Positions 1 to 64,000 of a stretch of DNA of 64,000 nt are shown piece after piece (positions within the stretch are counted from its first letter, which is position 1; each line of letters starts with the position of its first letter). This stretch comes from Kiritimatiellia bacterium (GTDB lineage Bacteria; Verrucomicrobiota; Kiritimatiellia; CAIQIC01; Lenti-01): contig JAFXQI010000042.1 in NCBI GenBank assembly GCA_017527155.1, positions 1 through 64,000 of the forward strand, written 5' to 3'. The notes under the pieces were generated by a model. That model was not told the origin of the DNA. It was given only the letters and a program-made list of their open reading frames with translations, and did not search any database. A program made the position numbers and the translations under genes.

Positions 1-634
1 CCTTCGCCTTGTCCGCCGCCGCCCGCTCGCCCGCCGACAGCCCCGACAGCCCTTCCGCCCCCTCCTCGCTGTCCGGCAGTAGCCATTCCAGCGGAATCCG
101 TGCATCCAGCCCCACCAGCTGGCGCAGGCGCGTCGCCAGCTTCTTGTAATGCATGGCCGTCGAATACTTCACAGACGGAACCTTCTTTTTCATCCACCCC
201 TTCAGGCCCGGCTGCCGCGCACAGATGCGTTTCGACCCGTTGCGGGCCTTCTTGAACACGAACCGCGAATCCAGAGTCGGCTCCAAATCCGCCAGACGCG
301 ACCCGATGCGCAGACGCCCGCACAGCGTTCGCGGATCGATTTCCCAGATTTCTTCGATTTCTTCCGGATCGGGCACCCCGCGCAACGATACCGCCTCCCG
401 TGGGGCCGCCGGCACCACGGTCTCCTGCGGTGCGACATGCCGCCGGAGCCGCGCCAGCAGTTTCCTCCCGCCGTACAAGGCGAGATGGAGGGCAATGGCG
501 CCCGTGCAGGCGACCAGCCCGATCGGGAGTAGGAGCTGGTCCTCCAGGCGCGGGTAGCGCCGGTCGAGGCAGGGCAGGAACAGTTCGCCAAGGCCTTTGA
601 GGTAGCCGGGAGGGAAAAGAGGGTCGGTTTTCAT
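1..634 (-). CDS. Unrecognised protein with one membrane segment, 3' end beyond window
   Basis: An open frame of 211 codons starts at the ATG read on the minus strand at 634 and runs off the left edge with no stop. The product begins MKTDPLFPPGYLKGLGELFL. It has one hydrophobic stretch at about residues 38-58 (LPIGLVACTGAIALHLALYG), then a positively charged cytoplasmic-looking part with a basic segment near residues 135-160. Reading-frame length and GC-rich third positions support coding. I do not recognise the family; a single-pass inner-membrane protein is the most that can be said. It is divergent from the TetR gene, about 500 bp away. Confidence 0.6.
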   Translation of the reverse strand, partial: MKTDPLFPPGYLKGLGELFLPCLDRRYPRLEDQLLLPIGLVACTGAIALHLALYGGRKLLARLRRHVAPQETVVPAAPREAVSLRGVPDPEEIEEIWEIDPRTLCGRLRIGSRLADLEPTLDSRFVFKKARNGSKRICARQPGLKGWMKKKVPSVKYSTAMHYKKLATRLRQLVGLDARIPLEWLLPDSEEGAEGLSGLSAGERAAADKAK

Positions 635-1073
635 GCGGGAAGAATGCCTGGATTGCAGGCGAAACGCAAGGAAATTCTTTGATATCCCGAGTGGGGTGGA
701 CTGCTGTGCGTGGGGTGGCTTCAAATCGTTCTCTGGGAGGTTCCTCGTGCAAAGGATCCCTCGTTCGAGGATTCCGGCGCGGCGCATGGCGTATCCGGGG
801 TTCGGCTACGAGCAGCCCGTGCGGGAGAGACCGGAGGGGGCGCGTCGTCCGCTTGGCTTTTTCCACGCCGCGGTGATTGGCTCCATGACGCTGCTTTCCA
901 TACTCCTTCGATGTCCGCTGGTGTTTGTTTGGAAGCCAGGCCCTTCACGGCCTTGAGTCTGCACCACCGTGGCGCTGTTTCCGTCCCATGCCCTGCGAGT
1001 CCCGTCCGGCTTCGTGGACTCGCGCCAGAAAGCGAAGGGGGTGGGCAGGGCCGGCACGCGGCAGGCAATCGGT
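635..1073. other. Intergenic region without a supportable gene
   Basis: Open frames on both strands here are short, overlap each other and lack a recognisable domain or a good ribosome site. The stretch separates two divergent genes, so it probably holds promoters for both. Nothing else is identifiable. Confidence 0.5.
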
Positions 1074-1098
1074 GACCGAAAGTCATTGACTTCGGGTC
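1074..1098. promoter_or_regulatory. Imperfect palindrome, candidate TetR operator
   Basis: GACCGAAAGTCA and TGACTTCGGGTC face each other across one base, with two mismatched pairs. It ends 37 bp before the TetR start codon. Self-regulation through a palindrome near the start is usual for TetR proteins; that this palindrome is the site is inference. Confidence 0.4.
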
Positions 1099-1135
1099 GG
1101 CGGGATGGGAGACTGGCGGGGAAGGAACGAGGACC

Positions 1136-1756
1136 ATGACCCAGCGGCAGCAGGCGGCGCTCGAGACGCGCCGGAAAATCACGGAAGAGGGGCTCGCGCT
1201 CGTGCGGCGGGGCGGCTTCGCGGGCGCGTCCGTCGAGGCCATCACGCGGGCGGCGGGGGTGGCCAAGGGGACGTTCTACGTGCATTTTCCCACGAAGGAG
1301 CACCTGGCGGCGGAGCTGTGCCGCGAACCGTACGAGGCCCTTTCGCGGGAGGTGCTGGCGTCGGCGGGGCCGCTGCGGCGGCGTCTGGGGAGGCTCTTCC
1401 GCGGGTGGGCGGAAATCGCGGAGGCGTCCGGGGTGGAGATCGCCCGGGAGTGGTTCCGCATCGCGGTGCGCCCGGCGGAGGCGGCGGAGCTCGGGCTGGT
1501 CTTCTTCGACCGCGACCGCGCGGTGGTCCGCACGCTGCTGCGCGACGCGGTGGCGGCGGGCGAGCTGCGCCGCGGCGCGCCGGTCGGGTCGCTGGCCGAC
1601 GCGCTCTCCGCCCAGATGCAGGGGCTGGCCGCCGTCTGGTGCATGGCGTCCGCCCCCGCCGCGCGGCTGCTGCCCGCGGTGGAGCGGTTCCTGCGCGACC
1701 ATCTTCCGGCGCTCCTCGCGCCGCACCTCACGCAACCCACGAAACGAAAGGAATGA
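1136..1756 (+). CDS. TetR/AcrR-family transcriptional regulator
   Basis: The 206-residue protein has the TetR layout: an N-terminal helix-turn-helix at about residues 14-55, including the signature AGVAKGTFYVHFPTKEHL, then a divergent helical ligand-binding domain. Length is typical. The start ATG follows GGGAAGGAACGAGGACC, an acceptable ribosome site. It lies 3 bp before the hydrolase gene and a flavin reductase follows, so it probably represses this small operon in response to a small molecule that the two enzymes act on. The ligand cannot be read from sequence. A near-palindrome just upstream may be its operator. Confidence 0.85.
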   Translation: MTQRQQAALETRRKITEEGLALVRRGGFAGASVEAITRAAGVAKGTFYVHFPTKEHLAAELCREPYEALSREVLASAGPLRRRLGRLFRGWAEIAEASGVEIAREWFRIAVRPAEAAELGLVFFDRDRAVVRTLLRDAVAAGELRRGAPVGSLADALSAQMQGLAAVWCMASAPAARLLPAVERFLRDHLPALLAPHLTQPTKRKE

Positions 1757-1759
1757 CCC

Positions 1760-2590
1760 ATGCCCGTGTTCGCCACCAGCGACGGAACGAAACTCTACTA
1801 CGAAGACACGGGCACGGGCCCGGCGCTCGTCTTCTGCCACGGCCTCAATTCGTCGCACCTCGCCATCAAGGACTTCATCGACGAGTTCCGCGGCGAGTAC
1901 CGCTGCATCTGCTACGACCAGCGCGGGCACGCCTGTTCGGAGCGCACGGGCCGCCACCTCAACGTCCGCACGCTCGGGCGCGACCTGCGCGAGCTGCTCG
2001 GGTTCCTCGGCGTGGAAAAGGCGTGCGCGATCGGCCACTCGATGGGCGCCGCGACGCTCTTCTCCTACGTGAACCAGTTCGGCTGCGCGCCCTTCGGGAA
2101 GATCGTCGCGGTGGACATGACGCCCTACATGCGCAACGACGGCTGGCGCGGCGGCATCGGGTGCGGGTCGTGGACGGACGAGGACTTCCACCAGGACCTC
2201 GACCGCATCTTCGACGACGTCGGCGGCGCCGCCTGGCAGATTTCCAGCCGGCTCATGAACCCGGCCCTCGCGAAGACGCCGCCGGAGCTGGTGGGCACGC
2301 TGTCGGCGGCGTTCGGCGCGGGCGTCGATCCGCTGGTCTTCGCGGCGTTCTGGTATTCGCTCTTCCGCACCGACCAGCGCGGGGCCATCGGCAAGATCGA
2401 CGTCCCGTTCCAGTACATCCAGCCCGAAACGCCGCTCTACGGCGACGAAACCATCGCCTTCTACCGCGAGCACCTGCGCGGACCCTTCCGCCTCGAAACC
2501 GGCTTCCCCGGCACGACCCACACCATCCTGCAGGAACGTCCCCGCGAAGTCGCCGCGCGCGTGAAGCCCTTCCTGCGCGGCGAGGTCTGA
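1760..2590 (+). CDS. Alpha/beta-hydrolase fold enzyme
   Basis: A 276-residue cytosolic hydrolase. The oxyanion-hole motif CHGLN is at residues 26-30, the nucleophile elbow GHSMGA at 92-97 (Ser94), and a C-terminal His in GTTHTI near residue 254 completes the expected triad. The fold family includes esterases, haloperoxidases and lactonases; the substrate cannot be assigned. It starts 3 bp after the TetR gene, with AAAGGAATGACCC giving the ribosome site, so the two are very probably cotranscribed. Confidence 0.85.
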   Translation: MPVFATSDGTKLYYEDTGTGPALVFCHGLNSSHLAIKDFIDEFRGEYRCICYDQRGHACSERTGRHLNVRTLGRDLRELLGFLGVEKACAIGHSMGAATLFSYVNQFGCAPFGKIVAVDMTPYMRNDGWRGGIGCGSWTDEDFHQDLDRIFDDVGGAAWQISSRLMNPALAKTPPELVGTLSAAFGAGVDPLVFAAFWYSLFRTDQRGAIGKIDVPFQYIQPETPLYGDETIAFYREHLRGPFRLETGFPGTTHTILQERPREVAARVKPFLRGEV

Positions 2591-2627
2591 ACGGACCCCC
2601 AAAAAACAACAACCCCAAGGAAACCCC

Positions 2628-3296
2628 ATGAAGAAAATCCTGATCGTCGACGGCGGCCCCCGCCGCAACATGAACACCGCCGCGCTCTGCGACGCCTTCG
2701 AGGAAGGCGCGCGGGGCGTTTCGCCCGAAATCGGGGTGGAGCGCGTCCGCCTCTACGACCTGCCGCCGTTCCGCGGCTGCATCTCCTGCCTCGCCTGCAA
2801 GCTCAAGGGGCGCGAGACCGGCCTGTGCGCCGTGCGCGACAGCCTCGCCGACACGCTCCGCGCCGCCAACGGGGCGGACGGGCTCGCCATCGCATCGCCC
2901 ATCTACTTCTCCGAGTGGACGGCCATGACCCGCGCCTTCCTGGAGCGCCTTGTCTTCCCGTGGCTGAGCTACGAAACCTTCTCCTGCTCCGCGCCGAAGA
3001 AGATGCCGCTCGCGTGGATTTACACGATGAACGCGCCCGAGTCGATGATGCCCGGCATCCGCCAGCACCTGTCCATCCTCGAAGGCGCCGTCGCGCGCGC
3101 CCTCGGCGATCCGGCCCCCGCTTTCGTCGAGGCGCACTCCACCGTCCAGGTCAAGGACTACTCCCGCTACGCGATGGACGGCCTCGACCCCGCCGCCCAC
3201 CTCGCCTGGCGCGAAGCCCACTGGGACGCCGACCTCGCCGCCGCCCGCGCCGCCGGCCGCGCGATGGCGGAAAAAGCGCTTGCCGCAAAGCGCTAG
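2628..3296 (+). CDS. NADPH-dependent FMN reductase / flavodoxin-fold oxidoreductase
   Basis: The 222-residue product begins MKKILIVDGGPRRNMNT, the flavodoxin-like beta strand plus phosphate-binding loop of the NADPH-dependent FMN reductase family. A CISCLACK cysteine cluster near residues 52-59 matches the C-x2-C-x2-C arrangement found in iron-sulfur flavoproteins of this family. The motif SPIYFSEWTAMTRAFLER is the conserved flavin-side segment. It follows the hydrolase by 37 bp with AAGGAAACCCC before the ATG. The TAG stop is the first CTAG of an 8-bp repeat array. Likely reduces flavin or a small electrophile under TetR control; substrate unknown. Confidence 0.8.
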   Translation: MKKILIVDGGPRRNMNTAALCDAFEEGARGVSPEIGVERVRLYDLPPFRGCISCLACKLKGRETGLCAVRDSLADTLRAANGADGLAIASPIYFSEWTAMTRAFLERLVFPWLSYETFSCSAPKKMPLAWIYTMNAPESMMPGIRQHLSILEGAVARALGDPAPAFVEAHSTVQVKDYSRYAMDGLDPAAHLAWREAHWDADLAAARAAGRAMAEKALAAKR

Positions 3297-3328
3297 GAAA
3301 CTAGAATCCTAGGTTTCTAGGTATCTAG
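3293..3328. repeat. CTAG octamer array 1 (five CTAG at 8-bp steps)
   Basis: CTAG occurs at 3293, 3301, 3309, 3317 and 3325, each separated by four bases (GAAA, AATC, GTTT, GTAT). The first CTAG supplies the stop codon of the flavin reductase gene. Three related arrays are in this window. Confidence 0.9.
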
Positions 3329-3362
3329 ACTGCAGGCCCCCAAAACCAACCCCCAACCGCCC

Positions 3363-4502
3363 ATGAACCCAACCCCCACCCCGGCCCCATCCGCCACCGC
3401 CGACCCCGCCGCGCGCGAGCGGCGCATCACCCGGACAAGTTTCCTCGGCATTGCCGCGAACCTCCTGCTGGCGGGGTTCAAGGCCGCGGTGGGGGTGCTG
3501 GCCAATTCCGTCGCCATCGTCCTCGACGCGGTGAACAACCTCTCCGACGCCCTGAGCTCGGTCCTCACGATCCTCGGCGTCAAGCTCGCGCGCCGTCCGC
3601 CCACCGCGAGGCACCCGTTCGGGTTCGGCCGCATCGAATACTTCAGCGCCGTCGCCATCTCCGTGCTCGTCATCGCGGCGGGCGCGGGTTCGCTGGAGGA
3701 GTCCGCCAAGAAAATCGCCGATCCCGGCACGCCCGAATACGGCGCGGTCACGCTGGCCATCGTCGCGGTCGCGGTGGTGGCGAAATTCCTGCTCGGCCGC
3801 TACGTCTCCGCGCAGGGCCGCGCGTGCAACTCCGACGCCCTCGTCGCCTCCGGCGCGGACGCCACGCTCGACGCGCTGATTTCGCTTTCCACCCTCGTCG
3901 GCGCGGTCGTGTTCCTCGTCTTCGGGCTCAACCTCGACGGATGGATCGGCGCGGCGATTTCCCTGTTCATCCTCAAGGCGGGCGTCGAAATGCTGCTCGG
4001 CGCCATCGCCAGCGTGATGGGCCGCCGGCCCGACGCCGAAATCACCCGCCGCATCCGCGAGACGGTCAACGCCGTGCCGGGCGTCCTCGGCGCCTACGAC
4101 CTCGTGCTGCACAACTACGGTCCCAACTCGGCCATCGGCTCCATCCACGTCGAAATCGACACCTCCCTTGACGCCGCGTCCATCCACCACCTCACGCGCG
4201 CCGTGCAGGGGGCGGTGCTCGAAAAGTTCCGCGTCTTCCTGACCGTCGGCATCTACGCGGTGGACCCCGCCCGCCGCGCCGACCGCGAAAAGATCGCGGA
4301 AACCGCGCGCCGCCATCCCGGCGTACTGGGCATCCATGGCGTCTTCTTTGACGACGCGGCGTCCGCCGGCTCCTTCGACATCGTCGTCGATTTCACCGTC
4401 CGCGACCGCCCCGCCCTGCGCGACGCCCTCCTCGCGGAGCTCGCGCCGCTCTTCCCGGGGCGCCGGTTCGCCATCAACTTCGACACCAACTACACAGACT
4501 GA
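3363..4502 (+). CDS. Cation diffusion facilitator (CDF) family metal transporter
   Basis: A 379-residue inner-membrane transporter, a normal CDF length. Hydrophobic segments fill roughly residues 25-215 and a cytoplasmic metal-binding-type domain follows. The first metal-site motif reads DAVNNLSDALSS and the second SGADATLDALIS. Zn-type CDF proteins usually have His or Asp at the first position of HxxxD; Asn with Asp later is more like Mn/Fe-type members, so manganese or iron export is possible but is only inference. It stands between two CTAG arrays and is probably its own transcription unit or part of the rightward run. Confidence 0.88.
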   Translation: MNPTPTPAPSATADPAARERRITRTSFLGIAANLLLAGFKAAVGVLANSVAIVLDAVNNLSDALSSVLTILGVKLARRPPTARHPFGFGRIEYFSAVAISVLVIAAGAGSLEESAKKIADPGTPEYGAVTLAIVAVAVVAKFLLGRYVSAQGRACNSDALVASGADATLDALISLSTLVGAVVFLVFGLNLDGWIGAAISLFILKAGVEMLLGAIASVMGRRPDAEITRRIRETVNAVPGVLGAYDLVLHNYGPNSAIGSIHVEIDTSLDAASIHHLTRAVQGAVLEKFRVFLTVGIYAVDPARRADREKIAETARRHPGVLGIHGVFFDDAASAGSFDIVVDFTVRDRPALRDALLAELAPLFPGRRFAINFDTNYTD

Positions 4503-4511
4503 GACCAAGCC

Positions 4512-4539
4512 CTAGATACCTAGATATCTAGATATCTAG
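4512..4539. repeat. CTAG octamer array 2 (four CTAG at 8-bp steps)
   Basis: CTAG at 4512, 4520, 4528 and 4536, spaced by ATAC, ATAT and ATAT. It starts 9 bp after the CDF stop codon. The inner part, CTAGATATCTAG, is itself palindromic. Confidence 0.9.
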
Positions 4540-4573
4540 GAGAAATCCCCCCCCGAAAGCCCCCCAAAAAACC

Positions 4574-5251
4574 ATGCCCCGCATCCTCAAGAACCAAACC
4601 CACTGGGAAGGCCTCTACTACTACCGCAAGAGCGTGGTCCTCTACCAGATGACGGTCGCCTTCTGCCGCCGCTTCCTGCCGGCGCGCGGCGACCGGACGG
4701 TCGACCAGATGGTGCAGGCGGCGCGGAGCGGGAAGCAGAACATCGTCGAGGGGCTGGCCGACGGCGTCACGTCGACGGAGATGGAACTCAAGCTCCTGAA
4801 CGTCGCCCGCGCCAGCCTCAAGGAACTCCGGGAAGACTACCTCGACTACCTGGCCGCCCACTCCCTTCCCCGCTGGGAGCCGGGCCATCCGCGCTACGAC
4901 GCCCTCCTCGCCTTCTGCCGCGCACACAACGACCTGGCCGACTACGAACCGCACTTCGCCGCCTGGACCGACGAAGAGACCGCCAACTGCGCCGTCACCC
5001 TCTGCCACATGGTGGACAAGATGCTCACCACCGTCCTCGCCCGGAAAGAACGCGACTTCGCCGAAAACGGCGGCATCCGCGAACGCATGACCGCCGCCCG
5101 CCTCGGCCGCCGCCAGACCCAGAACGAAGAAATCGCCGCCCTCCGCACCCGCATCGCCGCCCTCGAAGCCGAAAACGCCTCCCTCAGGGCCCAGCTTGAA
5201 AAATGCAACCCCAACCCCCAACCCCCAACCCCCGACCCCCTAGATACCTAG
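4574..5251 (+). CDS. Four-helix-bundle suffix-domain protein
   Basis: The 225-residue protein has an N-terminal four-helix-bundle region of the kind related to 23S intervening-sequence proteins: YYYRKSVVLYQMTVAFCRRF, then AARSGKQNIVEGL at about residues 48-60. A central helical suffix follows, then a C-terminal coiled coil (EEIAALRTRIAALEAENASL) and a Pro-rich tail. Function is unknown in the family. The reading frame ends inside CTAG array 3, which adds the last residues LDT and the TAG stop, so the C-terminus may have been altered by the repeat. Confidence 0.75.
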   Translation: MPRILKNQTHWEGLYYYRKSVVLYQMTVAFCRRFLPARGDRTVDQMVQAARSGKQNIVEGLADGVTSTEMELKLLNVARASLKELREDYLDYLAAHSLPRWEPGHPRYDALLAFCRAHNDLADYEPHFAAWTDEETANCAVTLCHMVDKMLTTVLARKERDFAENGGIRERMTAARLGRRQTQNEEIAALRTRIAALEAENASLRAQLEKCNPNPQPPTPDPLDT

Positions 5252-5267
5252 ATATCTAGATACCTAG
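5240..5267. repeat. CTAG octamer array 3 (four CTAG at 8-bp steps)
   Basis: CTAG at 5240, 5248, 5256 and 5264 with spacers ATAC, ATAT, ATAC. The second unit carries the stop codon of the upstream gene; the array ends 20 bp before the next start. Confidence 0.9.
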
Positions 5268-5287
5268 AAAAGAAAGGCCCCAAAAAA

Positions 5288-6229
5288 ATGCCCTCCATCA
5301 AAATCCTCCCCGTCCGCTTCACCGAAAACGGATTCATGACGCAGCCCTTCGCCCTCGGCGGCGAAGGCGCCGACGGCCTCGACCCGGCCGTCAAGTACCG
5401 CTCCTGCCTCCAGAACTGGCTTCTCGACACCGGAAGCGAGGTCATCCTCGTCGATACCGGCCTGCCCGCCGAGTTTCCCGAGGCCGCGCCGACACCCGAC
5501 ACGACGATCCACGTCGGCACCAAGATCAAGACCTACCTCGAAGCCCTCGCCGACCTCGGCTACAAGCCCGAACAGGTCTCCAAGATCCTCATCACCCACA
5601 AACACTCCGACCACACCGGCGAACTGCGCGCCTTCCCCAACGCGCAGATCATCTGCTCCGCCGCCGAGGCCGAAGCCGACGAAATCAAGCCCTACCACCC
5701 CACCGTCGCCGCGTTCGCCGACGGCCCCTACCACGAATTCCCGGCCTCCCAGCGCATCGCCGACGGCGTCTGGTACCTGCCCGCGCCCGGCCACACCAAG
5801 GGCAACTGCGCCGTCGCCGTCGAGAGCGACGGCCTGACGTGGCTCATCCACGGCGACATCACCTACACCGACGTCGCCCTCTACGAAAACAAACTCTCCG
5901 TCGTCTACGAAGACCGTGCCGCCGCGCGCGAAACCCTCGACCGCGTCCGCGCCTTCTGCGCCGCCCGCCCCACCGTCTGGCTCGGCACCCACACCCCCGA
6001 AGCGCTCGAAAGCCTCGAAGCGAAGCGCGTCGTGGACCTCGCGAACCCGCCCGCCGTCATCCCGCCCGGCGACATCGTCTTCAAGACCCCGACCGGCAAA
6101 TACGTCTGCTCCGTCTGCGGCTACGTCTACGACCCCGCCGAGCACGGCGGCGTCCCCTTCGAAGACCTCCCCGCCGACTGGCGCTGCCCCCGCTGCCGCC
6201 AGCCCAAGGACAAATTCAACCGCGCCTAG
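5288..6229 (+). CDS. Metallo-beta-lactamase-fold hydrolase fused to rubredoxin
   Basis: Residues 1 to about 240 form an MBL-fold domain with the metal motif HKHSDH (His104, His106, Asp108, His109), then PGH (His169), HGD (Asp190) and GTH (His235). A short linker leads to a C-terminal rubredoxin of about 45 residues with paired CxxC knuckles at Cys274/Cys277 and Cys300/Cys303 and the usual [12 protein letters not shown] and [13 protein letters not shown] context. Flavodiiron proteins join an MBL fold to electron-transfer domains, but here no flavodoxin domain is present. The fusion could be a redox-linked hydrolase or dioxygenase; activity is not assignable. Confidence 0.85.
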
Positions 6230-6249
6230 GGCCGCCCCCCGCCCCGGCC

Positions 6250-7224
6250 ATGCAGGCCTTCGCGAAACCCTACGCCGCGCTCACCCCCGACGAACTCTAC
6301 GACCTCCTGCGCGTCCGCGCGGAAACCTTCGTCGTCGGCCAGCGCTGCTTCTACCTCGACCCCGACGGACTCGACAAGACCGCCGTCCACGTCGGCCTCC
6401 GCGGCGACGACGGCACCCTTGCCGCCTGCGCGCGCCTCTACCCCGAAGACGGCGCGCCGGGCACTTGGCACGTCGGCCGCGTCCTGGCCGTGCGCCGCGG
6501 CGAAGGCCTCGGGCGCCGCCTCATGGCCGAAGTCGAGCGCGCCGCCCTCGCCCGCGGCGCCTCGCTCCTCCGGATGGAGTCCCAGCGGCAGGCCGCCGGC
6601 TTCTACGCCCGCCTCGGCTGGCGCGAAACCGGCCCCGACTTCGACGAAGCCGGCATCCCCCACGTGCGGATGGAAAAACCCCTGTCCGCTCCTTCGTCGG
6701 CCCCCGCCCCGTCCTCCCCGCCCTCCGCGCCCCCGCCCGCCTTCCGCCCCATGCGCCGCGCGGCCCAGGCGCTCGACGACGGCGAAATCCACGACGTTCT
6801 CCGCACCGCCAAGCGCGGCGTCCTCGCCGTGACCGGCGACGGCGGCCGCCCCTACTGCGTCACGCTCAACCCCCTCTACGACGAAGCGACCGGCCGCCTC
6901 TGGTTCCACGGCGCGAAGGCCGGCCACAAGATCGACGCCCTGCGCCGCGACCCGCGCGCCTGCTTCACCGCCATCGACGACGGCGTCCACGACCCGTCCC
7001 GCCCGCCCGCCTGGGCGCTCACCTACCGCAGCGTCGTCGTGTTCGGCCATGTCGAATTCGTGGACGACCACGAACAGGCGCTGGACATCTGCCGCCGCCT
7101 CTGCCGCCGCTTCCCGATGGACGAAGAATCCATCGAGAAGGAGATCCGCCTGGCCGGCGCCGCCGTCCTCGTCTTCGCCCTCGTCCCCGAACACGCCACC
7201 GGCAAGCGCGTCCATGAGGCGTGA
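6250..7224 (+). CDS. GNAT acetyltransferase fused to PNPOx-like FMN-binding domain
   Basis: The 324-residue product has two domains joined by a Pro/Ala/Ser linker at about residues 141-167. The N-terminal part is an ElaA-like GNAT acetyltransferase with the acetyl-CoA loop RRGEGLGRRLMAEVE near residues 84-98. The C-terminal part is a pyridoxamine-phosphate-oxidase-like split barrel (GVLAVTGDGGRPYCVTLNPL, then LWFHGAKAGHKIDALRRDPR), similar to FMN-binding NimA-type proteins. It starts 20 bp after the MBL-rubredoxin gene, so the pair is probably one operon. Role unknown; detoxification of small molecules is a fair guess. Confidence 0.8.
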   Translation: MQAFAKPYAALTPDELYDLLRVRAETFVVGQRCFYLDPDGLDKTAVHVGLRGDDGTLAACARLYPEDGAPGTWHVGRVLAVRRGEGLGRRLMAEVERAALARGASLLRMESQRQAAGFYARLGWRETGPDFDEAGIPHVRMEKPLSAPSSAPAPSSPPSAPPPAFRPMRRAAQALDDGEIHDVLRTAKRGVLAVTGDGGRPYCVTLNPLYDEATGRLWFHGAKAGHKIDALRRDPRACFTAIDDGVHDPSRPPAWALTYRSVVVFGHVEFVDDHEQALDICRRLCRRFPMDEESIEKEIRLAGAAVLVFALVPEHATGKRVHEA

Positions 7225-7515
7225 CACGGTTCCTGTCCCCCCCTCCCCGGAGCGGTAGCGGAGGGAATCGGATCAATCGGAGTTTGTCTTCCCGGGAGCG
7301 GTGAGAGCGGTATCGGAGTCGCTTGTCCGTTGCTCGTAGTGCCGTGGACTTTTCCCCCGAGGACGCGCAGAAGCGCGTCCCTCCCCGCGGAGAGCCCAGC
7401 GGGAGGGTCGCGCTTCCGTGCTGCGGTGAGGAGAGTGGCTTGAGAAGTGGGAAAAGGCGGGCATTAGCGGGCATTGGCGGGCACTGGAGAGGGTTGTGGG
7501 GGGGGGCTGAGGGCA
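7225..7515. other. Intergenic left flank of the prophage, with two dispersed repeats
   Basis: No gene is supported. At 7275-7292 there is AATCGGAGTTTGTCTTCC, a member of a repeat family also found near 48.05, 48.12, 58.80 and 58.97 kb. At 7361-7390 lies a 30-bp element matching 59195-59224. A 10-bp unit GCGGGCAYTR is repeated three times around 7457-7486. Confidence 0.6.
7361..7390. repeat. Dispersed 30-bp repeat, copy 1 (GGACGCGCAGAAGCGCGTCC core)
   Basis: The core GGACGCGCAGAAGCGCGTCC is an imperfect inverted repeat followed by CTCCCCGCGG. A second copy at 59195-59224 differs by one base. Confidence 0.85.
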
Positions 7516-7578
7516 TGAGAAAACTGGGGAGGGAGGGGGCGGGGGATGGGGGGTAGCAATCAAAGGGATGAGAAAACC
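7516..7578. repeat. Candidate left end of prophage: two TGAGAAAAC copies
   Basis: TGAGAAAAC occurs at 7516 and 7569, 53 bp apart. Between them GGATGGGGGGTAGCA (7544-7558) resembles, in inverted orientation, TGCATCCCCCCATCC at 36530-36544 near the other end. Such repeated sites are what a Mu-type transposase would bind. Assignment is tentative. Confidence 0.35.
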
Positions 7579-7604
7579 AAGTTGGGGGTGCCAGGACAAA
7601 TGAA

Positions 7605-7633
7605 AGCCCCTTGCAGGGAGGCTGCAAGGGGGC
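7605..7633 (-). terminator. Intrinsic terminator of the leftward early operon
   Basis: CCCCTTGCAG and CTGCAAGGGG pair perfectly around a 5-base loop, and on the minus strand the stem is followed by CTTTCATTTG. It lies about 25 bp past the last leftward phage gene. Confidence 0.65.
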
Positions 7634-7655
7634 GGAAAGGTGGGGGCCGGACGGG

Positions 7656-8264
7656 TCAGAGAACGACAAGGCGGGTCTTGAAGGCGGGAGGGGAATAGCC
7701 CTCGTCGGAATAGGCGGGAGAGGCGGAGAGCTGCCAGCGGCGGCCGTGGACGTAAGTCCGGGGGAGATGGGGGGCCAAGCGGGAGAGCAGACGGCGGCGA
7801 TGGGTGTCGAGCATCTGGAACAGGGCGGCGATGGATCGGGGCGGAAGGTCAAGCCAGTAATCGGCTCCGATGCGGCGGGGCGGGGCGAGGTTGGCTTGTG
7901 CCAGGATGCCGGCGATGTAGGGAAGCGGATCGGCGCCGGGCGCGTCGGCCATTGCCAGCTGGAGGACCTGGGTGGCACAGTCGGCGACGAGGGCGGCGCG
8001 GCGCCGATCGGAACCGACGGCGTAATGGGCGGCGGCCACATCGTCGCCGGCTTCGAGGGCCAGGCGGGCCATGATGCGGTCGAAGCCCTCGGTGCGGTCG
8101 ATCTGGGACATGTGGGAGACGCCGAGGGTTTCGCGGAGGAGGCGGTGGCGATAGGCGTCGCGTTGCGCGGGAAGGACGGCGTTGTGGCGGCAGGCTGCCG
8201 AAAAAAGCCGCCAGAAGGCGGCGGCTTGGGGCTTGGTGATGGGGTCGCTGCCGGAGGTGGTCAT
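7656..8264 (-). CDS. Phage early protein, possibly GemA/gp16-like
   Basis: The 202-residue product begins MTTSGSDPITKPQAAAFWRL and is mostly helical, with the motif RRIGADYWLDLPPRSIAALF in the C-terminal half. The ATG overlaps the upstream stop as ATGA and is preceded by GGAGGAGGT, a very strong ribosome site. It is the last gene of the leftward operon, beside DUF3164 and the transposition genes, where Mu-like phages often have gp16/GemA-type regulators. Similarity to that family is weak by eye, so treat it as an early protein of unknown function. Confidence 0.7.
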   Translation of the reverse strand: MTTSGSDPITKPQAAAFWRLFSAACRHNAVLPAQRDAYRHRLLRETLGVSHMSQIDRTEGFDRIMARLALEAGDDVAAAHYAVGSDRRRAALVADCATQVLQLAMADAPGADPLPYIAGILAQANLAPPRRIGADYWLDLPPRSIAALFQMLDTHRRRLLSRLAPHLPRTYVHGRRWQLSASPAYSDEGYSPPAFKTRLVVL

Positions 8265-8884
8265 GGGCGGACCTCCTCCCGGGGCCAGCAGTCGGCGATG
8301 TCGAGGCGGATGGCGGTGAAATCGTGCTGGGTTCCGGGCCGCGTCTCGCAGACGAGGTAGCGCTTGCCTTTCTGGGGCTTGATGGAGTTCTGGAGGATGC
8401 GCTTGGCTTCGTGCCAGTCGGGGTTGTCGATTTCCATGCGGAGGAGGGACATGATCTTGCCGGTCGGAAGGAATCCCTGGGCGTTGGCCTTGAAGGCCTC
8501 GGCGACGATGAGGCGGAGGGCTTCGGCGTCGGCGCCGCCGACCTTGGAGAGGACGCCGGAGACGTAGCCGAGCATGAGTTCGCGGGCGCGGACGACGCGC
8601 TCGTCGAGGAGGATGTTGTACTGCTGGCGGATGGAGACCTGGATGAGGCCGTCGAAGGAGCGGGCGGAGAAGTTGCCCTTGGCGCCGAGGCTTTCCTTGG
8701 TCTGGGCCAGGGCCTGGAGTTCGGCGATGGTGTCGGCGACGACCTGTTCGAGGACCGCGCGGGTCTTCGTGAAGCGGGCGAGGATGCGGCGGACGGCCTT
8801 GTCCTTGGCCTTGTCGTACTTGGAGATGTATTTGAGAGGCACGTCGTTGCCGTTGGAGTCGCGCATGGTGGAGATGGGCTTCAT
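8261..8884 (-). CDS. DUF3164 family Mu-like phage protein
   Basis: A 207-residue protein starting MKPISTMRDSNGNDVPLKYI, the typical opening of DUF3164 proteins found in the early region of Mu-like phages (metadata-only family; molecular role unknown). The sequence KAVRRILARFTKTRAVLEQV and NFSARSFDGLIQVSI fits the helical family core. A ribosome site GAAAGGAACACCCC precedes the ATG. It follows the MuB-like gene by 30 bp and overlaps the next gene by 4 bp, which marks a tightly coupled early operon. Confidence 0.8.
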   Translation of the reverse strand: MKPISTMRDSNGNDVPLKYISKYDKAKDKAVRRILARFTKTRAVLEQVVADTIAELQALAQTKESLGAKGNFSARSFDGLIQVSIRQQYNILLDERVVRARELMLGYVSGVLSKVGGADAEALRLIVAEAFKANAQGFLPTGKIMSLLRMEIDNPDWHEAKRILQNSIKPQKGKRYLVCETRPGTQHDFTAIRLDIADCWPREEVRP

Positions 8885-8914
8885 GGGGTGTTCCTTTCGG
8901 GGGTGGAGGGTTTT

Positions 8915-9925
8915 CTATGCGGGTTTGCCGAGGCCGGAGGAGGCGAGGTTCTCGGCGTGGATGCGGAGTTCCTTGGCGAGGTCGGCGGGGGTGGGGTCGC
9001 CGATTTCGGCGAGGCGGTTGACGAGGGCGACGACGGTGCGGAAGCCGCCGAAGGCGTTGGCGGCGCGTGCGATGTCGCGGGCGAAGGGGGCGGCGGGGAG
9101 GGAACGGGCGGAGAGGAAGAGGGCGGCGTCGGCTTCGGAGACGCTGGAGGCGCGGATGGGGGGTTGGCAGCGGTTGATGAGCTGGAGGGCTTCGCCGCGG
9201 TTGCCGGCGAGGAATTTGTCCCACATTTCGGGGATGGCGGCGATGACGACGGTGTAGGCGGTCTTGTTGACGATGTATTTGATGGCGTTGGCGCAGGCGG
9301 CGGACATGGTGTTGGCTTCGTCGACGAAGAGGAGTCCGGCCTTGGAGGAGAGGGCGGCGATCATTTCGGATTCGCAGCGGCCTTCCTGCCAGGTGGCGGG
9401 GAGGGAGCGGCCGAGGGCGGCGGCGATGTCGCGGCAGAAGGTCTTGTAGGAGGTGCGCCAGGCCTGGCGGCCTTCGACGGTGACGGCTCCCTTGGTCTTG
9501 AGGTAGTCGGCGATGGTGCTCTTGCCGAAGCCGGTGGGGGCGAGGAGGACGACGATGCGGCGGTCTTCGACGCCGGCGCGGGCGCGGTTGACGGCGGCGT
9601 TGGCGGCGCGGGCGAGCTGGGTGAGGACGAAGGTCTGGGCGAAGCGGGCGGTTTCGGCGAGGGCGGGCAGCTGGGCCTGGATGGTGTCGATGGCGGCGCG
9701 GCATTTGTCGGCGACGGCGGTGAGGGAGCCGGCGTAGGTGGCGGATTTGACCTTGGACCAGGTGGTGGCGGAGAAGGCGAGGAAGCGGTCGGCGAACTTC
9801 TGGTCGGAGAGGGTGATGCCTTCGGTGCGCTCGACGGCGGCCTTGAGTTCGTCGAGGCGGTTGACGAGGGGGGTGAGTTCGGCCCACTGGAGGGTGCGGT
9901 CGGGGGTGGAGGGTTGGGTTGTCAT
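8915..9925 (-). CDS. MuB-like AAA ATPase, transposition target selector
   Basis: The 336-residue product has a helix-turn-helix-like N-terminus (about residues 38-66), then an AAA ATPase with Walker A APTGFGKS at 129-136 and Walker B LLFVDEA at 198-204. MuB binds target DNA with ATP, delivers it to the transposase and gives target immunity; this gene directly follows the transposase gene as B follows A in Mu. Length is close to MuB (312 residues). A ribosome site AAAGGAACCCCC precedes the start. The C-terminal helices at about 285-330 would contact the transposase. Confidence 0.85.
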   Translation of the reverse strand: MTTQPSTPDRTLQWAELTPLVNRLDELKAAVERTEGITLSDQKFADRFLAFSATTWSKVKSATYAGSLTAVADKCRAAIDTIQAQLPALAETARFAQTFVLTQLARAANAAVNRARAGVEDRRIVVLLAPTGFGKSTIADYLKTKGAVTVEGRQAWRTSYKTFCRDIAAALGRSLPATWQEGRCESEMIAALSSKAGLLFVDEANTMSAACANAIKYIVNKTAYTVVIAAIPEMWDKFLAGNRGEALQLINRCQPPIRASSVSEADAALFLSARSLPAAPFARDIARAANAFGGFRTVVALVNRLAEIGDPTPADLAKELRIHAENLASSGLGKPA

Positions 9926-9957
9926 GGGGGTTCCTTTGGTTTGGGTTGGTTAGTTTT

Positions 9958-11973
9958 TCAGAAGGATTCGACGGACTCGGCATCGGGGGCGCCGGCGAGG
10001 CGGGCGAGGGTGGCGTCGGCGGCGGGGGTGTAGCCGCCGGAATCGCGGCGGGTGCCGGGGGCGGACTGGAGGCGGGCTTCGCGGACGAGCTGGGCGTTGA
10101 AGGCGATGCGGGCGGCGCGTTCTTCGGCCTCGCGCTGGTGGCGGCCGCGGATGGGGAGGACTTTGCGGGCGAGGTCGTGGGACTGGGCGCCGAGGGCTCG
10201 TTCGACGGCATCCTTGTCGTAGACGGGGGCACGGGAGTGCATGGGGGCGGTGCCGAGGGTGGCGCCGGAGGCGCGGTCGAGGATCCAGACGCGGTCGGAG
10301 ACGAGGGGGTTCCATTTGACGGCGAGGCGGGTGCCGGGGGCGAAGCGGCGGACGGCACCGGCGAAGTCGCGGGCCTCGGCACGGTAGACCATTTCGTCGC
10401 GGCCGTAGTAGAGGGCGTCGCGGAAGCCGAAGGTGCCGTCGGGGCGGACGACGCACTCGCGCACGTCGGCGTCGGAGAGGAAAGCGGGCATCTCGAAGAG
10501 GGGCACGCGCACCAGATCGGCCTGTCCGGCGACCCAGACTTCGCGGCGGGTCATCCAGCGGCGGCGGCGGTGTTCGGGGTGGGCGGAGAGGAAGGCGGCG
10601 ATGGCGGCGGCCTGGGCGGGTTCCATGGAGAGGAGGGCGTCAGCGTTCTGCCAGGGGGCGTCGGGGGCGAGGCGGAATTCGGCGACTTCGCGGCCGTTCC
10701 AGCCTTCGAGGTTGTGGGAGGGGTCGTCCATGAGGGCGTCTTCGGCGCGGCGGAAGGCGGCGGTGTATTCGTCGAAGGAGAGCAGGCCGCTGGCCATGCG
10801 GGCGGAGAAGCCGGGACCGCCCCATTTTTCGAGGGCGGCGGCGGTCTTTTCCTCGTAGCGGACGAGGGCGTCGCGGGATTCATGCATGCGGGCGGCATCG
10901 CGGCCACGGTTGCCTGGGAGGGAGGCGGTGCGGTTGTGGAGGACGCCGTGGGAGGACTCGATCATGGCCTTGCGGCGGAAGTTGCCGCCGCCGACGCCGG
11001 TGAAGAGGCCAGCGTGGACCTGTTCGGAGAGGATGCCGGAGCGCTCGAAGGAGATGAGGGATCCGTAGCCGGGGATGAGCTTGATCTGGCGCTCGACGCC
11101 CTCGCGGATGGCGGTGGTGCCATGCTCGACGACGAGGTGCACGCCGTCCTTGTGGAAACCGGTGACGCAGAGGGTGAAGCCGAGGAGAAAGCGGAATTGC
11201 TGCTCGGTGAGGTTCCGGCGGGTGCCGTCTTCGGAGGTGAAGCGGGGTTTGACGAGGGAAGCGCACTTGAAGGCGGAGGCTACATCGTAGCCGGCGAACT
11301 CCAGGGGCTGGGCGGTCTTGCCGGTTGGGAGCATGATGTCGATGTTGTGCCACACGTCGTCGAACTGGTAGATGGCGCCGACGGGGAGCCCGGCGCGTGT
11401 GGTGAGGACAGGGAGGACGTGGGCGTGGGCGGCGCGCATCCCGCGGCGGGATGCGGCGAGGGCGAAGACGGTGTCGGGATCCTCGCGCAGGGCGCGGACG
11501 AGGTTGGCGTAGCTGGCGCCGCGCGGGATCCAGCCGGGCGGGCAGTTGCCGGGCACGGGATCCCAGGGGCGCTCGCGACGCCACACGTCGGTCCAGGTGC
11601 CGATGCCGCAGGGCATGACGGCACCGCCGCGGAACTCGGCCATCATGCGGTTCCAGCCGCCGCGGGTTGTGTTGAGGTCGCCTTCGGCGAAGTGCTTGAG
11701 GCACTCGGTCCAGGGTGAGGAGGGGGCGTGGCCGCGGGTTTCGTGGCGGAGGTCCATGAGGGCGGCGTTGCCGTTCTTTTTCCAGGCGTAGAAGTGGCGC
11801 TTCATGCTACCGAATGAGAAGCCCCACTTCTCGGCGGCCTGGTGCAGCGCGGCCATGCGGTCGCCGCCCGCGTTTTCCACGAAGGCGACCGCTTCGATTC
11901 GGCGCGCCATTTCGCTGCGCGCGGCGGGTTCGGTGCGGTGGGCGAGGCGGCTGTAGACTTCGATGGCGTTCAT
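9958..11973 (-). CDS. Mu-type DDE transposase (MuA-like)
   Basis: The 671-residue length matches MuA (663). An N-terminal helical DNA-binding part is followed by an RNase-H-like core: first acidic motif YQFDDVWHN (Asp205/206), then VVEHGTTAI (Glu283), then MIESSHGVLHNR (Glu339). The 56-residue step from 283 to 339 equals the D336-E392 step of MuA, so Glu283 occupies the place of the middle Asp, an unusual substitution. A beta-barrel Mu_transpos_C region follows at about 500-600. The ATG overlaps the upstream stop (ATGA). It carries out replicative transposition of the phage. Confidence 0.88.
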   Translation of the reverse strand: MNAIEVYSRLAHRTEPAARSEMARRIEAVAFVENAGGDRMAALHQAAEKWGFSFGSMKRHFYAWKKNGNAALMDLRHETRGHAPSSPWTECLKHFAEGDLNTTRGGWNRMMAEFRGGAVMPCGIGTWTDVWRRERPWDPVPGNCPPGWIPRGASYANLVRALREDPDTVFALAASRRGMRAAHAHVLPVLTTRAGLPVGAIYQFDDVWHNIDIMLPTGKTAQPLEFAGYDVASAFKCASLVKPRFTSEDGTRRNLTEQQFRFLLGFTLCVTGFHKDGVHLVVEHGTTAIREGVERQIKLIPGYGSLISFERSGILSEQVHAGLFTGVGGGNFRRKAMIESSHGVLHNRTASLPGNRGRDAARMHESRDALVRYEEKTAAALEKWGGPGFSARMASGLLSFDEYTAAFRRAEDALMDDPSHNLEGWNGREVAEFRLAPDAPWQNADALLSMEPAQAAAIAAFLSAHPEHRRRRWMTRREVWVAGQADLVRVPLFEMPAFLSDADVRECVVRPDGTFGFRDALYYGRDEMVYRAEARDFAGAVRRFAPGTRLAVKWNPLVSDRVWILDRASGATLGTAPMHSRAPVYDKDAVERALGAQSHDLARKVLPIRGRHQREAEERAARIAFNAQLVREARLQSAPGTRRDSGGYTPAADATLARLAGAPDAESVESF

Positions 11974-12845
11974 CGTTTGCCTTTCCCTTCTTTCGGTTCC
12001 AGTTCCTTCTTGTGTTTTTCGAGGGCATCGACGAGGGCGCGGAGGTTGCCGAGGGCCACGGTGGTTTCGGCCAGAGTGAGGGCCAGGTCGAATTTCTTGG
12101 CGAGGAAGCGGCTGGAAAGGCGGTCGATTTCGCCCCACGCGGCGGCGGCGGCCCGGTGGAGGCCGTTGGGGGCGACGGTGCCGGTGGCGGGATCGGTCGG
12201 CAGCAGCGGCGGGCGGCCGGCGCCTTCGCGGGCGCCGCCGTGGGAGGAGGAGGGGGCACGGCGGATGCCGAAGTCGAATTCGAGCTGGCGGGCGGACTTG
12301 CCGGAGAGGGCTTCGTCGATGCGCCGGCGATCGTCCGCGAGTTCGTCGGGCAACGTGCCCTCGGGGGCGGTGAGGAGGGCGGGTAGCGCGTCCTGGACCG
12401 TCGAGAGTTCGAGCGTCGCCACCAGGCCCGCCGCCAGGTTCATGTACGCGCGGGCCGTGTTGTACGGAATCTCCGGGCAGTTCTCGGCCAGCCAGGATTT
12501 GAGGGAGGGAGCGGAGGCGTCGCCGTGGAAGGCGCTGGGGAGTGCGCGCTTGACGGAGAGGAGCATGGCGCCGAAGAGGATGATTTCGCGGGTGGCGGCG
12601 GCGGCCCGGGCGTACTGGGCGGAGAGGGCCGCGGGCGCCGCGGCGAAGTCCACGGAGGCGCCCGGGGCGGCGGTGGGGGCGAAGGCGCAGGTGATCGCGA
12701 GATGGGTGTCGCCCAGGTCGCGGATCGCCAGGGGAGCCGGGACGACGAGGCGACGAGGCGACGAGGGCTCGGCGGCGGGGGCGGGGGCGGGTGTTTCGGC
12801 CGCCGCGGCGCGGCGGACCGGTTTGAGACGGGTGGGGTTATTCAT
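11970..12845 (-). CDS. Phage early protein, DUF3102-like
   Basis: The 291-residue protein has an Ala/Pro-rich N-terminus, a central region resembling DUF3102 (REIILFGAMLLSVKRALPSA, then LKSWLAENCPEIPYNTARAY, about residues 90-140), a GGAREGAGRPP loop near 205-215 that is common in phage DNA-binding proteins, and a C-terminal coiled coil ending in a Lys-rich tail. The start is the ATG at 12845 with AAGGAACTCTCCCCA upstream. It overlaps neighbours on both sides. A DNA-binding role in early phage development is inference. Confidence 0.65.
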   Translation of the reverse strand: MNNPTRLKPVRRAAAAETPAPAPAAEPSSPRRLVVPAPLAIRDLGDTHLAITCAFAPTAAPGASVDFAAAPAALSAQYARAAAATREIILFGAMLLSVKRALPSAFHGDASAPSLKSWLAENCPEIPYNTARAYMNLAAGLVATLELSTVQDALPALLTAPEGTLPDELADDRRRIDEALSGKSARQLEFDFGIRRAPSSSHGGAREGAGRPPLLPTDPATGTVAPNGLHRAAAAAWGEIDRLSSRFLAKKFDLALTLAETTVALGNLRALVDALEKHKKELEPKEGKGKR

Positions 12846-13077
12846 TGGGGAGAGTTCCTTCTGTGGGGATGACGCCCGTGGCGGCGATGTAGCGCCGGGC
12901 CTCGGCGTCGGCGATGAGGTAGCGGCCACCGAACTTCACCGCCGCCAGGCGGCCGTTCTTGATGTCGTTCACTACCGTGTTCTGGGCCTGGACCCCGAAC
13001 ACGTCGGCGATTTCTTGGGCGACGTGCAGCGGCTTCTTGTCCAGGCGGTTGAGGATGGCGGTGACAGTGGGGTTCAT
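12838..13077 (-). CDS. Small helix-turn-helix protein of the early operon
   Basis: A 79-residue protein. LHVAQEIADVFGVQAQNTVVNDIKNGRLAAVKFGGRYLIADAEARRYI as a whole reads as a winged-helix/excisionase-type DNA-binding fold: recognition helix near residues 30-42 and a wing at KFGGRYLI. Its start overlaps the upstream stop by 4 bp (ATGA) and its end overlaps the DUF3102-like gene by 8 bp. It lies just ahead of the transposase genes, so it may tune early transcription or aid transposition as Ner-like proteins do. That role is inferred from place only. Confidence 0.7.
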   Translation of the reverse strand: MNPTVTAILNRLDKKPLHVAQEIADVFGVQAQNTVVNDIKNGRLAAVKFGGRYLIADAEARRYIAATGVIPTEGTLPNE

Positions 13078-13343
13078 GCAAACGGGTCCAGTTCGGGTAA
13101 ATCAGGTTCATCTATCGGGAGGTCTAAAATGGCCTCCAGTTTTTCAATAGCCGCATTGCACTCACTGACGGCGTAATGGATATCGCGGGCGGCGTCGTAT
13201 GTTGATGCCAGACCTTTGTGGGGAACCAGTGCGACATGTTTACGACACACCCAGCAGCGTTGGAGCGTGGCTTGCAAGGTGTTTCTGGCCCGCTTGATGG
13301 AACCTTTGAGTTGGGCGATATGGTTGTGTTCTTTCTTTGTCAT
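13074..13343 (-). CDS. Small early phage protein, unknown
   Basis: Eighty-nine residues, beginning MTKKEHNHIAQLKGSIKRAR and ending in an acidic ELDPFA tail. It is largely helical and carries one CxxC (CWVCRKH). The start codon overlaps the upstream stop as ATGA with no separate ribosome site, so translation is coupled. Codon GC is lower than in its neighbours, suggesting recent acquisition. No family recognised. Confidence 0.6.
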   Translation of the reverse strand: MTKKEHNHIAQLKGSIKRARNTLQATLQRCWVCRKHVALVPHKGLASTYDAARDIHYAVSECNAAIEKLEAILDLPIDEPDLPELDPFA

Positions 13344-13579
13344 GGGGCAGTTGGGAGGCGGTCTTGGAGGGTTGCGATGAGCCACTCGATTTCCTTGGCG
13401 GCGTCGAGGATGTGGGAGGCAAGGGAGGGGATGGTGTGCGCGTGGGCGAAGGCGATGTGGCCGAGGAGGGTCTTGCAGGATTCGAGGGCGTGGATGTCGG
13501 AGCGGAGGAGTTCGGCCGGGTCGGTGTAGAGCGGGTCGATGTCGCGGGGGGAGGCGGGGAGTTGGGCGGGCGGGGTCAT
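13340..13579 (-). CDS. Small early phage protein, possible paralogue of the preceding gene
   Basis: Seventy-nine residues starting MTPPAQLPASPRDIDPLYTD; the rest is two or three amphipathic helices (LESCKTLLGHIAFAHAHTIP, then ILDAAKEIEWLIATLQDRL). Its layout of an acidic DID/DLD motif followed by two helices of the same length resembles the next gene upstream (13576-13869), so the two may have arisen by duplication. Starts and stops overlap by 4 bp on both sides. Function unknown. Confidence 0.55.
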   Translation of the reverse strand: MTPPAQLPASPRDIDPLYTDPAELLRSDIHALESCKTLLGHIAFAHAHTIPSLASHILDAAKEIEWLIATLQDRLPTAP

Positions 13580-13869
13580 GGCTGGGCCTCCGGGGGGAAG
13601 GCGGCGACGAGCTTGGCGATGATCTCGTTGAGGCCGGCGATGGTGCAGGTGAGGTGCGGGAGGAGGTTGGGGATGCGGTCGGCGAGGGCAGAGGTGGAGT
13701 GGATGATGGTGCGCTTGGCGCCTTTGAGGCTCTGGATGCAGCCGTGGAGGAAGGCGGGGTCGATGGAGTCGAGGTCGTTCGCGGGAGGGACGCCCGCGCC
13801 CCCGGTGGCGGCGCGGCTGGAAGCCGCACCCCCGGAAGTGCAGGCGGGGCGGTGGGATGTTGTCCTCAC
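13576..13869 (-). CDS. Small early phage protein with a host-type repeat in its N-terminus
   Basis: Ninety-seven residues from a GTG start that overlaps the upstream stop (GTGA), with AGGAGCTACCC as ribosome site. Residues 10-30 are encoded by a dispersed hairpin element (GGGACGCCCGCGCC... with GCGGCTGGAAGCCGC) that also occurs outside the phage. The rest, DLDSIDPAFLHGCIQSLKGA and two later helices, looks like the native protein and resembles the adjacent 79-residue gene. The native start may have been further inside; the repeat appears to have been read through in frame. Confidence 0.5.
   Translation of the reverse strand: MRTTSHRPACTSGGAASSRAATGGAGVPPANDLDSIDPAFLHGCIQSLKGAKRTIIHSTSALADRIPNLLPHLTCTIAGLNEIIAKLVAAFPPEAQP
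13780..13835. repeat. Dispersed two-hairpin repeat, copy inside a phage gene
   Basis: Hairpin GCGGGAGGGACGCCCGC is followed by GCGGCTGGAAGCCGC. Related pieces are at 16636-16667 (GCGACTGGAAGTCGC) and 40047-40070 (AGCGGGACGCCTGCGCCCCC). Confidence 0.8.
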
Positions 13870-14045
13870 GGGTAGCTCCTGGTAGGGAGGGGGAGGGTGT
13901 CGCGGTCGTCGAGGTAGCCGACGTGGATGCCGTCGGTTTCGGCGTCGGGGAGGTGGTCGGCGCAGAAGCAGCAGCGGAAGAGGTCCACCGCGGCGTCACG
14001 GGTGTTCAGCAGAAGGTCGGCAAGGTAGGTGCAGAGGCGTTTCAT
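13866..14045 (-). CDS. Small early phage protein, Cys-containing
   Basis: Fifty-nine residues: an N-terminal amphipathic helix (MKRLCTYLADLLLNTRDAAV), a FRCCFCADH cysteine cluster, then a short acidic tail. The ATG has a clear ribosome site, AAAGGACAAGCCC. It overlaps the next gene by 4 bp (GTGA). No family recognised; the cluster could bind a metal. Confidence 0.55.
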   Translation of the reverse strand: MKRLCTYLADLLLNTRDAAVDLFRCCFCADHLPDAETDGIHVGYLDDRDTLPLPTRSYP

Positions 14046-14058
14046 GGGGCTTGTCCTT

Positions 14059-14271
14059 TCAGAAGGCGAAGTGCAGTTGGTTGGGGTTCTCGGCCTCGGC
14101 CAGGGAGGGGACGGCCGGGGCGTGCGGAAGGCCGGCGCGCTGCGCGGCCTTGATCGCGTGGAACTTGCGGCAGGTGCGGTGGTGCAAGGTGCCGTCGGGG
14201 TTGATCGGACGGTTGCCGCGGGAGGTCGTCTCCCAGTAGATTTCGCGGCCACAGTAGCGGCAGGTGGGCAT
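14059..14271 (-). CDS. Small zinc-finger-like early phage protein
   Basis: Seventy residues. An N-terminal MPTCRYCGREIYW knuckle, with HHRTCRKFH about 25 residues later, gives a CxxC...HxxxC arrangement suited to one zinc. I chose the ATG at 14271 because GAGGAGG sits 7 bp upstream; a GTG two codons earlier overlaps the previous stop. Probably DNA- or RNA-binding; target unknown. Confidence 0.65.
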   Translation of the reverse strand: MPTCRYCGREIYWETTSRGNRPINPDGTLHHRTCRKFHAIKAAQRAGLPHAPAVPSLAEAENPNQLHFAF

Positions 14272-14273
14272 GG

Positions 14274-15989
14274 TCACGCCTCCTCGTCAAGGGTGGGGAG
14301 GGCGTCGGCTTCGGCGTCGGGGTCGGCGTCTGGGTCGGCGAAGTCGTCGCCGGGGTCGGGGTCGTCGGGGGTGTCTTCGGGGAAGTCTTCGTCGAGGGCG
14401 TCGGGGGCGTCGAGGTCGGCACCGAGCGCAAGGGGGGCGGAAGAGGAGAGGGAGGGGCGGAGGGATTGGAGGGAGGGGGTGGAGAGGAGGGAGGGGGACT
14501 CAATCACGGGGGCGAAGGTGCCGTCTTCGGGCAGATGTGAGCCGCCAATGTAAACTCTCGAATTCCCGCTTAGAATGACAGGTTGTGTGACAGTGCTGCG
14601 AACAAAAACCCAGCCGACATCGGGCACAAACGAAATCAGGCATTCATAGAAAGATGCACTCGTCCCCGTTGTCGAAATGATCGAAGTCCCATCTGCCGTT
14701 TGGAGAATCCCCGCACCAGCCGCTGCTTTGTACCAATGGAGATCGAGGGTACGCGGTTCCTGCGGGGACCAATCTGGAAACCCAATGATGTTGGTGGTCC
14801 CCGCGGCCGATAACACAACAAAGCAGTGGACGGTTCTTGCAGGCCAGTTTGTCGGTATCCAGTTCGGTTGCGTGTTGGAAAGGGATGCGCCGGTCCACTT
14901 GCACCAGTACTCCTCCAGCATCCATTCGACCTCCCCCACCCTCTCCTCCACGGCTTCGACGGAGGCGGTGGTCGCGAGGTCGGCGAGGGCGGAGGAGTGG
15001 ACGTAGTCGGCCTCGATTACGGAGAGGCGGGTGGAGTTGGTGGCGATGTTGCCGGCGTTGGTCGCGACGGCGCCTTGGACGGCGGCGATGCCGGCGGCGT
15101 TGGCGTCGATGGCGCCTTCGGCGGTGGTGGTGCGCCAGGAGAGGGAGGCGAGGTCGGCGCGGACGGCGGCGACGGCGCTGTTGGAGGCGTAGATGGACAT
15201 GTCGGGGAGGTTCGTCCAGGTGTCGGGGCCCAGGGTGAGCCCCTGGCCTTCGGGGATGGCGAGGCCCTGGGAGGCGGTGAAGGGGCGCTCGGCGGTGATG
15301 CCGGTGCCGTGGGGGGTGGAGGCGCCCGCGAATACGCGGTAGAACTGGTAGGGCTCGTCGAGGTAGGTGATGCGCCAGGTGGTGGAGACGTCGGTGGTGT
15401 CGGTGACGACAGCGTTGGTGGCGGTGGTCCAGGATTCGACGGCCATGAGGTCGGTGGTGACTTCGATGGTGGCGCCGTCGGAGGCGAGGGCGTTGGCCTG
15501 GATGGTCAGGCCGTCGTTGTCGGCGGAGAGGATTGTCGCCTTGATGAGGGAGTTGGTGCTGCCGGCTTCGCGGTTGCCATCGACGCGCAGGACGATGTTG
15601 GTGCCGTAGCGGAGGAGGCAGGAGTCGCCTTCGGCCCGCAGGCTGTAGTGGGCGTTGAGCTTGAGGGCGTGGCCGTTGCAGGCCAGGTCGTTGGTCAGGG
15701 TGTGGTAGTCGGCCTTGCCGACGCAGACGGCGACGCCGCCGGGCGTCTCGCCGTCGGCGTAGTAGAGGCCGGCGTCGGTGGTGGCGTCGGCCGGGCGCCA
15801 GTAGAGGAGGCCTTCTTCAAGGGGTTCCAGTTCGGCTTCGGGGCCGATCTTCTGGACGACGATGTTGGTGATGATGATGGGGATGACCTCGGCGGCGGCT
15901 GGCGCCACCGCCGAAGGAAGAAGGAAGAAGGACGAAGCAAGAAGTGCGGCGTGCAGCATGGCTGCAAGACGGTTGCGGGTGGGGGGCAT
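14274..15989 (-). CDS. Secreted fibre-like phage protein with acidic tail
   Basis: The 571-residue protein begins with a Sec signal peptide (RNRLAAMLHAALLASSFFLL, cleavage likely after AAA near residue 33). Beta-rich repeats follow, then a helical stalk (NAAGIAAVQGAVATNAGNIA and onward, about residues 260-340) of the type seen in trimeric fibres. A distinct distal domain (about 365-480) has lower GC, and a very acidic Asp/Glu/Pro tail closes it. The ATG has AAGGAGACACCACCC upstream. It is odd for a fibre to be exported and to sit in the early leftward operon; it may be displayed by the lysogen rather than built into virions. Confidence 0.6.
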   Translation of the reverse strand: MPPTRNRLAAMLHAALLASSFFLLPSAVAPAAAEVIPIIITNIVVQKIGPEAELEPLEEGLLYWRPADATTDAGLYYADGETPGGVAVCVGKADYHTLTNDLACNGHALKLNAHYSLRAEGDSCLLRYGTNIVLRVDGNREAGSTNSLIKATILSADNDGLTIQANALASDGATIEVTTDLMAVESWTTATNAVVTDTTDVSTTWRITYLDEPYQFYRVFAGASTPHGTGITAERPFTASQGLAIPEGQGLTLGPDTWTNLPDMSIYASNSAVAAVRADLASLSWRTTTAEGAIDANAAGIAAVQGAVATNAGNIATNSTRLSVIEADYVHSSALADLATTASVEAVEERVGEVEWMLEEYWCKWTGASLSNTQPNWIPTNWPARTVHCFVVLSAAGTTNIIGFPDWSPQEPRTLDLHWYKAAAGAGILQTADGTSIISTTGTSASFYECLISFVPDVGWVFVRSTVTQPVILSGNSRVYIGGSHLPEDGTFAPVIESPSLLSTPSLQSLRPSLSSSAPLALGADLDAPDALDEDFPEDTPDDPDPGDDFADPDADPDAEADALPTLDEEA

Positions 15990-16017
15990 GGGTGGTGTCT
16001 CCTTGGGTGGGGGTTGG

Positions 16018-16236
16018 TCAGGCTTCCTTGGCGATCGGGACAACCGGGACGGGCGGGACGGACGGGACGGGAGGCAGGCCGCGGGCGCGGCGGCTGGCCT
16101 TGTTGCGCTGTTCGTGCAGCTTGCGCCGGACGGTGTGATGGATGCCGACGAGAAGGGCGTCGCGCTTGGTCTCGTCGGTCTCCTGCTGGGCCATGTTGAG
16201 CAGGATGAGGGAGGCTTCGAGTTTGGTGGGTTTCAT
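16018..16236 (-). CDS. Small helical phage protein with Pro-rich tail
   Basis: Seventy-two residues: MKPTKLEASLILLNMAQQET begins a helical region rich in Lys and Arg (residues 1-50), followed by PPVPSVPPVPVVPIAKEA. The ribosome site is AAGGACAACC. It ends 28 bp before the secreted fibre-like gene. No family recognised. Confidence 0.55.
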   Translation of the reverse strand: MKPTKLEASLILLNMAQQETDETKRDALLVGIHHTVRRKLHEQRNKASRRARGLPPVPSVPPVPVVPIAKEA

Positions 16237-16784
16237 GGTTGTCCTTGGGTTGGGGTTGTTTTCTACAGGGGAAGGTGGACGGCATTGTGGGCACGCGTGC
16301 CGTCCGGGGGCGCGATCCAAGGCCGCGGCGGTTGAAGAAGCGCAAGAACGCCGCCGCGCCAGCCCGAATGGGAGGGTGGCCGGGATTCCGGAGCGCGGGG
16401 CCGGCCGGGACCCGCTTGTACGCCGCTGGAAAGGATCGGTGGAACCGGCGGTTGGCTCCTGTTTCAGGCTCTTCCTAGTCGCACTGAAAGGGGAAAGGGG
16501 CGCGGTCTTTCCCGCCGTCAAGTCGTCTTTCCGACTGGCCACAATGTGGATTGATTCAACGCCTTTCATTGTTAGTTGTTTGCCGGAAGCCGTCCGGTGC
16601 GGATTCCCGCACGTGCGGGAAAAGGGAATGCTTGGGGAGGCGGCGCGACTGGAAGTCGCACCTCCCAGAAATGGGGAAAGGGACCGCACCCCGGGCTTGA
16701 ACGCGGGCATCGGTGCGTTGTGTTCCAGGAGGCGTCGGCGGGATGGGTCTTCCGCCTGGCGGGGGTGCGGTCCGAAAGGGAATG
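16237..16784. other. 548-bp gene-free stretch in the early arm
   Basis: No frame here has a domain or good start. It holds a perfect 18-bp palindrome at 16604-16621 (TTCCCGCACGTGCGGGAA), a dispersed-repeat copy at 16636-16667 and an AT-rich patch at about 16520-16580 that could carry a leftward promoter. It separates the two regulators from the rest of the early operon. Confidence 0.5.
16604..16621. promoter_or_regulatory. Perfect 18-bp palindrome, possible operator
   Basis: TTCCCGCAC and GTGCGGGAA meet with no spacer. It lies between the early regulators and the downstream early genes, a sensible place for an operator, but no regulator can be linked to it. Confidence 0.35.
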
Positions 16785-17060
16785 TCATGGCGTGACCCCC
16801 GAGGTGCGGAGGCGGAGGAAGCGTTCGAAGGTGGTGCGGGAGATGCGGCGGTGGGTGCGCTTGTCGCCGGTGCCGATCGTGATCGACGGCAACGCCCCGC
16901 TCTCCAGCCAGCCGTTCACCAGCGACATCGACACATCCATCGCGGAGGCCACGTCCGCTGGCGTCAGCAGCGCCGTCTCCGGCGTCCGCGACAGAATCAC
17001 CGCGACCGTGTCGTCCTGCGGTATCGCAAAGGGGAGGATCGTCTGGACAGGACGGGGCAT
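16785..17060 (-). CDS. Excisionase/MerR-type helix-turn-helix regulator
   Basis: Ninety-one residues with a helix-turn-helix at about residues 33-60 (TPADVASAMDVSMSLVNGWL), then a wing region and RRISRTTFERFLRLR, as in excisionase-like DNA-binding domains that end in a helix after a conserved Arg. Its ATG overlaps the stop of the ribbon-helix-helix gene as TGATG, so the two are one operon. In place it corresponds to the Ner/Cro-type second regulator of transposable phages. Confidence 0.75.
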   Translation of the reverse strand: MPRPVQTILPFAIPQDDTVAVILSRTPETALLTPADVASAMDVSMSLVNGWLESGALPSITIGTGDKRTHRRISRTTFERFLRLRTSGVTP

Positions 17061-17260
17061 CACTTCGCGGTGGCGGCGGGGAGCTTGATGACTCCGCTTT
17101 CGGCTTGCGTCACAACGATGTTGGTGGCGAAGCGGATGAAGGTTGAACGGCTCAAACGGCCCAGAGCCTCGCGGGCTTTGTCAATGCTCGCGATTTCGTT
17201 TTGGGTGAATCGTGTGGGAATCGCCGAGCCGCGTTTCGGTTTGAATGGGGTTGCTTGCAT
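17060..17260 (-). CDS. Ribbon-helix-helix-like phage regulator, leftward
   Basis: Sixty-six residues from ATG 17260 (an earlier ATG at 17269 lies inside the operator palindrome). After a basic N-terminus, AIPTRFTQNEIASIDKAREA and LSRSTFIRFATN give one strand and two helices, the CopG/Arc ribbon-helix-helix layout. It is clearly related to the divergent gene at 17347 (shared PTRF...E...ID.A...L...S.FIRF). No ribosome site precedes either start, so the transcript may be leaderless. With its partner it probably forms the lysis-lysogeny switch; which one represses which is unknown. Confidence 0.7.
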   Translation of the reverse strand: MQATPFKPKRGSAIPTRFTQNEIASIDKAREALGRLSRSTFIRFATNIVVTQAESGVIKLPAATAK

Positions 17261-17265
17261 GGTCA

Positions 17266-17292
17266 ACATGGTATAACAGCTTTATACCATGT
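17266..17292. promoter_or_regulatory. Divergent operator: 11-bp perfect inverted repeat
   Basis: ACATGGTATAA and TTATACCATGT face each other around CAGCT. The arms contain TATAAC/TATAAA, good -10-like hexamers on both strands, so binding here could block both divergent promoters. It is the only low-GC palindrome between the two regulator genes. Confidence 0.7.
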
Positions 17293-17346
17293 CAACACCT
17301 TTTTTCCTTTTTTTTTCGGGGCGGCATGGAGTAGGATGCCGACACC

Positions 17347-17613
17347 ATGCGAACCGACAATTCCAAGCCAATTCCAACACGCTTTTCGGAAAGCGAGGTG
17401 GAAAGAATCGACCGTGCATCGCAAGGTCTTGGACTCGGGCGGTCTGCATTCATTCGTTTTTGCGTCAACATGTTTCTCCGCGCTTATGAAGAAGGCGGGA
17501 ACAACATCCTGCCTCAGAACTGGCAGGATGTTGTGCGTTCGCTGGACAACCGGACGCGGGAAGGAAACGGGGCACGCTGGCCCCAAAAGGGCAAGAAGGC
17601 CAAGCGCAAGTAG
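17347..17613 (+). CDS. Ribbon-helix-helix-like phage regulator, rightward
   Basis: Eighty-eight residues. PIPTRFSESEVERIDRASQG and LGRSAFIRFCVNMFLRAY make a strand-helix-helix fold like CopG/Arc proteins; a C-terminal basic tail (KKGKKAKRK-type) adds nonspecific DNA affinity. It is a diverged paralogue of the leftward 66-residue protein and is transcribed away from it. A ribosome site TAGGATG precedes the ATG. By layout it could be the phage repressor and the other its antagonist. A 28-bp palindrome follows its stop at once. Confidence 0.7.
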   Translation: MRTDNSKPIPTRFSESEVERIDRASQGLGLGRSAFIRFCVNMFLRAYEEGGNNILPQNWQDVVRSLDNRTREGNGARWPQKGKKAKRK

Positions 17614-17615
17614 CG

Positions 17616-17643
17616 CCATTTTGATGGAGCTCCATCAAAATGG
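17616..17643. terminator. Perfect 28-bp palindrome after the rightward regulator
   Basis: CCATTTTGATGGAG pairs with CTCCATCAAAATGG with no spacer, starting 2 bp after the stop codon. It may act as a bidirectional terminator, although the T-run comes only about 40 bp later, or as a binding site. Confidence 0.45.
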
Positions 17644-17734
17644 GAAACATCGTTGCGCGGCAACGAGATACGCTCGAGCTTGATTTTTTTTGATTTTGAG
17701 GGTTTGGAAGGGGTTTAGGGGTTTTAGGGAGTGG

Positions 17735-17759
17735 AATCCTTGCAAGGGTTGCAAGGATT
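17735..17759. repeat. 11-bp stem-loop in the control region
   Basis: AATCCTTGCAA and TTGCAAGGATT pair perfectly around GGG. No U-tract follows on either strand. The 421-bp gene-free stretch 17614-18034 also holds a T-rich run at about 17682-17697 and four tandem GAATGCA units at 17893-17920; no gene is supported in it. Confidence 0.5.
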
Positions 17760-17892
17760 TGGGCGGAGAGCGGAAGGGGGTAGAAGGGGGCCATGCGAAA
17801 GCACGGAACCATTTTTGACGATTTGGCGACCCCGGCGGGGTTGTCCCGGCGCATCATGGGCCGGTCTTTGGGCCGCCGGGGGCGCCGTTTTG

Positions 17893-17920
17893 GAATGCAG
17901 AATGCAGAATGCAGAATGCA
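17893..17920. repeat. Tandem heptamer repeat, GAATGCA x 4
   Basis: GAATGCA starts at 17893, 17900, 17907 and 17914 and is followed by a partial fifth unit. Simple tandem repeats like this can vary in copy number by slippage. Confidence 0.85.
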
Positions 17921-18034
17921 CAATGGGGGGCCCAATTCGCGAAGCCGCAAAGCGAGTCAGACACAGCGGGCGGGCCGCCCGCGCTCCGGCATGGGGTTGT
18001 GGGCGGCCCGCATTGACCATCGGAGGGCTGCGTG

Positions 18035-18448
18035 ATGGCAACGGCCGGCGAGGGCATCAACATTGCTCTGGGGACGTTGGGATGCGCATGGGTCGGGAAG
18101 GTCCTGATTGCGTGGATCAACGCGAAGTTCGGGCAGAAGGCCAAAGTGGAAGGGTCGGTGGAGACGCAGGTGAAGCCGAATCCGCTGAACGTGGTGGCGG
18201 AGCCGAAGCCGCGGTACGTGACGTGCGAGGAGTGCAAGGAACGGCACCGGAAGGTGGACGAGCGGTTCGCCGCCGGCAACGAGTCGTTCAAGGCGATACG
18301 CAACGAAATCGCCGGGATGCGCAAGGACGTGAACGCGGGGATCGCGCGGATCAACGAGAGAATCAACGACCGGATATCGCCGGTGGCGGAAGCGTGCGCG
18401 GCGAACTCGGCGGCCATCCAGATCATGCTCAAGGAGTCGAAGCCATGA
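18035..18448 (+). CDS. Membrane-anchored coiled-coil protein, DUF2730/gp25-like position
   Basis: The 137-residue product has an N-terminal hydrophobic segment (INIALGTLGCAWVGKVLIAW, residues 8-27), a short linker with CEECKERH, and a long amphipathic helix (about 75-130) that predicts a coiled coil. The ATG at 18035 has CGGAGGG 7 bp upstream; a GTG one codon earlier is possible. In Mu-like phages a DUF2730 protein of this build precedes gp26 and the terminase genes, as here. It opens the rightward late operon. Exact role is unknown in the family. Confidence 0.6.
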   Translation: MATAGEGINIALGTLGCAWVGKVLIAWINAKFGQKAKVEGSVETQVKPNPLNVVAEPKPRYVTCEECKERHRKVDERFAAGNESFKAIRNEIAGMRKDVNAGIARINERINDRISPVAEACAANSAAIQIMLKESKP

Positions 18449-18705
18449 TAGACGAAATGCTGCGGAACGCGATTTGCCGGATCCTGTACCGGGTGCACCC
18501 GGCGCCGTTGCGGAAGGACACGCTGGCCAGCGAGTGCGAAATCGCGCTGGGGCGCGTCCTCTCCCGCGACGAGTTCCGCCGGGAACTGGGCGCGCTGGAG
18601 CAGGGCGGCCTGGTCCGGGTGGGCAAGATGGGGCTCCTGGGGGCGGTCGAGACGGCGATGCTGACGCAGACGGGCGTGGCCGAGTGCGCGAGGTCGTTCG
18701 GGTGA
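18445..18705 (+). CDS. Mu gp26-like small protein
   Basis: Eighty-six residues with a winged-helix feel: MIDEMLRNAICRILYRVHPA, then SRDEFRRELGALEQGGLVRV. It overlaps the upstream gene (ATGA) and the downstream gene (GTGA). Its size and place, between the DUF2730-like gene and DUF3486, match Mu gp26, whose function is not established. Confidence 0.65.
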   Translation: MIDEMLRNAICRILYRVHPAPLRKDTLASECEIALGRVLSRDEFRRELGALEQGGLVRVGKMGLLGAVETAMLTQTGVAECARSFG

Positions 18706-19301
18706 CGGCGAAAAGGTCCATCGAAGGCGTAGCGCGCAAGACGCGTCCGGACGCATGGTGGGCGGCGCTCTCGGAGGAGGAGTGCTGGGAGGTTTGGGAG
18801 AAGTTCCGGCGGCTGCCGTGGCACGCGGTGGCGATGTGGCTGCGGAAGGAAAAGGGACTGGCGGTGTCGCGGTCGGCGCTGTACCGGTTCGGAGATTGGA
18901 TTCGGCCCCAGGAAAGCGCGCGCCGGCTGGAGATGGGGGTTCTGGCACGTCGGGAGGCCGAGGGGTTGGCGAAGGCAGCCGGGGCCAACGAAGACGTGGC
19001 GCGGGCGTTCATCGCCATGGGCACGGAGGTGGGGGTCCGCACGCAGAGCGCCGAGGCAGCGAGCGGCTGGATCAAGATGGCGGCGGCGCTCCTGGCGGCA
19101 GCGCAGAAGGACGCGGAACTGCGCCTGCGCGAGGAGGCCCAGAAGACGGCGGCCGGACAGCTCGCCCTCGCCAGGGAGAAGTGGGAGGACCAGCAGCGGC
19201 GGAACGCGGAGGCGAAGGCGGCGCTGGAAGGGGTGGCGAGCGCGGGCGGGCTCTCGCCGGAGACGCTGGCGGAAATCGAAAGGGCGGCGAAGCTGCTGTA
19301 G
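18702..19301 (+). CDS. DUF3486 family protein, likely terminase small subunit
   Basis: The 199-residue protein starts at a GTG that overlaps the previous stop. An N-terminal part (WEKFRRLPWHAVAMWLRKEK, then VSRSALYRFGDWI) reads as the helix-turn-helix of DUF3486, Mu gp27-like. The C-terminal half is a coiled coil (about residues 125-170). Gene order with gp26-like upstream and the large terminase 6 bp downstream supports a role in recognising the phage end for packaging. Confidence 0.75.
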   Translation: MTAKRSIEGVARKTRPDAWWAALSEEECWEVWEKFRRLPWHAVAMWLRKEKGLAVSRSALYRFGDWIRPQESARRLEMGVLARREAEGLAKAAGANEDVARAFIAMGTEVGVRTQSAEAASGWIKMAAALLAAAQKDAELRLREEAQKTAAGQLALAREKWEDQQRRNAEAKAALEGVASAGGLSPETLAEIERAAKLL

Positions 19302-19307
19302 GGTGCG

Positions 19308-20693
19308 ATGGGAAGGGCGAAGAACATTCCGGCGAAGGATGCGCTGCTGCTGCCGTACCAGGCGGCGTGGGTGGCGGACGCGTCGCGGCTGAAAATCGCG
19401 GAGAAGAGCCGGCAGATCGGATGGACGTGGGCGACGGCCTACGGGCTGGTGCGGCGGAAGGCGCTCAGGGGGGCGAAGCGGGATGCGTGGATTTCCAGCC
19501 GGGACGACATCCAGGCGCGGCTTTTCCTGGAGGATTGCAAGGGGTTCGCGGGGCTGCTGCAGACGGGGGCGCGGGACCTGGGGGAAAAGGCGGTGGACGA
19601 CGACGGGCACAGCGCCTACGTGCTGGGCATGGCGAACGGGCTGCGAATCCACAGCATGAGCAGCAATCCGGACGCGCAGGCGGGCAAGCGCGGGGACCGG
19701 GTGCTGGACGAGTTCGCGTTGCACCCCGATCCCCGGAAACTCTACTCCATCGCATACCCGGGCATCACCTGGGGCGGGAGCCTGGAAATCTTTTCCACGC
19801 ACCGGGGAACGGGGAATTTCTTCAACCAGCTGCTGGAGGAGGCGAAGCACAAGGGGAATCCGAAGGGGTTCAGCCTCCACCGGGTGACGCTGGAGGACGC
19901 GCTGGACCAGGGGTTTTTGCACAAGCTGCAAGGGGCGCTGCCGGCGGAGGACCCGCGGCAGGAGATGGACGAGGCGGAGTATTTCGACTTCATCAAGTCG
20001 GGGTGCGCGGACGAGGAGACGTTCGCGCAGGAGTACATGTGCGTGCCGAGCGACGACGCGAGCGCGTTCATCGAGTGGGCGCTGCTGGACCGGGCAAAGC
20101 TGCCGGTTCCGCCGGCCGGCCTGGATGCGCTGCCGCGGGACGCGAAGGTGTGGCTGGGGGTGGACGTGGCGCGCAAGAAGGACCTTTTCGCGATCTGGGC
20201 GGCGGTGGAGGAGGCGGGGATGCTGGTCCCGGCGGAGGTGCGGACGCTGCGGGGCGAGAGCTACGCGGCGATGGAGTGCGAGCTGTACGGCATCATGGAC
20301 GAACACGACGTGGTGCGCTGCTGCGTGGACGCCACGGGCATCGGCAACCAGTTCGCGGAACGGGCGCAGGCGCGGTACGGGTGGAAGGTGGAGCCGGTGA
20401 TCTTCACGGCCGCGACGAAGGAAACCATGGCGTATGCGCTGCGCGGCGGGATGGAGGACGGACGGTTCCGGATCCCGGACGATCCGCGCGTGTTCGCGGA
20501 CTTCCGCGGGGTGCGCAAGACGGTCAGCCCCGCCGGGACGGTGCGCTTCGACGCGGCCCGGACGGAGGCGGGGCACAGCGACATCTTCTGGTCCGCCGCG
20601 CTCTGCAACGCGGCGCACGAACAGGCCGCCGCCTGGACGGACCCGCGCTTCGTCGGCGCCGGGCGGGGCGGGTACGAGGAACGGAGGATCTGA
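19308..20693 (+). CDS. Terminase large subunit (Mu gp28-like)
   Basis: A 461-residue packaging motor. The ATPase part carries the phage variant Walker A EKSRQIGWTWA near residues 32-42 and a Walker B VLDEFA at about 131-136. The nuclease part shows three acidic sites: GVDVARKKD, CVDATGIG and GHSDIFWSAAL, as in the RNase-H-like domain of large terminases. Length fits Mu gp28-type enzymes. It acts at the portal vertex of the prohead. Late-gene context on both sides is consistent. Confidence 0.85.
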   Translation: MGRAKNIPAKDALLLPYQAAWVADASRLKIAEKSRQIGWTWATAYGLVRRKALRGAKRDAWISSRDDIQARLFLEDCKGFAGLLQTGARDLGEKAVDDDGHSAYVLGMANGLRIHSMSSNPDAQAGKRGDRVLDEFALHPDPRKLYSIAYPGITWGGSLEIFSTHRGTGNFFNQLLEEAKHKGNPKGFSLHRVTLEDALDQGFLHKLQGALPAEDPRQEMDEAEYFDFIKSGCADEETFAQEYMCVPSDDASAFIEWALLDRAKLPVPPAGLDALPRDAKVWLGVDVARKKDLFAIWAAVEEAGMLVPAEVRTLRGESYAAMECELYGIMDEHDVVRCCVDATGIGNQFAERAQARYGWKVEPVIFTAATKETMAYALRGGMEDGRFRIPDDPRVFADFRGVRKTVSPAGTVRFDAARTEAGHSDIFWSAALCNAAHEQAAAWTDPRFVGAGRGGYEERRI

Positions 20694-20696
20694 CGC

Positions 20697-22832
20697 ATGG
20701 CACGGCTGTACACGGTGGCGGATGCGAAGCGGCGGCGGACCGCCGCGGACGCGTGGCTGGAAAGGATGAACCCGCTGCGGGGGCTGAGCATCCGGCAGGC
20801 CGAGAACATCTACGACGCGGCGCGAGGCGGGAACTACGCGCTGCTCCACCTGCTGTACTCGGAGATCGAGAAGACCGACCCGGTGCTGCTCACGTGCGTG
20901 GAACGGCGCGCGGCCGCCCTCGCGGGCCTGGGCTGGAAGGCCGACACGGTTGCCGGCGCGGACGCGGGGCTCGCCAAGGAGCAGTCGGCCGCGATCGGCG
21001 AGCTGATCGCCGGGATCGGGAACTTCGAGGAGGCGCTGGAACACCTCGACGGCGGGTTCTTCCGCGGGTTCGCCCACGCGGAGCCGGTGCACGGCCCCGA
21101 CGGATCGGTGCGGAGCCTGCTGCTGCCCGAGAGCTGGAACTTCTGCCGGGACCCGGGAACGGGCGCGTGGTGGTGGAACCCGGACGCGCTCACCGCGGAG
21201 CCGGGCATGGGCGGTATGGCGGAAATCCCGTCCGGACGGCTCGTCACGGTGTGCCGTCCGCGCGCGATCGACTACCCGGCGCTGAGCATCTACCTGCGCT
21301 GCGCGCTGGCGGAACGGGACTGGGGGCGGTTCGTGGAGCGCTACGGACTGCCGCCCGCCATCCTCACCGCGCCCGCCAACACGACGAAGGAGCAGGAAAC
21401 GATGCTCGCCGCCGCCGCCGGCGACGTGGCCGACGGCCGCAGCGGCGTGGTGCCCAACGGCACCTCCATCAATTTCGCGACGGAAGCCAGGGGAACGGAC
21501 CCGTTCACGGCCTTCATCACCCACCAGGAGAAGCTGGTTGTTTTGCTGGCGACGGGCGGGACGCTCACCTCCCTCGCCGAGGCCGGCAGCGGCACGCTCG
21601 CCGGGAACGCCCAGATGGACGTCTGGCGGCAGATCGTCAGCCGGGATGCCGCCATCATCGGCGCGGCCCTGGACCGGACGCTGGTGCAGCCGTGCCTGCG
21701 GGCGCGGTTCCCCGGCCGGCCGGCCGCGGCGTCGTTCGCCCTGGGCGCGGACCGGGACCTCTCCGCCGAGGAGGTGTTCGAGGTCGCCGCCAAGGCGAGA
21801 ACCGCCGGCTACGTCGTCGCCGAGGCCGACCTGGAAGGCCGGACCGGCTTCGCCCTGGAACGGGAGCAGGATGCCCCCGGAATGGGCGCCGCGGGCACCG
21901 GCGGGCTCTTCAACGCGAGGGTGCCCGACGGGATGCCATTGCAATCCCCTGCAATTCCCTTGCAAAACGCGCGCACCGGGGAGGGGGCCACCACGGGCCG
22001 TCCCGGGGAGAAGCCCCCCTCTGCGGGGCTCCTGGAGCCTTCCGCCCCCGGCGAGGGCGAAACCCGCCTTGCACGGGCCATGCAGCGGGATTTGCGGCCC
22101 GCCGCCAAGATCATCGCCGAGGCGCTGCGGACGCACGACTGGAAGGCCGCCCGCAAGCAGCTCGCCGGCGCGCTCAAGGAGTGCGGGACGGAGAGCGCGG
22201 AGGCGCTGGAGGCGGAGATGCGTGCGGCAGGGGAGAAGGCGTGGCCGGAAACTCACGCAGAGGCGCAGAGAGGCGGAGGCGCGGAGGGGGTGGCGAACTC
22301 GGAACGTGTCCCGGCCGGACATGGGAACGGAGGACAGTTTACCGGGAAGACGAATCCACCGGACGGGAAGACGAAGTCGAAGCCAACTGTCGGCTCGACA
22401 AACCCAGACCCACCCGAAGTCCAGGCAAAGCAAATCGAGAAAGCCAAGGCGGCATTTGCCAAGTGCCTCGAAACGCACGAGGACGTGGAAAATGCTTTCA
22501 CACGGGGCGACATCGGCCCAATCGACGTGAGATGGGGACAGGAACGAAAGGGTATCCGCCACTTGGTCGAACGGCGGGACGGCTTTGCCAAGTCCCACCC
22601 AGGAGCTCTGGACGGACGCCAGACACTGGAGACAATCGCTGAAACCACGGTGCGGGGTAAAATCACCGAAGTCACACGCAAAAGCGGCCACAATACAGTG
22701 GCCATCGAACACGAAGGCTTCCGTTCTTTGCTGACACAGGATGGCGAAGGCGGGAACCATTGGGTGCTTTCGGGCTACGAAATCAGCGAAGAGGGGCGCG
22801 GATACCGCAAAAAGAAAGCGGGGCAGAGATGA
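20697..22832 (+). CDS. DUF935-type portal protein fused to a BECR-like nuclease domain
   Basis: The 711-residue product is much longer than a normal Mu portal (about 500). Residues 1 to about 430 match DUF935 portal proteins (YSEIEKTDPVLLTCVERRAA, ALSIYLRCALAERDWGRFVE, GNAQMDVWRQIVSRDAAII). A variable linker then holds a dispersed repeat and the pre-toxin motif RVPAGHGNGGQFTG near 535. Residues about 590-705 (GDIGPIDVRWGQERKGIRHL, TVRGKITEV, HWVLSGYEI) resemble the phage Barnase-EndoU-ColicinE5/D-RelE nuclease domains usually found on MuF proteins. GC drops in this tail, which suggests a later acquisition. The tail may be injected with DNA or act on the host; activity is unproven. Confidence 0.75.
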   Translation: MARLYTVADAKRRRTAADAWLERMNPLRGLSIRQAENIYDAARGGNYALLHLLYSEIEKTDPVLLTCVERRAAALAGLGWKADTVAGADAGLAKEQSAAIGELIAGIGNFEEALEHLDGGFFRGFAHAEPVHGPDGSVRSLLLPESWNFCRDPGTGAWWWNPDALTAEPGMGGMAEIPSGRLVTVCRPRAIDYPALSIYLRCALAERDWGRFVERYGLPPAILTAPANTTKEQETMLAAAAGDVADGRSGVVPNGTSINFATEARGTDPFTAFITHQEKLVVLLATGGTLTSLAEAGSGTLAGNAQMDVWRQIVSRDAAIIGAALDRTLVQPCLRARFPGRPAAASFALGADRDLSAEEVFEVAAKARTAGYVVAEADLEGRTGFALEREQDAPGMGAAGTGGLFNARVPDGMPLQSPAIPLQNARTGEGATTGRPGEKPPSAGLLEPSAPGEGETRLARAMQRDLRPAAKIIAEALRTHDWKAARKQLAGALKECGTESAEALEAEMRAAGEKAWPETHAEAQRGGGAEGVANSERVPAGHGNGGQFTGKTNPPDGKTKSKPTVGSTNPDPPEVQAKQIEKAKAAFAKCLETHEDVENAFTRGDIGPIDVRWGQERKGIRHLVERRDGFAKSHPGALDGRQTLETIAETTVRGKITEVTRKSGHNTVAIEHEGFRSLLTQDGEGGNHWVLSGYEISEEGRGYRKKKAGQR
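22251..22287. repeat. Dispersed CTCACGCAGAGGCGCAGAG repeat inside the portal gene
   Basis: The element is read in frame in the portal linker. Reverse-complement relatives lie at 58526-58540 and 58941-58960 in host intergenic DNA. Confidence 0.8.
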
Positions 22833-22956
22833 AACCGGCGACGGTGTCAAGTCATCCGGCCCTACGCATCCGCGGCCTACGAGCGCTTCGTCCGCGGACG
22901 GTTGCCCTGCCCATCTATGGGCAACGTACCACTACTTCCAGGAAAGGCAAGGCGGA

Positions 22957-23175
22957 ATGAGCGCACGCAACAAGCTGGATTGCCGGGTATGCGGCCAGGA
23001 CGTGTTCGCCAAGACGGTCGTGCACGTGCACGGAACGCGGCGGACGGTGACGATGACGGGCTGGTGCAAGCAGTGCGGGAACGGCGTGCGGCGGCGCGAG
23101 GTGTTCGAGGCCGGGAAGCGCGTGGACGCCGAGGTCGCGGTGCTGGCGCCGAAGAAAGACGGAGGTGCGGAATGA
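22957..23175 (+). CDS. Small zinc-ribbon phage protein
   Basis: Seventy-two residues with two CxxC knuckles, LDCRVCGQDV at residues 7-16 and GWCKQCGNGV at about 35-44, which should bind one zinc. Mu has a zinc-finger translational activator, Com, but the resemblance is limited to the ribbon and no mom gene is nearby. It overlaps the protease gene by 4 bp (ATGA). Ribosome site: GGCAAGGCGGA. Confidence 0.65.
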   Translation: MSARNKLDCRVCGQDVFAKTVVHVHGTRRTVTMTGWCKQCGNGVRRREVFEAGKRVDAEVAVLAPKKDGGAE

Positions 23176-24035
23176 GCGTGCTCGAATTGCCGAAAAGGGT
23201 TGCGCCGGGCGACGAGATCGAGGTGCAGCTGGCACCGCTGGGGGAGTGGCCGGTGAGGGTCAAGGGCAAGGACGGGAAGCGGGAGAGCATCAAGCAGCTC
23301 TTCGACGCGGCCTCTTGCGCGGCGGTGGTCGGGAATTTCTCGCGGGAACTTCTGGTGGACCTGGACCACGCCAGCGTCATCGGCGGCAACACGCGGGCAT
23401 ATGCCTGGGTGACGGCGCTCCGGGCGGACGAGGAACTGGGGCTGGTGGGGACGTTCCGCTTCACGGAGGCGGGGGCGGAGGCGGTGAACAGCAAGGAATA
23501 CCGCTACGTCTCGGTCTTCTGGTTCCTCGACAAGGAGAACCGGCCGACGCTGCTGGACAGCGTGGCTCTCACGAACCGCCCGAACCTTCCCGTTCGCCCG
23601 GTCCTCAACCGGGAGGGGGCGGTGGTGGAGAACGATCTGGAAAACAAACCCGAAAGGAAACCGAACATGGACAAACTCAAGGAATTGCTGGGCCTGCCTG
23701 CGGACGCGGACGAAGAGACGGTCGCCAATGCCGTCGCCGCGCTCAAGGCGCGCCTGGACGAACTGGACGCGGCGGCCGCGAACGCGGAGGCGGAAACCTT
23801 CGCGGCGGCGAACGCGGAACTCGTCCAGGACCAGGCCGCGCTCAAGGACGCGTACCTCTCGAACAAGGAGCTGGCCAAGGCGATGGTGGCGAACTTCAAG
23901 CGCCCCGCCGCGCCGCCGACCCCGGTGTGCGACCCGGCGACGGCCCGCAAGCCGGCGCTCAACTCCAAGCCCCTCCCCGAGCGGATGGCGGGGCTGACTC
24001 CCGCGCAGGCGTGCGACGCGCTGCTCAAGGACTGA
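23172..24035 (+). CDS. Prohead protease (Mu I-like)
   Basis: The 287-residue product has an N-terminal half typical of Mu-like I proteases: SRELLVDLDHASVIGGNTRAY-type His-containing strand region near residues 57-75, TGTFRFTEAG-like middle, and YVSVFWFLDKENRPTLLDSV leading to the Ser-bearing segment. The C-terminal half is Ala/Glu-rich and helical, the scaffold part. It starts on the ATGA overlap with the zinc-ribbon gene. It should process scaffold and capsid during prohead maturation. Confidence 0.8.
   Translation: MSVLELPKRVAPGDEIEVQLAPLGEWPVRVKGKDGKRESIKQLFDAASCAAVVGNFSRELLVDLDHASVIGGNTRAYAWVTALRADEELGLVGTFRFTEAGAEAVNSKEYRYVSVFWFLDKENRPTLLDSVALTNRPNLPVRPVLNREGAVVENDLENKPERKPNMDKLKELLGLPADADEETVANAVAALKARLDELDAAAANAEAETFAAANAELVQDQAALKDAYLSNKELAKAMVANFKRPAAPPTPVCDPATARKPALNSKPLPERMAGLTPAQACDALLKD
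23667..24035 (+). CDS. Nested in-frame scaffold protein (Mu Z-like)
   Basis: Inside the protease gene, ATG 23667 is preceded by AAAGGAAACCGAAC, as strong a ribosome site as that of the capsid gene. Translation from it would give a 122-residue helical protein beginning MDKLKELLGLPADADEETVA. In Mu the scaffold gene Z is nested in the same way within I. The internal start is an inference from site strength and family precedent. Confidence 0.6.
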   Translation: MDKLKELLGLPADADEETVANAVAALKARLDELDAAAANAEAETFAAANAELVQDQAALKDAYLSNKELAKAMVANFKRPAAPPTPVCDPATARKPALNSKPLPERMAGLTPAQACDALLKD

Positions 24036-24088
24036 CGATCTAGACAAGCAAGGCAAGCAACCGAAAAGCCAAACGAAAGGAAACGACA

Positions 24089-25000
24089 ATGGCAACTTCC
24101 CTTACCGATCCCTCCCTGGTGTTCGCGGCCAACAAGGCGCTGATCGCGGCGCATCCGGCCATCGCCAAGGTCTCGGAGTTCGCGACGGACTTCTCCTCCG
24201 ACGCGGTGCAGCCGGGCGACACGCTGAAGGTGTTGTTCTTCGACACCAACCCCGCCACGGCCTACGACGAGGTGAACAACAACTACGGCACCGTCAACGG
24301 CACGCTGGGCAACGTCTCGGTGACGTTCGACCACCGGGTCAAGAAGACCTACGCCTACAAACCCACCGACCACCTGAAGGTCAACCCCGCCGTCTGGAAG
24401 CGCCGGGGCGACGCGGCGGGCGTTTCCATCTCCCTCGCCATCGAAAGCGCGGTCTCCCTGGTCATCAACAAGACCAACATCCCCAAGACGGGGACGGGGT
24501 CGGCGGCCAACGAGAGCGTGCTTTCGAACATCACGAAGGCGAACCTGGCCAAGCTGCGCGCGGCGGCGGATGCGGCCGGCATCAACCCCGGACAGACGGT
24601 GCTGGTGCTGAATCCCTCCGCCTTTGCCGAGATGCTGGCGCTCTTCGACGCCAACATCTACGGCGGCACGGAAGCCATCCGCAACGGCGTGGTGCCCGGC
24701 CTCTACGGCTTCAAGTCCATCATGCAGCTCCCGCTGGACACGGCCGCCGCCGAGAAGCTCGTCGGCGCCCTGGTTCCTTCGGAAGCGCTGGGCATCGCCG
24801 GCCGCACCATCCCCGCGGACGACGTTGGCTCCGGCGCGGAATGCGGCTTCACCACCGACGAGGAAAGCGGCCTGACGATCGGCACCTACGCGTTCGTGGA
24901 CCACAACACCCGCGAGCACAAGTTCACGATGGAAGCGCTCTTCGGCGCCAAGCTCATCCAGCCCGAGAAGTGCGTCCGCCTGGTCAGCGCGGCGACCTGA
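24089..25000 (+). CDS. Major capsid protein
   Basis: A 303-residue capsid-sized protein directly after the protease/scaffold gene, with a strong ribosome site (AAAGGAAACGACA). The N-terminal MATSLTDPSLVFAANKALIA and the later LRAAADAAGINPGQTVLVLN and AIRNGVVPGLYGFKSIMQLP fit HK97-fold coat proteins; Mu T is 296 residues. No delta-domain is seen, consistent with a separate scaffold. It forms the icosahedral shell. Confidence 0.82.
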   Translation: MATSLTDPSLVFAANKALIAAHPAIAKVSEFATDFSSDAVQPGDTLKVLFFDTNPATAYDEVNNNYGTVNGTLGNVSVTFDHRVKKTYAYKPTDHLKVNPAVWKRRGDAAGVSISLAIESAVSLVINKTNIPKTGTGSAANESVLSNITKANLAKLRAAADAAGINPGQTVLVLNPSAFAEMLALFDANIYGGTEAIRNGVVPGLYGFKSIMQLPLDTAAAEKLVGALVPSEALGIAGRTIPADDVGSGAECGFTTDEESGLTIGTYAFVDHNTREHKFTMEALFGAKLIQPEKCVRLVSAAT

Positions 25001-25074
25001 CCGCACGGGGCGCGGCGGCGGCCCCGCCGCGCCCCATCCACCCCCTTATCCACCCCCACGACGGAGGCAACGAC

Positions 25075-25602
25075 ATGAAATGGTTCAAGATTCTTTCCGC
25101 GGCCCTGCTGGCGCTCTGCATCGCCCTTGCAACGGCATCCGCCGAGTGGGTGCGCGTGCATGTGCCGCAAGCGGGCCGCGGCGGTGAAATTTCCGAAGTC
25201 GGAAAAGTCGCCGCCATCGTTGGCACCGAGGAAGACGTGTGGGTGCAATACATCCGCCGCCACTGGACGACGGTGGAGCAGGTGACGACGAACGCGACCG
25301 TGGAGACGGAGTACCGCGTGCGGTGGAAGACGGGGAACACCACCAACACCGAATACTTCGCGTCCGCCTCCAATGCGGCCGTGCGCGTCGCCGCCATCCA
25401 GGCCAACACCAACCTGACGCTGTTGGGCGGCGGCTACACCACCAACTACACCACCAACGTCTACGCCATCGTGACCAACTGGGTTCCGGCGGTGGCGTCT
25501 GCGGAGACGAACACGCTCGACATCGGCGCCTTCGTTCTGCCGGGGGACATTCTGTTGGAAAAGAGCGATGTTTGTGACGCGGACGTGATCCTGGAGAAGT
25601 AG
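25075..25602 (+). CDS. Secreted protein of unknown function within the head operon
   Basis: The 175-residue product starts with a clear Sec signal peptide (MKWFKILSAALLALCIALAT, cleavage after ASA near residue 23) and then a Thr/Asn-rich beta region with ANTNLTLLGGGYTTNYTTNV. The C-terminal DILLEKSDVCDADVI resembles the mature N-terminus of the protease-bearing tail protein at 29625 (DILRRPDMCNVDVI). The ribosome site ACGGAGGCAACGAC is strong. An exported protein between capsid and head-completion genes is unusual; it may be a surface or periplasmic factor made late in infection. Confidence 0.6.
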   Translation: MKWFKILSAALLALCIALATASAEWVRVHVPQAGRGGEISEVGKVAAIVGTEEDVWVQYIRRHWTTVEQVTTNATVETEYRVRWKTGNTTNTEYFASASNAAVRVAAIQANTNLTLLGGGYTTNYTTNVYAIVTNWVPAVASAETNTLDIGAFVLPGDILLEKSDVCDADVILEK

Positions 25603-25605
25603 CCC

Positions 25606-26046
25606 ATGGCCTGGCGGAAACCCACGAAGGCGGATCTCGCCGGGACGCTCTCCCAGCAGGAGATCGACCTGTACCGGCAGAGCGCCGCGCCCGCCGGCGG
25701 CCGGGGCGATCCGGTGGCCGACCTGCTGGAGCGGACGGCGGAGATGGTCCGCGGCTACTGCCGCGCGAACCGTTCGCTGCGCGTCTCCGCCGTGGCCGGC
25801 ACCATCCCCGAATCGCTGGTTTCCCCGGCGATGGACTACGCTGCCTTCGACGTCCTGAAACGTTTCCCGACGCCCGTGTCCGAACCCCGCCAGAAGGCGC
25901 GGGACGCCGCGGTCGCCCTCTTCGAGCGCGTCGCCGACGGCGACTTCACCCCCGAGGACGCGGAAGGCGAAGGCGATGAGGAGTCCGCCCCGACCGTCGC
26001 CCGCCCCGTCTTCCTGGACCCCAAGCCCCCGAGGCTGCTGGACTGA
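25606..26046 (+). CDS. DUF1320-like head-tail connector protein (Mu gp36-like)
   Basis: The 146-residue protein opens KPTKADLAGTLSQQEIDLYR and continues with VADLLERTAEMVRGYCRANR and SPAMDYAAFDVLKRFPTPVS, the helical layout of DUF1320 proteins that follow the capsid gene in Mu-like phages and act as connector or adaptor. It starts 3 bp after the secreted-protein gene. The C-terminal acidic tail (EDAEGEGDEE) is an addition to the family core. Confidence 0.72.
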   Translation: MAWRKPTKADLAGTLSQQEIDLYRQSAAPAGGRGDPVADLLERTAEMVRGYCRANRSLRVSAVAGTIPESLVSPAMDYAAFDVLKRFPTPVSEPRQKARDAAVALFERVADGDFTPEDAEGEGDEESAPTVARPVFLDPKPPRLLD

Positions 26047-26050
26047 CGCC

Positions 26051-26848
26051 ATGCCCCCCCCCGCAGCCAGGCAAATCCTCCCGACCGCGAAGAGCGCGGC
26101 GGAAATCCGCGCGGACTACGACCTCGCGGTCCGCCAGCGGTCGTTCTTCTCGGCCCGGACGACCCAGGCGCGGTATCTCCGCCGGTTGCGGGACATGTGC
26201 GACGCCTTCTCCCAGGGCAACGTCTCCCAGGCCGACGCCGAAACCGCCCTGCGGGCGGAGCTGGACGACCTGGGCTACGATCCCGAAACCGGCGGCTTCC
26301 CCGGCGACGAGGGCATCCCGCCGGCGAAGCCCGGCGAACTCCGCGACCTCTCCAGCCATTGCCGGCTGGACCTCATCCTGCGCACCCAGCAGCAGCTTTC
26401 CGCCAACCTCGCCCGCAAGGCCGCGGCGGCGGCGGATCCCCTGGGCGCCTTCGAGCATCCCGCGTGGCGCCTGATCCGCATGGGCGCGCCGCTCAAGCCC
26501 CGCGACTGGCACGTCCGCTGGCAGGCCGCCTACGCCGCGTGCGGCGGCGAGGGCGCCCACCCGGCCGAGATGGTCGCGCTCAAGTCCTCCCCCATCTGGG
26601 CCGCCCTCGGCGAGTACGGCGAGGACTCCACCGGCAGCGACTGCCCGCCCTTCGCCTACAACTCCACCATGGACTGGCTGGACGTGGAGCGCGACGAGGC
26701 CGTCCGCCTCGGCCTGGTGGAGGCCGACGAGGTGCCCGCCGTCGACTTCGACGGTTCCCTCGGCGAAAGCGAAATCGCCTCCGCCCTGGACAACCTCTCC
26801 CCCGAAGACCTCGCCGCCCTCCAACAGGAGCTCGCCCAATGGCTGTGA
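26051..26848 (+). CDS. MuF-like minor head protein, displaced from its usual place
   Basis: The 265-residue product contains SSHCRLDLILRTQQQLSANL followed by FEHPAWRLIRMG and KPRDWHVRW, which resembles the C-terminal part of MuF/gp30 head morphogenesis proteins (an LDLI.DTQ helix, then an RW motif). In Mu, gp30 follows the portal; here it is found after capsid and DUF1320. The end overlaps the next gene by 10 bp. Family assignment is by eye and moderate. Confidence 0.5.
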   Translation: MPPPAARQILPTAKSAAEIRADYDLAVRQRSFFSARTTQARYLRRLRDMCDAFSQGNVSQADAETALRAELDDLGYDPETGGFPGDEGIPPAKPGELRDLSSHCRLDLILRTQQQLSANLARKAAAAADPLGAFEHPAWRLIRMGAPLKPRDWHVRWQAAYAACGGEGAHPAEMVALKSSPIWAALGEYGEDSTGSDCPPFAYNSTMDWLDVERDEAVRLGLVEADEVPAVDFDGSLGESEIASALDNLSPEDLAALQQELAQWL

Positions 26849-27468
26849 GCTTCCAGGTCGAATACAAACCCACCCCCGTCCTCGATCGGCTCATCCGCTC
26901 GCTCGGTCCCGACGGACGCCGCACCCTCGCCGTCGCCGGCGCCGCCGAAGCCGCCCGGAACACGCAGAAATACCTCCGCGGCCTCGCCGCCTCCCGCCAC
27001 GCCACCGCCGGCAAGCTCGGCGCCGCCCCCACCCAGGTCATCGGGCGCGCCGCCGCCGGGACCATCGCGCGCGAGGACTGCGTGGTGGTGCCCCATCCGC
27101 TCTTCAAGCGCGCGTTCGGCGATGTGACGATTGCGCCGCGCACCGCCCGCGCCCTCGCCATCCCCATGCACCGTGACGCCTACGGCCACGGCCCCCGCAC
27201 CATGTCCGGACTCTTTGTCTGGAAGCGCAACCGCAAGGCCGAAGGCCCCGAGGACAAGGGCGCCGCCTTCCTCGCCCGCTCCGTCGGCAAGGGCAAGAAC
27301 GCCCGCCTGGAACTGATGTACCTCCTCCACCGCGGGCGCATCCTCCAGCGGCAGGACCGTACCCTCCTCCCCTCCGACGAGGACACCGCCGCCGCCGCCA
27401 TGAAGGGCCTCTCCTCCCGCCTCAACACCATCCTCCGGGCCGTCGCGGCCCAGAAAGGCGCATCCTGA
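26839..27468 (+). CDS. Phage virion morphogenesis / tail-completion protein
   Basis: The 209-residue basic protein starts MAVSFQVEYKPTPVLDRLIR and has a central RAFGDVTIAPRTARALAIPM strand followed by a basic loop, as in phage virion-morphogenesis (gpG-type) and HK97 gp10-type neck proteins. The start lies 10 bp inside the preceding gene. Gene order (connector, morphogenesis, completion, tube) supports a neck role. Confidence 0.6.
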   Translation: MAVSFQVEYKPTPVLDRLIRSLGPDGRRTLAVAGAAEAARNTQKYLRGLAASRHATAGKLGAAPTQVIGRAAAGTIAREDCVVVPHPLFKRAFGDVTIAPRTARALAIPMHRDAYGHGPRTMSGLFVWKRNRKAEGPEDKGAAFLARSVGKGKNARLELMYLLHRGRILQRQDRTLLPSDEDTAAAAMKGLSSRLNTILRAVAAQKGAS

Positions 27469-27470
27469 GC

Positions 27471-27932
27471 ATGCCCGCCACCCGCCCCAGCCTCACCCAG
27501 ACCGCCCAGGCCAATATCCGCCGCCAGCTCCTGGAACACCCCGCCACCGCCCAGTTCTTCCGCGGCATGGGCGAGCGCATCATCGCCGCCGATCCGGGCG
27601 CCCTCCTCGCCACCCTCGCCGAAACCATCGCCGGCCTCTCCCTCGGCATCCTCATCGAAATCGTCGGCGGCCCCGCCCCCGGCTGGGGAGAGGAAATGTG
27701 GGATGCCGACATCACCATCTTCGAGAACCCCGTCCTCAACCGCGCCGGCAACTGGGACGGCAAGAGCGCCGATGTCGTCCTCGACGCCGTCCTCCGCTGC
27801 TTCGCCGACTGCGGCGCCTTCGTCCCCGGACCCGTCGAGCAGCTTCCCGGCACCGAGCGCACCGGCTGGATCGTCCACGGCAAAACCACCGTCGCCATGC
27901 TCGAAAACCCCAACCCCGGCGGCGCCTGCTGA
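27471..27932 (+). CDS. Hypothetical neck/tail-terminator protein
   Basis: 153 residues with an N-terminal helix (QTAQANIRRQLLEHPATAQF) and a C-terminal mixed part (ITIFENPVLNRAGNWDGKSA, GWIVHGKTTVAMLENP). It starts 2 bp after the morphogenesis gene and precedes the tail-tube gene, where tail-terminator proteins usually lie. I do not recognise the family, so the role rests on place. Confidence 0.5.
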   Translation: MPATRPSLTQTAQANIRRQLLEHPATAQFFRGMGERIIAADPGALLATLAETIAGLSLGILIEIVGGPAPGWGEEMWDADITIFENPVLNRAGNWDGKSADVVLDAVLRCFADCGAFVPGPVEQLPGTERTGWIVHGKTTVAMLENPNPGGAC

Positions 27933-27962
27933 CCCTTTGGAAAGTAAACGAAAGGAAAACCC

Positions 27963-29039
27963 ATGAGCATATCCAGACATTCCGCCATCCGCCGAGGCCC
28001 CGCCATCCTCGAATTCTCCTGGCGGACCAAAAGCGGAACCCAGTGGACCACCCACACCTACCGCGTCCGGACGCAGGGCGACGTCGTCTTCACCCCCGAA
28101 ACGCGCACCTTCGACATCCCGAGCTCCGAACTCGGCACCATCGACCGCCGCGCGAGCGAAAAGCTGGCCACCTGCACCTTCACCCCCGTGGGCGTGGTGG
28201 ATGCCGACGGCATCTCCATCCTCTGGCCCCACCTCGCCAAGTGGCCGGGGCAGAGTTTGTTCGGCGCGAGGGACGTGACGCTTTGCGTCTGGCCGGTGGC
28301 GGGGGCGGACGCATCCTCGAACGACAACTCCTTCATCATCATGGAGAACGTCGCCGTCACGAAGATGCCGTCGATTACCCTCTCGCCCACCAAGACCGCC
28401 ATCGGCCAGGTCGAGGTCCGCGGCATTCTGTCCGACGACCACATTTGGGGTTGCGACACCCATTGGCACATGACCGACGAAAGCGCCCCGACGCTGGCCG
28501 CTCTCGATCCGGCGAGCATCATCACGGCCCCGGCAACCCTCGCGTGGGGCGGCTGGGACAACATCCGCACGAAGGACGGCGTGACCATCGAGTTCGACAT
28601 GGAGACGCAGGACGAGGAGGAGGACGAAGCCGGCATCTACGACATCACGCTCGTCGATCTCAAGGCCCGTGCCCACTTCACGCCCGTCGCGGGCTGGGAC
28701 ATGGACGATCTCTACGACCGCCTCCACAACCAAGACGACCTCTACCGCGGCGGCAGGGTCTTCCGCGCGGACGTCACGGCGACCAGCAAGGAGCCGGGCG
28801 GGCTGATCGTCAACCTCTACGGCTGCTCCCTGCTCACGATGCCGATGACCTACGGGGCGACGAGCCCCCGCCTCGGCGAACTGACCCTCGAAGGCCTCCG
28901 CGGCACCGGCAATGCCATCGCCGCCATCACCCTCGCCACCGCCCAGACCGCCTCGCCCCGCTCCACCTCCGCCGCCACCCCCGGCGACGGGGAGGGCGGC
29001 GGCGACGGCGAGGGCGACGGCGAAGGCACCGGCACCTGA
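27963..29039 (+). CDS. Putative major tail (tube) protein
   Basis: The 358-residue, beta-rich protein lies between neck and tape-measure genes. The ribosome site ACGAAAGGAAAACCC is strong, as for an abundant protein. Segments such as TFDIPSSELGTIDRRASEKL and IGQVEVRGILSDDHIWGCDT look like the beta sandwich/barrel of tail-tube subunits. A Gly/Asp/Glu low-complexity tail (GDGEGGGDGEGDGEG) closes it. No tail-sheath gene is present, so a non-contractile tail is likely. Confidence 0.6.
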   Translation: MSISRHSAIRRGPAILEFSWRTKSGTQWTTHTYRVRTQGDVVFTPETRTFDIPSSELGTIDRRASEKLATCTFTPVGVVDADGISILWPHLAKWPGQSLFGARDVTLCVWPVAGADASSNDNSFIIMENVAVTKMPSITLSPTKTAIGQVEVRGILSDDHIWGCDTHWHMTDESAPTLAALDPASIITAPATLAWGGWDNIRTKDGVTIEFDMETQDEEEDEAGIYDITLVDLKARAHFTPVAGWDMDDLYDRLHNQDDLYRGGRVFRADVTATSKEPGGLIVNLYGCSLLTMPMTYGATSPRLGELTLEGLRGTGNAIAAITLATAQTASPRSTSAATPGDGEGGGDGEGDGEGTGT

Positions 29040-29065
29040 CCACCTGACCAGGCGAAGGAGAGGCC

Positions 29066-29641
29066 ATGCGCATCGAGCTGATCACCGCGACCTACGACGG
29101 CACCGAGGGCCACACGCGCGCCGACGCGGCGCGCCTCGTCCTCGCCGGGACGGACGGCGCCGTCGGCGACCACTACGCCCCGGCCAGCGGCGTCGAGGGC
29201 GAAGCGGACGTGGAGGTGCAGGAAAGCAAGCCCATCGGCGCGGCGCACCGCCGGCTCTTCATGCGCGGCAACCAGGCCAACGGCCTCTCCTTCACGGTCA
29301 AGCCCAAGTACGCCTCCCTGGCCGCGGCCGCCATCGGCGCGATCGTCCTGCGCGGCCGCGCCGGGGCCACCGGCCAGCTCGTCATCACTCCGGGACCCGG
29401 CGCCGTCCCGGAGGAGGACGACGGCCAGGAAGAGGAAACCACGCCCGGGGAGGAACCCACCCCCACCCAGGAACAGACCCCGGAACCGGACCCCGTCCCG
29501 CCCGCCCCCGCCCTCGTCTATCCCGACGAGGAGGTCGATGGCACCCCCGTATTCACCGGCGACCGGGAGGCCGTAATCCGGCGCGTCCGGACCAAGCAGA
29601 TCGGCGTCACCGTGGAGGCCAAGTATGACATCGAGTGGTAG
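29066..29641 (+). CDS. Hypothetical tail protein with Pro/Glu-rich linker
   Basis: 191 residues. A beta-rich N-terminal domain (MRIELITATYDGTEGHTRAD) and a short C-terminal beta part (AVIRRVRTKQIGVTVEAKYD) are joined by an acidic Pro/Thr/Glu linker at about residues 112-152. It overlaps the next gene by 17 bp. No family recognised; tail association is from context. Confidence 0.5.
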   Translation: MRIELITATYDGTEGHTRADAARLVLAGTDGAVGDHYAPASGVEGEADVEVQESKPIGAAHRRLFMRGNQANGLSFTVKPKYASLAAAAIGAIVLRGRAGATGQLVITPGPGAVPEEDDGQEEETTPGEEPTPTQEQTPEPDPVPPAPALVYPDEEVDGTPVFTGDREAVIRRVRTKQIGVTVEAKYDIEW

Positions 29642-31628
29642 CCGCATCTTCCTTGCAACCGCCTTGCTGGCCCTGTGCATCGTCCCGGCCAGCCCGGCGG
29701 CCGCGCCCGCATTCCGCGGACGCGACATCCTGCGCCGCCCCGACATGTGCAACGTGGACGTCATCGACACCGTCTCCTGGTATGCCAACGAATCCGTCCG
29801 CCTCTCCATCGAGCCCTGGCGCTGCGGCGAGCGCATCCCCATCCCCGGCGACGCCACCGCCCTCTGGATCGTCGCCGACGAAGGCGGCACCAACTGGATC
29901 GTCCGCTACGCCGCCGCCGTCACCTCCACCAACCTCCTCTTCGAGCTCGCCCCCGGAGAAGGCGCCCTCCCTTCCGGCCACGACTACTCCGGCTTCGTCG
30001 ATCTCATGCGCGGCACCAACGTCCTCGGCGTCGTCGACCGCTTCGAGGTCGCCTGCATCACCAGCGCCTACGGCACCTCCGCCATCTCCCCCGCCGCCGG
30101 CACCTGGGAAGGCATCGCCGCCGCCGTCACCTCCAACGCCGCCGCCATCGGCGAGCTCCGCGCCGCCACCAACGCCGTCAACCAGGCCGCCCTCGACGCC
30201 ATCGACGAACGCATCGACAGCCTCTGGGCCGAGTGCAAGGGCGGCTGGCGCTGGCCCGACTACTTCACCATCGACGCCGTCACCGCCGGTGCCAGCGACG
30301 GCGCCTTCACCAACGCCTTCAGCTCCACCAACACCGAGCACAACGTTGTCATCGGTTCCGGCGTCCAGTCCATCTACAAGGGCTGGCGCTTCGACACCAC
30401 CATCCTCCGCACGCGCGACTTCGGCGTCGGAATCGTCTTCTCCGACGACGCTTCCGGCGATTCCTCCCTCCTCCCCCTCGACTATTCCGGTGGCAACGTC
30501 CGCTTTCCCGATGACTCCGACTTCGATGCCCTCGACCGCCTCGATGACGCGGCCATGCACGCCGCCATTGACCGCCCCGTCACCGCCACCCTCGGCACCC
30601 GCGTCCTAATCACCAACCTCGTCTGGAACGGCTCCGCCCAGCGCCGCACCTCCTCCTGGAACATCTTCATCTCCCCGGCCCCGGGCTCCCTCCTCGCGGA
30701 CCTCTGGGACCACGTCCTCGCCACCGCCAGCAACCGCGCCGCCGCGCCCTGGGACAAGGCCCTGCGGGTCTGGCCATCCGGTACCGGCGACGCCCACGAC
30801 ACCCAGGCCCACCCGCCCGTGGCCTGGAACACCAAGTTCTTCGCCTACGGCCTCGCCGACTTCTCCGCCGTCTCCTACTGGGCGGAGGGAGCCAATGCGC
30901 CCGGCGGCCCCGGATGGCCATCCGGAACCTACCGCCCCGTCACGATGGTCACACCCCGCCACGGCATCGTCGCCGACCACTGGAAACCCGCCACCGGCTC
31001 CAACGTCCTCTGGCTTGGCCGCTCCGGCACCATCATCACCAACAAGGTCAAGGCCTACGCCAACCTCCGCGGCGACCTCACCGTCGCCCGCCTGGACCAC
31101 CCCGTGGATACCAACGAAATCACGCCCGCGGCCCTCTTCCGGCAGAACCTCGGCGTCGCCCCCTACCTCTGCGGAGACTCCAACAACGTCCCCGGATTCT
31201 ATCGTGCCGGCAATGACGGAACCTGGGGTGTCCCCGTCCTCCCCTTCAATGCCGCCGAATACAGCGGACTCGCCTGGTGGCGCCCCGGCTGCCTCGTCCG
31301 CGGAAATCCCGAACTCCACGAAGAGTTCTTCGACAACATCCAGGACAACTCCCTTCCCCAACGAAAAGTCACCGCCATGGGCGGCGACTCCGGCAGCCCC
31401 ACCTTCGTCCTCGTCCCCGGCTGCGCCCCGCCCGTCCTCCTCGGCTGCTACCACTATTCCACCGTCACCAACCGCAACTACGCCTACGGCGGCGGCCCCA
31501 TCCCCTACGCCGAAGAAGTCAACGACGCCATCGCCGCCTGGGGCGACCCCGAACGCGCCGCCGCCATCGACTTCGGTGCCCTCGGCTACCCCAACTACAA
31601 CACCAACAACCTCCCGCCCGGACCATGA
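29625..31628 (+). CDS. Exported phage tail-type protein with a trypsin-like protease domain
   Basis: The 667-residue protein starts with a Sec signal (RIFLATALLALCIVPASPAA). Residues about 45-150 are beta-rich and resemble the N-terminal domain of baseplate upper (BppU-type) proteins, then a helical stretch (about 160-205). The C-terminal part carries a full chymotrypsin-fold triad: His446 in MVTPRHGIVADHW, Asp484 in GDLTVARLD, and Ser589 in MGGDSGSP. Start ATG 29625 has GGAGG upstream. An exported serine protease from a phage structural operon is very unusual. It may cleave host or rival surface proteins, or be carried on the tail. Confidence 0.75.
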   Translation: MTSSGSRIFLATALLALCIVPASPAAAPAFRGRDILRRPDMCNVDVIDTVSWYANESVRLSIEPWRCGERIPIPGDATALWIVADEGGTNWIVRYAAAVTSTNLLFELAPGEGALPSGHDYSGFVDLMRGTNVLGVVDRFEVACITSAYGTSAISPAAGTWEGIAAAVTSNAAAIGELRAATNAVNQAALDAIDERIDSLWAECKGGWRWPDYFTIDAVTAGASDGAFTNAFSSTNTEHNVVIGSGVQSIYKGWRFDTTILRTRDFGVGIVFSDDASGDSSLLPLDYSGGNVRFPDDSDFDALDRLDDAAMHAAIDRPVTATLGTRVLITNLVWNGSAQRRTSSWNIFISPAPGSLLADLWDHVLATASNRAAAPWDKALRVWPSGTGDAHDTQAHPPVAWNTKFFAYGLADFSAVSYWAEGANAPGGPGWPSGTYRPVTMVTPRHGIVADHWKPATGSNVLWLGRSGTIITNKVKAYANLRGDLTVARLDHPVDTNEITPAALFRQNLGVAPYLCGDSNNVPGFYRAGNDGTWGVPVLPFNAAEYSGLAWWRPGCLVRGNPELHEEFFDNIQDNSLPQRKVTAMGGDSGSPTFVLVPGCAPPVLLGCYHYSTVTNRNYAYGGGPIPYAEEVNDAIAAWGDPERAAAIDFGALGYPNYNTNNLPPGP

Positions 31629-31648
31629 ACCAGAAAGGACCCCAATCC

Positions 31649-32176
31649 ATGAAACACGCCCTCACCCTCCTCCTCTGCCTGGCCCTCGCCCAATGCGGCC
31701 TGAGCCGCGCATGGGCCGACGCCGTAACCCTCCCCGAAGCCCCGCCCCCCGCCGTCGAGCCCGGCGGTCCGGACACCTCCGACTTCGCCGCCTCCGCGCC
31801 GATCGGCACCGACCTCGCCATGCTCTGCCACGTCCCCGCCGACGGCAGCGTGCCCTACACCCTCACGCCAGCCGCCACCCCCGCTTCCCCCTTGACCCTC
31901 CAGGCCGGGACCGGCGCCGACACCCGCCTCGGCGTGGACGTCGCCGGCATCCAATCGCAAGCCGACCGCGAAGGCTGGGGATGGCAGGAGTGGACCATCT
32001 GCGGCATCTGCATCGCCGCCGTGGCCGCTGCCTCCGTCTTCATCGTGCAGGCCACCCAAGCCGGCGACCACACGTCCGGCGACGACTCCTCGACCCGCTA
32101 CAACATCGGCGTCGGCGGCGAGGGCAACTCCGTCTCCGTCCGTATCGATTCCCCGTCCAGCGAGCATCGTCCATGA
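31649..32176 (+). CDS. Exported, membrane-anchored phage protein
   Basis: 175 residues: a Sec signal (MKHALTLLLCLALAQCGLSR, cleavage likely after AWA), a Pro-rich mature part, a transmembrane segment (WTICGICIAAVAAASVFIVQ, about residues 117-136) and a Ser/Asp-rich tail. Ribosome site AAAGGACCCCAATCC. It overlaps the next membrane gene by 4 bp. The pair could be lysis or envelope proteins; no family recognised. Confidence 0.55.
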   Translation: MKHALTLLLCLALAQCGLSRAWADAVTLPEAPPPAVEPGGPDTSDFAASAPIGTDLAMLCHVPADGSVPYTLTPAATPASPLTLQAGTGADTRLGVDVAGIQSQADREGWGWQEWTICGICIAAVAAASVFIVQATQAGDHTSGDDSSTRYNIGVGGEGNSVSVRIDSPSSEHRP

Positions 32177-32604
32177 GGTTCATCATGCGCATCGTTTCCT
32201 CCATCTGCCGCCTCGGCGCCGCCATCGCCGAACTCTTCCTCCTCCGCGCCAAGCGCAAACCCGCCGCCGATGCCCAGGCCGCCGCCACCGACGCCCGCGA
32301 AGCCGTCGCCCGGCACGACGAAGACGCCGTCAACACCGCCATCGAGAACGCCCGCCTCCGCCGCGCCGCCCGCCGACGGTCCGGCTTCTTCGCCATCGAG
32401 ATCGTCGCCGCCATCCTCCTCCTCGCCCTTTGCCTGGCCTTCGGCTGCGTCCGCACCCGCACCCGCACCCTCGTCATCCCCGCCGACCGCCACGTCGTCC
32501 ACTTCGTCCACGAAGGCGTCGAAGGCTGGTTCGTCCCCGACGCCACCATGGCAGACCTCGTCGAGTCCTACGTCCTGGACTCCCCAAACCCGAAAGGAGA
32601 ATGA
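32173..32604 (+). CDS. Membrane protein, possible lysis-associated protein
   Basis: 143 residues: a basic amphipathic N-terminus, an Ala/Arg/Asp-rich helical stretch (residues 30-70), one transmembrane segment (FFAIEIVAAILLLALCLAFG) and an outward beta part (HVVHFVHEGVEGWFVPDATM). Size and topology recall spanin-type lysis proteins but no signature is present. The ATG overlaps the upstream stop as ATGA. Confidence 0.5.
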   Translation: MRFIMRIVSSICRLGAAIAELFLLRAKRKPAADAQAAATDAREAVARHDEDAVNTAIENARLRRAARRRSGFFAIEIVAAILLLALCLAFGCVRTRTRTLVIPADRHVVHFVHEGVEGWFVPDATMADLVESYVLDSPNPKGE

Positions 32605-32608
32605 CCCC

Positions 32609-32962
32609 GTGAAAGCCCTCTTCATCCGCCTTGCAACCTGGCTGAAAAGCCTTTTCCAGACCCGGACCAAACGCCTCTTCGTCCTCGCCTGGAAGGCCGC
32701 CACCGACACCGCCCTCGACCGCCTCAACGACCCCGACCTCCAGCAAGCCGCCCTCGTCTGCGTGCAGGCCGCCGCCGCCAAGGCCCTCCGCGGCGACGAC
32801 GCCTGGGACGAAGCCTGGGCCTCCTTCCGCGCCCATGCCCTCGCCGCCGGCAAGGACTGGGGCCGCTCCACCCTCGAAACCATCCTCCAAGTCACCTACT
32901 CCCGCTTCAAGGACTCCCTCCTCCCCGCCGACAACGCCACCACCGTCTCCACCCTCCCATGA
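32609..32962 (+). CDS. Hypothetical helical phage protein
   Basis: 117 residues from a GTG start that has GAAAGGAGA about 10 bp upstream. An amphipathic basic N-terminal helix (KALFIRLATWLKSLFQTRTK) is followed by two or three helices. It ends on an ATGA overlap with the tape-measure gene, so it is part of the tail operon; tail-assembly chaperones occupy this slot in many phages, but no frameshift signal was seen. Confidence 0.5.
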   Translation: MKALFIRLATWLKSLFQTRTKRLFVLAWKAATDTALDRLNDPDLQQAALVCVQAAAAKALRGDDAWDEAWASFRAHALAAGKDWGRSTLETILQVTYSRFKDSLLPADNATTVSTLP

Positions 32963-35184
32963 ACACGCCAGTTGACGCCGAAATCCTCATAAAAGTCCTC
33001 ACCTCCTTCGAGTCGGGAGGAATGGATGCCGCCATCGCTACCATCAACCAGCTCGGCCAGGCCGCCGACAAATCCTCCAAAGATGGCGACAAGCTCGCCG
33101 CCCTCATGGACCTGGTCAAAAACAAGGCTGGCGACGCCAAGAACATCTTCACCGGCCTCTGCCAAGTCCTGAAAGGCGGTACGGGCACCGTCGCGGGCTT
33201 CGGCAGGGCCGCCAGTGGCCTTGCCACCGCCTTCGGCGCCGCGGCCGGCCCCGTCGGCCTGGTCGTCACCGCCGTCCAACTCGGTGTCACAGCCCTGATA
33301 GCCTGGCAGCAACACCAGGACGCCGCCGCCGAAGCCGCCGAGAAAGCCGCCGAACGGGAAAAAGAAGCCGCCGAGAAAGCCAAACAGGCCATCGAAGACC
33401 TCGACAAAGCCCGAGCCGATGCCGCCCGCGCCGCCATCGCCGACCTCAAGGAAGAACTCGATGGCGCCACCAACGCCGCCCGGGCCACCCGCACCGCCCT
33501 CGACGCCCTCGAAGACTCCGAACTCGCCGTCAAGATCGCCGGCATCGACGCCCAGGAAAAATCGGGCAAGATCGACTCCGACACCGCCGACTACCTCAAG
33601 AACAGGGCCCGCGTCGACTCCGCCAACCGCAAGGACAAGCGCGCCCTTGACGACCTTTCCGAAGAAGAAACCCGTCTCACCACAGCCCGCAACAAATCCG
33701 CCCAGGCCGCCTTCGATGCCGCCACCGAATGTGAAAAGGCCGACAAGGCATTCAATGACGCCGAAGCCGCCCTCGCCCAAGCCAGCGCCGAGCTCGCCGC
33801 ATTCGAGGCAAGAGGACCGATCAGTCTCTATGATGCTGACGCCGCCGAGCGCATCTTTGAGCACAAACAACTGGAAGAGGCCAAAGCCACCGCCGAGAAA
33901 CACCGTGACGCGGCCAAGGCCGAAGCCGAATCCGCCGGCACCGAGCTTCACGCCGCCAACGCCAAGGCCAAGGCGGCCGCCGACGAACTCGCCGCAGCCC
34001 GCATCGACACCCGTCGCCAAACCCTCCAGAACAACATCGACGCCCGCAACACCACCATCAAGGCCACGGAAGATGCCCGAATCGCCGAATCCAAAAGGCA
34101 GGCCGACATCGACAAACATGAAGCCGAATTAGAACCCATCAGAACCGCTTTGAAGGAGGCCGACGGGCAGGCCGCCGCGGACATCCAAGCCGAAAAAAAC
34201 ACCCTTGCCAGGCACGCCGCCGACCGCGCGCTCCAAATCAAGCAGCTCGACCGCCAGCTTATCGGTGTTACCGACCCCCTCCAGGAACTCGAAATCAAGC
34301 GTAAGAAAGAGGAAATCAAGGATGCCGGCGACCGCGAACAAGCCGAGTATCGCGTCGGCGAAATCCAGCGTGAAATCTCACGCCTGGGCGAAGACGCCAC
34401 CAACGCCCAGCGCGAAAACCTCGAATCCCAGCTCGCTACCGCCCAAACCCAGCTCGAAGCCCAAAAGCAGGACGCCGCCAACCACGCCGCCCAATACAAC
34501 TACGCCCGCCAGCAGCTCCAAGCCGCACAAAATGCCGCCGCCCCCGAAGCCCCGGTCGAAGAAAAGCCCCTCAAGGACCTCTCTCCCTCCGAACGCCTCG
34601 CCCGCAACAAAGCCAAGCGCCAGGACAAACGCGCCCCCGCCTCCGAATCCCCCGCCTCCGAAACCACCCCCGCCGAATCCGCGCCGTCCACCAAGCCCTC
34701 CAAGAAATCACTCTCCAAACCCGCCTCCTCCGCCCCCGCCCAATCCGCCCAGACAGCCGAAGCCGCCATCACCGCCGCCTCGGCCGCCAACGAAACCGCC
34801 GTCACCGACCTTTCCGCCGCCCTCGACCACCTTCCCGAGGTCGTTCCCGACCTCTCAGGTCTCTCCTCCTCCATCGCCGCCGCCGACACCGCCGCCCAGT
34901 CCGCCGCCTCCTCCAACGCCCAGACCCTATCCTCCCTCTCCTCCTCCCTCCAGTCCCTCTCCACCCTCGTCGTCAACCTCTCCTCCCTCACATCCAAAAT
35001 ACAGACCCTCACCACCAACATCAACTCCGCCGCCACCCGGATCTCCAACGCCTTCCAGACCGCCACCGGCGTCATCGAACACCTCACCAACGTCTTCCCC
35101 GACTTCGACAACCTCATCAACGCCGTCAAGAAACTCGACAAGCGCGTCGACAAACTCGAGCACGACCTCAGCCGCATCGATTGA
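32959..35184 (+). CDS. Tape-measure protein
   Basis: The 741-residue product has a hydrophobic helical segment (ATAFGAAAGPVGLVVTAVQL, about residues 88-107), then more than 400 residues of coiled coil rich in Ala, Glu and Lys, a Pro/Ser/Lys-rich break near 540-590, and a Ser/Leu-rich coiled-coil end. This build and the place just before baseplate genes are typical of tape-measure proteins, which set tail length. 741 residues would span roughly 110 nm as an extended helix, which is an estimate. Confidence 0.75.
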   Translation: MNTPVDAEILIKVLTSFESGGMDAAIATINQLGQAADKSSKDGDKLAALMDLVKNKAGDAKNIFTGLCQVLKGGTGTVAGFGRAASGLATAFGAAAGPVGLVVTAVQLGVTALIAWQQHQDAAAEAAEKAAEREKEAAEKAKQAIEDLDKARADAARAAIADLKEELDGATNAARATRTALDALEDSELAVKIAGIDAQEKSGKIDSDTADYLKNRARVDSANRKDKRALDDLSEEETRLTTARNKSAQAAFDAATECEKADKAFNDAEAALAQASAELAAFEARGPISLYDADAAERIFEHKQLEEAKATAEKHRDAAKAEAESAGTELHAANAKAKAAADELAAARIDTRRQTLQNNIDARNTTIKATEDARIAESKRQADIDKHEAELEPIRTALKEADGQAAADIQAEKNTLARHAADRALQIKQLDRQLIGVTDPLQELEIKRKKEEIKDAGDREQAEYRVGEIQREISRLGEDATNAQRENLESQLATAQTQLEAQKQDAANHAAQYNYARQQLQAAQNAAAPEAPVEEKPLKDLSPSERLARNKAKRQDKRAPASESPASETTPAESAPSTKPSKKSLSKPASSAPAQSAQTAEAAITAASAANETAVTDLSAALDHLPEVVPDLSGLSSSIAAADTAAQSAASSNAQTLSSLSSSLQSLSTLVVNLSSLTSKIQTLTTNINSAATRISNAFQTATGVIEHLTNVFPDFDNLINAVKKLDKRVDKLEHDLSRID

Positions 35185-35187
35185 CCC

Positions 35188-36402
35188 ATGCTCAGCCACT
35201 GGCATCTTTACTACTACCACGACGGGAACCGCTACACCATCGGTCTTGCTGACCTCCCCGTCACCGGTTTCCGACTCAAATACGCCAGCCGGGCCGCCGA
35301 CGAACTCCGCCTCACCCTCGAAGCCGCCCCGTCAATCTTCTCCCCGGCTGACCTCTGGCAGCACTTCGAACGCGGCCGCTCCTACGCTCTCACTTGCGAC
35401 GCATTCCCCGTTAGCGGTGGCGGCACCACCAACAAGCCCATGTTTTACGGTCGCCTCGAAACCACCGAAACCGCCAACACGGGCACCTCGAGGAAAATCG
35501 TCCTCGTCTTCAAGGGGTGTTGGCACTACCTCACCCTGGCCATGTACCGACCCAACACCACGTCCGTGACCCTTGGTGGATACACCCACACCGCCACCGA
35601 GTGGTCTCAGTACATTCTTTGGCTCGCCGCCCGTGCCGCGCCGGGAAAAGGCATCTTTTACCCCTCAGGCTCCCCGGAACACGACATCCCTGCCCACATC
35701 CCCGCGTCAGTCAGCTCCTTGTATCTTCCCGAATTTACGGCCCGAGACATCACCTATGCCCAGGCCCTCGACGCCATCCTCGCCTTCTGGCCCGATGTGG
35801 TCTCGTACCCTGCATGGACCGCCGTCGACCTCGATCTCGCTTCCTCCCCCTGCCCGCAACTGTGTCTGGGAACGCCCAGCGTGGTGCAACGGCTTTCCGA
35901 TATACTGGCGGGTGCAACCGATGGAGGAGACCTCGTATCGCAGAACGTCGAACTGCGCCCCGGCGTACCTGGCGTCCGTGTCTACGCGGAAGACGGCACC
36001 CGCAGCGCCCAAATCGGCAACCCAGACGACCTCGGCGGCCTCATGTACACCCTTGACCCTTCCCTTGCTCAATATGCCTTTTATTGGGACGGCTTCAGTA
36101 ATCGCTATGCATCCGAAGTGCCCTATTACATCTACGGCCAAACGCAAGCAGCCCGACCTGAGGGTTCCGTCGAACTCGTGGGCAAAATCCCTCCCGGATT
36201 GTTCCACCTGTCGCGCAACAAACTGCTTTCCCTTGAAATCGGAGAATCCGCCACCGTCATGCAAAGCATCGAGTTCGATATCGCGCAGGGGCGCACCACC
36301 ATCAACTTCGGCAATCCTCCATCCGTTGACCTGGACAACCTTGTCTCCATGATCCGGGCGAACTTCTTCGGCTCTTGGCATTTTGCCATGAACCGCCGCT
36401 GA
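35188..36402 (+). CDS. Baseplate hub / tail-tip-like protein
   Basis: The 404-residue protein starts 3 bp after the tape measure (MLSHWHLYYYHDGNRYTIGL). Alternating beta strands with AADELRLTLEAAPSIFSPAD and MFYGRLETTETANTGTSRKI match the hub-protein pattern in which a first domain gives the tube-like fold. The end, VMQSIEFDIAQGRTTINFG, recalls the closing strand of such hubs. GC is lower than in earlier phage genes. It is the last recognisable phage gene; no separate tail-fibre gene follows. Confidence 0.6.
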   Translation: MLSHWHLYYYHDGNRYTIGLADLPVTGFRLKYASRAADELRLTLEAAPSIFSPADLWQHFERGRSYALTCDAFPVSGGGTTNKPMFYGRLETTETANTGTSRKIVLVFKGCWHYLTLAMYRPNTTSVTLGGYTHTATEWSQYILWLAARAAPGKGIFYPSGSPEHDIPAHIPASVSSLYLPEFTARDITYAQALDAILAFWPDVVSYPAWTAVDLDLASSPCPQLCLGTPSVVQRLSDILAGATDGGDLVSQNVELRPGVPGVRVYAEDGTRSAQIGNPDDLGGLMYTLDPSLAQYAFYWDGFSNRYASEVPYYIYGQTQAARPEGSVELVGKIPPGLFHLSRNKLLSLEIGESATVMQSIEFDIAQGRTTINFGNPPSVDLDNLVSMIRANFFGSWHFAMNRR

Positions 36403-36411
36403 ACACGGCCT

Positions 36412-36429
36412 GAAATGCCCTTGCATTTC
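36412..36429 (+). terminator. Short stem-loop after the last tail gene
   Basis: GAAATGC and GCATTTC pair around a 4-base loop, 10 bp after the last stop. The tail CTTGCCCC lacks a T-run, so it would be a weak terminator at best. Confidence 0.35.
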
Positions 36430-36526
36430 CTTGCCCCCACCAACCACTTTCCCTGCGCTTTCCGTCCCTGCCACTCCGTCGATCCCGATCCCCATCCCGC
36501 CCGTCCTCCTTTCCTCCCTTTCTCCG

Positions 36527-36607
36527 TCCTGCATCCCCCCATCCGCCTCCTTTCACCGCCCCTGCGCCGTCCCTTCCCCCCTCCTGCATCCCCCCCCCTT
36601 TTTCTCA
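36527..36607. repeat. Candidate right end of prophage: TCCTGCATCCCCCC x 2 and TTTTTCTCA
   Basis: TCCTGCATCCCCCC occurs at 36527 and 36582, 55 bp apart, much like the 53-bp spacing of TGAGAAAAC at the left end. TTTTTCTCA ends at 36607 and is the inverted match of TGAGAAAA. Flanks show no obvious 5-bp duplication. Confidence 0.35.
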
Positions 36608-36861
36608 CCTCTTTAATTCCTCCTCCCGACCCGCGCGAGAAAATACAGTGCGACCTTGTGGGAGGGGAACTTGAATCTTCCGGGGCGCTGCGGAAAAACC
36701 GGGCTCGCTCTGGACTATTCCGGAGCTGCTCGAAGCCCCTTGTCCCCGACAGCGTTCATGGGCATCACCATGCACGGAATTTTGAGGAAACAACGGCATT
36801 TTCCATAATCTCGCGAGCAGCAAGCTCCCGGCCTCCCGCGCACGGGAAAGCGATTCCTGCC

Positions 36862-37080
36862 ATGGCGTTCAGGGCGAAGGCCGAAGACGGGGTGTGCGAG
36901 CTGGTGGTGCGCGAGTCGTTCGGGGTCTCGCTGAAGAAGTCCGAGGAGGACGGGACGCTCACGATGTTCAGCTCCCTCGGCGCCGACCTGCCGGACCCCG
37001 TGGACTACCCGCTCGTGCTGGACCTGCTGGAGTTCAACCTCGGCGCCGCGTCCGGGGCGTCCTGCGCGGTGGGACGCAAT
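36862..37080 (+). pseudogene. Truncated CesT-type type III secretion chaperone
   Basis: A 73-codon segment reads EDGVCELVVRESFGVSLKKS, EEDGTLTMFSSLGADLPD and LLEFNLGAASGASCAVG. This is the core of the CesT/SycH chaperone fold (strand VCEL, a hydrophobic strand, LP, and the LLEANL..GASCA helix-strand). The N-terminal helix of about 20 residues and the C-terminal 40-50 residues are missing: the phage border lies on one side and a hairpin repeat on the other. It suggests that the genome has or had a type III secretion system, and that phage insertion may have broken the gene. Confidence 0.55.
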
Positions 37081-37101
37081 CGTGTGTCCACCCCGTGTTT
37101 G

Positions 37102-37187
37102 TTGGTAGGGCGAGCACTCCGTGCGAGCCGCGCGGACGGGCCGCGTGGATGGGGCGACCGGCTCGCTCGGAGAGCTCGCCCCACCAA
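37102..37187. repeat. Inverted repeat element with 29-bp arms
   Basis: Arms 37102-37130 (TTGGTAGGGCGAGCACTCCG...) and 37159-37187 match as inverted copies with three differences. Each arm is also a partial hairpin. The element abuts the chaperone remnant. The rest of 36403-37259 holds only C-rich phage-end DNA and no further gene. Confidence 0.8.
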
Positions 37188-37259
37188 GGCCCGGAAGGCA
37201 AAACCATGGCGGCACCATGGGACGGAGATCAGACCATTTCCGAAACCGCTCCACCCGCG

Positions 37260-38747
37260 CTATCCGAGCGACGGGAGGAGGGTTTCGAGGAGGCGCCAGG
37301 TTTTCGCGACGGAGGGGAGGAGGAGGGTTTCGCCGGGGGAGTGGGCGCCCAGGATGTCGGGGCCGATGCTGGCGATGTCCAGGTCCGCCGAGAGGGCCGC
37401 GAAGGCGCCGCATTCGAGGCCGGCGTGGATGGCGGAGACCTTCATGGGGGTTCCGTTGACGCGGCGGTAGGCGCCGGCGATGGCCGCCACCAGGCGGCTC
37501 CCCGGCTTGACGGGCCAGGGACACGATTTTTCCTCCACCGCGACCGCGAGTCCGCATCCCGCGCCGAGGGCGAGCTGGCGGGTCTCGATTTCCTCCAGGC
37601 GCGCGGCCACGGAGCTGCGCGGCATCTGGCGGATTTCCACGCCGTCCGGGCCGGCTGCGATGAGGCCGAGGTTGGAGGAGCTTTCGACGAGGCCTTCGGC
37701 GTCGGGCGACATGGTGTGCACGCCGTCCATGGATTCCGTCACGTATGCGAGGATGGCGTCCGCCTGGGGTTGGGCGAAGACCGCGGGGGGAAGGGGTGTT
37801 TCTTCGGTGGCGAGCGCCAGGGCGGGTTCGCGGTCGCCGTAGCGGGAGCGCAGGGTGCGCTCCATGTCCGCGAGGAACGCGGCGGCCGCGGCGCGGTCTT
37901 TCGCGGCGAGCGTGATTTGCGCGGCGGCCTTTGCCGGGATGGCGTTGTCCGCGGTGCCGCCGGTGAAGGATGCCAGGGCGAAGGGGATGGTTTTGCGCAT
38001 CTCCGCGAGCGCTCGGGCCAGGGCGATGATGGCGTTGCAGCGGCCCGCGCCGATCTCCATCCCCGAATGGCCTCCGCGCAGGCCCGAGAGGGTCACGGCG
38101 AGCGCCGAGTCCCCGGCGGGGGGCTCCATGCGCGGCGCGGTGGTGGCGACGACGAGGGCGGCCGCGGCGGAGCTGACGATGACGGTGTCGCTTTCTTCGC
38201 TGTCGATGTTGAGCAGGTATTTGACGCCGGCGAGGTCGTCGGCGGTGACGGCTTCCGCGCCGGTCATGCCGGCTTCTTCGTCCGTGGTCCAGAGGATGCG
38301 GAGCGGGCCGTGGGGCATCAGCCCCTTGGCGATGGACATGGTGAGGGCGACGCCCGCCCCGTCGTCCGCGCCCAGCGAGGTGCCGGAGGCCGTCAGCACG
38401 CCCGCTTCGGCGTCCAGCACCGGGACGACCGGATCGGCCAGCGGGTCGAAAGGCGTCCCCTCGCGCGCGATGCAGACCATGTCGAGGTGGGCCTGCAAGG
38501 CGGCGAGCGGCAGGTGTTCGAGTCCCGGCGTGGCGGGAACATCGAAGAGGAGGTCGTCCGCCGCGTTGCGGCGTACCGCGAAGCCGTGGCCCCCGGCCCA
38601 GGCCTGGAGGAGGTTGCAGAGGGCTTTTTCGTGTCCCGAGGGGTGCGGCACGGAGCAGAGAAGGCGGAAGTTCTCCAGGAAATCCGCGAGCGCCGCCGCC
38701 TCGTCCGTCCGTTCCGCCGTCTGCGCGGGCGTCGATGTGCGTTCCAT
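37260..38747 (-). CDS. pepD: Aminoacyl-histidine dipeptidase (M20 family, PepD)
   Basis: The 495-residue length and layout fit PepD/beta-Ala-His dipeptidase. Metal-site motifs are visible: LQAHLDMVC (His and Asp), GTSLGADDGAGVA with the bridging Asp, and WTTDEEAGMTGA with the catalytic and metal Glu residues; GGHSGMEI is the lid-domain His motif. The enzyme hydrolyses Xaa-His dipeptides with two zinc ions in the cytosol. ATG 38747 has GGAGGGACTGGAC upstream. It follows a small truncated gene by 17 bp. Confidence 0.88.
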   Translation of the reverse strand: MERTSTPAQTAERTDEAAALADFLENFRLLCSVPHPSGHEKALCNLLQAWAGGHGFAVRRNAADDLLFDVPATPGLEHLPLAALQAHLDMVCIAREGTPFDPLADPVVPVLDAEAGVLTASGTSLGADDGAGVALTMSIAKGLMPHGPLRILWTTDEEAGMTGAEAVTADDLAGVKYLLNIDSEESDTVIVSSAAAALVVATTAPRMEPPAGDSALAVTLSGLRGGHSGMEIGAGRCNAIIALARALAEMRKTIPFALASFTGGTADNAIPAKAAAQITLAAKDRAAAAAFLADMERTLRSRYGDREPALALATEETPLPPAVFAQPQADAILAYVTESMDGVHTMSPDAEGLVESSSNLGLIAAGPDGVEIRQMPRSSVAARLEEIETRQLALGAGCGLAVAVEEKSCPWPVKPGSRLVAAIAGAYRRVNGTPMKVSAIHAGLECGAFAALSADLDIASIGPDILGAHSPGETLLLPSVAKTWRLLETLLPSLG

Positions 38748-38764
38748 GTCCAGTCCCTCCGGCG

Positions 38765-39010
38765 TCACTCGCCCGCGCCGTACAGCGGCTCCGGCGAGAC
38801 CGGGGTCGCGAAGGCCGCCTTCGCGGAGATGAGTTCGCGTCCGAGCTCGAGGTCGTTTTCGTTGATGCATGTCTCGAACCGCCGCATGGCGGCCTTGTTG
38901 CGCTCGATGGCGGAGGCGGGCTCCGCGGCGGTCCCATCCGCTCCGGCAGGCAATGGCAGGGCGGCGGTGAGGGCGAGGATGGAGGAAAGGACGACGATGG
39001 TGGTTTTCAT
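38765..39010 (-). pseudogene. Exported N-terminal fragment of a SnoaL-like protein
   Basis: The 81-residue frame has a Sec signal (MKTTIVVLSSILALTAALPL) and then NKAAMRRFETCINENDLELG and a PEPLYG turn, which are the opening helix and turn of SnoaL-like/ester-cyclase (NTF2-fold) proteins. Family members need about 130 residues; this frame ends after the first third, so it is probably a remnant. The ribosome site is weak (GGAGCCTCCGCC). It could instead be a small secreted protein. Confidence 0.5.
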
Positions 39011-39117
39011 GGCGGAGGCTCCTTTGGGTGGTTGGGTGTGGGTGACCAGCTGTGGAGTTTGCCCTCGGCGGGGAGGGAAATCCAGCGAAAAGGGGCTGGG
39101 AAAGAGAGGAGGGGAAA

Positions 39118-40092
39118 TCAGCGGGAGCGGTGGAGGAGGTAGCGGGAGAGGAGGAGGAGGGTGCAACCGAGGAGGAGGAGGAGGCCGCTCAGCCATTGGC
39201 CGGGGAGCAGGGTCTCGCCAAGGAAGAGGTGGGCGAGGTGGGCCGTCAGGAAGGGGAGCAGCAGCATGCCGCTTTCGCCCGCGATCGGGCCCGTCACGCG
39301 GAGGGCGCGGTAGTAGAGGACGTGGCTCCACGCCAAGCCCAGCATGGCGCCGAAGAAGAGGATCAGCCAGAGGCGGAGGGGTAGGTGGAGGAGGGTGGCC
39401 GGATTCCCGAGGAGGAACATGAGGACGAGCATGACGGCGCAGACGAGCAGGCTCACGACGCCGTAGGAGAGGTGCGCGCGCCACGGGGAGAGGCGGCGGC
39501 GGACGAGGACGACGTAAAGTCCCCAGAAGAGGGAGTAGCCCAGCATCAGGAGAAGGGCCGGGGCCGTGGCGGTGCCAGGGGTCCAGGTGCGGCCGAAGAG
39601 GAGGAGGAAGCCGGCGGCGGAGGCGAGGAGGCCCAGCCAGAAGAGCGGGGTCTTGGCCAGGGGGCGTTCGCTGGGCAGCAGCCAGAAGCCGAAGAGGGTC
39701 GCGAAGGGGATGGAGAGGCGGCAGCCGAAGTTCATGTGGGTGGCGTCGGTGAAGTAGGGGGTGGCGCCGTAGCAGAGTTGGGAGCCGACGAGGGCGGCGG
39801 CGACGGGCAGGGAGGCCAGGAGGAGGGCGCGGCGGGAGGAGGGGCCGGAGGGGGGCAGGCGGTGGGCGTCGCGGAGGACGAGGGGCAGCCAGAAGGCGGC
39901 GGAGAAGACGTAGCGCATGCCGTTGACGGTCCAGGGATCGAGGTCGGCGGTGAGGTATTCGAGGAGAAGGGGGAGGACGGCCCAGCAGGCGAGGGCGGCG
40001 ACGAGGGCGAGGAGGGCGGTGTGCCAGGAGGGGGAGGGGGTGGTTTCGCAAGCGGGACGCCTGCGCCCCCAGTTGGAGGAGGGGGCGGTCAT
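39118..40092 (-). CDS. EamA/DMT-superfamily transporter
   Basis: The 324-residue protein has about ten hydrophobic helices in two halves (for example LLALVAALACWAVLPLLLEY and LLLMLGYSLFWGLYVVLVRR), the EamA drug/metabolite exporter pattern. It probably exports a small metabolite across the inner membrane; substrate unknown. The ATG overlaps the upstream stop (ATGA). Residues 8-18 (NWGRRRPACET) are encoded by a dispersed repeat, so the original start may have been nearer WHTALL. Confidence 0.8.
   Translation of the reverse strand: MTAPSSNWGRRRPACETTPSPSWHTALLALVAALACWAVLPLLLEYLTADLDPWTVNGMRYVFSAAFWLPLVLRDAHRLPPSGPSSRRALLLASLPVAAALVGSQLCYGATPYFTDATHMNFGCRLSIPFATLFGFWLLPSERPLAKTPLFWLGLLASAAGFLLLFGRTWTPGTATAPALLLMLGYSLFWGLYVVLVRRRLSPWRAHLSYGVVSLLVCAVMLVLMFLLGNPATLLHLPLRLWLILFFGAMLGLAWSHVLYYRALRVTGPIAGESGMLLLPFLTAHLAHLFLGETLLPGQWLSGLLLLLGCTLLLLSRYLLHRSR
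40047..40070. repeat. Dispersed repeat piece AGCGGGACGCCTGCGCCCCC
   Basis: It lies inside the 5' end of the transporter gene. The same core with CCCGCG in place of CCTGCG is at 13784-13803 inside the prophage. Confidence 0.7.
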
Positions 40093-40856
40093 GGGAGGGA
40101 GGGGTGGGTTTTGCGGGCGGGGGTGAGGTCGAGGTAGATGACTTCGGGGAGGGTGGTCCAGTGGCGGGTGGCGGAAAGGGTGTGGAGGACGCGGAGGATG
40201 TAGTCGCGGACGGCCGGGGCGTCGAGGGGGGCAATGCCGCGGGGCGCGGGGCGTCCGCGGCGGCGGCGGCGGGGGGTCGGGGCGAAGCCGCTGGCGTAGA
40301 GGCCCGCAAGGCCGATGATGCCGCGGCCCTGGGTGTCGTCGAAGGCGTCGGCCAGGCGCTCCAAAATGGCGTGGAGGCCGGGGAAGAGGGTGAGCTCCAT
40401 CCAGCCGGCGTCGGTGGGGACCAGTCGGCGGAAGTCGAGGCGCCAGACGAGGCGGCCGCGAAGGGTGATGGTACGCAGGGGGCGCACGAGGTGGCTCTCG
40501 AAGAGTTGCCAGACGATCAGGGGGACGGGGCCCGGCCAGATGAGGGGGTCGAAGACGGGCCGCAGGGTGCGGTCGGGGGAGCGGGCGAGCTGGGCGGTGC
40601 TTTCGGTGAGGTGCGCGGCGGCCCACGCGCGGGCGGTGGTTTCGGGGCCGACGGCGCGCAGGGCGCGGTAAATCATGAGGCGGAGGTAGCCGTCGGGCAA
40701 GGGCAGGGTGAGGCCTTGGTCGCGTAGGCAGAGGATGACGGCGTCGGCCACGGCGCGCGCGGTCTCGGGCGGCGGCTGCGCGGCGGGTGGGGAGTCGCGC
40801 ATGAGGCGCTCGAGGTGGAGAGAGAGGAGGTGCTCGGGATTGGGGGCCGGGAGCAT
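40089..40856 (-). CDS. Conserved-looking hypothetical protein
   Basis: The 255-residue protein starts MLPAPNPEHLLSLHLERLMR. It is helical and Arg/Leu/Pro-rich, with LIWPGPVPLIVWQLFESHLV in the middle and a basic RRRRRGRP loop near residues 195-202. No signal or membrane segment is evident. It is coupled to the transporter by a 4-bp overlap and lies about 85 bp downstream of iorB. No Shine-Dalgarno precedes the ATG; a start within the simple repeat GTGAAAAGTGAAAAG upstream is unlikely. Function unknown. Confidence 0.6.
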   Translation of the reverse strand: MLPAPNPEHLLSLHLERLMRDSPPAAQPPPETARAVADAVILCLRDQGLTLPLPDGYLRLMIYRALRAVGPETTARAWAAAHLTESTAQLARSPDRTLRPVFDPLIWPGPVPLIVWQLFESHLVRPLRTITLRGRLVWRLDFRRLVPTDAGWMELTLFPGLHAILERLADAFDDTQGRGIIGLAGLYASGFAPTPRRRRRGRPAPRGIAPLDAPAVRDYILRVLHTLSATRHWTTLPEVIYLDLTPARKTHPSLP

Positions 40857-40917
40857 GCGAGTGAAAAGTGAAAAGAGAAAAGTGAAAGGATGCGGTGGGG
40901 AACCGGTTTCAGGAAAA

Positions 40918-40945
40918 CTAGATACCCAGGAATCCAGGTTTCTAG
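40918..40945. repeat. CTAG octamer array 4 (degenerate: CTAG, CCAG, CCAG, CTAG at 8-bp steps)
   Basis: Units start at 40918, 40926, 40934 and 40942. The last CTAG holds the TAG stop of iorB on the minus strand. Two units have mutated to CCAG; the stretch AATCCnAGGTTTCTAG is shared with array 1. Confidence 0.8.
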
Positions 40946-41532
40946 AGGGCGGCGCGGCCGGCGGAGAAGGCGGAGAGGTTGACGTCGAGGAATTTGGCGG
41001 GGACGCGCTGGCGGAGGGCGGATTGCCAGGCGTCGTCGGGGATGGCGTCGAGGAGTTTGGAGAGGGCGCCGACGAGGACGACGTTGGCGGTGCGGACGTT
41101 GCCGACTTCGGCGGCGATGCGGTCGGCCGGGACGAGGCGGAGTCCGGGATAGGCGGCAAGGCGCTCGGAAAGGCGTTCGGCGGGGGGCTGGGCGCCGGAG
41201 GAGACGGTCACGGGGATGCGCTCGGTGTCGTTGACGAGGAGGAGTCCGCCGGGCATGAGGAGGTGGGCGAAGCGGAGGGCTTCGTTGCGCTCGAAGGCGA
41301 CGAGGACGTCGGTGGCGCCTTCGGGGATGATCGGGGAGCGGACGCGCTCGCCGTAGCGGACTTGGCTGACGACGGAGCCTCCGCGCTGGGACATGCCGTG
41401 GATTTCGGATTTCTTGACGTCAAAACCGGCGTGCATGGCGGCAAGGGCCAGGAGGTCGGAGGTCAGGATGGTGCCTTGTCCGCCGACGCCGACGAGGGTG
41501 ATGCTGCAAGGGGAGGGGGTTTTCGTGGTCAT
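40942..41532 (-). CDS. iorB: Indolepyruvate ferredoxin oxidoreductase, beta subunit
   Basis: The 196-residue gamma/beta-type 2-oxoacid oxidoreductase subunit begins with SITLVGVGGQGTILTSDLLA, the family signature, followed by EIHGMSQRGGSVVSQVRYGE. IorB pairs with IorA to oxidise arylpyruvates (from aromatic amino acid transamination) to aryl-acetyl-CoA while reducing ferredoxin; an oxygen-sensitive, mainly anaerobic pathway. It lies 14 bp after iorA. Its stop codon lies in a CTAG array. Confidence 0.9.
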   Translation of the reverse strand: MTTKTPSPCSITLVGVGGQGTILTSDLLALAAMHAGFDVKKSEIHGMSQRGGSVVSQVRYGERVRSPIIPEGATDVLVAFERNEALRFAHLLMPGGLLLVNDTERIPVTVSSGAQPPAERLSERLAAYPGLRLVPADRIAAEVGNVRTANVVLVGALSKLLDAIPDDAWQSALRQRVPAKFLDVNLSAFSAGRAAL

Positions 41533-41546
41533 GGGAGGCCTTTGGG

Positions 41547-43325
41547 TTAGCGGAGGTTCTTCGTGGTGATGGCGCCGAAGGGGCAGACTTGGTTGCACAG
41601 GGTGCAGCCGATGCAGGCTTGCGGGTCGATGGCGGATTTGGCGCGCTTGCCGTCGGGGGCGGTTTCGCCGCGCACGATGGCGGGGCATCCGAGCCGGAAG
41701 CAGGCGCCGCAGGCGCGGCATTTTTCCGCGTCGACGACGGAGATGCGCTGGCCGCCGATCTTTTCGTTGAGTACGCAGGGGCCGCGGACGACGACGAGGG
41801 AGGTTTCGCCGGATTCGAGGCATTCCTTGAGGGTGCTTTCGAGGGTCGCCAGGTCGTAGGGATCGACTTCGTGGATGCGCGGGACGCCGAAGGCTTTCGC
41901 GATGTCGGCGATGCGCACGGCCGGGGAGTCGATGCCCAGGATGGTGCGTCCGGAGCCGGGGTTGGGTTGGTGTCCGGTCATGGCGGTGATGCGGTTGTCG
42001 AGGACGACCAGGGTGATCGGGGTCTTGTTGTAGACGGCGTCGAGCAGGCCCGTCATGCCGGAGTGGAAGAAGGTGGAGTCGCCCATGACGGCCGCGAGGC
42101 GCGGGTTGGGGAGGTTGGCCTTCTTCATGCCGATGGCGTTGCCGATGGCCGCGCCCATGCATACGGTGGTGTCCATGGCGCTCAGCGGGGGCGAGAGGCC
42201 CAGGGTGTAGCAGCCGATGTCGCCGGTGACGGTTGCCTTGAGTTTGCCCAGGACGTAGAAGGGTCCGCGGTGGGAGCAGCCGGCGCAGAGGACCGGCGGG
42301 CGCGGCGGGATGCCGGCTTCGGGTTCGGCGGCCGCCGGCGCGGGCGTGCCGAGGAGTTCGGCGCGGAGGGCGGCGAGGCGCGTCGGGTTGAGCTCCATCA
42401 TGTGCAGCTCGGTCGCGGTTTCGAGGACGGGGATGCCCGCGGCGCGGATCTGGTCGGCCAGCACGGGGTCGCATTCCTCGACGACGACGAGGCGCTTCAA
42501 CGGCGCGGCGAAGGCGCGGATGGCGTCGAGCGGCGGCGGGTAGGAGAGGCCGACCTTGAAGACGGGAACCTCGGGGAAGATTTCGCGGACGTACTGGTAG
42601 GCGACGCCCGAGGCGACGATGCCCAGGTCGCCGGTGCCCGGTTCGGCGCGGTTGAAGGGGGATTTTTCGGAGAGGGCGCGGAGGGCCTTGGTGCGCTCTT
42701 CGACCTTGTAGCGCATGCCGCGCGCGAAGGCCGGGATGGGGATGTTGCGGGCCGGGTTCTTGACGTAGGGGATCGCGGGCGGGACGGTGCGCGTGCCTTC
42801 GCCCGGATCGACGAGGGTCGAGGTGTGTGCCGTGCGCGTGGTGATGCGCAGGATGGCCGGGACCTGGTACTTTTCGCTGAGCTCGAAGGCGGCCAGGGTC
42901 ATGTCGTAGGCTTCCTGGGAGTCGGAGGGCTCCAGGAGGAGGCAGCGGGCGAACTTGGCGAGGGCCCGGTTGTCCTGCTCGTTCTGCGAGGAGTGCATGC
43001 TCGGGTCGTCCGCCGTCACGATGACCAGGCCGCCGATGGCGCCGATGTTCGTGAAGGTCATCAGCGGGTCCATCGCGACGTTCAGGCCGACGTGCTTCAT
43101 CGCGGTGAGCGCGCGGACGCCGGCGAGGGAGGCGCCGATGACGACTTCCATGGCGACCTTTTCGTTGACGGACCATTCGCAGTTGATTTCGCCCTTGTAT
43201 TTGCCGATGTTCTCCATGATCTCGGTGGAGGGGGTGCCGGGGTAGGCGGCGGCGACGGAGCATCCGGCGCGCCAGGCGGCGCGGGCGATGGCTTCGTTGG
43301 CGGAAAGCAGAAGTTTTTCGGTCAT
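41547..43325 (-). CDS. iorA: Indolepyruvate ferredoxin oxidoreductase, alpha subunit
   Basis: The 592-residue protein shows the pyruvate-ferredoxin-type alpha domain (AAYPGTPSTEIMENI and MKHVGLNVAMDPLM), then a ThDP-binding domain (GDIGCYTLGL, MGDSTFFHSGMTGLLDAVYN), then two C-terminal [4Fe-4S] clusters (CRACGACFRLGC and CIGCTLCNQVC, about residues 535-585). Full length for IorA. The ribosome site AAGGAGATTCCACCC is strong. With iorB it supports anaerobic amino acid fermentation. Confidence 0.93.
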   Translation of the reverse strand: MTEKLLLSANEAIARAAWRAGCSVAAAYPGTPSTEIMENIGKYKGEINCEWSVNEKVAMEVVIGASLAGVRALTAMKHVGLNVAMDPLMTFTNIGAIGGLVIVTADDPSMHSSQNEQDNRALAKFARCLLLEPSDSQEAYDMTLAAFELSEKYQVPAILRITTRTAHTSTLVDPGEGTRTVPPAIPYVKNPARNIPIPAFARGMRYKVEERTKALRALSEKSPFNRAEPGTGDLGIVASGVAYQYVREIFPEVPVFKVGLSYPPPLDAIRAFAAPLKRLVVVEECDPVLADQIRAAGIPVLETATELHMMELNPTRLAALRAELLGTPAPAAAEPEAGIPPRPPVLCAGCSHRGPFYVLGKLKATVTGDIGCYTLGLSPPLSAMDTTVCMGAAIGNAIGMKKANLPNPRLAAVMGDSTFFHSGMTGLLDAVYNKTPITLVVLDNRITAMTGHQPNPGSGRTILGIDSPAVRIADIAKAFGVPRIHEVDPYDLATLESTLKECLESGETSLVVVRGPCVLNEKIGGQRISVVDAEKCRACGACFRLGCPAIVRGETAPDGKRAKSAIDPQACIGCTLCNQVCPFGAITTKNLR

Positions 43326-43399
43326 GGGTGGAATCTCCTTGGGTTCGGAATTTGAATGGGGTGGTCGGGGGGGCGCGGGGTAGGGGGGGGGCGGGTGCG

Positions 43400-44971
43400 T
43401 CAGGCCAGCGGCCGGTGCAACGAGCGGAAGGCCGCGGGGAGGAAGTCGCAGAGGTCGCTCGCGCGCAGGGAGAGTTCGCCGTGGCGGCGGGCGGCGATGT
43501 CGCCGGCGGCGCCGTGGAGCCATACCGCCGCGCGCGCGGCGTCGGGGGTCGGCATCCCCTGGCCGATGAGGCCGGCGAGGACGCCCGCGAGGATGTCGCC
43601 GCTGCCGCCGGTGGCCATGCCGGGGTTGCCGTTGAGGTTGACCCACAGGTACGGCTCGCCCGGCGAGGCAACGAGCGTGGCGTCGCCCTTGAGCACGACG
43701 GTGGCGTTGGCGCGGCGGGCGATTTCGGCGGCGGCCGCTTGACGGTCGGCGAGGATGCCGGACGGCGTGGTGCCCAGCAGCGACGCGGCTTCGGCGGCGT
43801 GCGGGGTGAGGACCAGCGGGCGCGGGCAGGCGAGCAGGACGTCGAGCTTGCCGCCGAGCAGGGTCAGCGCGTCGGCGTCGAGCACGAGCGGGGCCGGGGT
43901 TTCGTGGATCAGCGTGGCGACGACACGGCGTGCTTCGGCGTCGCGGCCGAGGCCGGGACCGCAGAGGATGGCGTCGTGGCCGGCGAGCTGGATGTCGCCG
44001 TAGAGGTCGTCGCGCGCGATCACCCCGGGACAGCGCGCAAGGATGGCGACGACGGCCGCGGGGGAGGTGGAGGCGCACACGAGACCGGCGCCGGACCGGT
44101 TGGCGGCGTCGGCCGCGAGCACGAGCGCGCCGGGATAGAGGGGGGAGCCGCCGACGACCAGCACCTTGCCGAACGAGCCCTTGTGGGCGGCGCGCGGACG
44201 CGGACGGAACAGCGGCGCAAGGTCGCTTGGCTCGATCAGACGCAGGTTCCCGGGGGAGGCCGGCGGAACGCCGTCGCCGTCGAGTTCGGGCATGGGCGCG
44301 GTCTCGACGGTGCCCGCCCAGGTGCGGGAGGCGGCCGTCGCCAGGCACGATTTCGCATAGGCCATGCACAGCGTGTAGTCGGCGCGGACCGTGGCGCCGG
44401 GCGCGGGTTCGCCGGTGGCCGGATCGAGCCCGCTGGGCAGGTCGACCGCGACGACCGGCACCGACGCCGGACGCGCGTTGATCGCACGGATGGCGGCCGC
44501 GACGGCGCCGCGGGGCGCGCCCTTGGCGCCGGTGCCGAGCAACGCATCGACCCATACCGCATTGAGCCCGGCGTCGAGCGGATGGAAGTCGTCCCACTCG
44601 TCGGGGAAGGCGAGGACTTCGAAGGGCATCCCGCTCTCGCGCGCCATGGCGGCGTAGGCGGCGTAGGGCGTCGCGCCGTCGGCGGAGGTCTCGGCGGGGA
44701 CGGGGGCGGTGGCGCGGATGGCCGTGCGGTACCCGGCGTCGTGCAGCTCGCAGGCCGCCGCCAGCGCGTCGGCGCCGTTGTTGCCCTTGCCGACGAAGAA
44801 GAGGATGCCCGCCGACCGCTGCAATCCCATTTCGGCAAGCAGCATCGCCAGGCGCGCCGCGAGATGCCGCCCGGCGTGCGCGACGAGACGGCCCTCGAAT
44901 CCGGCGTCGCCCGAGGCGGCGATCCGGCTGGCTTCGTATTCGCGGAATGCGGTGGCGTCAACGAATTTCAT
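43400..44971 (-). CDS. nnr: Bifunctional NAD(P)HX epimerase/dehydratase
   Basis: The 523-residue protein joins an N-terminal NAD(P)HX epimerase (FVGKGNNGADALAAACELHD, about residues 55-75; VDLPSGLDPATG) to a C-terminal ADP/ATP-dependent dehydratase (KVLVVGGSPLYPGALVLAAD, LDADALTLL, and ATGGSGDILAGVLAGLI near 455-470). It repairs hydrated nicotinamide cofactors in the cytosol. The ATG at 44971 has AAAGGAGTCC upstream. It is read in the same direction as iorA, 75 bp ahead of it. Confidence 0.92.
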   Translation of the reverse strand: MKFVDATAFREYEASRIAASGDAGFEGRLVAHAGRHLAARLAMLLAEMGLQRSAGILFFVGKGNNGADALAAACELHDAGYRTAIRATAPVPAETSADGATPYAAYAAMARESGMPFEVLAFPDEWDDFHPLDAGLNAVWVDALLGTGAKGAPRGAVAAAIRAINARPASVPVVAVDLPSGLDPATGEPAPGATVRADYTLCMAYAKSCLATAASRTWAGTVETAPMPELDGDGVPPASPGNLRLIEPSDLAPLFRPRPRAAHKGSFGKVLVVGGSPLYPGALVLAADAANRSGAGLVCASTSPAAVVAILARCPGVIARDDLYGDIQLAGHDAILCGPGLGRDAEARRVVATLIHETPAPLVLDADALTLLGGKLDVLLACPRPLVLTPHAAEAASLLGTTPSGILADRQAAAAEIARRANATVVLKGDATLVASPGEPYLWVNLNGNPGMATGGSGDILAGVLAGLIGQGMPTPDAARAAVWLHGAAGDIAARRHGELSLRASDLCDFLPAAFRSLHRPLA

Positions 44972-45024
44972 GAAGGACTCCTTTGGCTTCGACGTCGAAA
45001 ACATCGATGATGCCGATTGTTTCG

Positions 45025-45081
45025 AAAAAACCGATTGGCCATTCCCGGCCTTTTCCCTCCAGAAGAAAAATGGCCGGAATG
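45025..45081 (-). terminator. Intrinsic terminator downstream of pdxJ
   Basis: On the minus strand CATTCCGGCC pairs with GGCCGGGAATG (one bulge) and a TTTTTT run follows about 10 bases later. It begins 19 bp past the pdxJ stop. Confidence 0.5.
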
Positions 45082-45099
45082 CTCATGACGACCCGCAAC

Positions 45100-45819
45100 T
45101 CACTTCTCTCCGGGCAGGAGAGCTTTCATCTCCCGCACCGCCGTCCGCAGGCCGCAGAACACCGCGCGCGCGACGATGCCGTGGCCGATGTTCAGCGTGT
45201 CCAGGTGCGGGACCGCGGCGAGGAAGGCGGGGAGATTGGAGTAGTGGAGGCCGTGGCCGGCGTTGACCTGGAGGCCCGCGTCGTGCGCGGCTTCGGCGGC
45301 GTCGGCGAGGCGCGCGAGTTCGGCGTCGCGCGCGGCACCGTCGAGGTTCGCGTAGCGGCCGGTGTGTAGCTCGATCATCGGGGCGCCCAGGCGCCGCGCG
45401 GCGTCGATCTGTTCCGGTACCGGCTCGATGAAGAGGCTCACGCGCACGCCCGCCCGGAGCAGCGCCGCGACGGTCGGCGCCAGGCGGTCGTACTGTCCCG
45501 CCGCGTCCAGTCCGCCCTCGGTCGTCAGCTCCTGCCGCCGCTCGGGCACCAGGCACGCTTCGTCGGGACGCGCCCGCAGCGCCAGCTCCAGCACGCCGGG
45601 ATCGTTCGCCATTTCGAGGTTCAGCGGCACGCGCACGGCCTGGCGGATTTCGAAGAGGTCGTGGTCCTGGATGTGCCGGCGGTCTTCGCGCAGATGGATC
45701 GTGATCCCGTCCGCGCCGCCCGCCTCCGCTTCCGCCACCGCTTCGGGCAGCGACGGATACGGCGTCCCCCGCGCCTGCCGGAGCGTCGCCACATGGTCGA
45801 TGTTCACGCCGAGTTTCAT
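45100..45819 (-). CDS. pdxJ: Pyridoxine 5'-phosphate synthase
   Basis: The 239-residue TIM-barrel enzyme has all PdxJ signatures: LGVNIDHVATLRQARG at the start, GADGITIHLREDRRHI, LNLEMA, CLVPERRQELTTEGGL, RVSLFIEP and VNAGHGLHYSN. It condenses deoxyxylulose phosphate with aminoacetone phosphate to make vitamin B6 de novo. ATG 45819 has CGGAGTTGAG upstream. A 45-residue membrane protein gene and the ABC ATPase gene precede it. Confidence 0.95.
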   Translation of the reverse strand: MKLGVNIDHVATLRQARGTPYPSLPEAVAEAEAGGADGITIHLREDRRHIQDHDLFEIRQAVRVPLNLEMANDPGVLELALRARPDEACLVPERRQELTTEGGLDAAGQYDRLAPTVAALLRAGVRVSLFIEPVPEQIDAARRLGAPMIELHTGRYANLDGAARDAELARLADAAEAAHDAGLQVNAGHGLHYSNLPAFLAAVPHLDTLNIGHGIVARAVFCGLRTAVREMKALLPGEK

Positions 45820-45841
45820 CTCAACTCCGAGTCGCAAGCCG

Positions 45842-45979
45842 TCAATTCCCGCCCGCGCCGTCCGTCTTCCACGTCGCCCGCTCCGCCTTCAGGAAAAGCG
45901 CGAGCGCCGCGAGCACGACGAAGGAAAGCACAGCGACCGCCGCGCTTTCCGCGAGTTCGTGGAAGAACCAGCCGGACAT
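45842..45979 (-). CDS. 45-residue single-pass membrane protein
   Basis: Frame from ATG 45979 to TGA 45842. The product MSGWFFHELAESAAVAVLSF continues through VVLAALALFLKAER and ends in a charged tail. One membrane helix spans about residues 12-32, with a positive flank on the C-side. Third positions are GC-rich in this frame only. It starts 4 bp after the ABC ATPase stop and ends 22 bp before pdxJ, so it is cotranscribed. No family recognised; may be a small subunit or regulator of a transporter. Confidence 0.6.
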   Translation of the reverse strand: MSGWFFHELAESAAVAVLSFVVLAALALFLKAERATWKTDGAGGN

Positions 45980-45983
45980 GGAA

Positions 45984-47081
45984 TCAGACGAGCGTGACGC
46001 CGCTCTCGCTGTCGAAGAAGTGCAGCTTGGAGGGCTCCAGTGCGATGCGCACCGTTTCGCCGATCTTCCGCTGGCACGTCGGGGCGACGCGCGCGGTGAA
46101 GGTGCTCTTGCCGGTGTTCGCGTAGAGGTACACTTCGGAGCCCATCATCTCGATGACTTCCACCTTGGCATCGATGACCGGACCCTTTGCGTCGCCGTCC
46201 GCTTCGTCCATGTTCTCGGGGCGGATGCCCATGACGACGGGCTTGCCCTTGCAGCCCGCGAGCGCGCCGCCCATGGCGGCCGGCACGTCGAAGGAGAACG
46301 TCCCCTCGTCGAAGCGCACCGCGTTGCCGGAACCGGCCTTGAGGGTGCCGTTGAAGAAGTTCATCGGAGGCGACCCGATGAAGCCCGCCACGAACTGGTT
46401 CGCCGGGTGGTTGTAGATGTCCAGCGGCGACGCCACCTGCTGGATCCAGCCGTCCTTCATGACGACGATGCGGTCGCCCATGGTCATGGCTTCGATCTGG
46501 TCGTGGGTGACGTAGATCATGGTGGACTTGAGGCTCTTGTGGAGCTTGGAGATTTCGGCGCGCATCTGGACGCGCATCTTCGCGTCGAGGTTGGAGAGCG
46601 GCTCGTCGAACAGGAACGCCTTCGGCTTGCGGACGATCGCGCGGCCGACGGCGACGCGCTGGCGCTGCCCGCCGGAGAGGGCCTTGGGCTTGCGGTCGAG
46701 GTACTGCGTGATGCCGAGGATTTCGGCGGCTTCGACGACGCGGCGGTGGATTTCCTCCTTCGGGTACTTCCGGAGCTTCAGCCCGAACGCCATGTTGTCG
46801 TACACGCTCATGTGCGGATACAGCGCGTAGTTCTGGAACACCATCGCGATGTCGCGGTCCTTCGGTGGCACGTCGTTGACGACCTTGCCGTCGATGCTGA
46901 TCGTCCCCTTGCTGATGTCTTCGAGACCGGCAATCATGCGCAGCGTCGTCGACTTGCCGCAACCGGAGGGGCCGACGAGGACGACGAACTCCTGGTCGTT
47001 GATTTCGAGCGAAGCGTCGTGCACGGCGGTGACGTCGCCGGGATAGATTTTGTAAACGTTCTCCAACACCACTTTTGCCAT
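45984..47081 (-). CDS. ugpC: UgpC/MalK-type sugar ABC transporter ATP-binding protein
   Basis: The 365-residue ATPase has Walker [10 protein letters not shown] (residues 38-46), Q-loop [20 protein letters not shown] signature [14 protein letters not shown], Walker [17 protein letters not shown] and switch His VTHDQIEAM, then the C-terminal OB-fold regulatory domain of MalK/UgpC/MsmX proteins. No permease or binding protein gene adjoins it, so it may energise several sugar transporters, as MsmX does. The ribosome site AGGAGTTTGCC precedes the ATG. Confidence 0.9.
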
Positions 47082-47470
47082 GGCAAACTCCTGTCTGTGA
47101 TCGGACGCGCGGCACGCCGCCCGGTACCTCGCGATATAACCACGTCCCCCCCCGCCCTGTCAAAAGCATTCCGCGGCAATGCGACCCTGCCGGGCGCTGG
47201 AGGGGAATGTGACTTTGGCGATGGCATTTCGGGTGGGGTCCCCGGAAAACCTGTTGAGTACCCCGCCGCAGACCTCCTCCTTGCCGGGCACCATATCCAA
47301 CGTCACGATCCCGTCCTGCGCCCTGTGATCGGGACTCTGGCAACGTGTCTTTCTGGTGCGGTCTTTTGCACAGCGGATGCACTCCGTTCTTGTCGCCGCA
47401 GACAGGGGAGAAAAGCGGGCAAGCGGGCCTGTCCCATGTGTGGACGGAGCTTGTCCGATCCGCATTCGGG
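47082..47470. other. Intergenic region without a supportable gene
   Basis: This holds the promoter region of the ABC ATPase gene and the 3' flank of the HNH nuclease gene. No domain-bearing frame or clear hairpin terminator was seen. Confidence 0.5.
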
Positions 47471-47944
47471 TCAGGGAGCCGCTTCGAGGGCATGGCGGGT
47501 TTCGGAGGCGCGTTCGGGGTCGGGAGGAAGCGTGTCGGGCTGGAGGTCCATGCGGTGGCGGCGGAGGGCGAAGTCGAGGCGGGTCTTGGCGACGTGGCAG
47601 TCGTGGCAGAGGGTGTGGAGGTTGTCGAGGGAGTTGTCGCCGCCGTTCATGAGGGCGCGCGCGTGGTCGAGTTCGAGGGGACCGGTGGAGCCGCATACGA
47701 CGCATTTCCAGCCGTCCCGCTCGAATGCGGTGACCTTCTGGACCCACGTGACCTGCCGGGGGCCGGTGCCGTCCCAAGGCGTTTCGGCGATGGAGGCGTT
47801 GTAGCGGTCGAAGTAGGCCTGGATGCCGTCCGCGGGGGCGGTCCCGGGACTTCCACCGGGGCCGTCCGTGGTGCCGCTCCCGCCATCCGCCACGGCGGCG
47901 GCGGCCAGGAGGAGCGCGGCGAATGCTGCCCACCAACGTTGCAT
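47471..47944 (-). CDS. Exported HNH endonuclease
   Basis: The 157-residue product has a Sec signal (MQRWWAAFAALLLAAAAVAD), a Gly/Thr/Pro-rich linker and an HNH domain: CVVCGSTGPLELDHARALMN, then NLHTLCHDCHVAKT (about residues 81-122). The CxxC...CxxC pair holds structural zinc and LDH / N / H supply the catalytic beta-beta-alpha residues. Most HNH enzymes are cytosolic; an exported one may degrade outside DNA for nutrition or act on incoming or rival DNA. No cognate immunity gene adjoins it. Confidence 0.78.
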   Translation of the reverse strand: MQRWWAAFAALLLAAAAVADGGSGTTDGPGGSPGTAPADGIQAYFDRYNASIAETPWDGTGPRQVTWVQKVTAFERDGWKCVVCGSTGPLELDHARALMNGGDNSLDNLHTLCHDCHVAKTRLDFALRRHRMDLQPDTLPPDPERASETRHALEAAP

Positions 47945-48350
47945 GTCCGCAGGATGCCCCTCCCCGCGCCCGCCCGCAAGCGCAAACGACGGGACCCGGC
48001 AGGATCGGGCGCATCTCCGTCGTCTGCAAGCCCCGGGTGCGGACAGGGACGACGGAGAAAACTCCGATTATCCCGATGGGCTTGCCGTGGACGCACAGCC
48101 CATTGCGCCGCACCGGCAATCGGAGTGTCCATCCGGAGCCGGGGAAATCTCCTCACGGGTTCCCTCATCCCGGAGCGGCAGCCAAGGGAATCGGAAAAAC
48201 CAGAGTTGCGTTCTTCCGGCAAACGGATGTTTCGTGCCAAGTCTTCCGTTCCCGATGGCGGGACCTTGCGCGGACGACGGCGAGGGCGCCAGGGACGATG
48301 CCGGCGGGCGCAGGCCCGCCGCAAACTCGTCACCCGTCACTTTCCACTTG
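47945..48350. other. Intergenic region rich in dispersed repeats
   Basis: No gene is supported. GGAGAAAACTCCGATTATCC (48054-48073) and AATCGGAGTGTCC (48118-48130) belong to the AATCGGAGTTT family. A segment at about 48170-48215 (CCCGGAGCGGCAGCCAAGGG, then AATCGG) resembles 7239-7285. A simple GTCAC/CTTGTCA run lies near 48330-48355. Confidence 0.6.
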
Positions 48351-49553
48351 TCATGGCAGTTGTGCCAGGAATGTCCTGGCCGGCACGACAGCGGGGCGCT
48401 CCAAGCCGAAACAATCAATCTCCTCGTAGGGTAAATCGAACACTGTCTGCAGGACATGTCTCGCCCCCAGCGTGCGTCCGAACTCCGCCAAGGCCGGGGT
48501 CAACGTCGTGTCGGAGGCCTTGCATTCGGCAAGCAACCAGGGCTTCCCGTCCTTCGCGACCAGGAAATCCACCTTGTGGCGTCCCCCCTTGTCCCTCACG
48601 TAATGCAGCGAATATTCCCCGAACCCCAAATCCGTCCACAACTGCACGGCCTTGAGCAGATGGCACGCCAGCATCGTTTCGCAGCGCTTGCCCCGGTCCG
48701 CCACCCGCGCCCAGTCGCGGAGATACCATTTCGGCGTCTTGCGCAACGCCCCCGCCACGCCCCGCGCCCACGGCGGCACCCGGAACCCGAAAAAGAACGA
48801 TTCCAGCACCGCCGTCCAATTCTTGGCCGTGACCTCGTTCGCCTGGACCTCCGCCCCCAGCGACGCCCACACCAGTTGCTCCCCGGAACGCTCCGCGAGG
48901 ATTCGCGCGAACGTCTCCATCTGGTCCAGTCCCCGTATGGCCGTGTCCTTCCGGATGTCCTCCCGGACGAGCTGCTCGAAGCGCAGCCGTTGCCACCGCC
49001 CGTAAAACCCCGACTCCCCCTTCGCGAACGGCTCGGGAAAGCCCCCGAACCGCCACAACCCCTCCCAAGCCTCTTCTCCGGGATACCCCGGCGGCGCCGT
49101 TACAGCCTCCGGCTGCACGGGCCGCGCCAGCTCCCCCACCGACAGCGGATGCATCCGGTACGGGAAATACCGCCCCATCAAACTGTCTCCCCCCCGCTTG
49201 TACACGTCCAGTCGCGCCGATCCGGTCACAACCACCTTCACCCGCTCCCCGTATTCGTCGAAAAACCCCTTCAAAAACCGCTGCCATCCCGGATGGTGGT
49301 GCAACTCGTCCAACACCAGCACCGGCGTCTTGGCCCGCTCCCGGTCCAGTTCCGCGAACGCTGCCACCTTCTCCTCCCCGCCCAGGATGATCCGCCGCTG
49401 CGTCCCGTTGTCCCAGTTGAGCCGCACCGTTCCCACCTTCCCGCAAAGCGTCGTCTTGCCCACCTGGCGGGGCCCCGACAGGAAAACCATCTGCCGGTCC
49501 CGCTCCCAATGCCGCCTCACCACATCCGTGTACAATCTTGGAATCTCTTGCAT
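48351..49553 (-). CDS. AAA ATPase with DUF4143 domain, copy 1
   Basis: The 400-residue protein has Walker A SGPRQVGKTTL at residues 26-36, Walker B VLVLDELHHHPG, a sensor VVTGSARLDVY, then a C-terminal DUF4143 part ending in a PD-(D/E)xK-like motif KVDFLVAKDGKPWLLAECK. Function of the family is not established; DNA-related or stress roles are proposed. It is a tandem paralogue of the next gene (for example, both have WYLRDW and ACHLLKAV, and end RTFLxQLP). ATG 49553 is chosen; a GTG two codons earlier is possible. Confidence 0.85.
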   Translation of the reverse strand: MQEIPRLYTDVVRRHWERDRQMVFLSGPRQVGKTTLCGKVGTVRLNWDNGTQRRIILGGEEKVAAFAELDRERAKTPVLVLDELHHHPGWQRFLKGFFDEYGERVKVVVTGSARLDVYKRGGDSLMGRYFPYRMHPLSVGELARPVQPEAVTAPPGYPGEEAWEGLWRFGGFPEPFAKGESGFYGRWQRLRFEQLVREDIRKDTAIRGLDQMETFARILAERSGEQLVWASLGAEVQANEVTAKNWTAVLESFFFGFRVPPWARGVAGALRKTPKWYLRDWARVADRGKRCETMLACHLLKAVQLWTDLGFGEYSLHYVRDKGGRHKVDFLVAKDGKPWLLAECKASDTTLTPALAEFGRTLGARHVLQTVFDLPYEEIDCFGLERPAVVPARTFLAQLP

Positions 49554-49724
49554 GTCCACATCTTGCCCCGCCTTCCCTCAACCGTCAACACCATTCCATA
49601 TATAAATCTGCATTGGTCGAAACCAAACCATAATGCAGTCTGGAATGCGGAGCAAGAAGGAGGAGACAAGAATGGCGGTGCGCCCTGGGGGCGGACAAAT
49701 TGCGGGAGAGAGATTGGGGGGGCA

Positions 49725-50924
49725 TCATGGCAGTTGCGAAAGGAAGGTGCGGGCCGATACCGCCACGGGGCGGTCGAACCCGAAAACGTCGGTTTCCGCG
49801 TATGGAAGGTCGAACACGACTTGGAAGGCGTGCGGCACACCGATTTCTTTCTGGAGACTCTTCATCGCGGGGGAAATGGACGTGTCGGCGCTCTTGCATT
49901 CGGCCAGGAACCAGGGTTCGCCGTCCCTCGACACCAGGAAATCGACTTCCCGGCCGTAGCGGGTCCGCACGTAGAAAAGGTCGAATTCGCCCAGCCCCAA
50001 GTCGGTCCACATGTGGACGGCCTTGAGCAGGTGGCACGCCAGCATCGTTTCGGCCCGCTTGCCGCCGTCCGCGATGCCCGACCAATCGCGGAGATACCAT
50101 TTCGGCGTTTTGCGGATGGCGGACGCGACATTCCTCGACCACGGCTTGACGAGGAATCCGAAGAAAAACGATTGCAGCACGGCCACCCACGCCCGTGCCG
50201 TCACTTCGCTTGCCTGGACCTCCTTGCCGAGCGACGCCCACGTGAGCTGTTCACCCGAGCGGACGGACAGGATGCGCGCCAGCGCCTCGAGCTGGTCCAG
50301 TTCGCGGACCGCCGTTTCCTTGCGGATGTCCTCGCGGACAAGTTGCTCGAACCGCAAACGCCTCCACCGCGCGAGAAACGCCGCTTCCCCGCGGGAAAAA
50401 GGTTCCGGGAATCCGCCGAGCGTCCACAGCGCCTCCCATTCGGACCGCCCAAGCTCCCGCGGCGGGGACAAAACCTCCTCCGGGCAGACGGGCCGCAACA
50501 GCTCGCCGACGGAAAGCGGATGCATGCGGTGGGGAAAGTAGCGCCCCATCAGGCTGTCGCCGCCGCGCTTGTAGACGTCCAGGCGCGCGGAGCCGGTCAC
50601 GATGATCTTGAGTCGGTCCTCCCATCCGTCGAAAAGCCCTTTCAAAAACCGCTTCCATCCGGGGAACCGGTGGATTTCGTCCAGGACGAGGACCGCCTTG
50701 TCCGGCCGCGCCACCTCCGCCCCCGCCTTGGCGGCAACCGCCTCCTCGCCGGAAAGAATCAGTTTCCGGTCGCGCGCGATGTCCCAGTTCAGGTACGCGG
50801 GCGACATCGCCCGGCAGAGCGTCGTTTTCCCCACCTGCCTCGGGCCGGAAAGAAAAAGCATCTGCCTCTCTTTCGCAAGATGCCGCCGCATGATGTCCGA
50901 ATAGGATCTGGGAATGCCGTTCAT
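49725..50924 (-). CDS. AAA ATPase with DUF4143 domain, copy 2
   Basis: The 399-residue protein is nearly colinear with copy 1: SGPRQVGKTTL at 26-36, AVLVLDEIHRFPGWKRFLKG, VTGSARLDVYKRGGDSLMGR and EVDFLVSRDGEPWFLAECK near the C-terminus. The gene starts at ATG 50924 with no strong ribosome site. The two genes form a leftward tandem pair, probably a duplication, separated by 171 bp that contain a piece of the repeat seen around copy 3 (about 49677-49710). Confidence 0.85.
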   Translation of the reverse strand: MNGIPRSYSDIMRRHLAKERQMLFLSGPRQVGKTTLCRAMSPAYLNWDIARDRKLILSGEEAVAAKAGAEVARPDKAVLVLDEIHRFPGWKRFLKGLFDGWEDRLKIIVTGSARLDVYKRGGDSLMGRYFPHRMHPLSVGELLRPVCPEEVLSPPRELGRSEWEALWTLGGFPEPFSRGEAAFLARWRRLRFEQLVREDIRKETAVRELDQLEALARILSVRSGEQLTWASLGKEVQASEVTARAWVAVLQSFFFGFLVKPWSRNVASAIRKTPKWYLRDWSGIADGGKRAETMLACHLLKAVHMWTDLGLGEFDLFYVRTRYGREVDFLVSRDGEPWFLAECKSADTSISPAMKSLQKEIGVPHAFQVVFDLPYAETDVFGFDRPVAVSARTFLSQLP

Positions 50925-51507
50925 GCCGGAAACTCTGCACGCCGGCCCGTGAATTGTCAGGCGAAACCAAATACTACTTTGGATTCGTCGCGACATTTCC
51001 AAGCTATACTTTGTTTTGGATGACGCTCTGGCGGCTGGCTGGGGCGGAAACCACGCCTTTCCAGTGAATGGGACAGCAGAAAAGGAGCCAGACCCCGGCA
51101 ACACCGCTGGGCGACGGGAGGGATGGCTGCATTGAAAACCATGAAAACCGCTTCGCGGACAGGAACGCGCTTGGACCGCGGATGGGAGCGCAGTGACAAG
51201 TGGCGAGTGCCAAGTGGGCGGCGCGCCCTGCGGGCGGACAAGCGGGAGGAACGCGGGAGGAGAGCGGGAGGTATTTCAGCCAAAAAGGGAGGCAATATTG
51301 CGGGAGGGATATGGGAGGGAGGGGCGTGGAAGCCGGGATGGCAAGGTTTTTTCCAATGTTTCCAGGCTTTCCAAAGGGGAGATTCCAAGTTGACCGAAGA
51401 TGGAACATGATCTTTTTTCGGATTCCTAATTTGCTTTTTTTCGATTTTGTGCTGGCCTTTTTTACCGTCTTGTGGCAGGATGTCGCCGGAATGAAAAAGA
51501 GGAACGG
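50925..51507. other. Divergent intergenic region with direct-repeat copy and T-rich promoter-like segment
   Basis: No gene is supported. It contains direct-repeat copy A (51116-51271) and a low-GC stretch (51405-51475) with runs of T just before the copy 3 ATPase gene, which is a plausible promoter. Confidence 0.55.
51116..51271 (+). repeat. Direct repeat flanking an ATPase gene, copy A
   Basis: It starts GGGAGGGATGGCTGCATTGA and runs 156 bp to GCGGGAGG, including GCTTCGCGGACAGGAACGCG and GACAAGTGGCGAGTG. Copy B at 52844-53002 matches it with about ten differences. Confidence 0.88.
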
Positions 51508-52722
51508 ATGATCAAGAGATGGCAAACGGCCCGGCTGGAAGCCATGATGGGGCTCCGGCGCGGGGTGAATCTGACCGGGGCCCGCCAGACCGGGAAGTCC
51601 ACGCTAGCGACGGTGGTGGAGTTGCCCCAAGCGCGGCGCTACACGTTCGACGACAAGGCGGTGCGGGCCGTTGCGGAAAGCGATCCGCACGGATTCGTCC
51701 GGCACCGCCCCGGCGAGTCGCTGGTCATCGACGAGGCACAGAAGGTCCCCGACATCCTCGACGCCATCAAGATGGTCGTGGATGCGGACAATTCGTCCGG
51801 CCAGTACCTGCTGACCGGCAGCTCCAACCTCCGCTTCGCCAAGGCCGTGCGGGATTCGCTCGCCGGGCGGTTGGGGCGCATCCGGTTGCGGACCTTGGCG
51901 CAGGGCGAAATCGCCGGACGCGGGCCGGGATTCCTGGAGACGGCTTTCGCGCGCGGTTTCCGGGACTCCTACCCGGAGCTGGACAAGCGGGGCGTCATCC
52001 ACCTGGCCTTCCTGGGCGGCTACCCGGAGCCGCTCGGATACCCGCAGGCCGACCGTTCCCGTTGGATGAGGGACTACCTCGGCGATCTGCTGGAAAAGGA
52101 CGTCCGCGACGTCACGGAAATCCGCAAGCTGCCCGTCCTGCGCGCAACGGCCCGGTGGCTGCTCGCCCACACGGCGCAGTTCGTGACCATCGACGAACTG
52201 GCCGCCCGGACGGCAGTTTCCAAGGCGACCGCCCGCAACTACACCGAGGCGCTGAAGGCCCTCTACCTGTTCGACGAACTCCCCGCCTGGTCGCGCGGCG
52301 ACTATCCCCTCCTGGGACGCCGCGGAAAGTGGCTGGCGACGGACACCGCGCTCGTGGCCGGCGTCCTCGGCTGGGACGAGGAGCAGGTGTACATGGACCC
52401 GAACCGCGGCGGCAAACTCGCCGAAACGTGGGTGTACCAGCAAATTGCCGCCGAAGCCGATGCCGCCGACGGCATCGTCCTCTCGCATTACCGGGACGGG
52501 CGCGGCCACGAAATCGATTTCATGGTGGAGCGTCCCGACGGCGCGGTGCTCGGAATCGAGGTGAAGGCCGGACAGGTCTCCCCGGGCGATTTCCGGCATC
52601 TCAAGTGGTTCGCCACGAACACGTCCGGCATTCCCTTCACCGGCATTGTCCTCCATTCGGGAAACCAGACACTCCGCTTCGGCGAAGGCTTCTGGGCCGT
52701 CCCCTTCGGCGCCCTCGCCTGA
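51508..52722 (+). CDS. AAA ATPase with DUF4143 domain, copy 3, repeat-flanked
   Basis: The 404-residue protein is of a different subgroup: LTGARQTGKSTL at residues 22-33, ESLVIDEAQKVPDILDAIKM, YLLTGSSNLRFAKAVRDSLA, a winged-helix-like ELAARTAVSKATARNYTEAL in the middle, and a PD-(D/E)xK-like EIDFMVERPDGAVLGIEVK at the end. Family role is unknown. AGAGGAACGG is the ribosome site. The gene with its upstream T-rich region is bracketed by direct repeats of about 157 bp, which could let it be lost or duplicated by recombination. Confidence 0.87.
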   Translation: MIKRWQTARLEAMMGLRRGVNLTGARQTGKSTLATVVELPQARRYTFDDKAVRAVAESDPHGFVRHRPGESLVIDEAQKVPDILDAIKMVVDADNSSGQYLLTGSSNLRFAKAVRDSLAGRLGRIRLRTLAQGEIAGRGPGFLETAFARGFRDSYPELDKRGVIHLAFLGGYPEPLGYPQADRSRWMRDYLGDLLEKDVRDVTEIRKLPVLRATARWLLAHTAQFVTIDELAARTAVSKATARNYTEALKALYLFDELPAWSRGDYPLLGRRGKWLATDTALVAGVLGWDEEQVYMDPNRGGKLAETWVYQQIAAEADAADGIVLSHYRDGRGHEIDFMVERPDGAVLGIEVKAGQVSPGDFRHLKWFATNTSGIPFTGIVLHSGNQTLRFGEGFWAVPFGALA

Positions 52723-53238
52723 GCCCTGGGCGGGTTGTCCCGCGGGCGGATCATTGTGGAAGGGCCACGGGAGGGTGGCGGGAGGAGGGAATCGACAAGA
52801 ATATCCCGAATGTCGCTGCGCGGACTTGGCTGGCTGGGAGTTCGGGAGAGATGGCTGCATTGAAAAGCATGAAAACCGCTTCGCGGACAGGAACGCGCTT
52901 GGACCGCGGATGGGATCGCAGTGACAAGTGGCGAGCGACAAGTGGGCGGCGCGCCCTGCGGGCGGACAAATTGAGGGAGGAACGTGGGAGGAAAGCGGGA
53001 GGTGGAAAGCTACATGAATGGTTCGAATGCCGCTTCGCGGACGGAGCAGGGTTGTCACCCTAATTCTGTTTAGACGGACATACTTTGATAACCGCCTCGA
53101 GCGGGATGGTTGATTTCTGCATTGCGCGCGTTTTGGAAAGGGGCTATGTTTTCCACGTTCACCTGCGGCAAATCCTGCTGGGCTTCCGTCCGATCCAGGT
53201 ATGGACAGGCCGCACCACATCCAACAACCGGGATTCAC
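52723..53238. other. Intergenic region before mcrB, with direct-repeat copy B
   Basis: It contains copy B (52844-53002) and then lower-GC DNA (53040-53238) that marks entry into the McrBC block and probably holds its promoter. A TTG-started extension of mcrB to 53110 is open but has no ribosome site. Confidence 0.55.
52844..53002 (+). repeat. Direct repeat flanking an ATPase gene, copy B
   Basis: Starts GGGAGAGATGGCTGCATTGA and ends GCGGGAGG, in the same orientation as copy A 1.7 kb upstream. Confidence 0.88.
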
Positions 53239-55647
53239 ATGTTTGACATCGAAAAACTCAAATCCGTTCTTGCGGAGTATAAGGCCAATTTTCATGAACG
53301 TTGGGATTCGGAAAAGTACAAGTGGGAGGCCATCAAGCACTTTCAGGATCATTGGGACATTGAGGCCGCCGACTTCGGTGCGATGTTCAAGGAGGCCACG
53401 GCCAAAACCCGGAATTTGCTGTCGTCCAGCAATTGTTTCCCAAAAGGCATGATTGAAAACTTCGCGGCGGCGGATGGAGAAGCCGTCCGCGCGATGTTCA
53501 AAGTTCTTTTCAACGACGAAGCGGAATTGGAAGGCCGCGTCGAAACGTTCCAGCAGACGGCGAAAAGCCTGCGAAAAGCCTACGACCCGGGTTCATGGAA
53601 AAACCATTACCAAGATGCCCATGCCATCAGCACCTATCTCTGGCTCCGCTTTCCCGACAAATACTACATTTACAAATATGATTTATTCAAACAGGCAGCG
53701 GCGGCCTTGGCGGCCGATACCTCTCCGAAACATAGGACCCCTCTCGCCAACTTGGCTGCCGGTTTTCACTTCTACGATGAGATCTGTGCCGTGCTGAAGG
53801 AAGACGAAGAGCTTCGCCACATCTTGGGCGAATCTCTTACGGACTCCTGCCACCCCGATCCCGAACTCCGAACAGCAACCATCGACGTCGTGTATTACCT
53901 AGTCCGCATCCACCCGGAAGAAAACCCTTCGCCATCCGGGAACGCCCCCTGGGGCCCGCAAGATTACTCCCCGAACCTAACGGTTTCCGATTGGACGGAG
54001 CTCTTGCGCGATTCCCAAGTGTTCACCCCTGACAGCCTTCTCATCGTCAACCGCCTGAAGGATTCTGGCGGGGCGGCTACATGCAAGCAGCTTTCCCAAA
54101 AATACGGCCGGTCTTCCAATTTCTACAATTCGGGTTCCGTCCACCTGGCCAAACGCATTGTGCGGAAAACCGGATGCCCCGTCCCCGTGGGTATCAAGGG
54201 GACTTCGAAATGGTGGCCGGTCCTCTACACGGGGCGCGATGTCGACACGCGGACGCCGGGAACCTTCATGTGGCGCCTTCGCGACGAGCTGAGCGAAGCC
54301 TTAGAGCAGATTGATTCGCCGACACCTCCTTCTCCACGAGACATCCCCCCCGCCGGCAAGCCCGGTTATTGGTGGTTGACGGCAAATCCAAAGCTCTGGA
54401 GTTTGGCCGGGATGAAAATCGGAGGCGAACAAAACTACACGCTCTACAACGACAATGGCCACAAACGCCGTATTTTCCAGAATTTTGTCGATGCCAAAAC
54501 CGGAGACCTGGTCATCGGGTATGAAGCCAACCCCGTGAAGAAGATTGTCGCCATATGCCAAATCACGCGAGGCAGCGACGGCAAATCCATCTGGTTCAAA
54601 AAACTTGAAGGATTGGCCGCTCCCATCGAGTATGGGGTCTTGCGCGACTGTCCCGAGCTGGCATCGATGCAGTTCTTCATGCAACCCAACGGAAGCCTTT
54701 TCAAACTTTCACAGGATGAATTCGACTTCATCATGGACACCATCCGGGAGGCCAACCCTCGGCCCAAGACCGACACACCACACCTGAAATACACCAAGGA
54801 GGATTTTCTCGCGGAAGTATACATGTCCGAATCACGATTCGATTTTCTGGCGACCCTTCTCCGGGCCAAGCAGAACATCATTCTCCAGGGGCCTCCAGGG
54901 GTTGGAAAAACTTTCGCCGCAAGAAAACTGGCCTATGCCATGATGGGGGAACAAGACGATACAAGAATCGAACAAGTCCAATTCCACCAGAATTATTCCT
55001 ATGAGGACTTTGTCATGGGGTATCGCCCCGACGACGAGGGCTTTAAATTGACGGAAGGCATCTTCCACCGCTTTTGCCAGAAGGCCGCCAACCGACCGGA
55101 CCTGGATTTCTTCTTTCTCATCGATGAAATCAACCGTGGCAACATGGGAAAAATCTTTGGAGAACTCCTGCAACTCCTTGAAAAGGATTACCGGGGAACC
55201 CAAGTCACGCTGGCATACAACGGCATGCCTTTTTCGGTACCCAAAAACCTCTATCTCGTCGGCATGATGAACAGCGCCGACCGGAGTCTGGCCTTGATCG
55301 ACTACGCCCTCCGCAGGAGGTTCGGTTTCTTGGAGATGGAGCCGGCTTTCGATTCCGATGGCTTCCTGGCATACCAGAAATCGTTGGAAAACGATTTGTT
55401 CAATGCATTGGTCAGGCTGGTCCGGAGCCTAAACCGGGAAATCGCCGAGGATCCCTCCCTGGGACGGGGATTCCAAATCGGCCACAGCTATTTCTGTGGC
55501 CGAAACAATGAAAACGGATGCCCCACCGAATGGATGCGGGTGGTTGTGGAATGCGAAATCCTCCCGACGCTGGCGGAGTATTGGTTTGATGAGCAGGAAA
55601 AACTCCGGCGGTGGGAGAACAACCTGCGCGGAGTGTTCGATGCCTAA
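53239..55647 (+). CDS. mcrB: McrB-type GTPase with EVE-like domain
   Basis: An 802-residue protein. The N-terminal about 350 residues are helical and of unknown type. An EVE-like modified-base-binding domain lies at about 372-510 (GYWWLTANPKLWSLAGMKIG, GDLVIGYEANPVKKIVAICQ). The AAA motor has Walker A GPPGVGKT near 551-558, Walker B FFLIDEINRGNMGKIFGELL near 624-643, and the McrB signature MMNSADRS. McrB binds methylated DNA, uses GTP to translocate and calls in McrC to cut. GC is lower than in neighbours, typical of transferred defence genes. It overlaps mcrC by 8 bp. Confidence 0.88.
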   Translation: MFDIEKLKSVLAEYKANFHERWDSEKYKWEAIKHFQDHWDIEAADFGAMFKEATAKTRNLLSSSNCFPKGMIENFAAADGEAVRAMFKVLFNDEAELEGRVETFQQTAKSLRKAYDPGSWKNHYQDAHAISTYLWLRFPDKYYIYKYDLFKQAAAALAADTSPKHRTPLANLAAGFHFYDEICAVLKEDEELRHILGESLTDSCHPDPELRTATIDVVYYLVRIHPEENPSPSGNAPWGPQDYSPNLTVSDWTELLRDSQVFTPDSLLIVNRLKDSGGAATCKQLSQKYGRSSNFYNSGSVHLAKRIVRKTGCPVPVGIKGTSKWWPVLYTGRDVDTRTPGTFMWRLRDELSEALEQIDSPTPPSPRDIPPAGKPGYWWLTANPKLWSLAGMKIGGEQNYTLYNDNGHKRRIFQNFVDAKTGDLVIGYEANPVKKIVAICQITRGSDGKSIWFKKLEGLAAPIEYGVLRDCPELASMQFFMQPNGSLFKLSQDEFDFIMDTIREANPRPKTDTPHLKYTKEDFLAEVYMSESRFDFLATLLRAKQNIILQGPPGVGKTFAARKLAYAMMGEQDDTRIEQVQFHQNYSYEDFVMGYRPDDEGFKLTEGIFHRFCQKAANRPDLDFFFLIDEINRGNMGKIFGELLQLLEKDYRGTQVTLAYNGMPFSVPKNLYLVGMMNSADRSLALIDYALRRRFGFLEMEPAFDSDGFLAYQKSLENDLFNALVRLVRSLNREIAEDPSLGRGFQIGHSYFCGRNNENGCPTEWMRVVVECEILPTLAEYWFDEQEKLRRWENNLRGVFDA

Positions 55648-56707
55648 GAACACCTCCATTCCCATCAAAAACATCTACATCATGCTCGCCTATGCCTTCC
55701 AGGCGTTGCGCCAAGGCAATTATGAGAAGGTGTCGGAGATGGAATTCGAGGATGCTCGTGACCTCTTCGCGGCCATTCTTGCCAAGGGGGTGTCTATGCA
55801 ACTCAAACAAGGACTTCACCGCGAATACATCCCGCAAAAAGATGCACTTTCCGTGCTGCGGGGAAAACTGGACATGGCAACCACCGTTCGCAACCGCATC
55901 CAGCACAAACCGCGCCTAGATTGCGAATTCGACGAACTCACCGAAAACAACCTTCCAAACCAGATACTTAAAACCACGATGCTTGCCCTGCTTCGGCATG
56001 ACGGAGTCCAACACGAACGGAAGACCGATTTGAAAACGCTCCTCGTGTTCTTCGACGGAATCAGTTTGCTGCCCCCCCCGCAGATTCCATGGAACAGGCT
56101 CCTCTTCCATCGGAACAATCGGAATTATGAGCTCTTGATGAACATTTGCCGTTTTGCCCTCGACGGGTTGTTGCACGACCCAGAAAACAGGGAGTCAAAA
56201 ATGGCAGCCTTCACTGACGAACACATGGCCCGTCTTTATGAACGTTTTGTGCTGGAATACTACCGGCGCCATCATCCGGAGTTGAACGAAATCAAGGCGG
56301 CCCGCATCCCTTGGCATTTGACAGGGCCCTGCAACGAAGCGGATGCCAGTTTCCTGCCGGCGATGCAAACGGATGTCATGCTCCGCCTTGGTGAAAAGAG
56401 TTTGATCATCGATGCCAAGTACTATGGTCGCACGTTACAGGAAAAATTCGGCAAACAAACGTTGCACTCAGCGAATGTATACCAGATTTTCACCTATGTG
56501 AAAAATCTGGACAAGGATAATACCGGCAATGTCTCCGGTGTTTTGCTCTATGCCAAAACCAACGAAACAGCGACCCCCGACTGCTTGCTGACGTTGGGAA
56601 ACAACCGAATTGGGGCGACTACACTCGATTTGAACCTCGAGTTTTCCGAAATCGCTAAACAACTTGACAGATTGGTGGACGTGTTTTTGTCCCCCGGTGC
56701 GGCTTAA
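55640..56707 (+). CDS. mcrC: McrC-type endonuclease subunit
   Basis: The 355-residue protein begins PKNTSIPIKNIYIMLAYAFQ, the usual McrC opening, and has the PD-(D/E)xK core FLPAMQTDVMLRLGEKSLII followed by DAKYYG near residues 232-257. It forms the nuclease part of the McrBC complex with the upstream product. Its start overlaps the mcrB stop by 8 bp, so translation is coupled. Lower GC, like mcrB. Confidence 0.88.
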   Translation: MPKNTSIPIKNIYIMLAYAFQALRQGNYEKVSEMEFEDARDLFAAILAKGVSMQLKQGLHREYIPQKDALSVLRGKLDMATTVRNRIQHKPRLDCEFDELTENNLPNQILKTTMLALLRHDGVQHERKTDLKTLLVFFDGISLLPPPQIPWNRLLFHRNNRNYELLMNICRFALDGLLHDPENRESKMAAFTDEHMARLYERFVLEYYRRHHPELNEIKAARIPWHLTGPCNEADASFLPAMQTDVMLRLGEKSLIIDAKYYGRTLQEKFGKQTLHSANVYQIFTYVKNLDKDNTGNVSGVLLYAKTNETATPDCLLTLGNNRIGATTLDLNLEFSEIAKQLDRLVDVFLSPGAA

Positions 56708-57280
56708 CCCGAGTTCCCACATTCGCCTCTTTTTCAAACTATTTTCGCGGAGGCAGTCAAGACTGAGAGGGGCGAGCCCCGTTCTTTCATTCTTGGATGG
56801 GATCCCCATGGATGACTAATCCTGTATACACTCCTTGCATGAGGATGGACACCGCCGCCAGTTTCCCCAAGCGGTAGCCCTTCCAAGAGAAACGGCAGGC
56901 AAAGCTGTACGCCATACAAGTTTTCATCTGTCAACTTTCGGGTGAATGCCAGGCAGCGGCTTCATGGAATTCTTTCCATTCGCGGTCGGACACCGTGCCC
57001 ACACGCTACCCTTCATCTTGATACTCGCAATCCTCCCACGAAATCTTTCACCTCCCGGAAAAAGTTTTCCAGTTCCGCTCATTCCCTTCGTCCGGCCCGT
57101 CGCCTTCCTTCCCTTCCGTGTTCCGCGTGGCAGGCTTGTTTCCCAAAGTTGGCGGCATTCGGGACATGTCCAAAAATCATTTTTCAGCTTTTATCATCGA
57201 ATTATGAACTTTTTTCTTGCCATGCAAAATCCATTGCGTAAAATTGCGCTGTTCATTGAGTAATTTCTGAATCAATTCCA
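56708..57280. other. Low-GC gene-free region between mcrC and an ATPase gene
   Basis: Frames on both strands are short and show no domain. A leftward 66-codon frame at 56734-56934 has some residues that read like a degraded protein, but there is no start site or family match. The AT-rich end (57165-57265) probably holds the promoter of the next gene. Confidence 0.5.
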
Positions 57281-58483
57281 ATGCAAGGAAATACAACGCA
57301 CAAACGATCCATCGCAAAACTTCTGTTGGAGCGCTTGAAAGAGCCGAGACGCTTCCTCCAGGTGCTCATGGGCCCCCGGCAGGCGGGAAAGACCACGCTC
57401 GTGAAGCAGGTGCTGTCCGAGGCGGGCATTCCGTTCGCCTACCACAGCGCCGACGCCGTGCCGGGGGACGGCCTCGCGTGGCTGGGCAACGTCTGGGAAA
57501 CCGCGCGGGCCGTCCGGCGGGCGAACCGCCACGCGGAGTTCCTGCTGGTCGTGGACGAAATCCAGAAAATCCGCGGGTGGAGCGAGGCCGTCAAGCGGGA
57601 ATGGGACGCCGACTCCTTTGCCGACCGCCCCATCAAGGTGGTGCTGCTCGGCTCGTCGCGCGTGTTGCCCGAACGGGGCCTCGCCGACTCGATGATGGGC
57701 CGTTTCGAGGTCATCCGCGTGCCCCACTGGTCCTGGCCGGAAATGCGCGACGCCTTCGGTTGGACGCCCGAGCAATACGTCTGGTTCGGGGGCTTTCCCG
57801 GCGCCGCGCCCCTCGTGGCCGACCCCGAGCGCTGGTCTCAATACATCGGCGCGGCCATCATCGACGCCACGCTCAACAAGGACATCCTCGTCGATGCCCC
57901 CGTCGGCAAACCCGCGCTCCTGCGCCAGACCTTCGAACTCGCCGCCGCCTACTCCGGCAAGGAACTGTCCCTCACCAAGATGGTCGGTTCCCTCCGCGAC
58001 GCGGGCAACACCACCACCCTTTCGGGCTATCTCGCGCTGCTTGACGCTTCCGGGCTCGTCGCCGGGCTCCGGAAATACGCCAACGACACCGCGCGGCGCC
58101 GCGCTTCCGTCCCCAAGATGCAAGTCCACGACAACGCCCTCCGCTCCCACCACGCCAACCGCTCTTTCGCCGACGCCCTGGCCGACCCCGCCGAATGGGG
58201 GCGTTGCGTCGAATCCGCCGTGGGCGCCCATCTTCTGTCCCGGGCGGCTGTCGGCGGATACGAAGTCCTCTACTGGCGCGAGGGCAACCTCGAAGTCGAT
58301 TATGTCCTCCACCGGCGCGGACGCCTGGCCGCCATCGAAGTCAAAACCAGCGCCGAATCCACCACGGAAGGACTTGCCGCCTTCCGCCGGCGCTTCTCCC
58401 CCGCCGTCGCGCTGGTCGTCGGCCCTGCCGGGCTACCGCTCACCGACTTTCTTGCCACAGACCCATCAGAGTTCCTCCGCTGA
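57281..58483 (+). CDS. AAA ATPase with DUF4143 domain, copy 4
   Basis: The 400-residue protein has Walker A MGPRQAGKTTL near residues 30-40, Walker B LLVVDEIQKIRGWSEAVKRE, sensor VLLGSSRVL and PD-(D/E)xK-like EVDYVLHRRGRLAAIEVKTS at the end. The middle FELAAAYSGKELSLTKMVGS is the winged-helix part. GC returns to the host level. It is the fourth family member within 10 kb and lies on the far side of mcrBC. Confidence 0.87.
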   Translation: MQGNTTHKRSIAKLLLERLKEPRRFLQVLMGPRQAGKTTLVKQVLSEAGIPFAYHSADAVPGDGLAWLGNVWETARAVRRANRHAEFLLVVDEIQKIRGWSEAVKREWDADSFADRPIKVVLLGSSRVLPERGLADSMMGRFEVIRVPHWSWPEMRDAFGWTPEQYVWFGGFPGAAPLVADPERWSQYIGAAIIDATLNKDILVDAPVGKPALLRQTFELAAAYSGKELSLTKMVGSLRDAGNTTTLSGYLALLDASGLVAGLRKYANDTARRRASVPKMQVHDNALRSHHANRSFADALADPAEWGRCVESAVGAHLLSRAAVGGYEVLYWREGNLEVDYVLHRRGRLAAIEVKTSAESTTEGLAAFRRRFSPAVALVVGPAGLPLTDFLATDPSEFLR

Positions 58484-58757
58484 CGCCGGATGGAGGAAAA
58501 GAGGCCAGCCCGCAAATCTGCACGTGCCTCTGCGTGAACTTCGCGGTGCCCGTTGGGGGGGGCAGGCGCCCGGACGGGAGAAAATTTCAAGTCCGACTTG
58601 GAATTTGTTCCGGCAGAGAACCAACGCCGGACGGGGGCCGGACATCCACTTCCCGCGAACCTCCAAAGGCTTCGAAATCGGCTTGGCGGCGGAGTGCGCG
58701 GACGGCGGCACGGAGCTTTGCAAAATGAAATCCGCGATGTCCTTCGCCCGCTCCATG

Positions 58758-59014
58758 GAGCGGTTCAAGAAATAGTGTATCCGTTTCAGGGCGGAGAAAC
58801 TCCGATTGGTCAGGCAGGGAGGCTGGAGGGGCTCAGCGGCAGCTCGGAGGTCAGGCGAGGAGACAGAAAGCACAAAAGGACAAAAAGATCATGGAGAAAC
58901 ATGGTGGATATGCATCTCTTCTTTTTCCTTTCCCACGCCCTCTGCGCCTCTGCGAGAGACAAATCGGAGTTTTTCCTTCCTCTCCATGCGGACACATTTT
59001 TTCTTGAACCGCTC
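58758..59014. repeat. Inverted repeat pair with about 50-bp imperfect arms
   Basis: GAGCGGTTCAAGAAA (58758-58772) and TTTCTTGAACCGCTC (59000-59014) are perfect inverted copies. Within the arms, GGAGAAACTCCGATT (58793-58807) faces AATCGGAGTTTTTCC (58962-58976). Confidence 0.8.
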
Positions 59015-59194
59015 TGGAGTCCCCGAAGAAGCGGAAGCGGAACAAAAGAACAACAGGCGTCCGCACATCTCCAGCGCATTCCTTTGGCATGACGGAATCC
59101 GGCGGGCAGGGACTGCCCGCCCTACCCATCCTTGCACATGGGGAATCGCAAGTTTTTTGCCTGACAACTCCATTGTGTCGCACTTTTGCACAGT

Positions 59195-59224
59195 GGACGC
59201 GCAGAAGTGCGTCCCTCCCCGCGG
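59195..59224. repeat. Dispersed 30-bp repeat, copy 2
   Basis: Matches 7361-7390 with one change (AAGTGCGTCC in place of AAGCGCGTCC). Confidence 0.85.
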
Positions 59225-59284
59225 GGGGCGCAAGGGGATGGCAAAAGACGGGGCTACGCCCCGAGCCCCGGGGGGGGGGTACGG

Positions 59285-59310
59285 AAAAGGCCGCCCGGGG
59301 AGGGGCGGCC
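59285..59310 (-). terminator. Intrinsic terminator of the pilus operon
   Basis: On the minus strand GGCCGCCC and GGGCGGCC pair around a 6-base loop and TTTT follows. It lies about 25 bp past the pilC stop codon. Confidence 0.8.
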
Positions 59311-59335
59311 TGGGGGGGAGCCTTGGGGGCGGGGG

Positions 59336-60601
59336 TCAGCCGGCGAGGGAGCCCATGATGGAGACGAGGGGCATGAAGAGGGCGATGACGATGGAGCCGA
59401 CGACGACGGCGAGGAAGATGATCAGCAAGGGCTCGATGATGGAGGTCATGGAGGCGACGGCGTTGTCGACGTCTTCGTCGTAGGAGTCGGCCACCTTCAT
59501 GAGCATGTCGGGGAGGGCGCCGGTTTCTTCGCCGACTTCGACCATGGAGATGACCATGGGGGGGAAGACCTTGGAGGAGGCGATGGGCGGGGCCATGTTT
59601 TCGCCTTCCTTGACGGCGTCGTGGATGGTGGTGACGGCCTTGGAGATGACTTCGTTGCCGACGGTTTCCTTGACGATGTTCAGGGCTTGCAGGACGGGGA
59701 CGCCGGCGCCCATCAGGGTGCCCAGGGTGCGGGTGAAGCGGGAGATGGAGTTCTTGGTGACGAGGTTGCCGAAGACGGGGGCGTGGAGTTTGAAGTAGTC
59801 GAGGCCGTAGCGGCCTTTCTTGGTCATGGCCACGAGTTTGAGGACGCCGACGAGGATGGCGATGCCGATGAGGACGAAGGGGAATTTGGTCTTGAGGACT
59901 TCGGAGACGTTCATGACGAACTGGGTGATGGCGGGCATGCCCTTGCCGCCCATGAGGTCGCCGAAGATTTCGGAGAATTTGGGGACGATGTAGGTCATCA
60001 GGAACATGAGGATGCCGACGGCCATGACGAGGACGACGAGGGGGTAGGTCATGGCGGATTTGACCTTGCCCTTGATTTTCTCGGCCTTTTCCTGGAATTC
60101 GGAGAGGCGGGCGAGGACGACGTCGAGGACGCCGCCGACTTCGCCGGCCTTGACCATGTTGACGAAGAGGCGGTCGAAGATCTTGGGGTGGGCGGCGAGG
60201 GCTTCGGCAAAGGTGGAGCCGGATTCGATGGAGTCGGCCATCTGGGAAAGGGCGTCCTTGAGGGCGGCGTTCTTTTCCTGGCGCTGGAGGACGCGGATGG
60301 CCCGCATGAGGGGAAGTCCGGCGTTGACGAGGGTGGACATCTGGCGGGTGAAGACGGTGAGGTCCTTGGTCTTGACGCGGCCGCGGAGGAATTTGGGGAG
60401 TTTGATCTCCATGTTCATGCCGCCGGACTTGGGCTTCTTGGCGGAGGCGGCGGAGCCGGAGCCGGAGACGGCTTCGACCTTGGACGGGAAGAGGGATTTT
60501 TCGCGGATGCGGGCGATGGCGGCGGACTGGTTCTCGGCCTCGATTTCGCCCTGGACTTGTTTGCCCTTGGAATCGAGGGCGGTGAAGGTGAAGCGTGCCA
60601 T
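59336..60601 (-). CDS. pilC: Type IV pilus inner-membrane platform protein PilC (GspF family)
   Basis: The 421-residue protein has the family opening ARFTFTALDSKGKQVQGEIE, two T2SF domains (about 85-205 and 290-410) and three hydrophobic helices (for example YPLVVLVMAVGILMFLMTYI and LLIIFLAVVVGSIVIALFMP). The motif FTRQMSTLVNAGLPLMRAIR is typical. It anchors the PilB/PilT motors at the inner membrane. Ribosome site AGGAGACCCCCC. It is the last gene of the operon and is followed by a terminator. Confidence 0.93.
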   Translation of the reverse strand: MARFTFTALDSKGKQVQGEIEAENQSAAIARIREKSLFPSKVEAVSGSGSAASAKKPKSGGMNMEIKLPKFLRGRVKTKDLTVFTRQMSTLVNAGLPLMRAIRVLQRQEKNAALKDALSQMADSIESGSTFAEALAAHPKIFDRLFVNMVKAGEVGGVLDVVLARLSEFQEKAEKIKGKVKSAMTYPLVVLVMAVGILMFLMTYIVPKFSEIFGDLMGGKGMPAITQFVMNVSEVLKTKFPFVLIGIAILVGVLKLVAMTKKGRYGLDYFKLHAPVFGNLVTKNSISRFTRTLGTLMGAGVPVLQALNIVKETVGNEVISKAVTTIHDAVKEGENMAPPIASSKVFPPMVISMVEVGEETGALPDMLMKVADSYDEDVDNAVASMTSIIEPLLIIFLAVVVGSIVIALFMPLVSIMGSLAG

Positions 60602-60838
60602 GGGGGGTCTCCTTTTCTCTAGTTCAAATTATTTGGAAACAAAGACAACAAATTTGGATGGACAAAGAGGCCAAACAAATGAAGCCCGTTGGGCGAGACG
60701 GCCGCTGAACTCCGCTTTCCCAAATTCTCTTCCATGACTGGAAAAGAAAAAGGAAGGCGGGCAGGGGGGTCGAAGGGATTTTTTGTTTGCCCGATTTGTT
60801 TCATTTTCAAAATTTGTCTTTTTTGTTTCCCCAATGTC
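60602..60838. other. A-rich inverted motif region between pilB and pilC
   Basis: GGAAACAAAGACAACAAATT (plus strand, from about 60640) and GGAAACAAAAAAGACAAATT (minus strand, from about 60832) face each other with CAAACAAA motifs about 25 bp further on. No gene is supported in these 237 bp. Confidence 0.55.
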
Positions 60839-62545
60839 TCAGGTGTACTTGAGGACTTCTTCGACGGTGGTGTAGCCGTCGAGGATGCAGCGGATGCCGT
60901 CTTCGCGGAGGGTGCGCATGCCCATCTCGACGGCTTTGTCGCGGATGACGAGGGTGGGACGGCGCTGGTTGATGAGTTCGCGGATGGGGTCGGTGACGCG
61001 GAGGTATTCGTAGATGCCGCGGCGGCCTTTGTAGCCGGTCTGGTTGCAGTAGGAGCAGCCGGCGCCGTAGTAGAAGGGGCGGCCGCCGACCTGTTTTTCG
61101 GTGAGGCCGAGCTGCTGGAGGATTTCGGGGGTGGGTTGGTACTCGGTCTTGCAGTTGGTGCAGATGGTGCGGACGAGGCGCTGGCCGAGGACGGCTTCGA
61201 GGGTGGAGGCGATGAGGAAGGGTTCGACGCCCATGTCGATGAGGCGGGTGACGGCGCCGGCGGCGTCGTTGGTGTGCAGGGTGGAGAAGACCAGGTGGCC
61301 GGTGAGGGAGGCCTGGATGGCGATTTCGGAGGTCTCGATGTCGCGGATTTCGCCGACCATGATGATGTCGGGGTCCTGGCGGAGGAAGGCGCGGAGGACT
61401 TTGCCGAAGGTGACGCCGATGGCTTCGTTGATGGGGACCTGGACGATGCCGTCGATGTCGTATTCGACAGGCTCTTCGGCGGTGAGGAGTTTGTGTTCGA
61501 CGGTGTTGAGGCGGCGGAGGGCGGAGTAGAGGGTGGTGGTTTTGCCGGAGCCGGTGGGGCCGGTGACGACGACGATGCCGTTGGGCTTGGAGATGTCTTC
61601 GGTGAAGTATTGGTAGATGTCGTCGGGCATGCCGATGTTTTCGAGGTCGAGGGAGACGACGGAGCGGTCAAGGACGCGGAGCACGACGGATTCGCCGAAC
61701 TGGGTCGGCAATGTGGAGACACGGAAGTCGATCATGCGGCCGGCGACGGGGAGCTGGATGCGGCCGTCCTGGGGGACGCGGCGCTCGGCGATGTTGAGGC
61801 CGGAGATGACTTTGACGCGGGAGATGACGGGCAGGGCGAGGTGGCGGGGAGGGGGGGCCATTTCGTAGAGGGCGCCGTCGACGCGGTAGCGGATCTTGAA
61901 TTCGTCTTCGAAGGGTTCGAAGTGGATGTCGGATGCGCGGTCCTGAACGGCCTGAAGGAGGACGAGGTTGACGAAGCGGACGACGGGACGGGAGTTGGCC
62001 GCGGCTTCCATGGAGGCGATGTCGTCGCCGCGCGCGCCGGATTCGAGGAGTTCGCCGGCGTCGCCGAGTTCGTTTTCGAGGCCCTTGAAGACTTCTTCCA
62101 TGGAGGCGTCTTCGGTGCCGTAGTAGCGGGCGATGGCGGCGTTGATGGCGTCGGTGGAGTCGACGGCGAAGAGGACGTCCTTGGAGAGGACGAAGTGGAT
62201 TTCGTCGGTGGTCTCGGGGGAGAGGAGGTCTCCGCAGGCGAGGGTGATGGTATTGCCGTCGGCCGCGACGGGGATGACGGTGTACATGCGGGCGACGGAG
62301 CCGGGGACGGTCTGGAGGACGTCGGGGGAGATGCTCATGTGCTCGAGGTCGACGCGCTCGGCGCCCATGAGCTGGGCGATGCAGTCGAGGACCTGGTCGG
62401 AGGTGAGCAGCCCGAGTTCGACGGCGATGTCCTTGACGGGCTTGCCGGTGCGCTCGTGTTCGTCGGTGATCTCGGCGGCCTGGGCTTCGTCGATGATGCC
62501 GTTGCGGACGAGTTCTTCGAGAAACATGTCGGTGTATTCGGCCAT
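60839..62545 (-). CDS. pilB: Type IV pilus assembly / type II secretion ATPase PilB (GspE family)
   Basis: The 568-residue ATPase has an N-terminal MshEN/T2SSE_N domain (about 1-150), Walker [16 protein letters not shown], Asp box and Walker B DPDIIMVGEIRD, and a zinc tetracysteine (CTNCKTEYQP and GCSYCNQTGYKGRRG) near the C-terminus. It powers pilus extension or a related machine. It is a second PilB paralogue of this operon, since another ends at 63650. A pilT gene precedes it by 16 bp. Confidence 0.93.
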   Translation of the reverse strand: MAEYTDMFLEELVRNGIIDEAQAAEITDEHERTGKPVKDIAVELGLLTSDQVLDCIAQLMGAERVDLEHMSISPDVLQTVPGSVARMYTVIPVAADGNTITLACGDLLSPETTDEIHFVLSKDVLFAVDSTDAINAAIARYYGTEDASMEEVFKGLENELGDAGELLESGARGDDIASMEAAANSRPVVRFVNLVLLQAVQDRASDIHFEPFEDEFKIRYRVDGALYEMAPPPRHLALPVISRVKVISGLNIAERRVPQDGRIQLPVAGRMIDFRVSTLPTQFGESVVLRVLDRSVVSLDLENIGMPDDIYQYFTEDISKPNGIVVVTGPTGSGKTTTLYSALRRLNTVEHKLLTAEEPVEYDIDGIVQVPINEAIGVTFGKVLRAFLRQDPDIIMVGEIRDIETSEIAIQASLTGHLVFSTLHTNDAAGAVTRLIDMGVEPFLIASTLEAVLGQRLVRTICTNCKTEYQPTPEILQQLGLTEKQVGGRPFYYGAGCSYCNQTGYKGRRGIYEYLRVTDPIRELINQRRPTLVIRDKAVEMGMRTLREDGIRCILDGYTTVEEVLKYT

Positions 62546-62561
62546 GGTGGGGGTCCTGAGG

Positions 62562-63650
62562 TTACGGGTTGTTGCGGATGGTTTGCATGACTTCTTCGGT
62601 GTCCTGCGCCTTGGTGACGAGGTCTTCGTAGGCGATCTTGCCGGAGCGCCAGAGGTCGATGAGGTGGGAGTCGAGGGTCTGCATGCCCCATTTGCCGCCG
62701 GTCTGGATGTCGGAGGTGATGCGGAAGGTCTTGTTGTCGCGGATGAGGGAGCGGATGGACGGGGTGGCGATCATGAGTTCGAAGGCGGCGATGCGGCCTG
62801 GGCCGTCCTTGCGGGGGAGGAGGATCTGGGAGATGACGGCGACGATGGAGGTGGAAAGCTGGGTGCGGATCTGTTCCTGCTGGTTGGTGGGGAAGGCGTC
62901 GACGATGCGGTCGACGGTGCGGGCGGCGCCGGTGGTGTGGAGGGTCGCGAAGACGAGGTGGCCGGTTTCGGCGGCGGTGATGGCGGCTTCCATGGTCTCG
63001 AGGTCGCGCATTTCGCCGACGAGGATGACGTCGGGGTCCTGGCGGAGGGCGCGGCGGAGGGCCTCGGAGAAGGTGGGGACGTCGGTGCCGATTTCGCGCT
63101 GGGTGACGACGGATTTTTTGTGGGTGTGGTAGTATTCGATGGGGTCTTCGATGGTGATGATGTGGCAGTCGCGTTCCTGGTTGATGATGTTGAGCATGCT
63201 GGCCAGGGTGGTGGTCTTGCCGCTGCCGGTGGGGCCGGTGACGAGGATGAGGCCGCGGGGCTTGAAGAGGAGGTCGTGGACCTGCGCGGGGAGGCCGATC
63301 TGCTCGAGGGTGAGCATTTTGGAGGGTATCTGGCGGAGGACGAGGCCGACGTGGCCTTTCTGGCGGAAGATGCTGACGCGGAAGCGGGCGAGGTCTTTGT
63401 AGGGGAAGCCGAAGTCGGCGCCGCAGTGTTCGCGGAGGCCGCGCTGGTGTTCTTCGGGGGTGATGGCGAGCATGAGGCGCTCGGTGTCGGCCGGGGTCAG
63501 GGGCGAGGCGTCGATGGGGACGAGGGCGCCGCTGATGCGCATGACGGGGGGAAGGCCGACGGCGAGGTGCAGGTCGGAGGCGTTCTCGCGGACGGCCAGG
63601 TCGAGGAGGTCGTCCATGGAGATGTCGGAGGATTGGAGGATGTCGCTCAT
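62562..63650 (-). CDS. pilT: Type IV pilus retraction ATPase PilT
   Basis: The 362-residue length and motifs fit Pil[21 protein letters not shown] at the start, Walker [34 protein letters not shown] (Walker B), [20 protein letters not shown], and [12 protein letters not shown], which corresponds to the AIRNLIRE retraction motif. It drives pilus retraction (twitching, DNA uptake). Its ATG overlaps the stop of the upstream pilB as TGATG. Confidence 0.94.
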
Positions 63651-64000
63651 CAGTTGCTGTCCCCCATGGTGACGCGGAGGACTTCGGAGAGGGTGGTGAG
63701 GCCGGCGGCGACTTTGCGGAGGCCGTCTTCGCGCAGGGTGCGCATGCCGAGTTCGCGGGCCTTGATGCGCAGCTCGGTCGCGGGGACCTGGTCGAAGATG
63801 AGGTTCCGTACCTGGTCGTCGATGAGGAAGATTTCGAAGATGCCGATTCGGCCGCGGTAGCCGGTGCCCTTGCAGTCGGCGCAGCCGGCGCCGTGGTAGA
63901 TGGTGGCGTTGGCCAGCTGCTGGGCGGCGGGGCCGAGGAGGCGGAGTTCGGACTCGGGCGGGGTGTAGGGTTCCTTGCACTTTTCGCAGATCTTGCGGAC
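63650..64000 (-). CDS. PilB/GspE ATPase, C-terminal part (5' end beyond window)
   Basis: The 116 residues before the stop include both halves of the zinc tetracysteine, [20 protein letters not shown] and [20 protein letters not shown], then [20 protein letters not shown] and [11 protein letters not shown], the usual GspE/PilB C-terminus. The frame is open to the right edge, so the motor domain lies outside. Two PilB-type ATPases around one PilT suggest that the operon serves two machines or two extension motors. Confidence 0.9.

Follow-up and report, generated by a model that had tools for sequence, protein, structure and literature searches.

A predicted chymotrypsin-fold protease with a Sec-type leader in the tail operon of a Mu-like prophage of Verrucomicrobiota

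Why should a phage keep a protease with an export signal among its tail genes, and what could such an enzyme cut? This question is raised by a 667-aa protein encoded in the window, i.e., the whole stretch of 64,000 nucleotides from a Kiritimatiellia bacterium (Verrucomicrobiota) that was analysed here. A preliminary description of this DNA had proposed an exported protease of the chymotrypsin fold within a phage tail operon, and this core proposal is supported, the fold by profile comparison, by Pfam matches to relatives and by AlphaFold2 (AF2) modelling followed by Foldseek searches.

As judged by its family matches, the surrounding element is a Mu-like transposable prophage of a Verrucomicrobiota bacterium, including a Portal_Mu match (E 9e-37) and a MuF-type gene that was assigned by homology between prophages. 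The genes and signals in question are:

9958-12138 (-): Mu-type transposase (phrog_310, E 3e-10; 33% to the G390 gene)
19308-25000 (+): terminase, Mu-type portal, head protease and major head protein (family matches), upstream of the protease gene
27963-29039 (+): conserved tail gene directly upstream of the slot, with homologues in the G390, G019, G200, G402 and G006 prophages
29066-29641 (+): upstream tail-operon gene (open reading frame reading), overlapping the protease start by 17 nt
29614-29618 (+): Shine-Dalgarno-like GGAGG, 6 nt before the ATG (read directly)
29625-31628 (+): coding sequence of the 667-aa putative exported fibre protease (open reading frame and GC by codon position)
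29625-29705 (+): predicted Sec-type signal peptide, residues 1-27 (AAA/PAF; heuristic n/h/c-region test)
31649-32176 (+): next gene, with a signal-like N-terminus and an internal hydrophobic stretch; no Pfam match

Two further features of the element were observed. The Mu-type portal (20697-22832, +) carries a C-terminal PBECR1 nuclease-like domain (residues 600-697, E 1e-9), possibly a toxin-type fusion, and a minus-strand gene at 14274-16043 (-), distant from the late tail operon and oriented against it, encodes a fibre-like protein (about 570 aa) that has a clear Sec leader and heptad-like repeats and matches no family.

The GC content by codon position of the 667-aa reading frame (0.62/0.54/0.90) is coding-like and resembles that of neighbouring genes. 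Its ATG sits inside the end of the upstream tail gene, and this overlap together with the preceding GGAGG makes the start with the Sec-type leader well supported. The leader, MTSSGSRIFLATALLALCIVPASPAAA followed by PAF, has predicted n-, h- and c-regions and an AXA site as expected of a Sec-exported protein, as judged by a heuristic test and not by SignalP. A consensus scan of 27400-33200 found no sigma-70-like promoter, the consensus being one that may not suit Verrucomicrobiota; the overlapping start with its own ribosome site and the missing promoter point to late expression with the tail operon.

Searched directly, the window protein alone gave no match in Pfam, PHROGs, NCBIfam, PDB, INPHARED or IMG/VR, and its relatives were obtained only through whole-genome and profile searches, with IMG/VR yielding phage loci and GTDB genomes yielding secreted host proteins. 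In an alignment of 27 sequences, His452, Asp484, Gly587, Asp588, Ser589, Pro592 and Phe594 are invariant, and the profile of this family matches trypsins and chymotrypsin in the PDB (E 5e-5 to 1e-4; trypsins 5e-5 to 7e-5), placing His452 on the histidine of the trypsin AAHC motif and the Ser589 stretch on GDSGGP. Pfam Trypsin matches eight (best 5e-9) and Trypsin_2 six of the 27 members, i.e., the comparison with Pfam Trypsin proposed in the preliminary description came out positive for these relatives and negative for the window protein itself. An AF2 model of residues 385-667 from the 27-sequence alignment (pTM 0.76, mean pLDDT 70.7) shows six plus six strands in the two-barrel topology that had been anticipated, and a C-terminal helix, with less confidence in the second half; it replaced an earlier model from 10 sequences (pTM 0.59, poor second half). 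Foldseek returned 348 PDB matches for this model at E<=1e-3, of which the 50 listed were all chymotrypsin-family proteins headed by chymotrypsin and thrombin (E to 2e-6, target-normalised TM about 0.5), and among predicted viral structures the model is matched best (E 3e-9) by an uncharacterised Caudovirales protein from an uncultured phage. By triad order with the GDSG motif, modelled double barrel with C-terminal helix and sequence homology, the domain is assigned to peptidase family S1, and from alignment and model the 667-aa protein is predicted to carry a chymotrypsin two-barrel protease domain with a His452/Asp484/Ser589 triad:

30828-31574 (+): S1-type (chymotrypsin-fold) protease domain, about residues 402-650 (alignment, profile, AF2, Foldseek)
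30978-30980 (+): predicted catalytic His452, not His446 (invariant in 27 relatives; aligns with trypsin AAHC)
31074-31076 (+): predicted catalytic Asp484 (invariant in 27 relatives)
31389-31391 (+): predicted catalytic Ser589 in GGDSGSP (invariant in 27 relatives)

Of the triad named in the preliminary description, Asp484 and Ser589 are retained and the histidine had to be corrected. His446 in PRHG is missing in L006 (G390), L040 and L062, whereas His452 in ADHW is always kept; L040 and L041 read LTAAH at its position.

In trypsin, the residue six before the catalytic serine sets specificity. At this S1-pocket position (189, counted back from the serine) the window protein has Thr583 and no trypsin-type Asp189, and the residue is widely variable across the family; "trypsin-like" therefore describes the fold only. 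Moreover, no IVGG-type activation N-terminus is seen in the window sequence before the first barrel.

The protease domain is preceded by three segments:

29706-30074 (+): BppU-like N-terminal domain, about residues 28-150 (alignment of eight prophage proteins; marginal profile matches)
30108-30227 (+): presumed helical stalk (heptad-like), about residues 162-201 (read from sequence)
30237-30788 (+): middle domain opening with GGWxxPDxF, about residues 205-388 (motif shared with homologues)

The alignment of eight prophage proteins suggests a common BppU-like N-terminus for the window, G390, G019, G402, G006 and G185. The BppU-like assignment had been made in the preliminary description and persists in marginal form: the window N-terminus is unmatched by any library, and among the eight aligned N-termini one matches BppU_N (E 0.007), one LtfC (0.007) and three phrog_1084 (best 0.011), all of them marginally. 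A profile of the N-terminus gave no significant match in the PDB. In the stalk region, the homologues read as collagen repeats (G019) or coiled-coil-like repeats (G006), and the GGWxxPDxF domain is common to the window, G006 and G019 homologues and partly to that of G185.

Apart from the window, an apparently exported protease of this family is found in seven further prophages from six genomes of the class, five of these prophages sharing the BppU-like N-terminus and one having a collagen tail-fibre stalk. The prophage of G390 is Mu-like, lies on a complete chromosome and contains transposase, terminase, portal and tail homologues; its predicted exported protease (about 650-715 aa) likewise sits in the slot behind the conserved tail gene, as do the homologues in G019 (terminase 57% identical) and G200:C16. 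In G402, G006:C35 and G185 the protease lies on contigs with tail or MuF-type phage genes, and in G200:C78 a close copy lies near a terminase match. The G019 homologue matches Pfam Collagen (1.5e-8) and a tail-fibre PHROG (1e-22); most of the latter match comes from the collagen part. The slot protein of a second G006 prophage retains the signal and BppU-like part and differs in its C-terminus, as expected of exchangeable heads. G170, G441 and G452 were considered as possible prophages and treated as cellular, as no phage genes were seen.

Further observations were made in these elements. In L018 (G015:C205, 17367-17456), a copy of the leader end and the first BppU-like residues (about 61-63% identical) is joined to an unrelated reading beside a MuF-type gene, i.e., at a rearranged, degenerate or misassembled prophage end. 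A small protein of 114-133 aa with a strong Sec leader recurs near head or early tail genes of sister prophages (L093 9995-10390, L101 8599-8997, L121 10027-10368), and the tail region of another prophage (L119, G006:C114, 2700-3716) encodes a lipoprotein-leader protein that appears caspase-like by eye (SHGG and DTCNSGSM motifs).

Relatives also occur in other phages. The large IMG/VR phages L022 and L026 (contigs of 128-166 kb) carry protease genes directly after genes for fibres with Mtd_N, a domain that forms the N-terminus of a known receptor-binding protein. In L028, the protease gene is preceded by one for a collagen-like tail fibre, and a pectate-lyase-like tailspike with its own leader is encoded one gene beyond; in the podovirus-annotated record MW202510, the protease gene follows a gene annotated as rhamnogalacturonan lyase. 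The protease versions of these four are without signal peptide, and a signal peptide is present in the homologue of L059, an IMG/VR contig carrying Mu-like genes. The 158 kb phage L022 contains two tandem family proteases (6942-10765), each after a paralogous fibre-type gene, and a family protease on the phage contig L027 (2750-3823) has a dockerin type I domain at its C-terminal end (E 8e-9).

The rarity that the preliminary description ascribed to phage proteases of this fold attached to tail genes is borne out by INPHARED, in which 50,697 records hold only one clear relative, labelled hypothetical, but not by the wider survey, which found at least 17 loci in IMG/VR and, within the class, the domain in 44 of 288 genomes, where it mostly forms part of large secreted proteins of the host. 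A scan of IMG/VR with the G390 homologue found nothing. In a tree of 53 protease domains, phage and host rows are mixed with at least four changes and many weak forks, and exchange of the domain between phages and hosts appears likely. The window protein, on a long branch among open forks, is not firmly placed and reaches about 30% identity at most to any row.

What, then, does the protein do? Our favoured reading, to which we give about an even chance of being correct, is that the Mu-like prophage expresses it late as a protein of tail-fibre type, routed through Sec, whose S1 protease head acts on a host-surface protein. This reading builds on what was computed: the fold and triad, the place of the gene in the tail operon, an architecture that recurs in sister prophages, and neighbouring fibre genes in unrelated phages; the position in a tail operon is joined by a fibrous stalk, deduced from sequence in the window and seen as collagen in G019. 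The protein would comprise five parts, namely a Sec signal peptide, a BppU-like sandwich as presumed tail anchor, a helical, presumably trimeric stalk, the GGWxxPDxF domain and an S1 head predicted to be active as serine protease. We infer that it is exported, trimerises and reaches the particle or the surface of the lysing cell, and that the head gives the phage access to its receptor by cutting a protein on the surface of the next host, as a proteolytic counterpart of polysaccharide-cutting tailspikes. Gut proteins, which the preliminary description had listed as substrate, are not supported. Against the fibre reading, tails are assembled in the cytoplasm, which fits poorly with a cleavable Sec signal, the N-terminal assignment is marginal, and the phage may have captured the domain for another purpose, since many secreted cellular proteins of the class contain it.

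Another reading is a freely secreted enzyme, made late and exported to the periplasm or medium at lysis, where it would cut proteins of the envelope or outside the cell and in this way aid release or strip receptors from debris and siblings, with the fibre-like parts as anchoring or trimerising modules and not tail parts. This would fit a clear Sec leader kept across prophages as distant as 25-30% identity, the leaders on other slot proteins and the secreted nature of the nearest cellular relatives; signal-less homologues adjoining Mtd_N fibre and tailspike genes and the match of the collagen-stalk homologue to tail-fibre families argue against it, and we consider it possible but unlikely. Proximity to fibre genes, repeated across phages and doubled in L022, could alternatively mark a maturation protease cutting precursors of the neighbouring fibres instead of a host protein. 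This is improbable, as a fibre-like stalk of its own is fused to the enzyme, which export would part from cytoplasmic assembly, and as the variation at pocket position 189 is unlike a dedicated processing site.

The signal peptide would also suit a lysogenic-conversion (moron) protein displayed on the lysogen, an option that the preliminary description had raised. The gene, however, overlaps a tail gene and shares its late operon, and the 27400-33200 scan, with its possibly ill-suited consensus, gave no promoter-like site of its own; we regard display by the lysogen as very improbable. That a host protease domain was captured and now decays without function could account for the divergence of the window protein, but the intact frame, the strong third-position GC pattern and the intact triad with GGDSGSP leave hardly any room for this explanation.

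The leader itself, described as a rarity on such a protease in the preliminary description, is shared by fibre-slot neighbours in sister prophages. By the heuristic test, it is present in the G390, G019, G402, G006, G185, G200 and L059 homologues, and in 12 prophage regions, which are mutually related, Sec-type leaders were counted in 14 of 70 non-core reading frames, a group broader than the fibre slot, versus two of 62 core ones (Fisher p 0.003; automatic reading frame calling, Shine-Dalgarno-like motif required). One of the two core cases is a slot reading frame that merely overlaps a core match. This is suggestive of a Sec signal that goes with the fibre class and not with the protease, which would move the puzzle to the fibres and sharpens the question of where these are assembled. 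Mu-like phages of the class might route tail-fibre proteins, proteolytic and others, through Sec; folding and trimerisation of the fibres would then take place beyond the cytoplasm, and attachment to the particle would follow in the periplasm or once the cell has lysed, a scenario that we regard as doubtful. To our knowledge, no such extracytoplasmic route of fibre assembly has been described for tailed phages, and a search of mostly open-access literature found no description of Sec-signalled or trypsin-fold tail fibres.

Enzymatic fibre heads are known for sugars; judging by the relatives in prophages and free phage contigs, some phages appear to use heads that cut protein. If such a head recurs, the list of obstacles that phages clear on the way to a receptor would grow, e.g., by S-layer, surface protein or matrix. 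Few phages of Verrucomicrobiota have been cultured, and the family is nearly invisible to annotation and almost absent from annotated phage records.

Among known systems, peptidase family S1 (clan PA) shares with the window protein the His-Asp-Ser order, the GDSG motif and the two-barrel topology with C-terminal helix, whereas the window protein differs in its fusion to a phage-fibre-like stalk and has no Asp189-type pocket, IVGG site or direct Pfam Trypsin match. The secreted GDSGSP proteins of Verrucomicrobiota (L036-L046 and many in the class) resemble it in catalytic domain, signal peptides and about 20-30% identity, and differ as cellular genes with DSDGDGMPD-type repeats and PEP-CTERM as partner domains. 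Phage-encoded, trypsin-like serine proteases are also reported from T4-like Alphaproteobacteria phages, in a paper that names them only as present (PMC10783043). The baseplate upper protein BppU of TP901-1 would be alike in its N-terminal sandwich, stalk, variable C-terminus and tail operon, a likeness with marginal sequence support, and unlike in having neither Sec signal nor protease head. Tailspike and tail-fibre enzymes such as depolymerases and deacetylases share the neighbourhood and likewise place an enzymatic head in the fibre slot but act on polysaccharide, while the window head presumably acts on protein; we know of none that carries a Sec signal. In this context, the locus would represent a variation on the enzymatic tail-fibre theme; only if fibres are truly routed through Sec would it count as a new kind of system.
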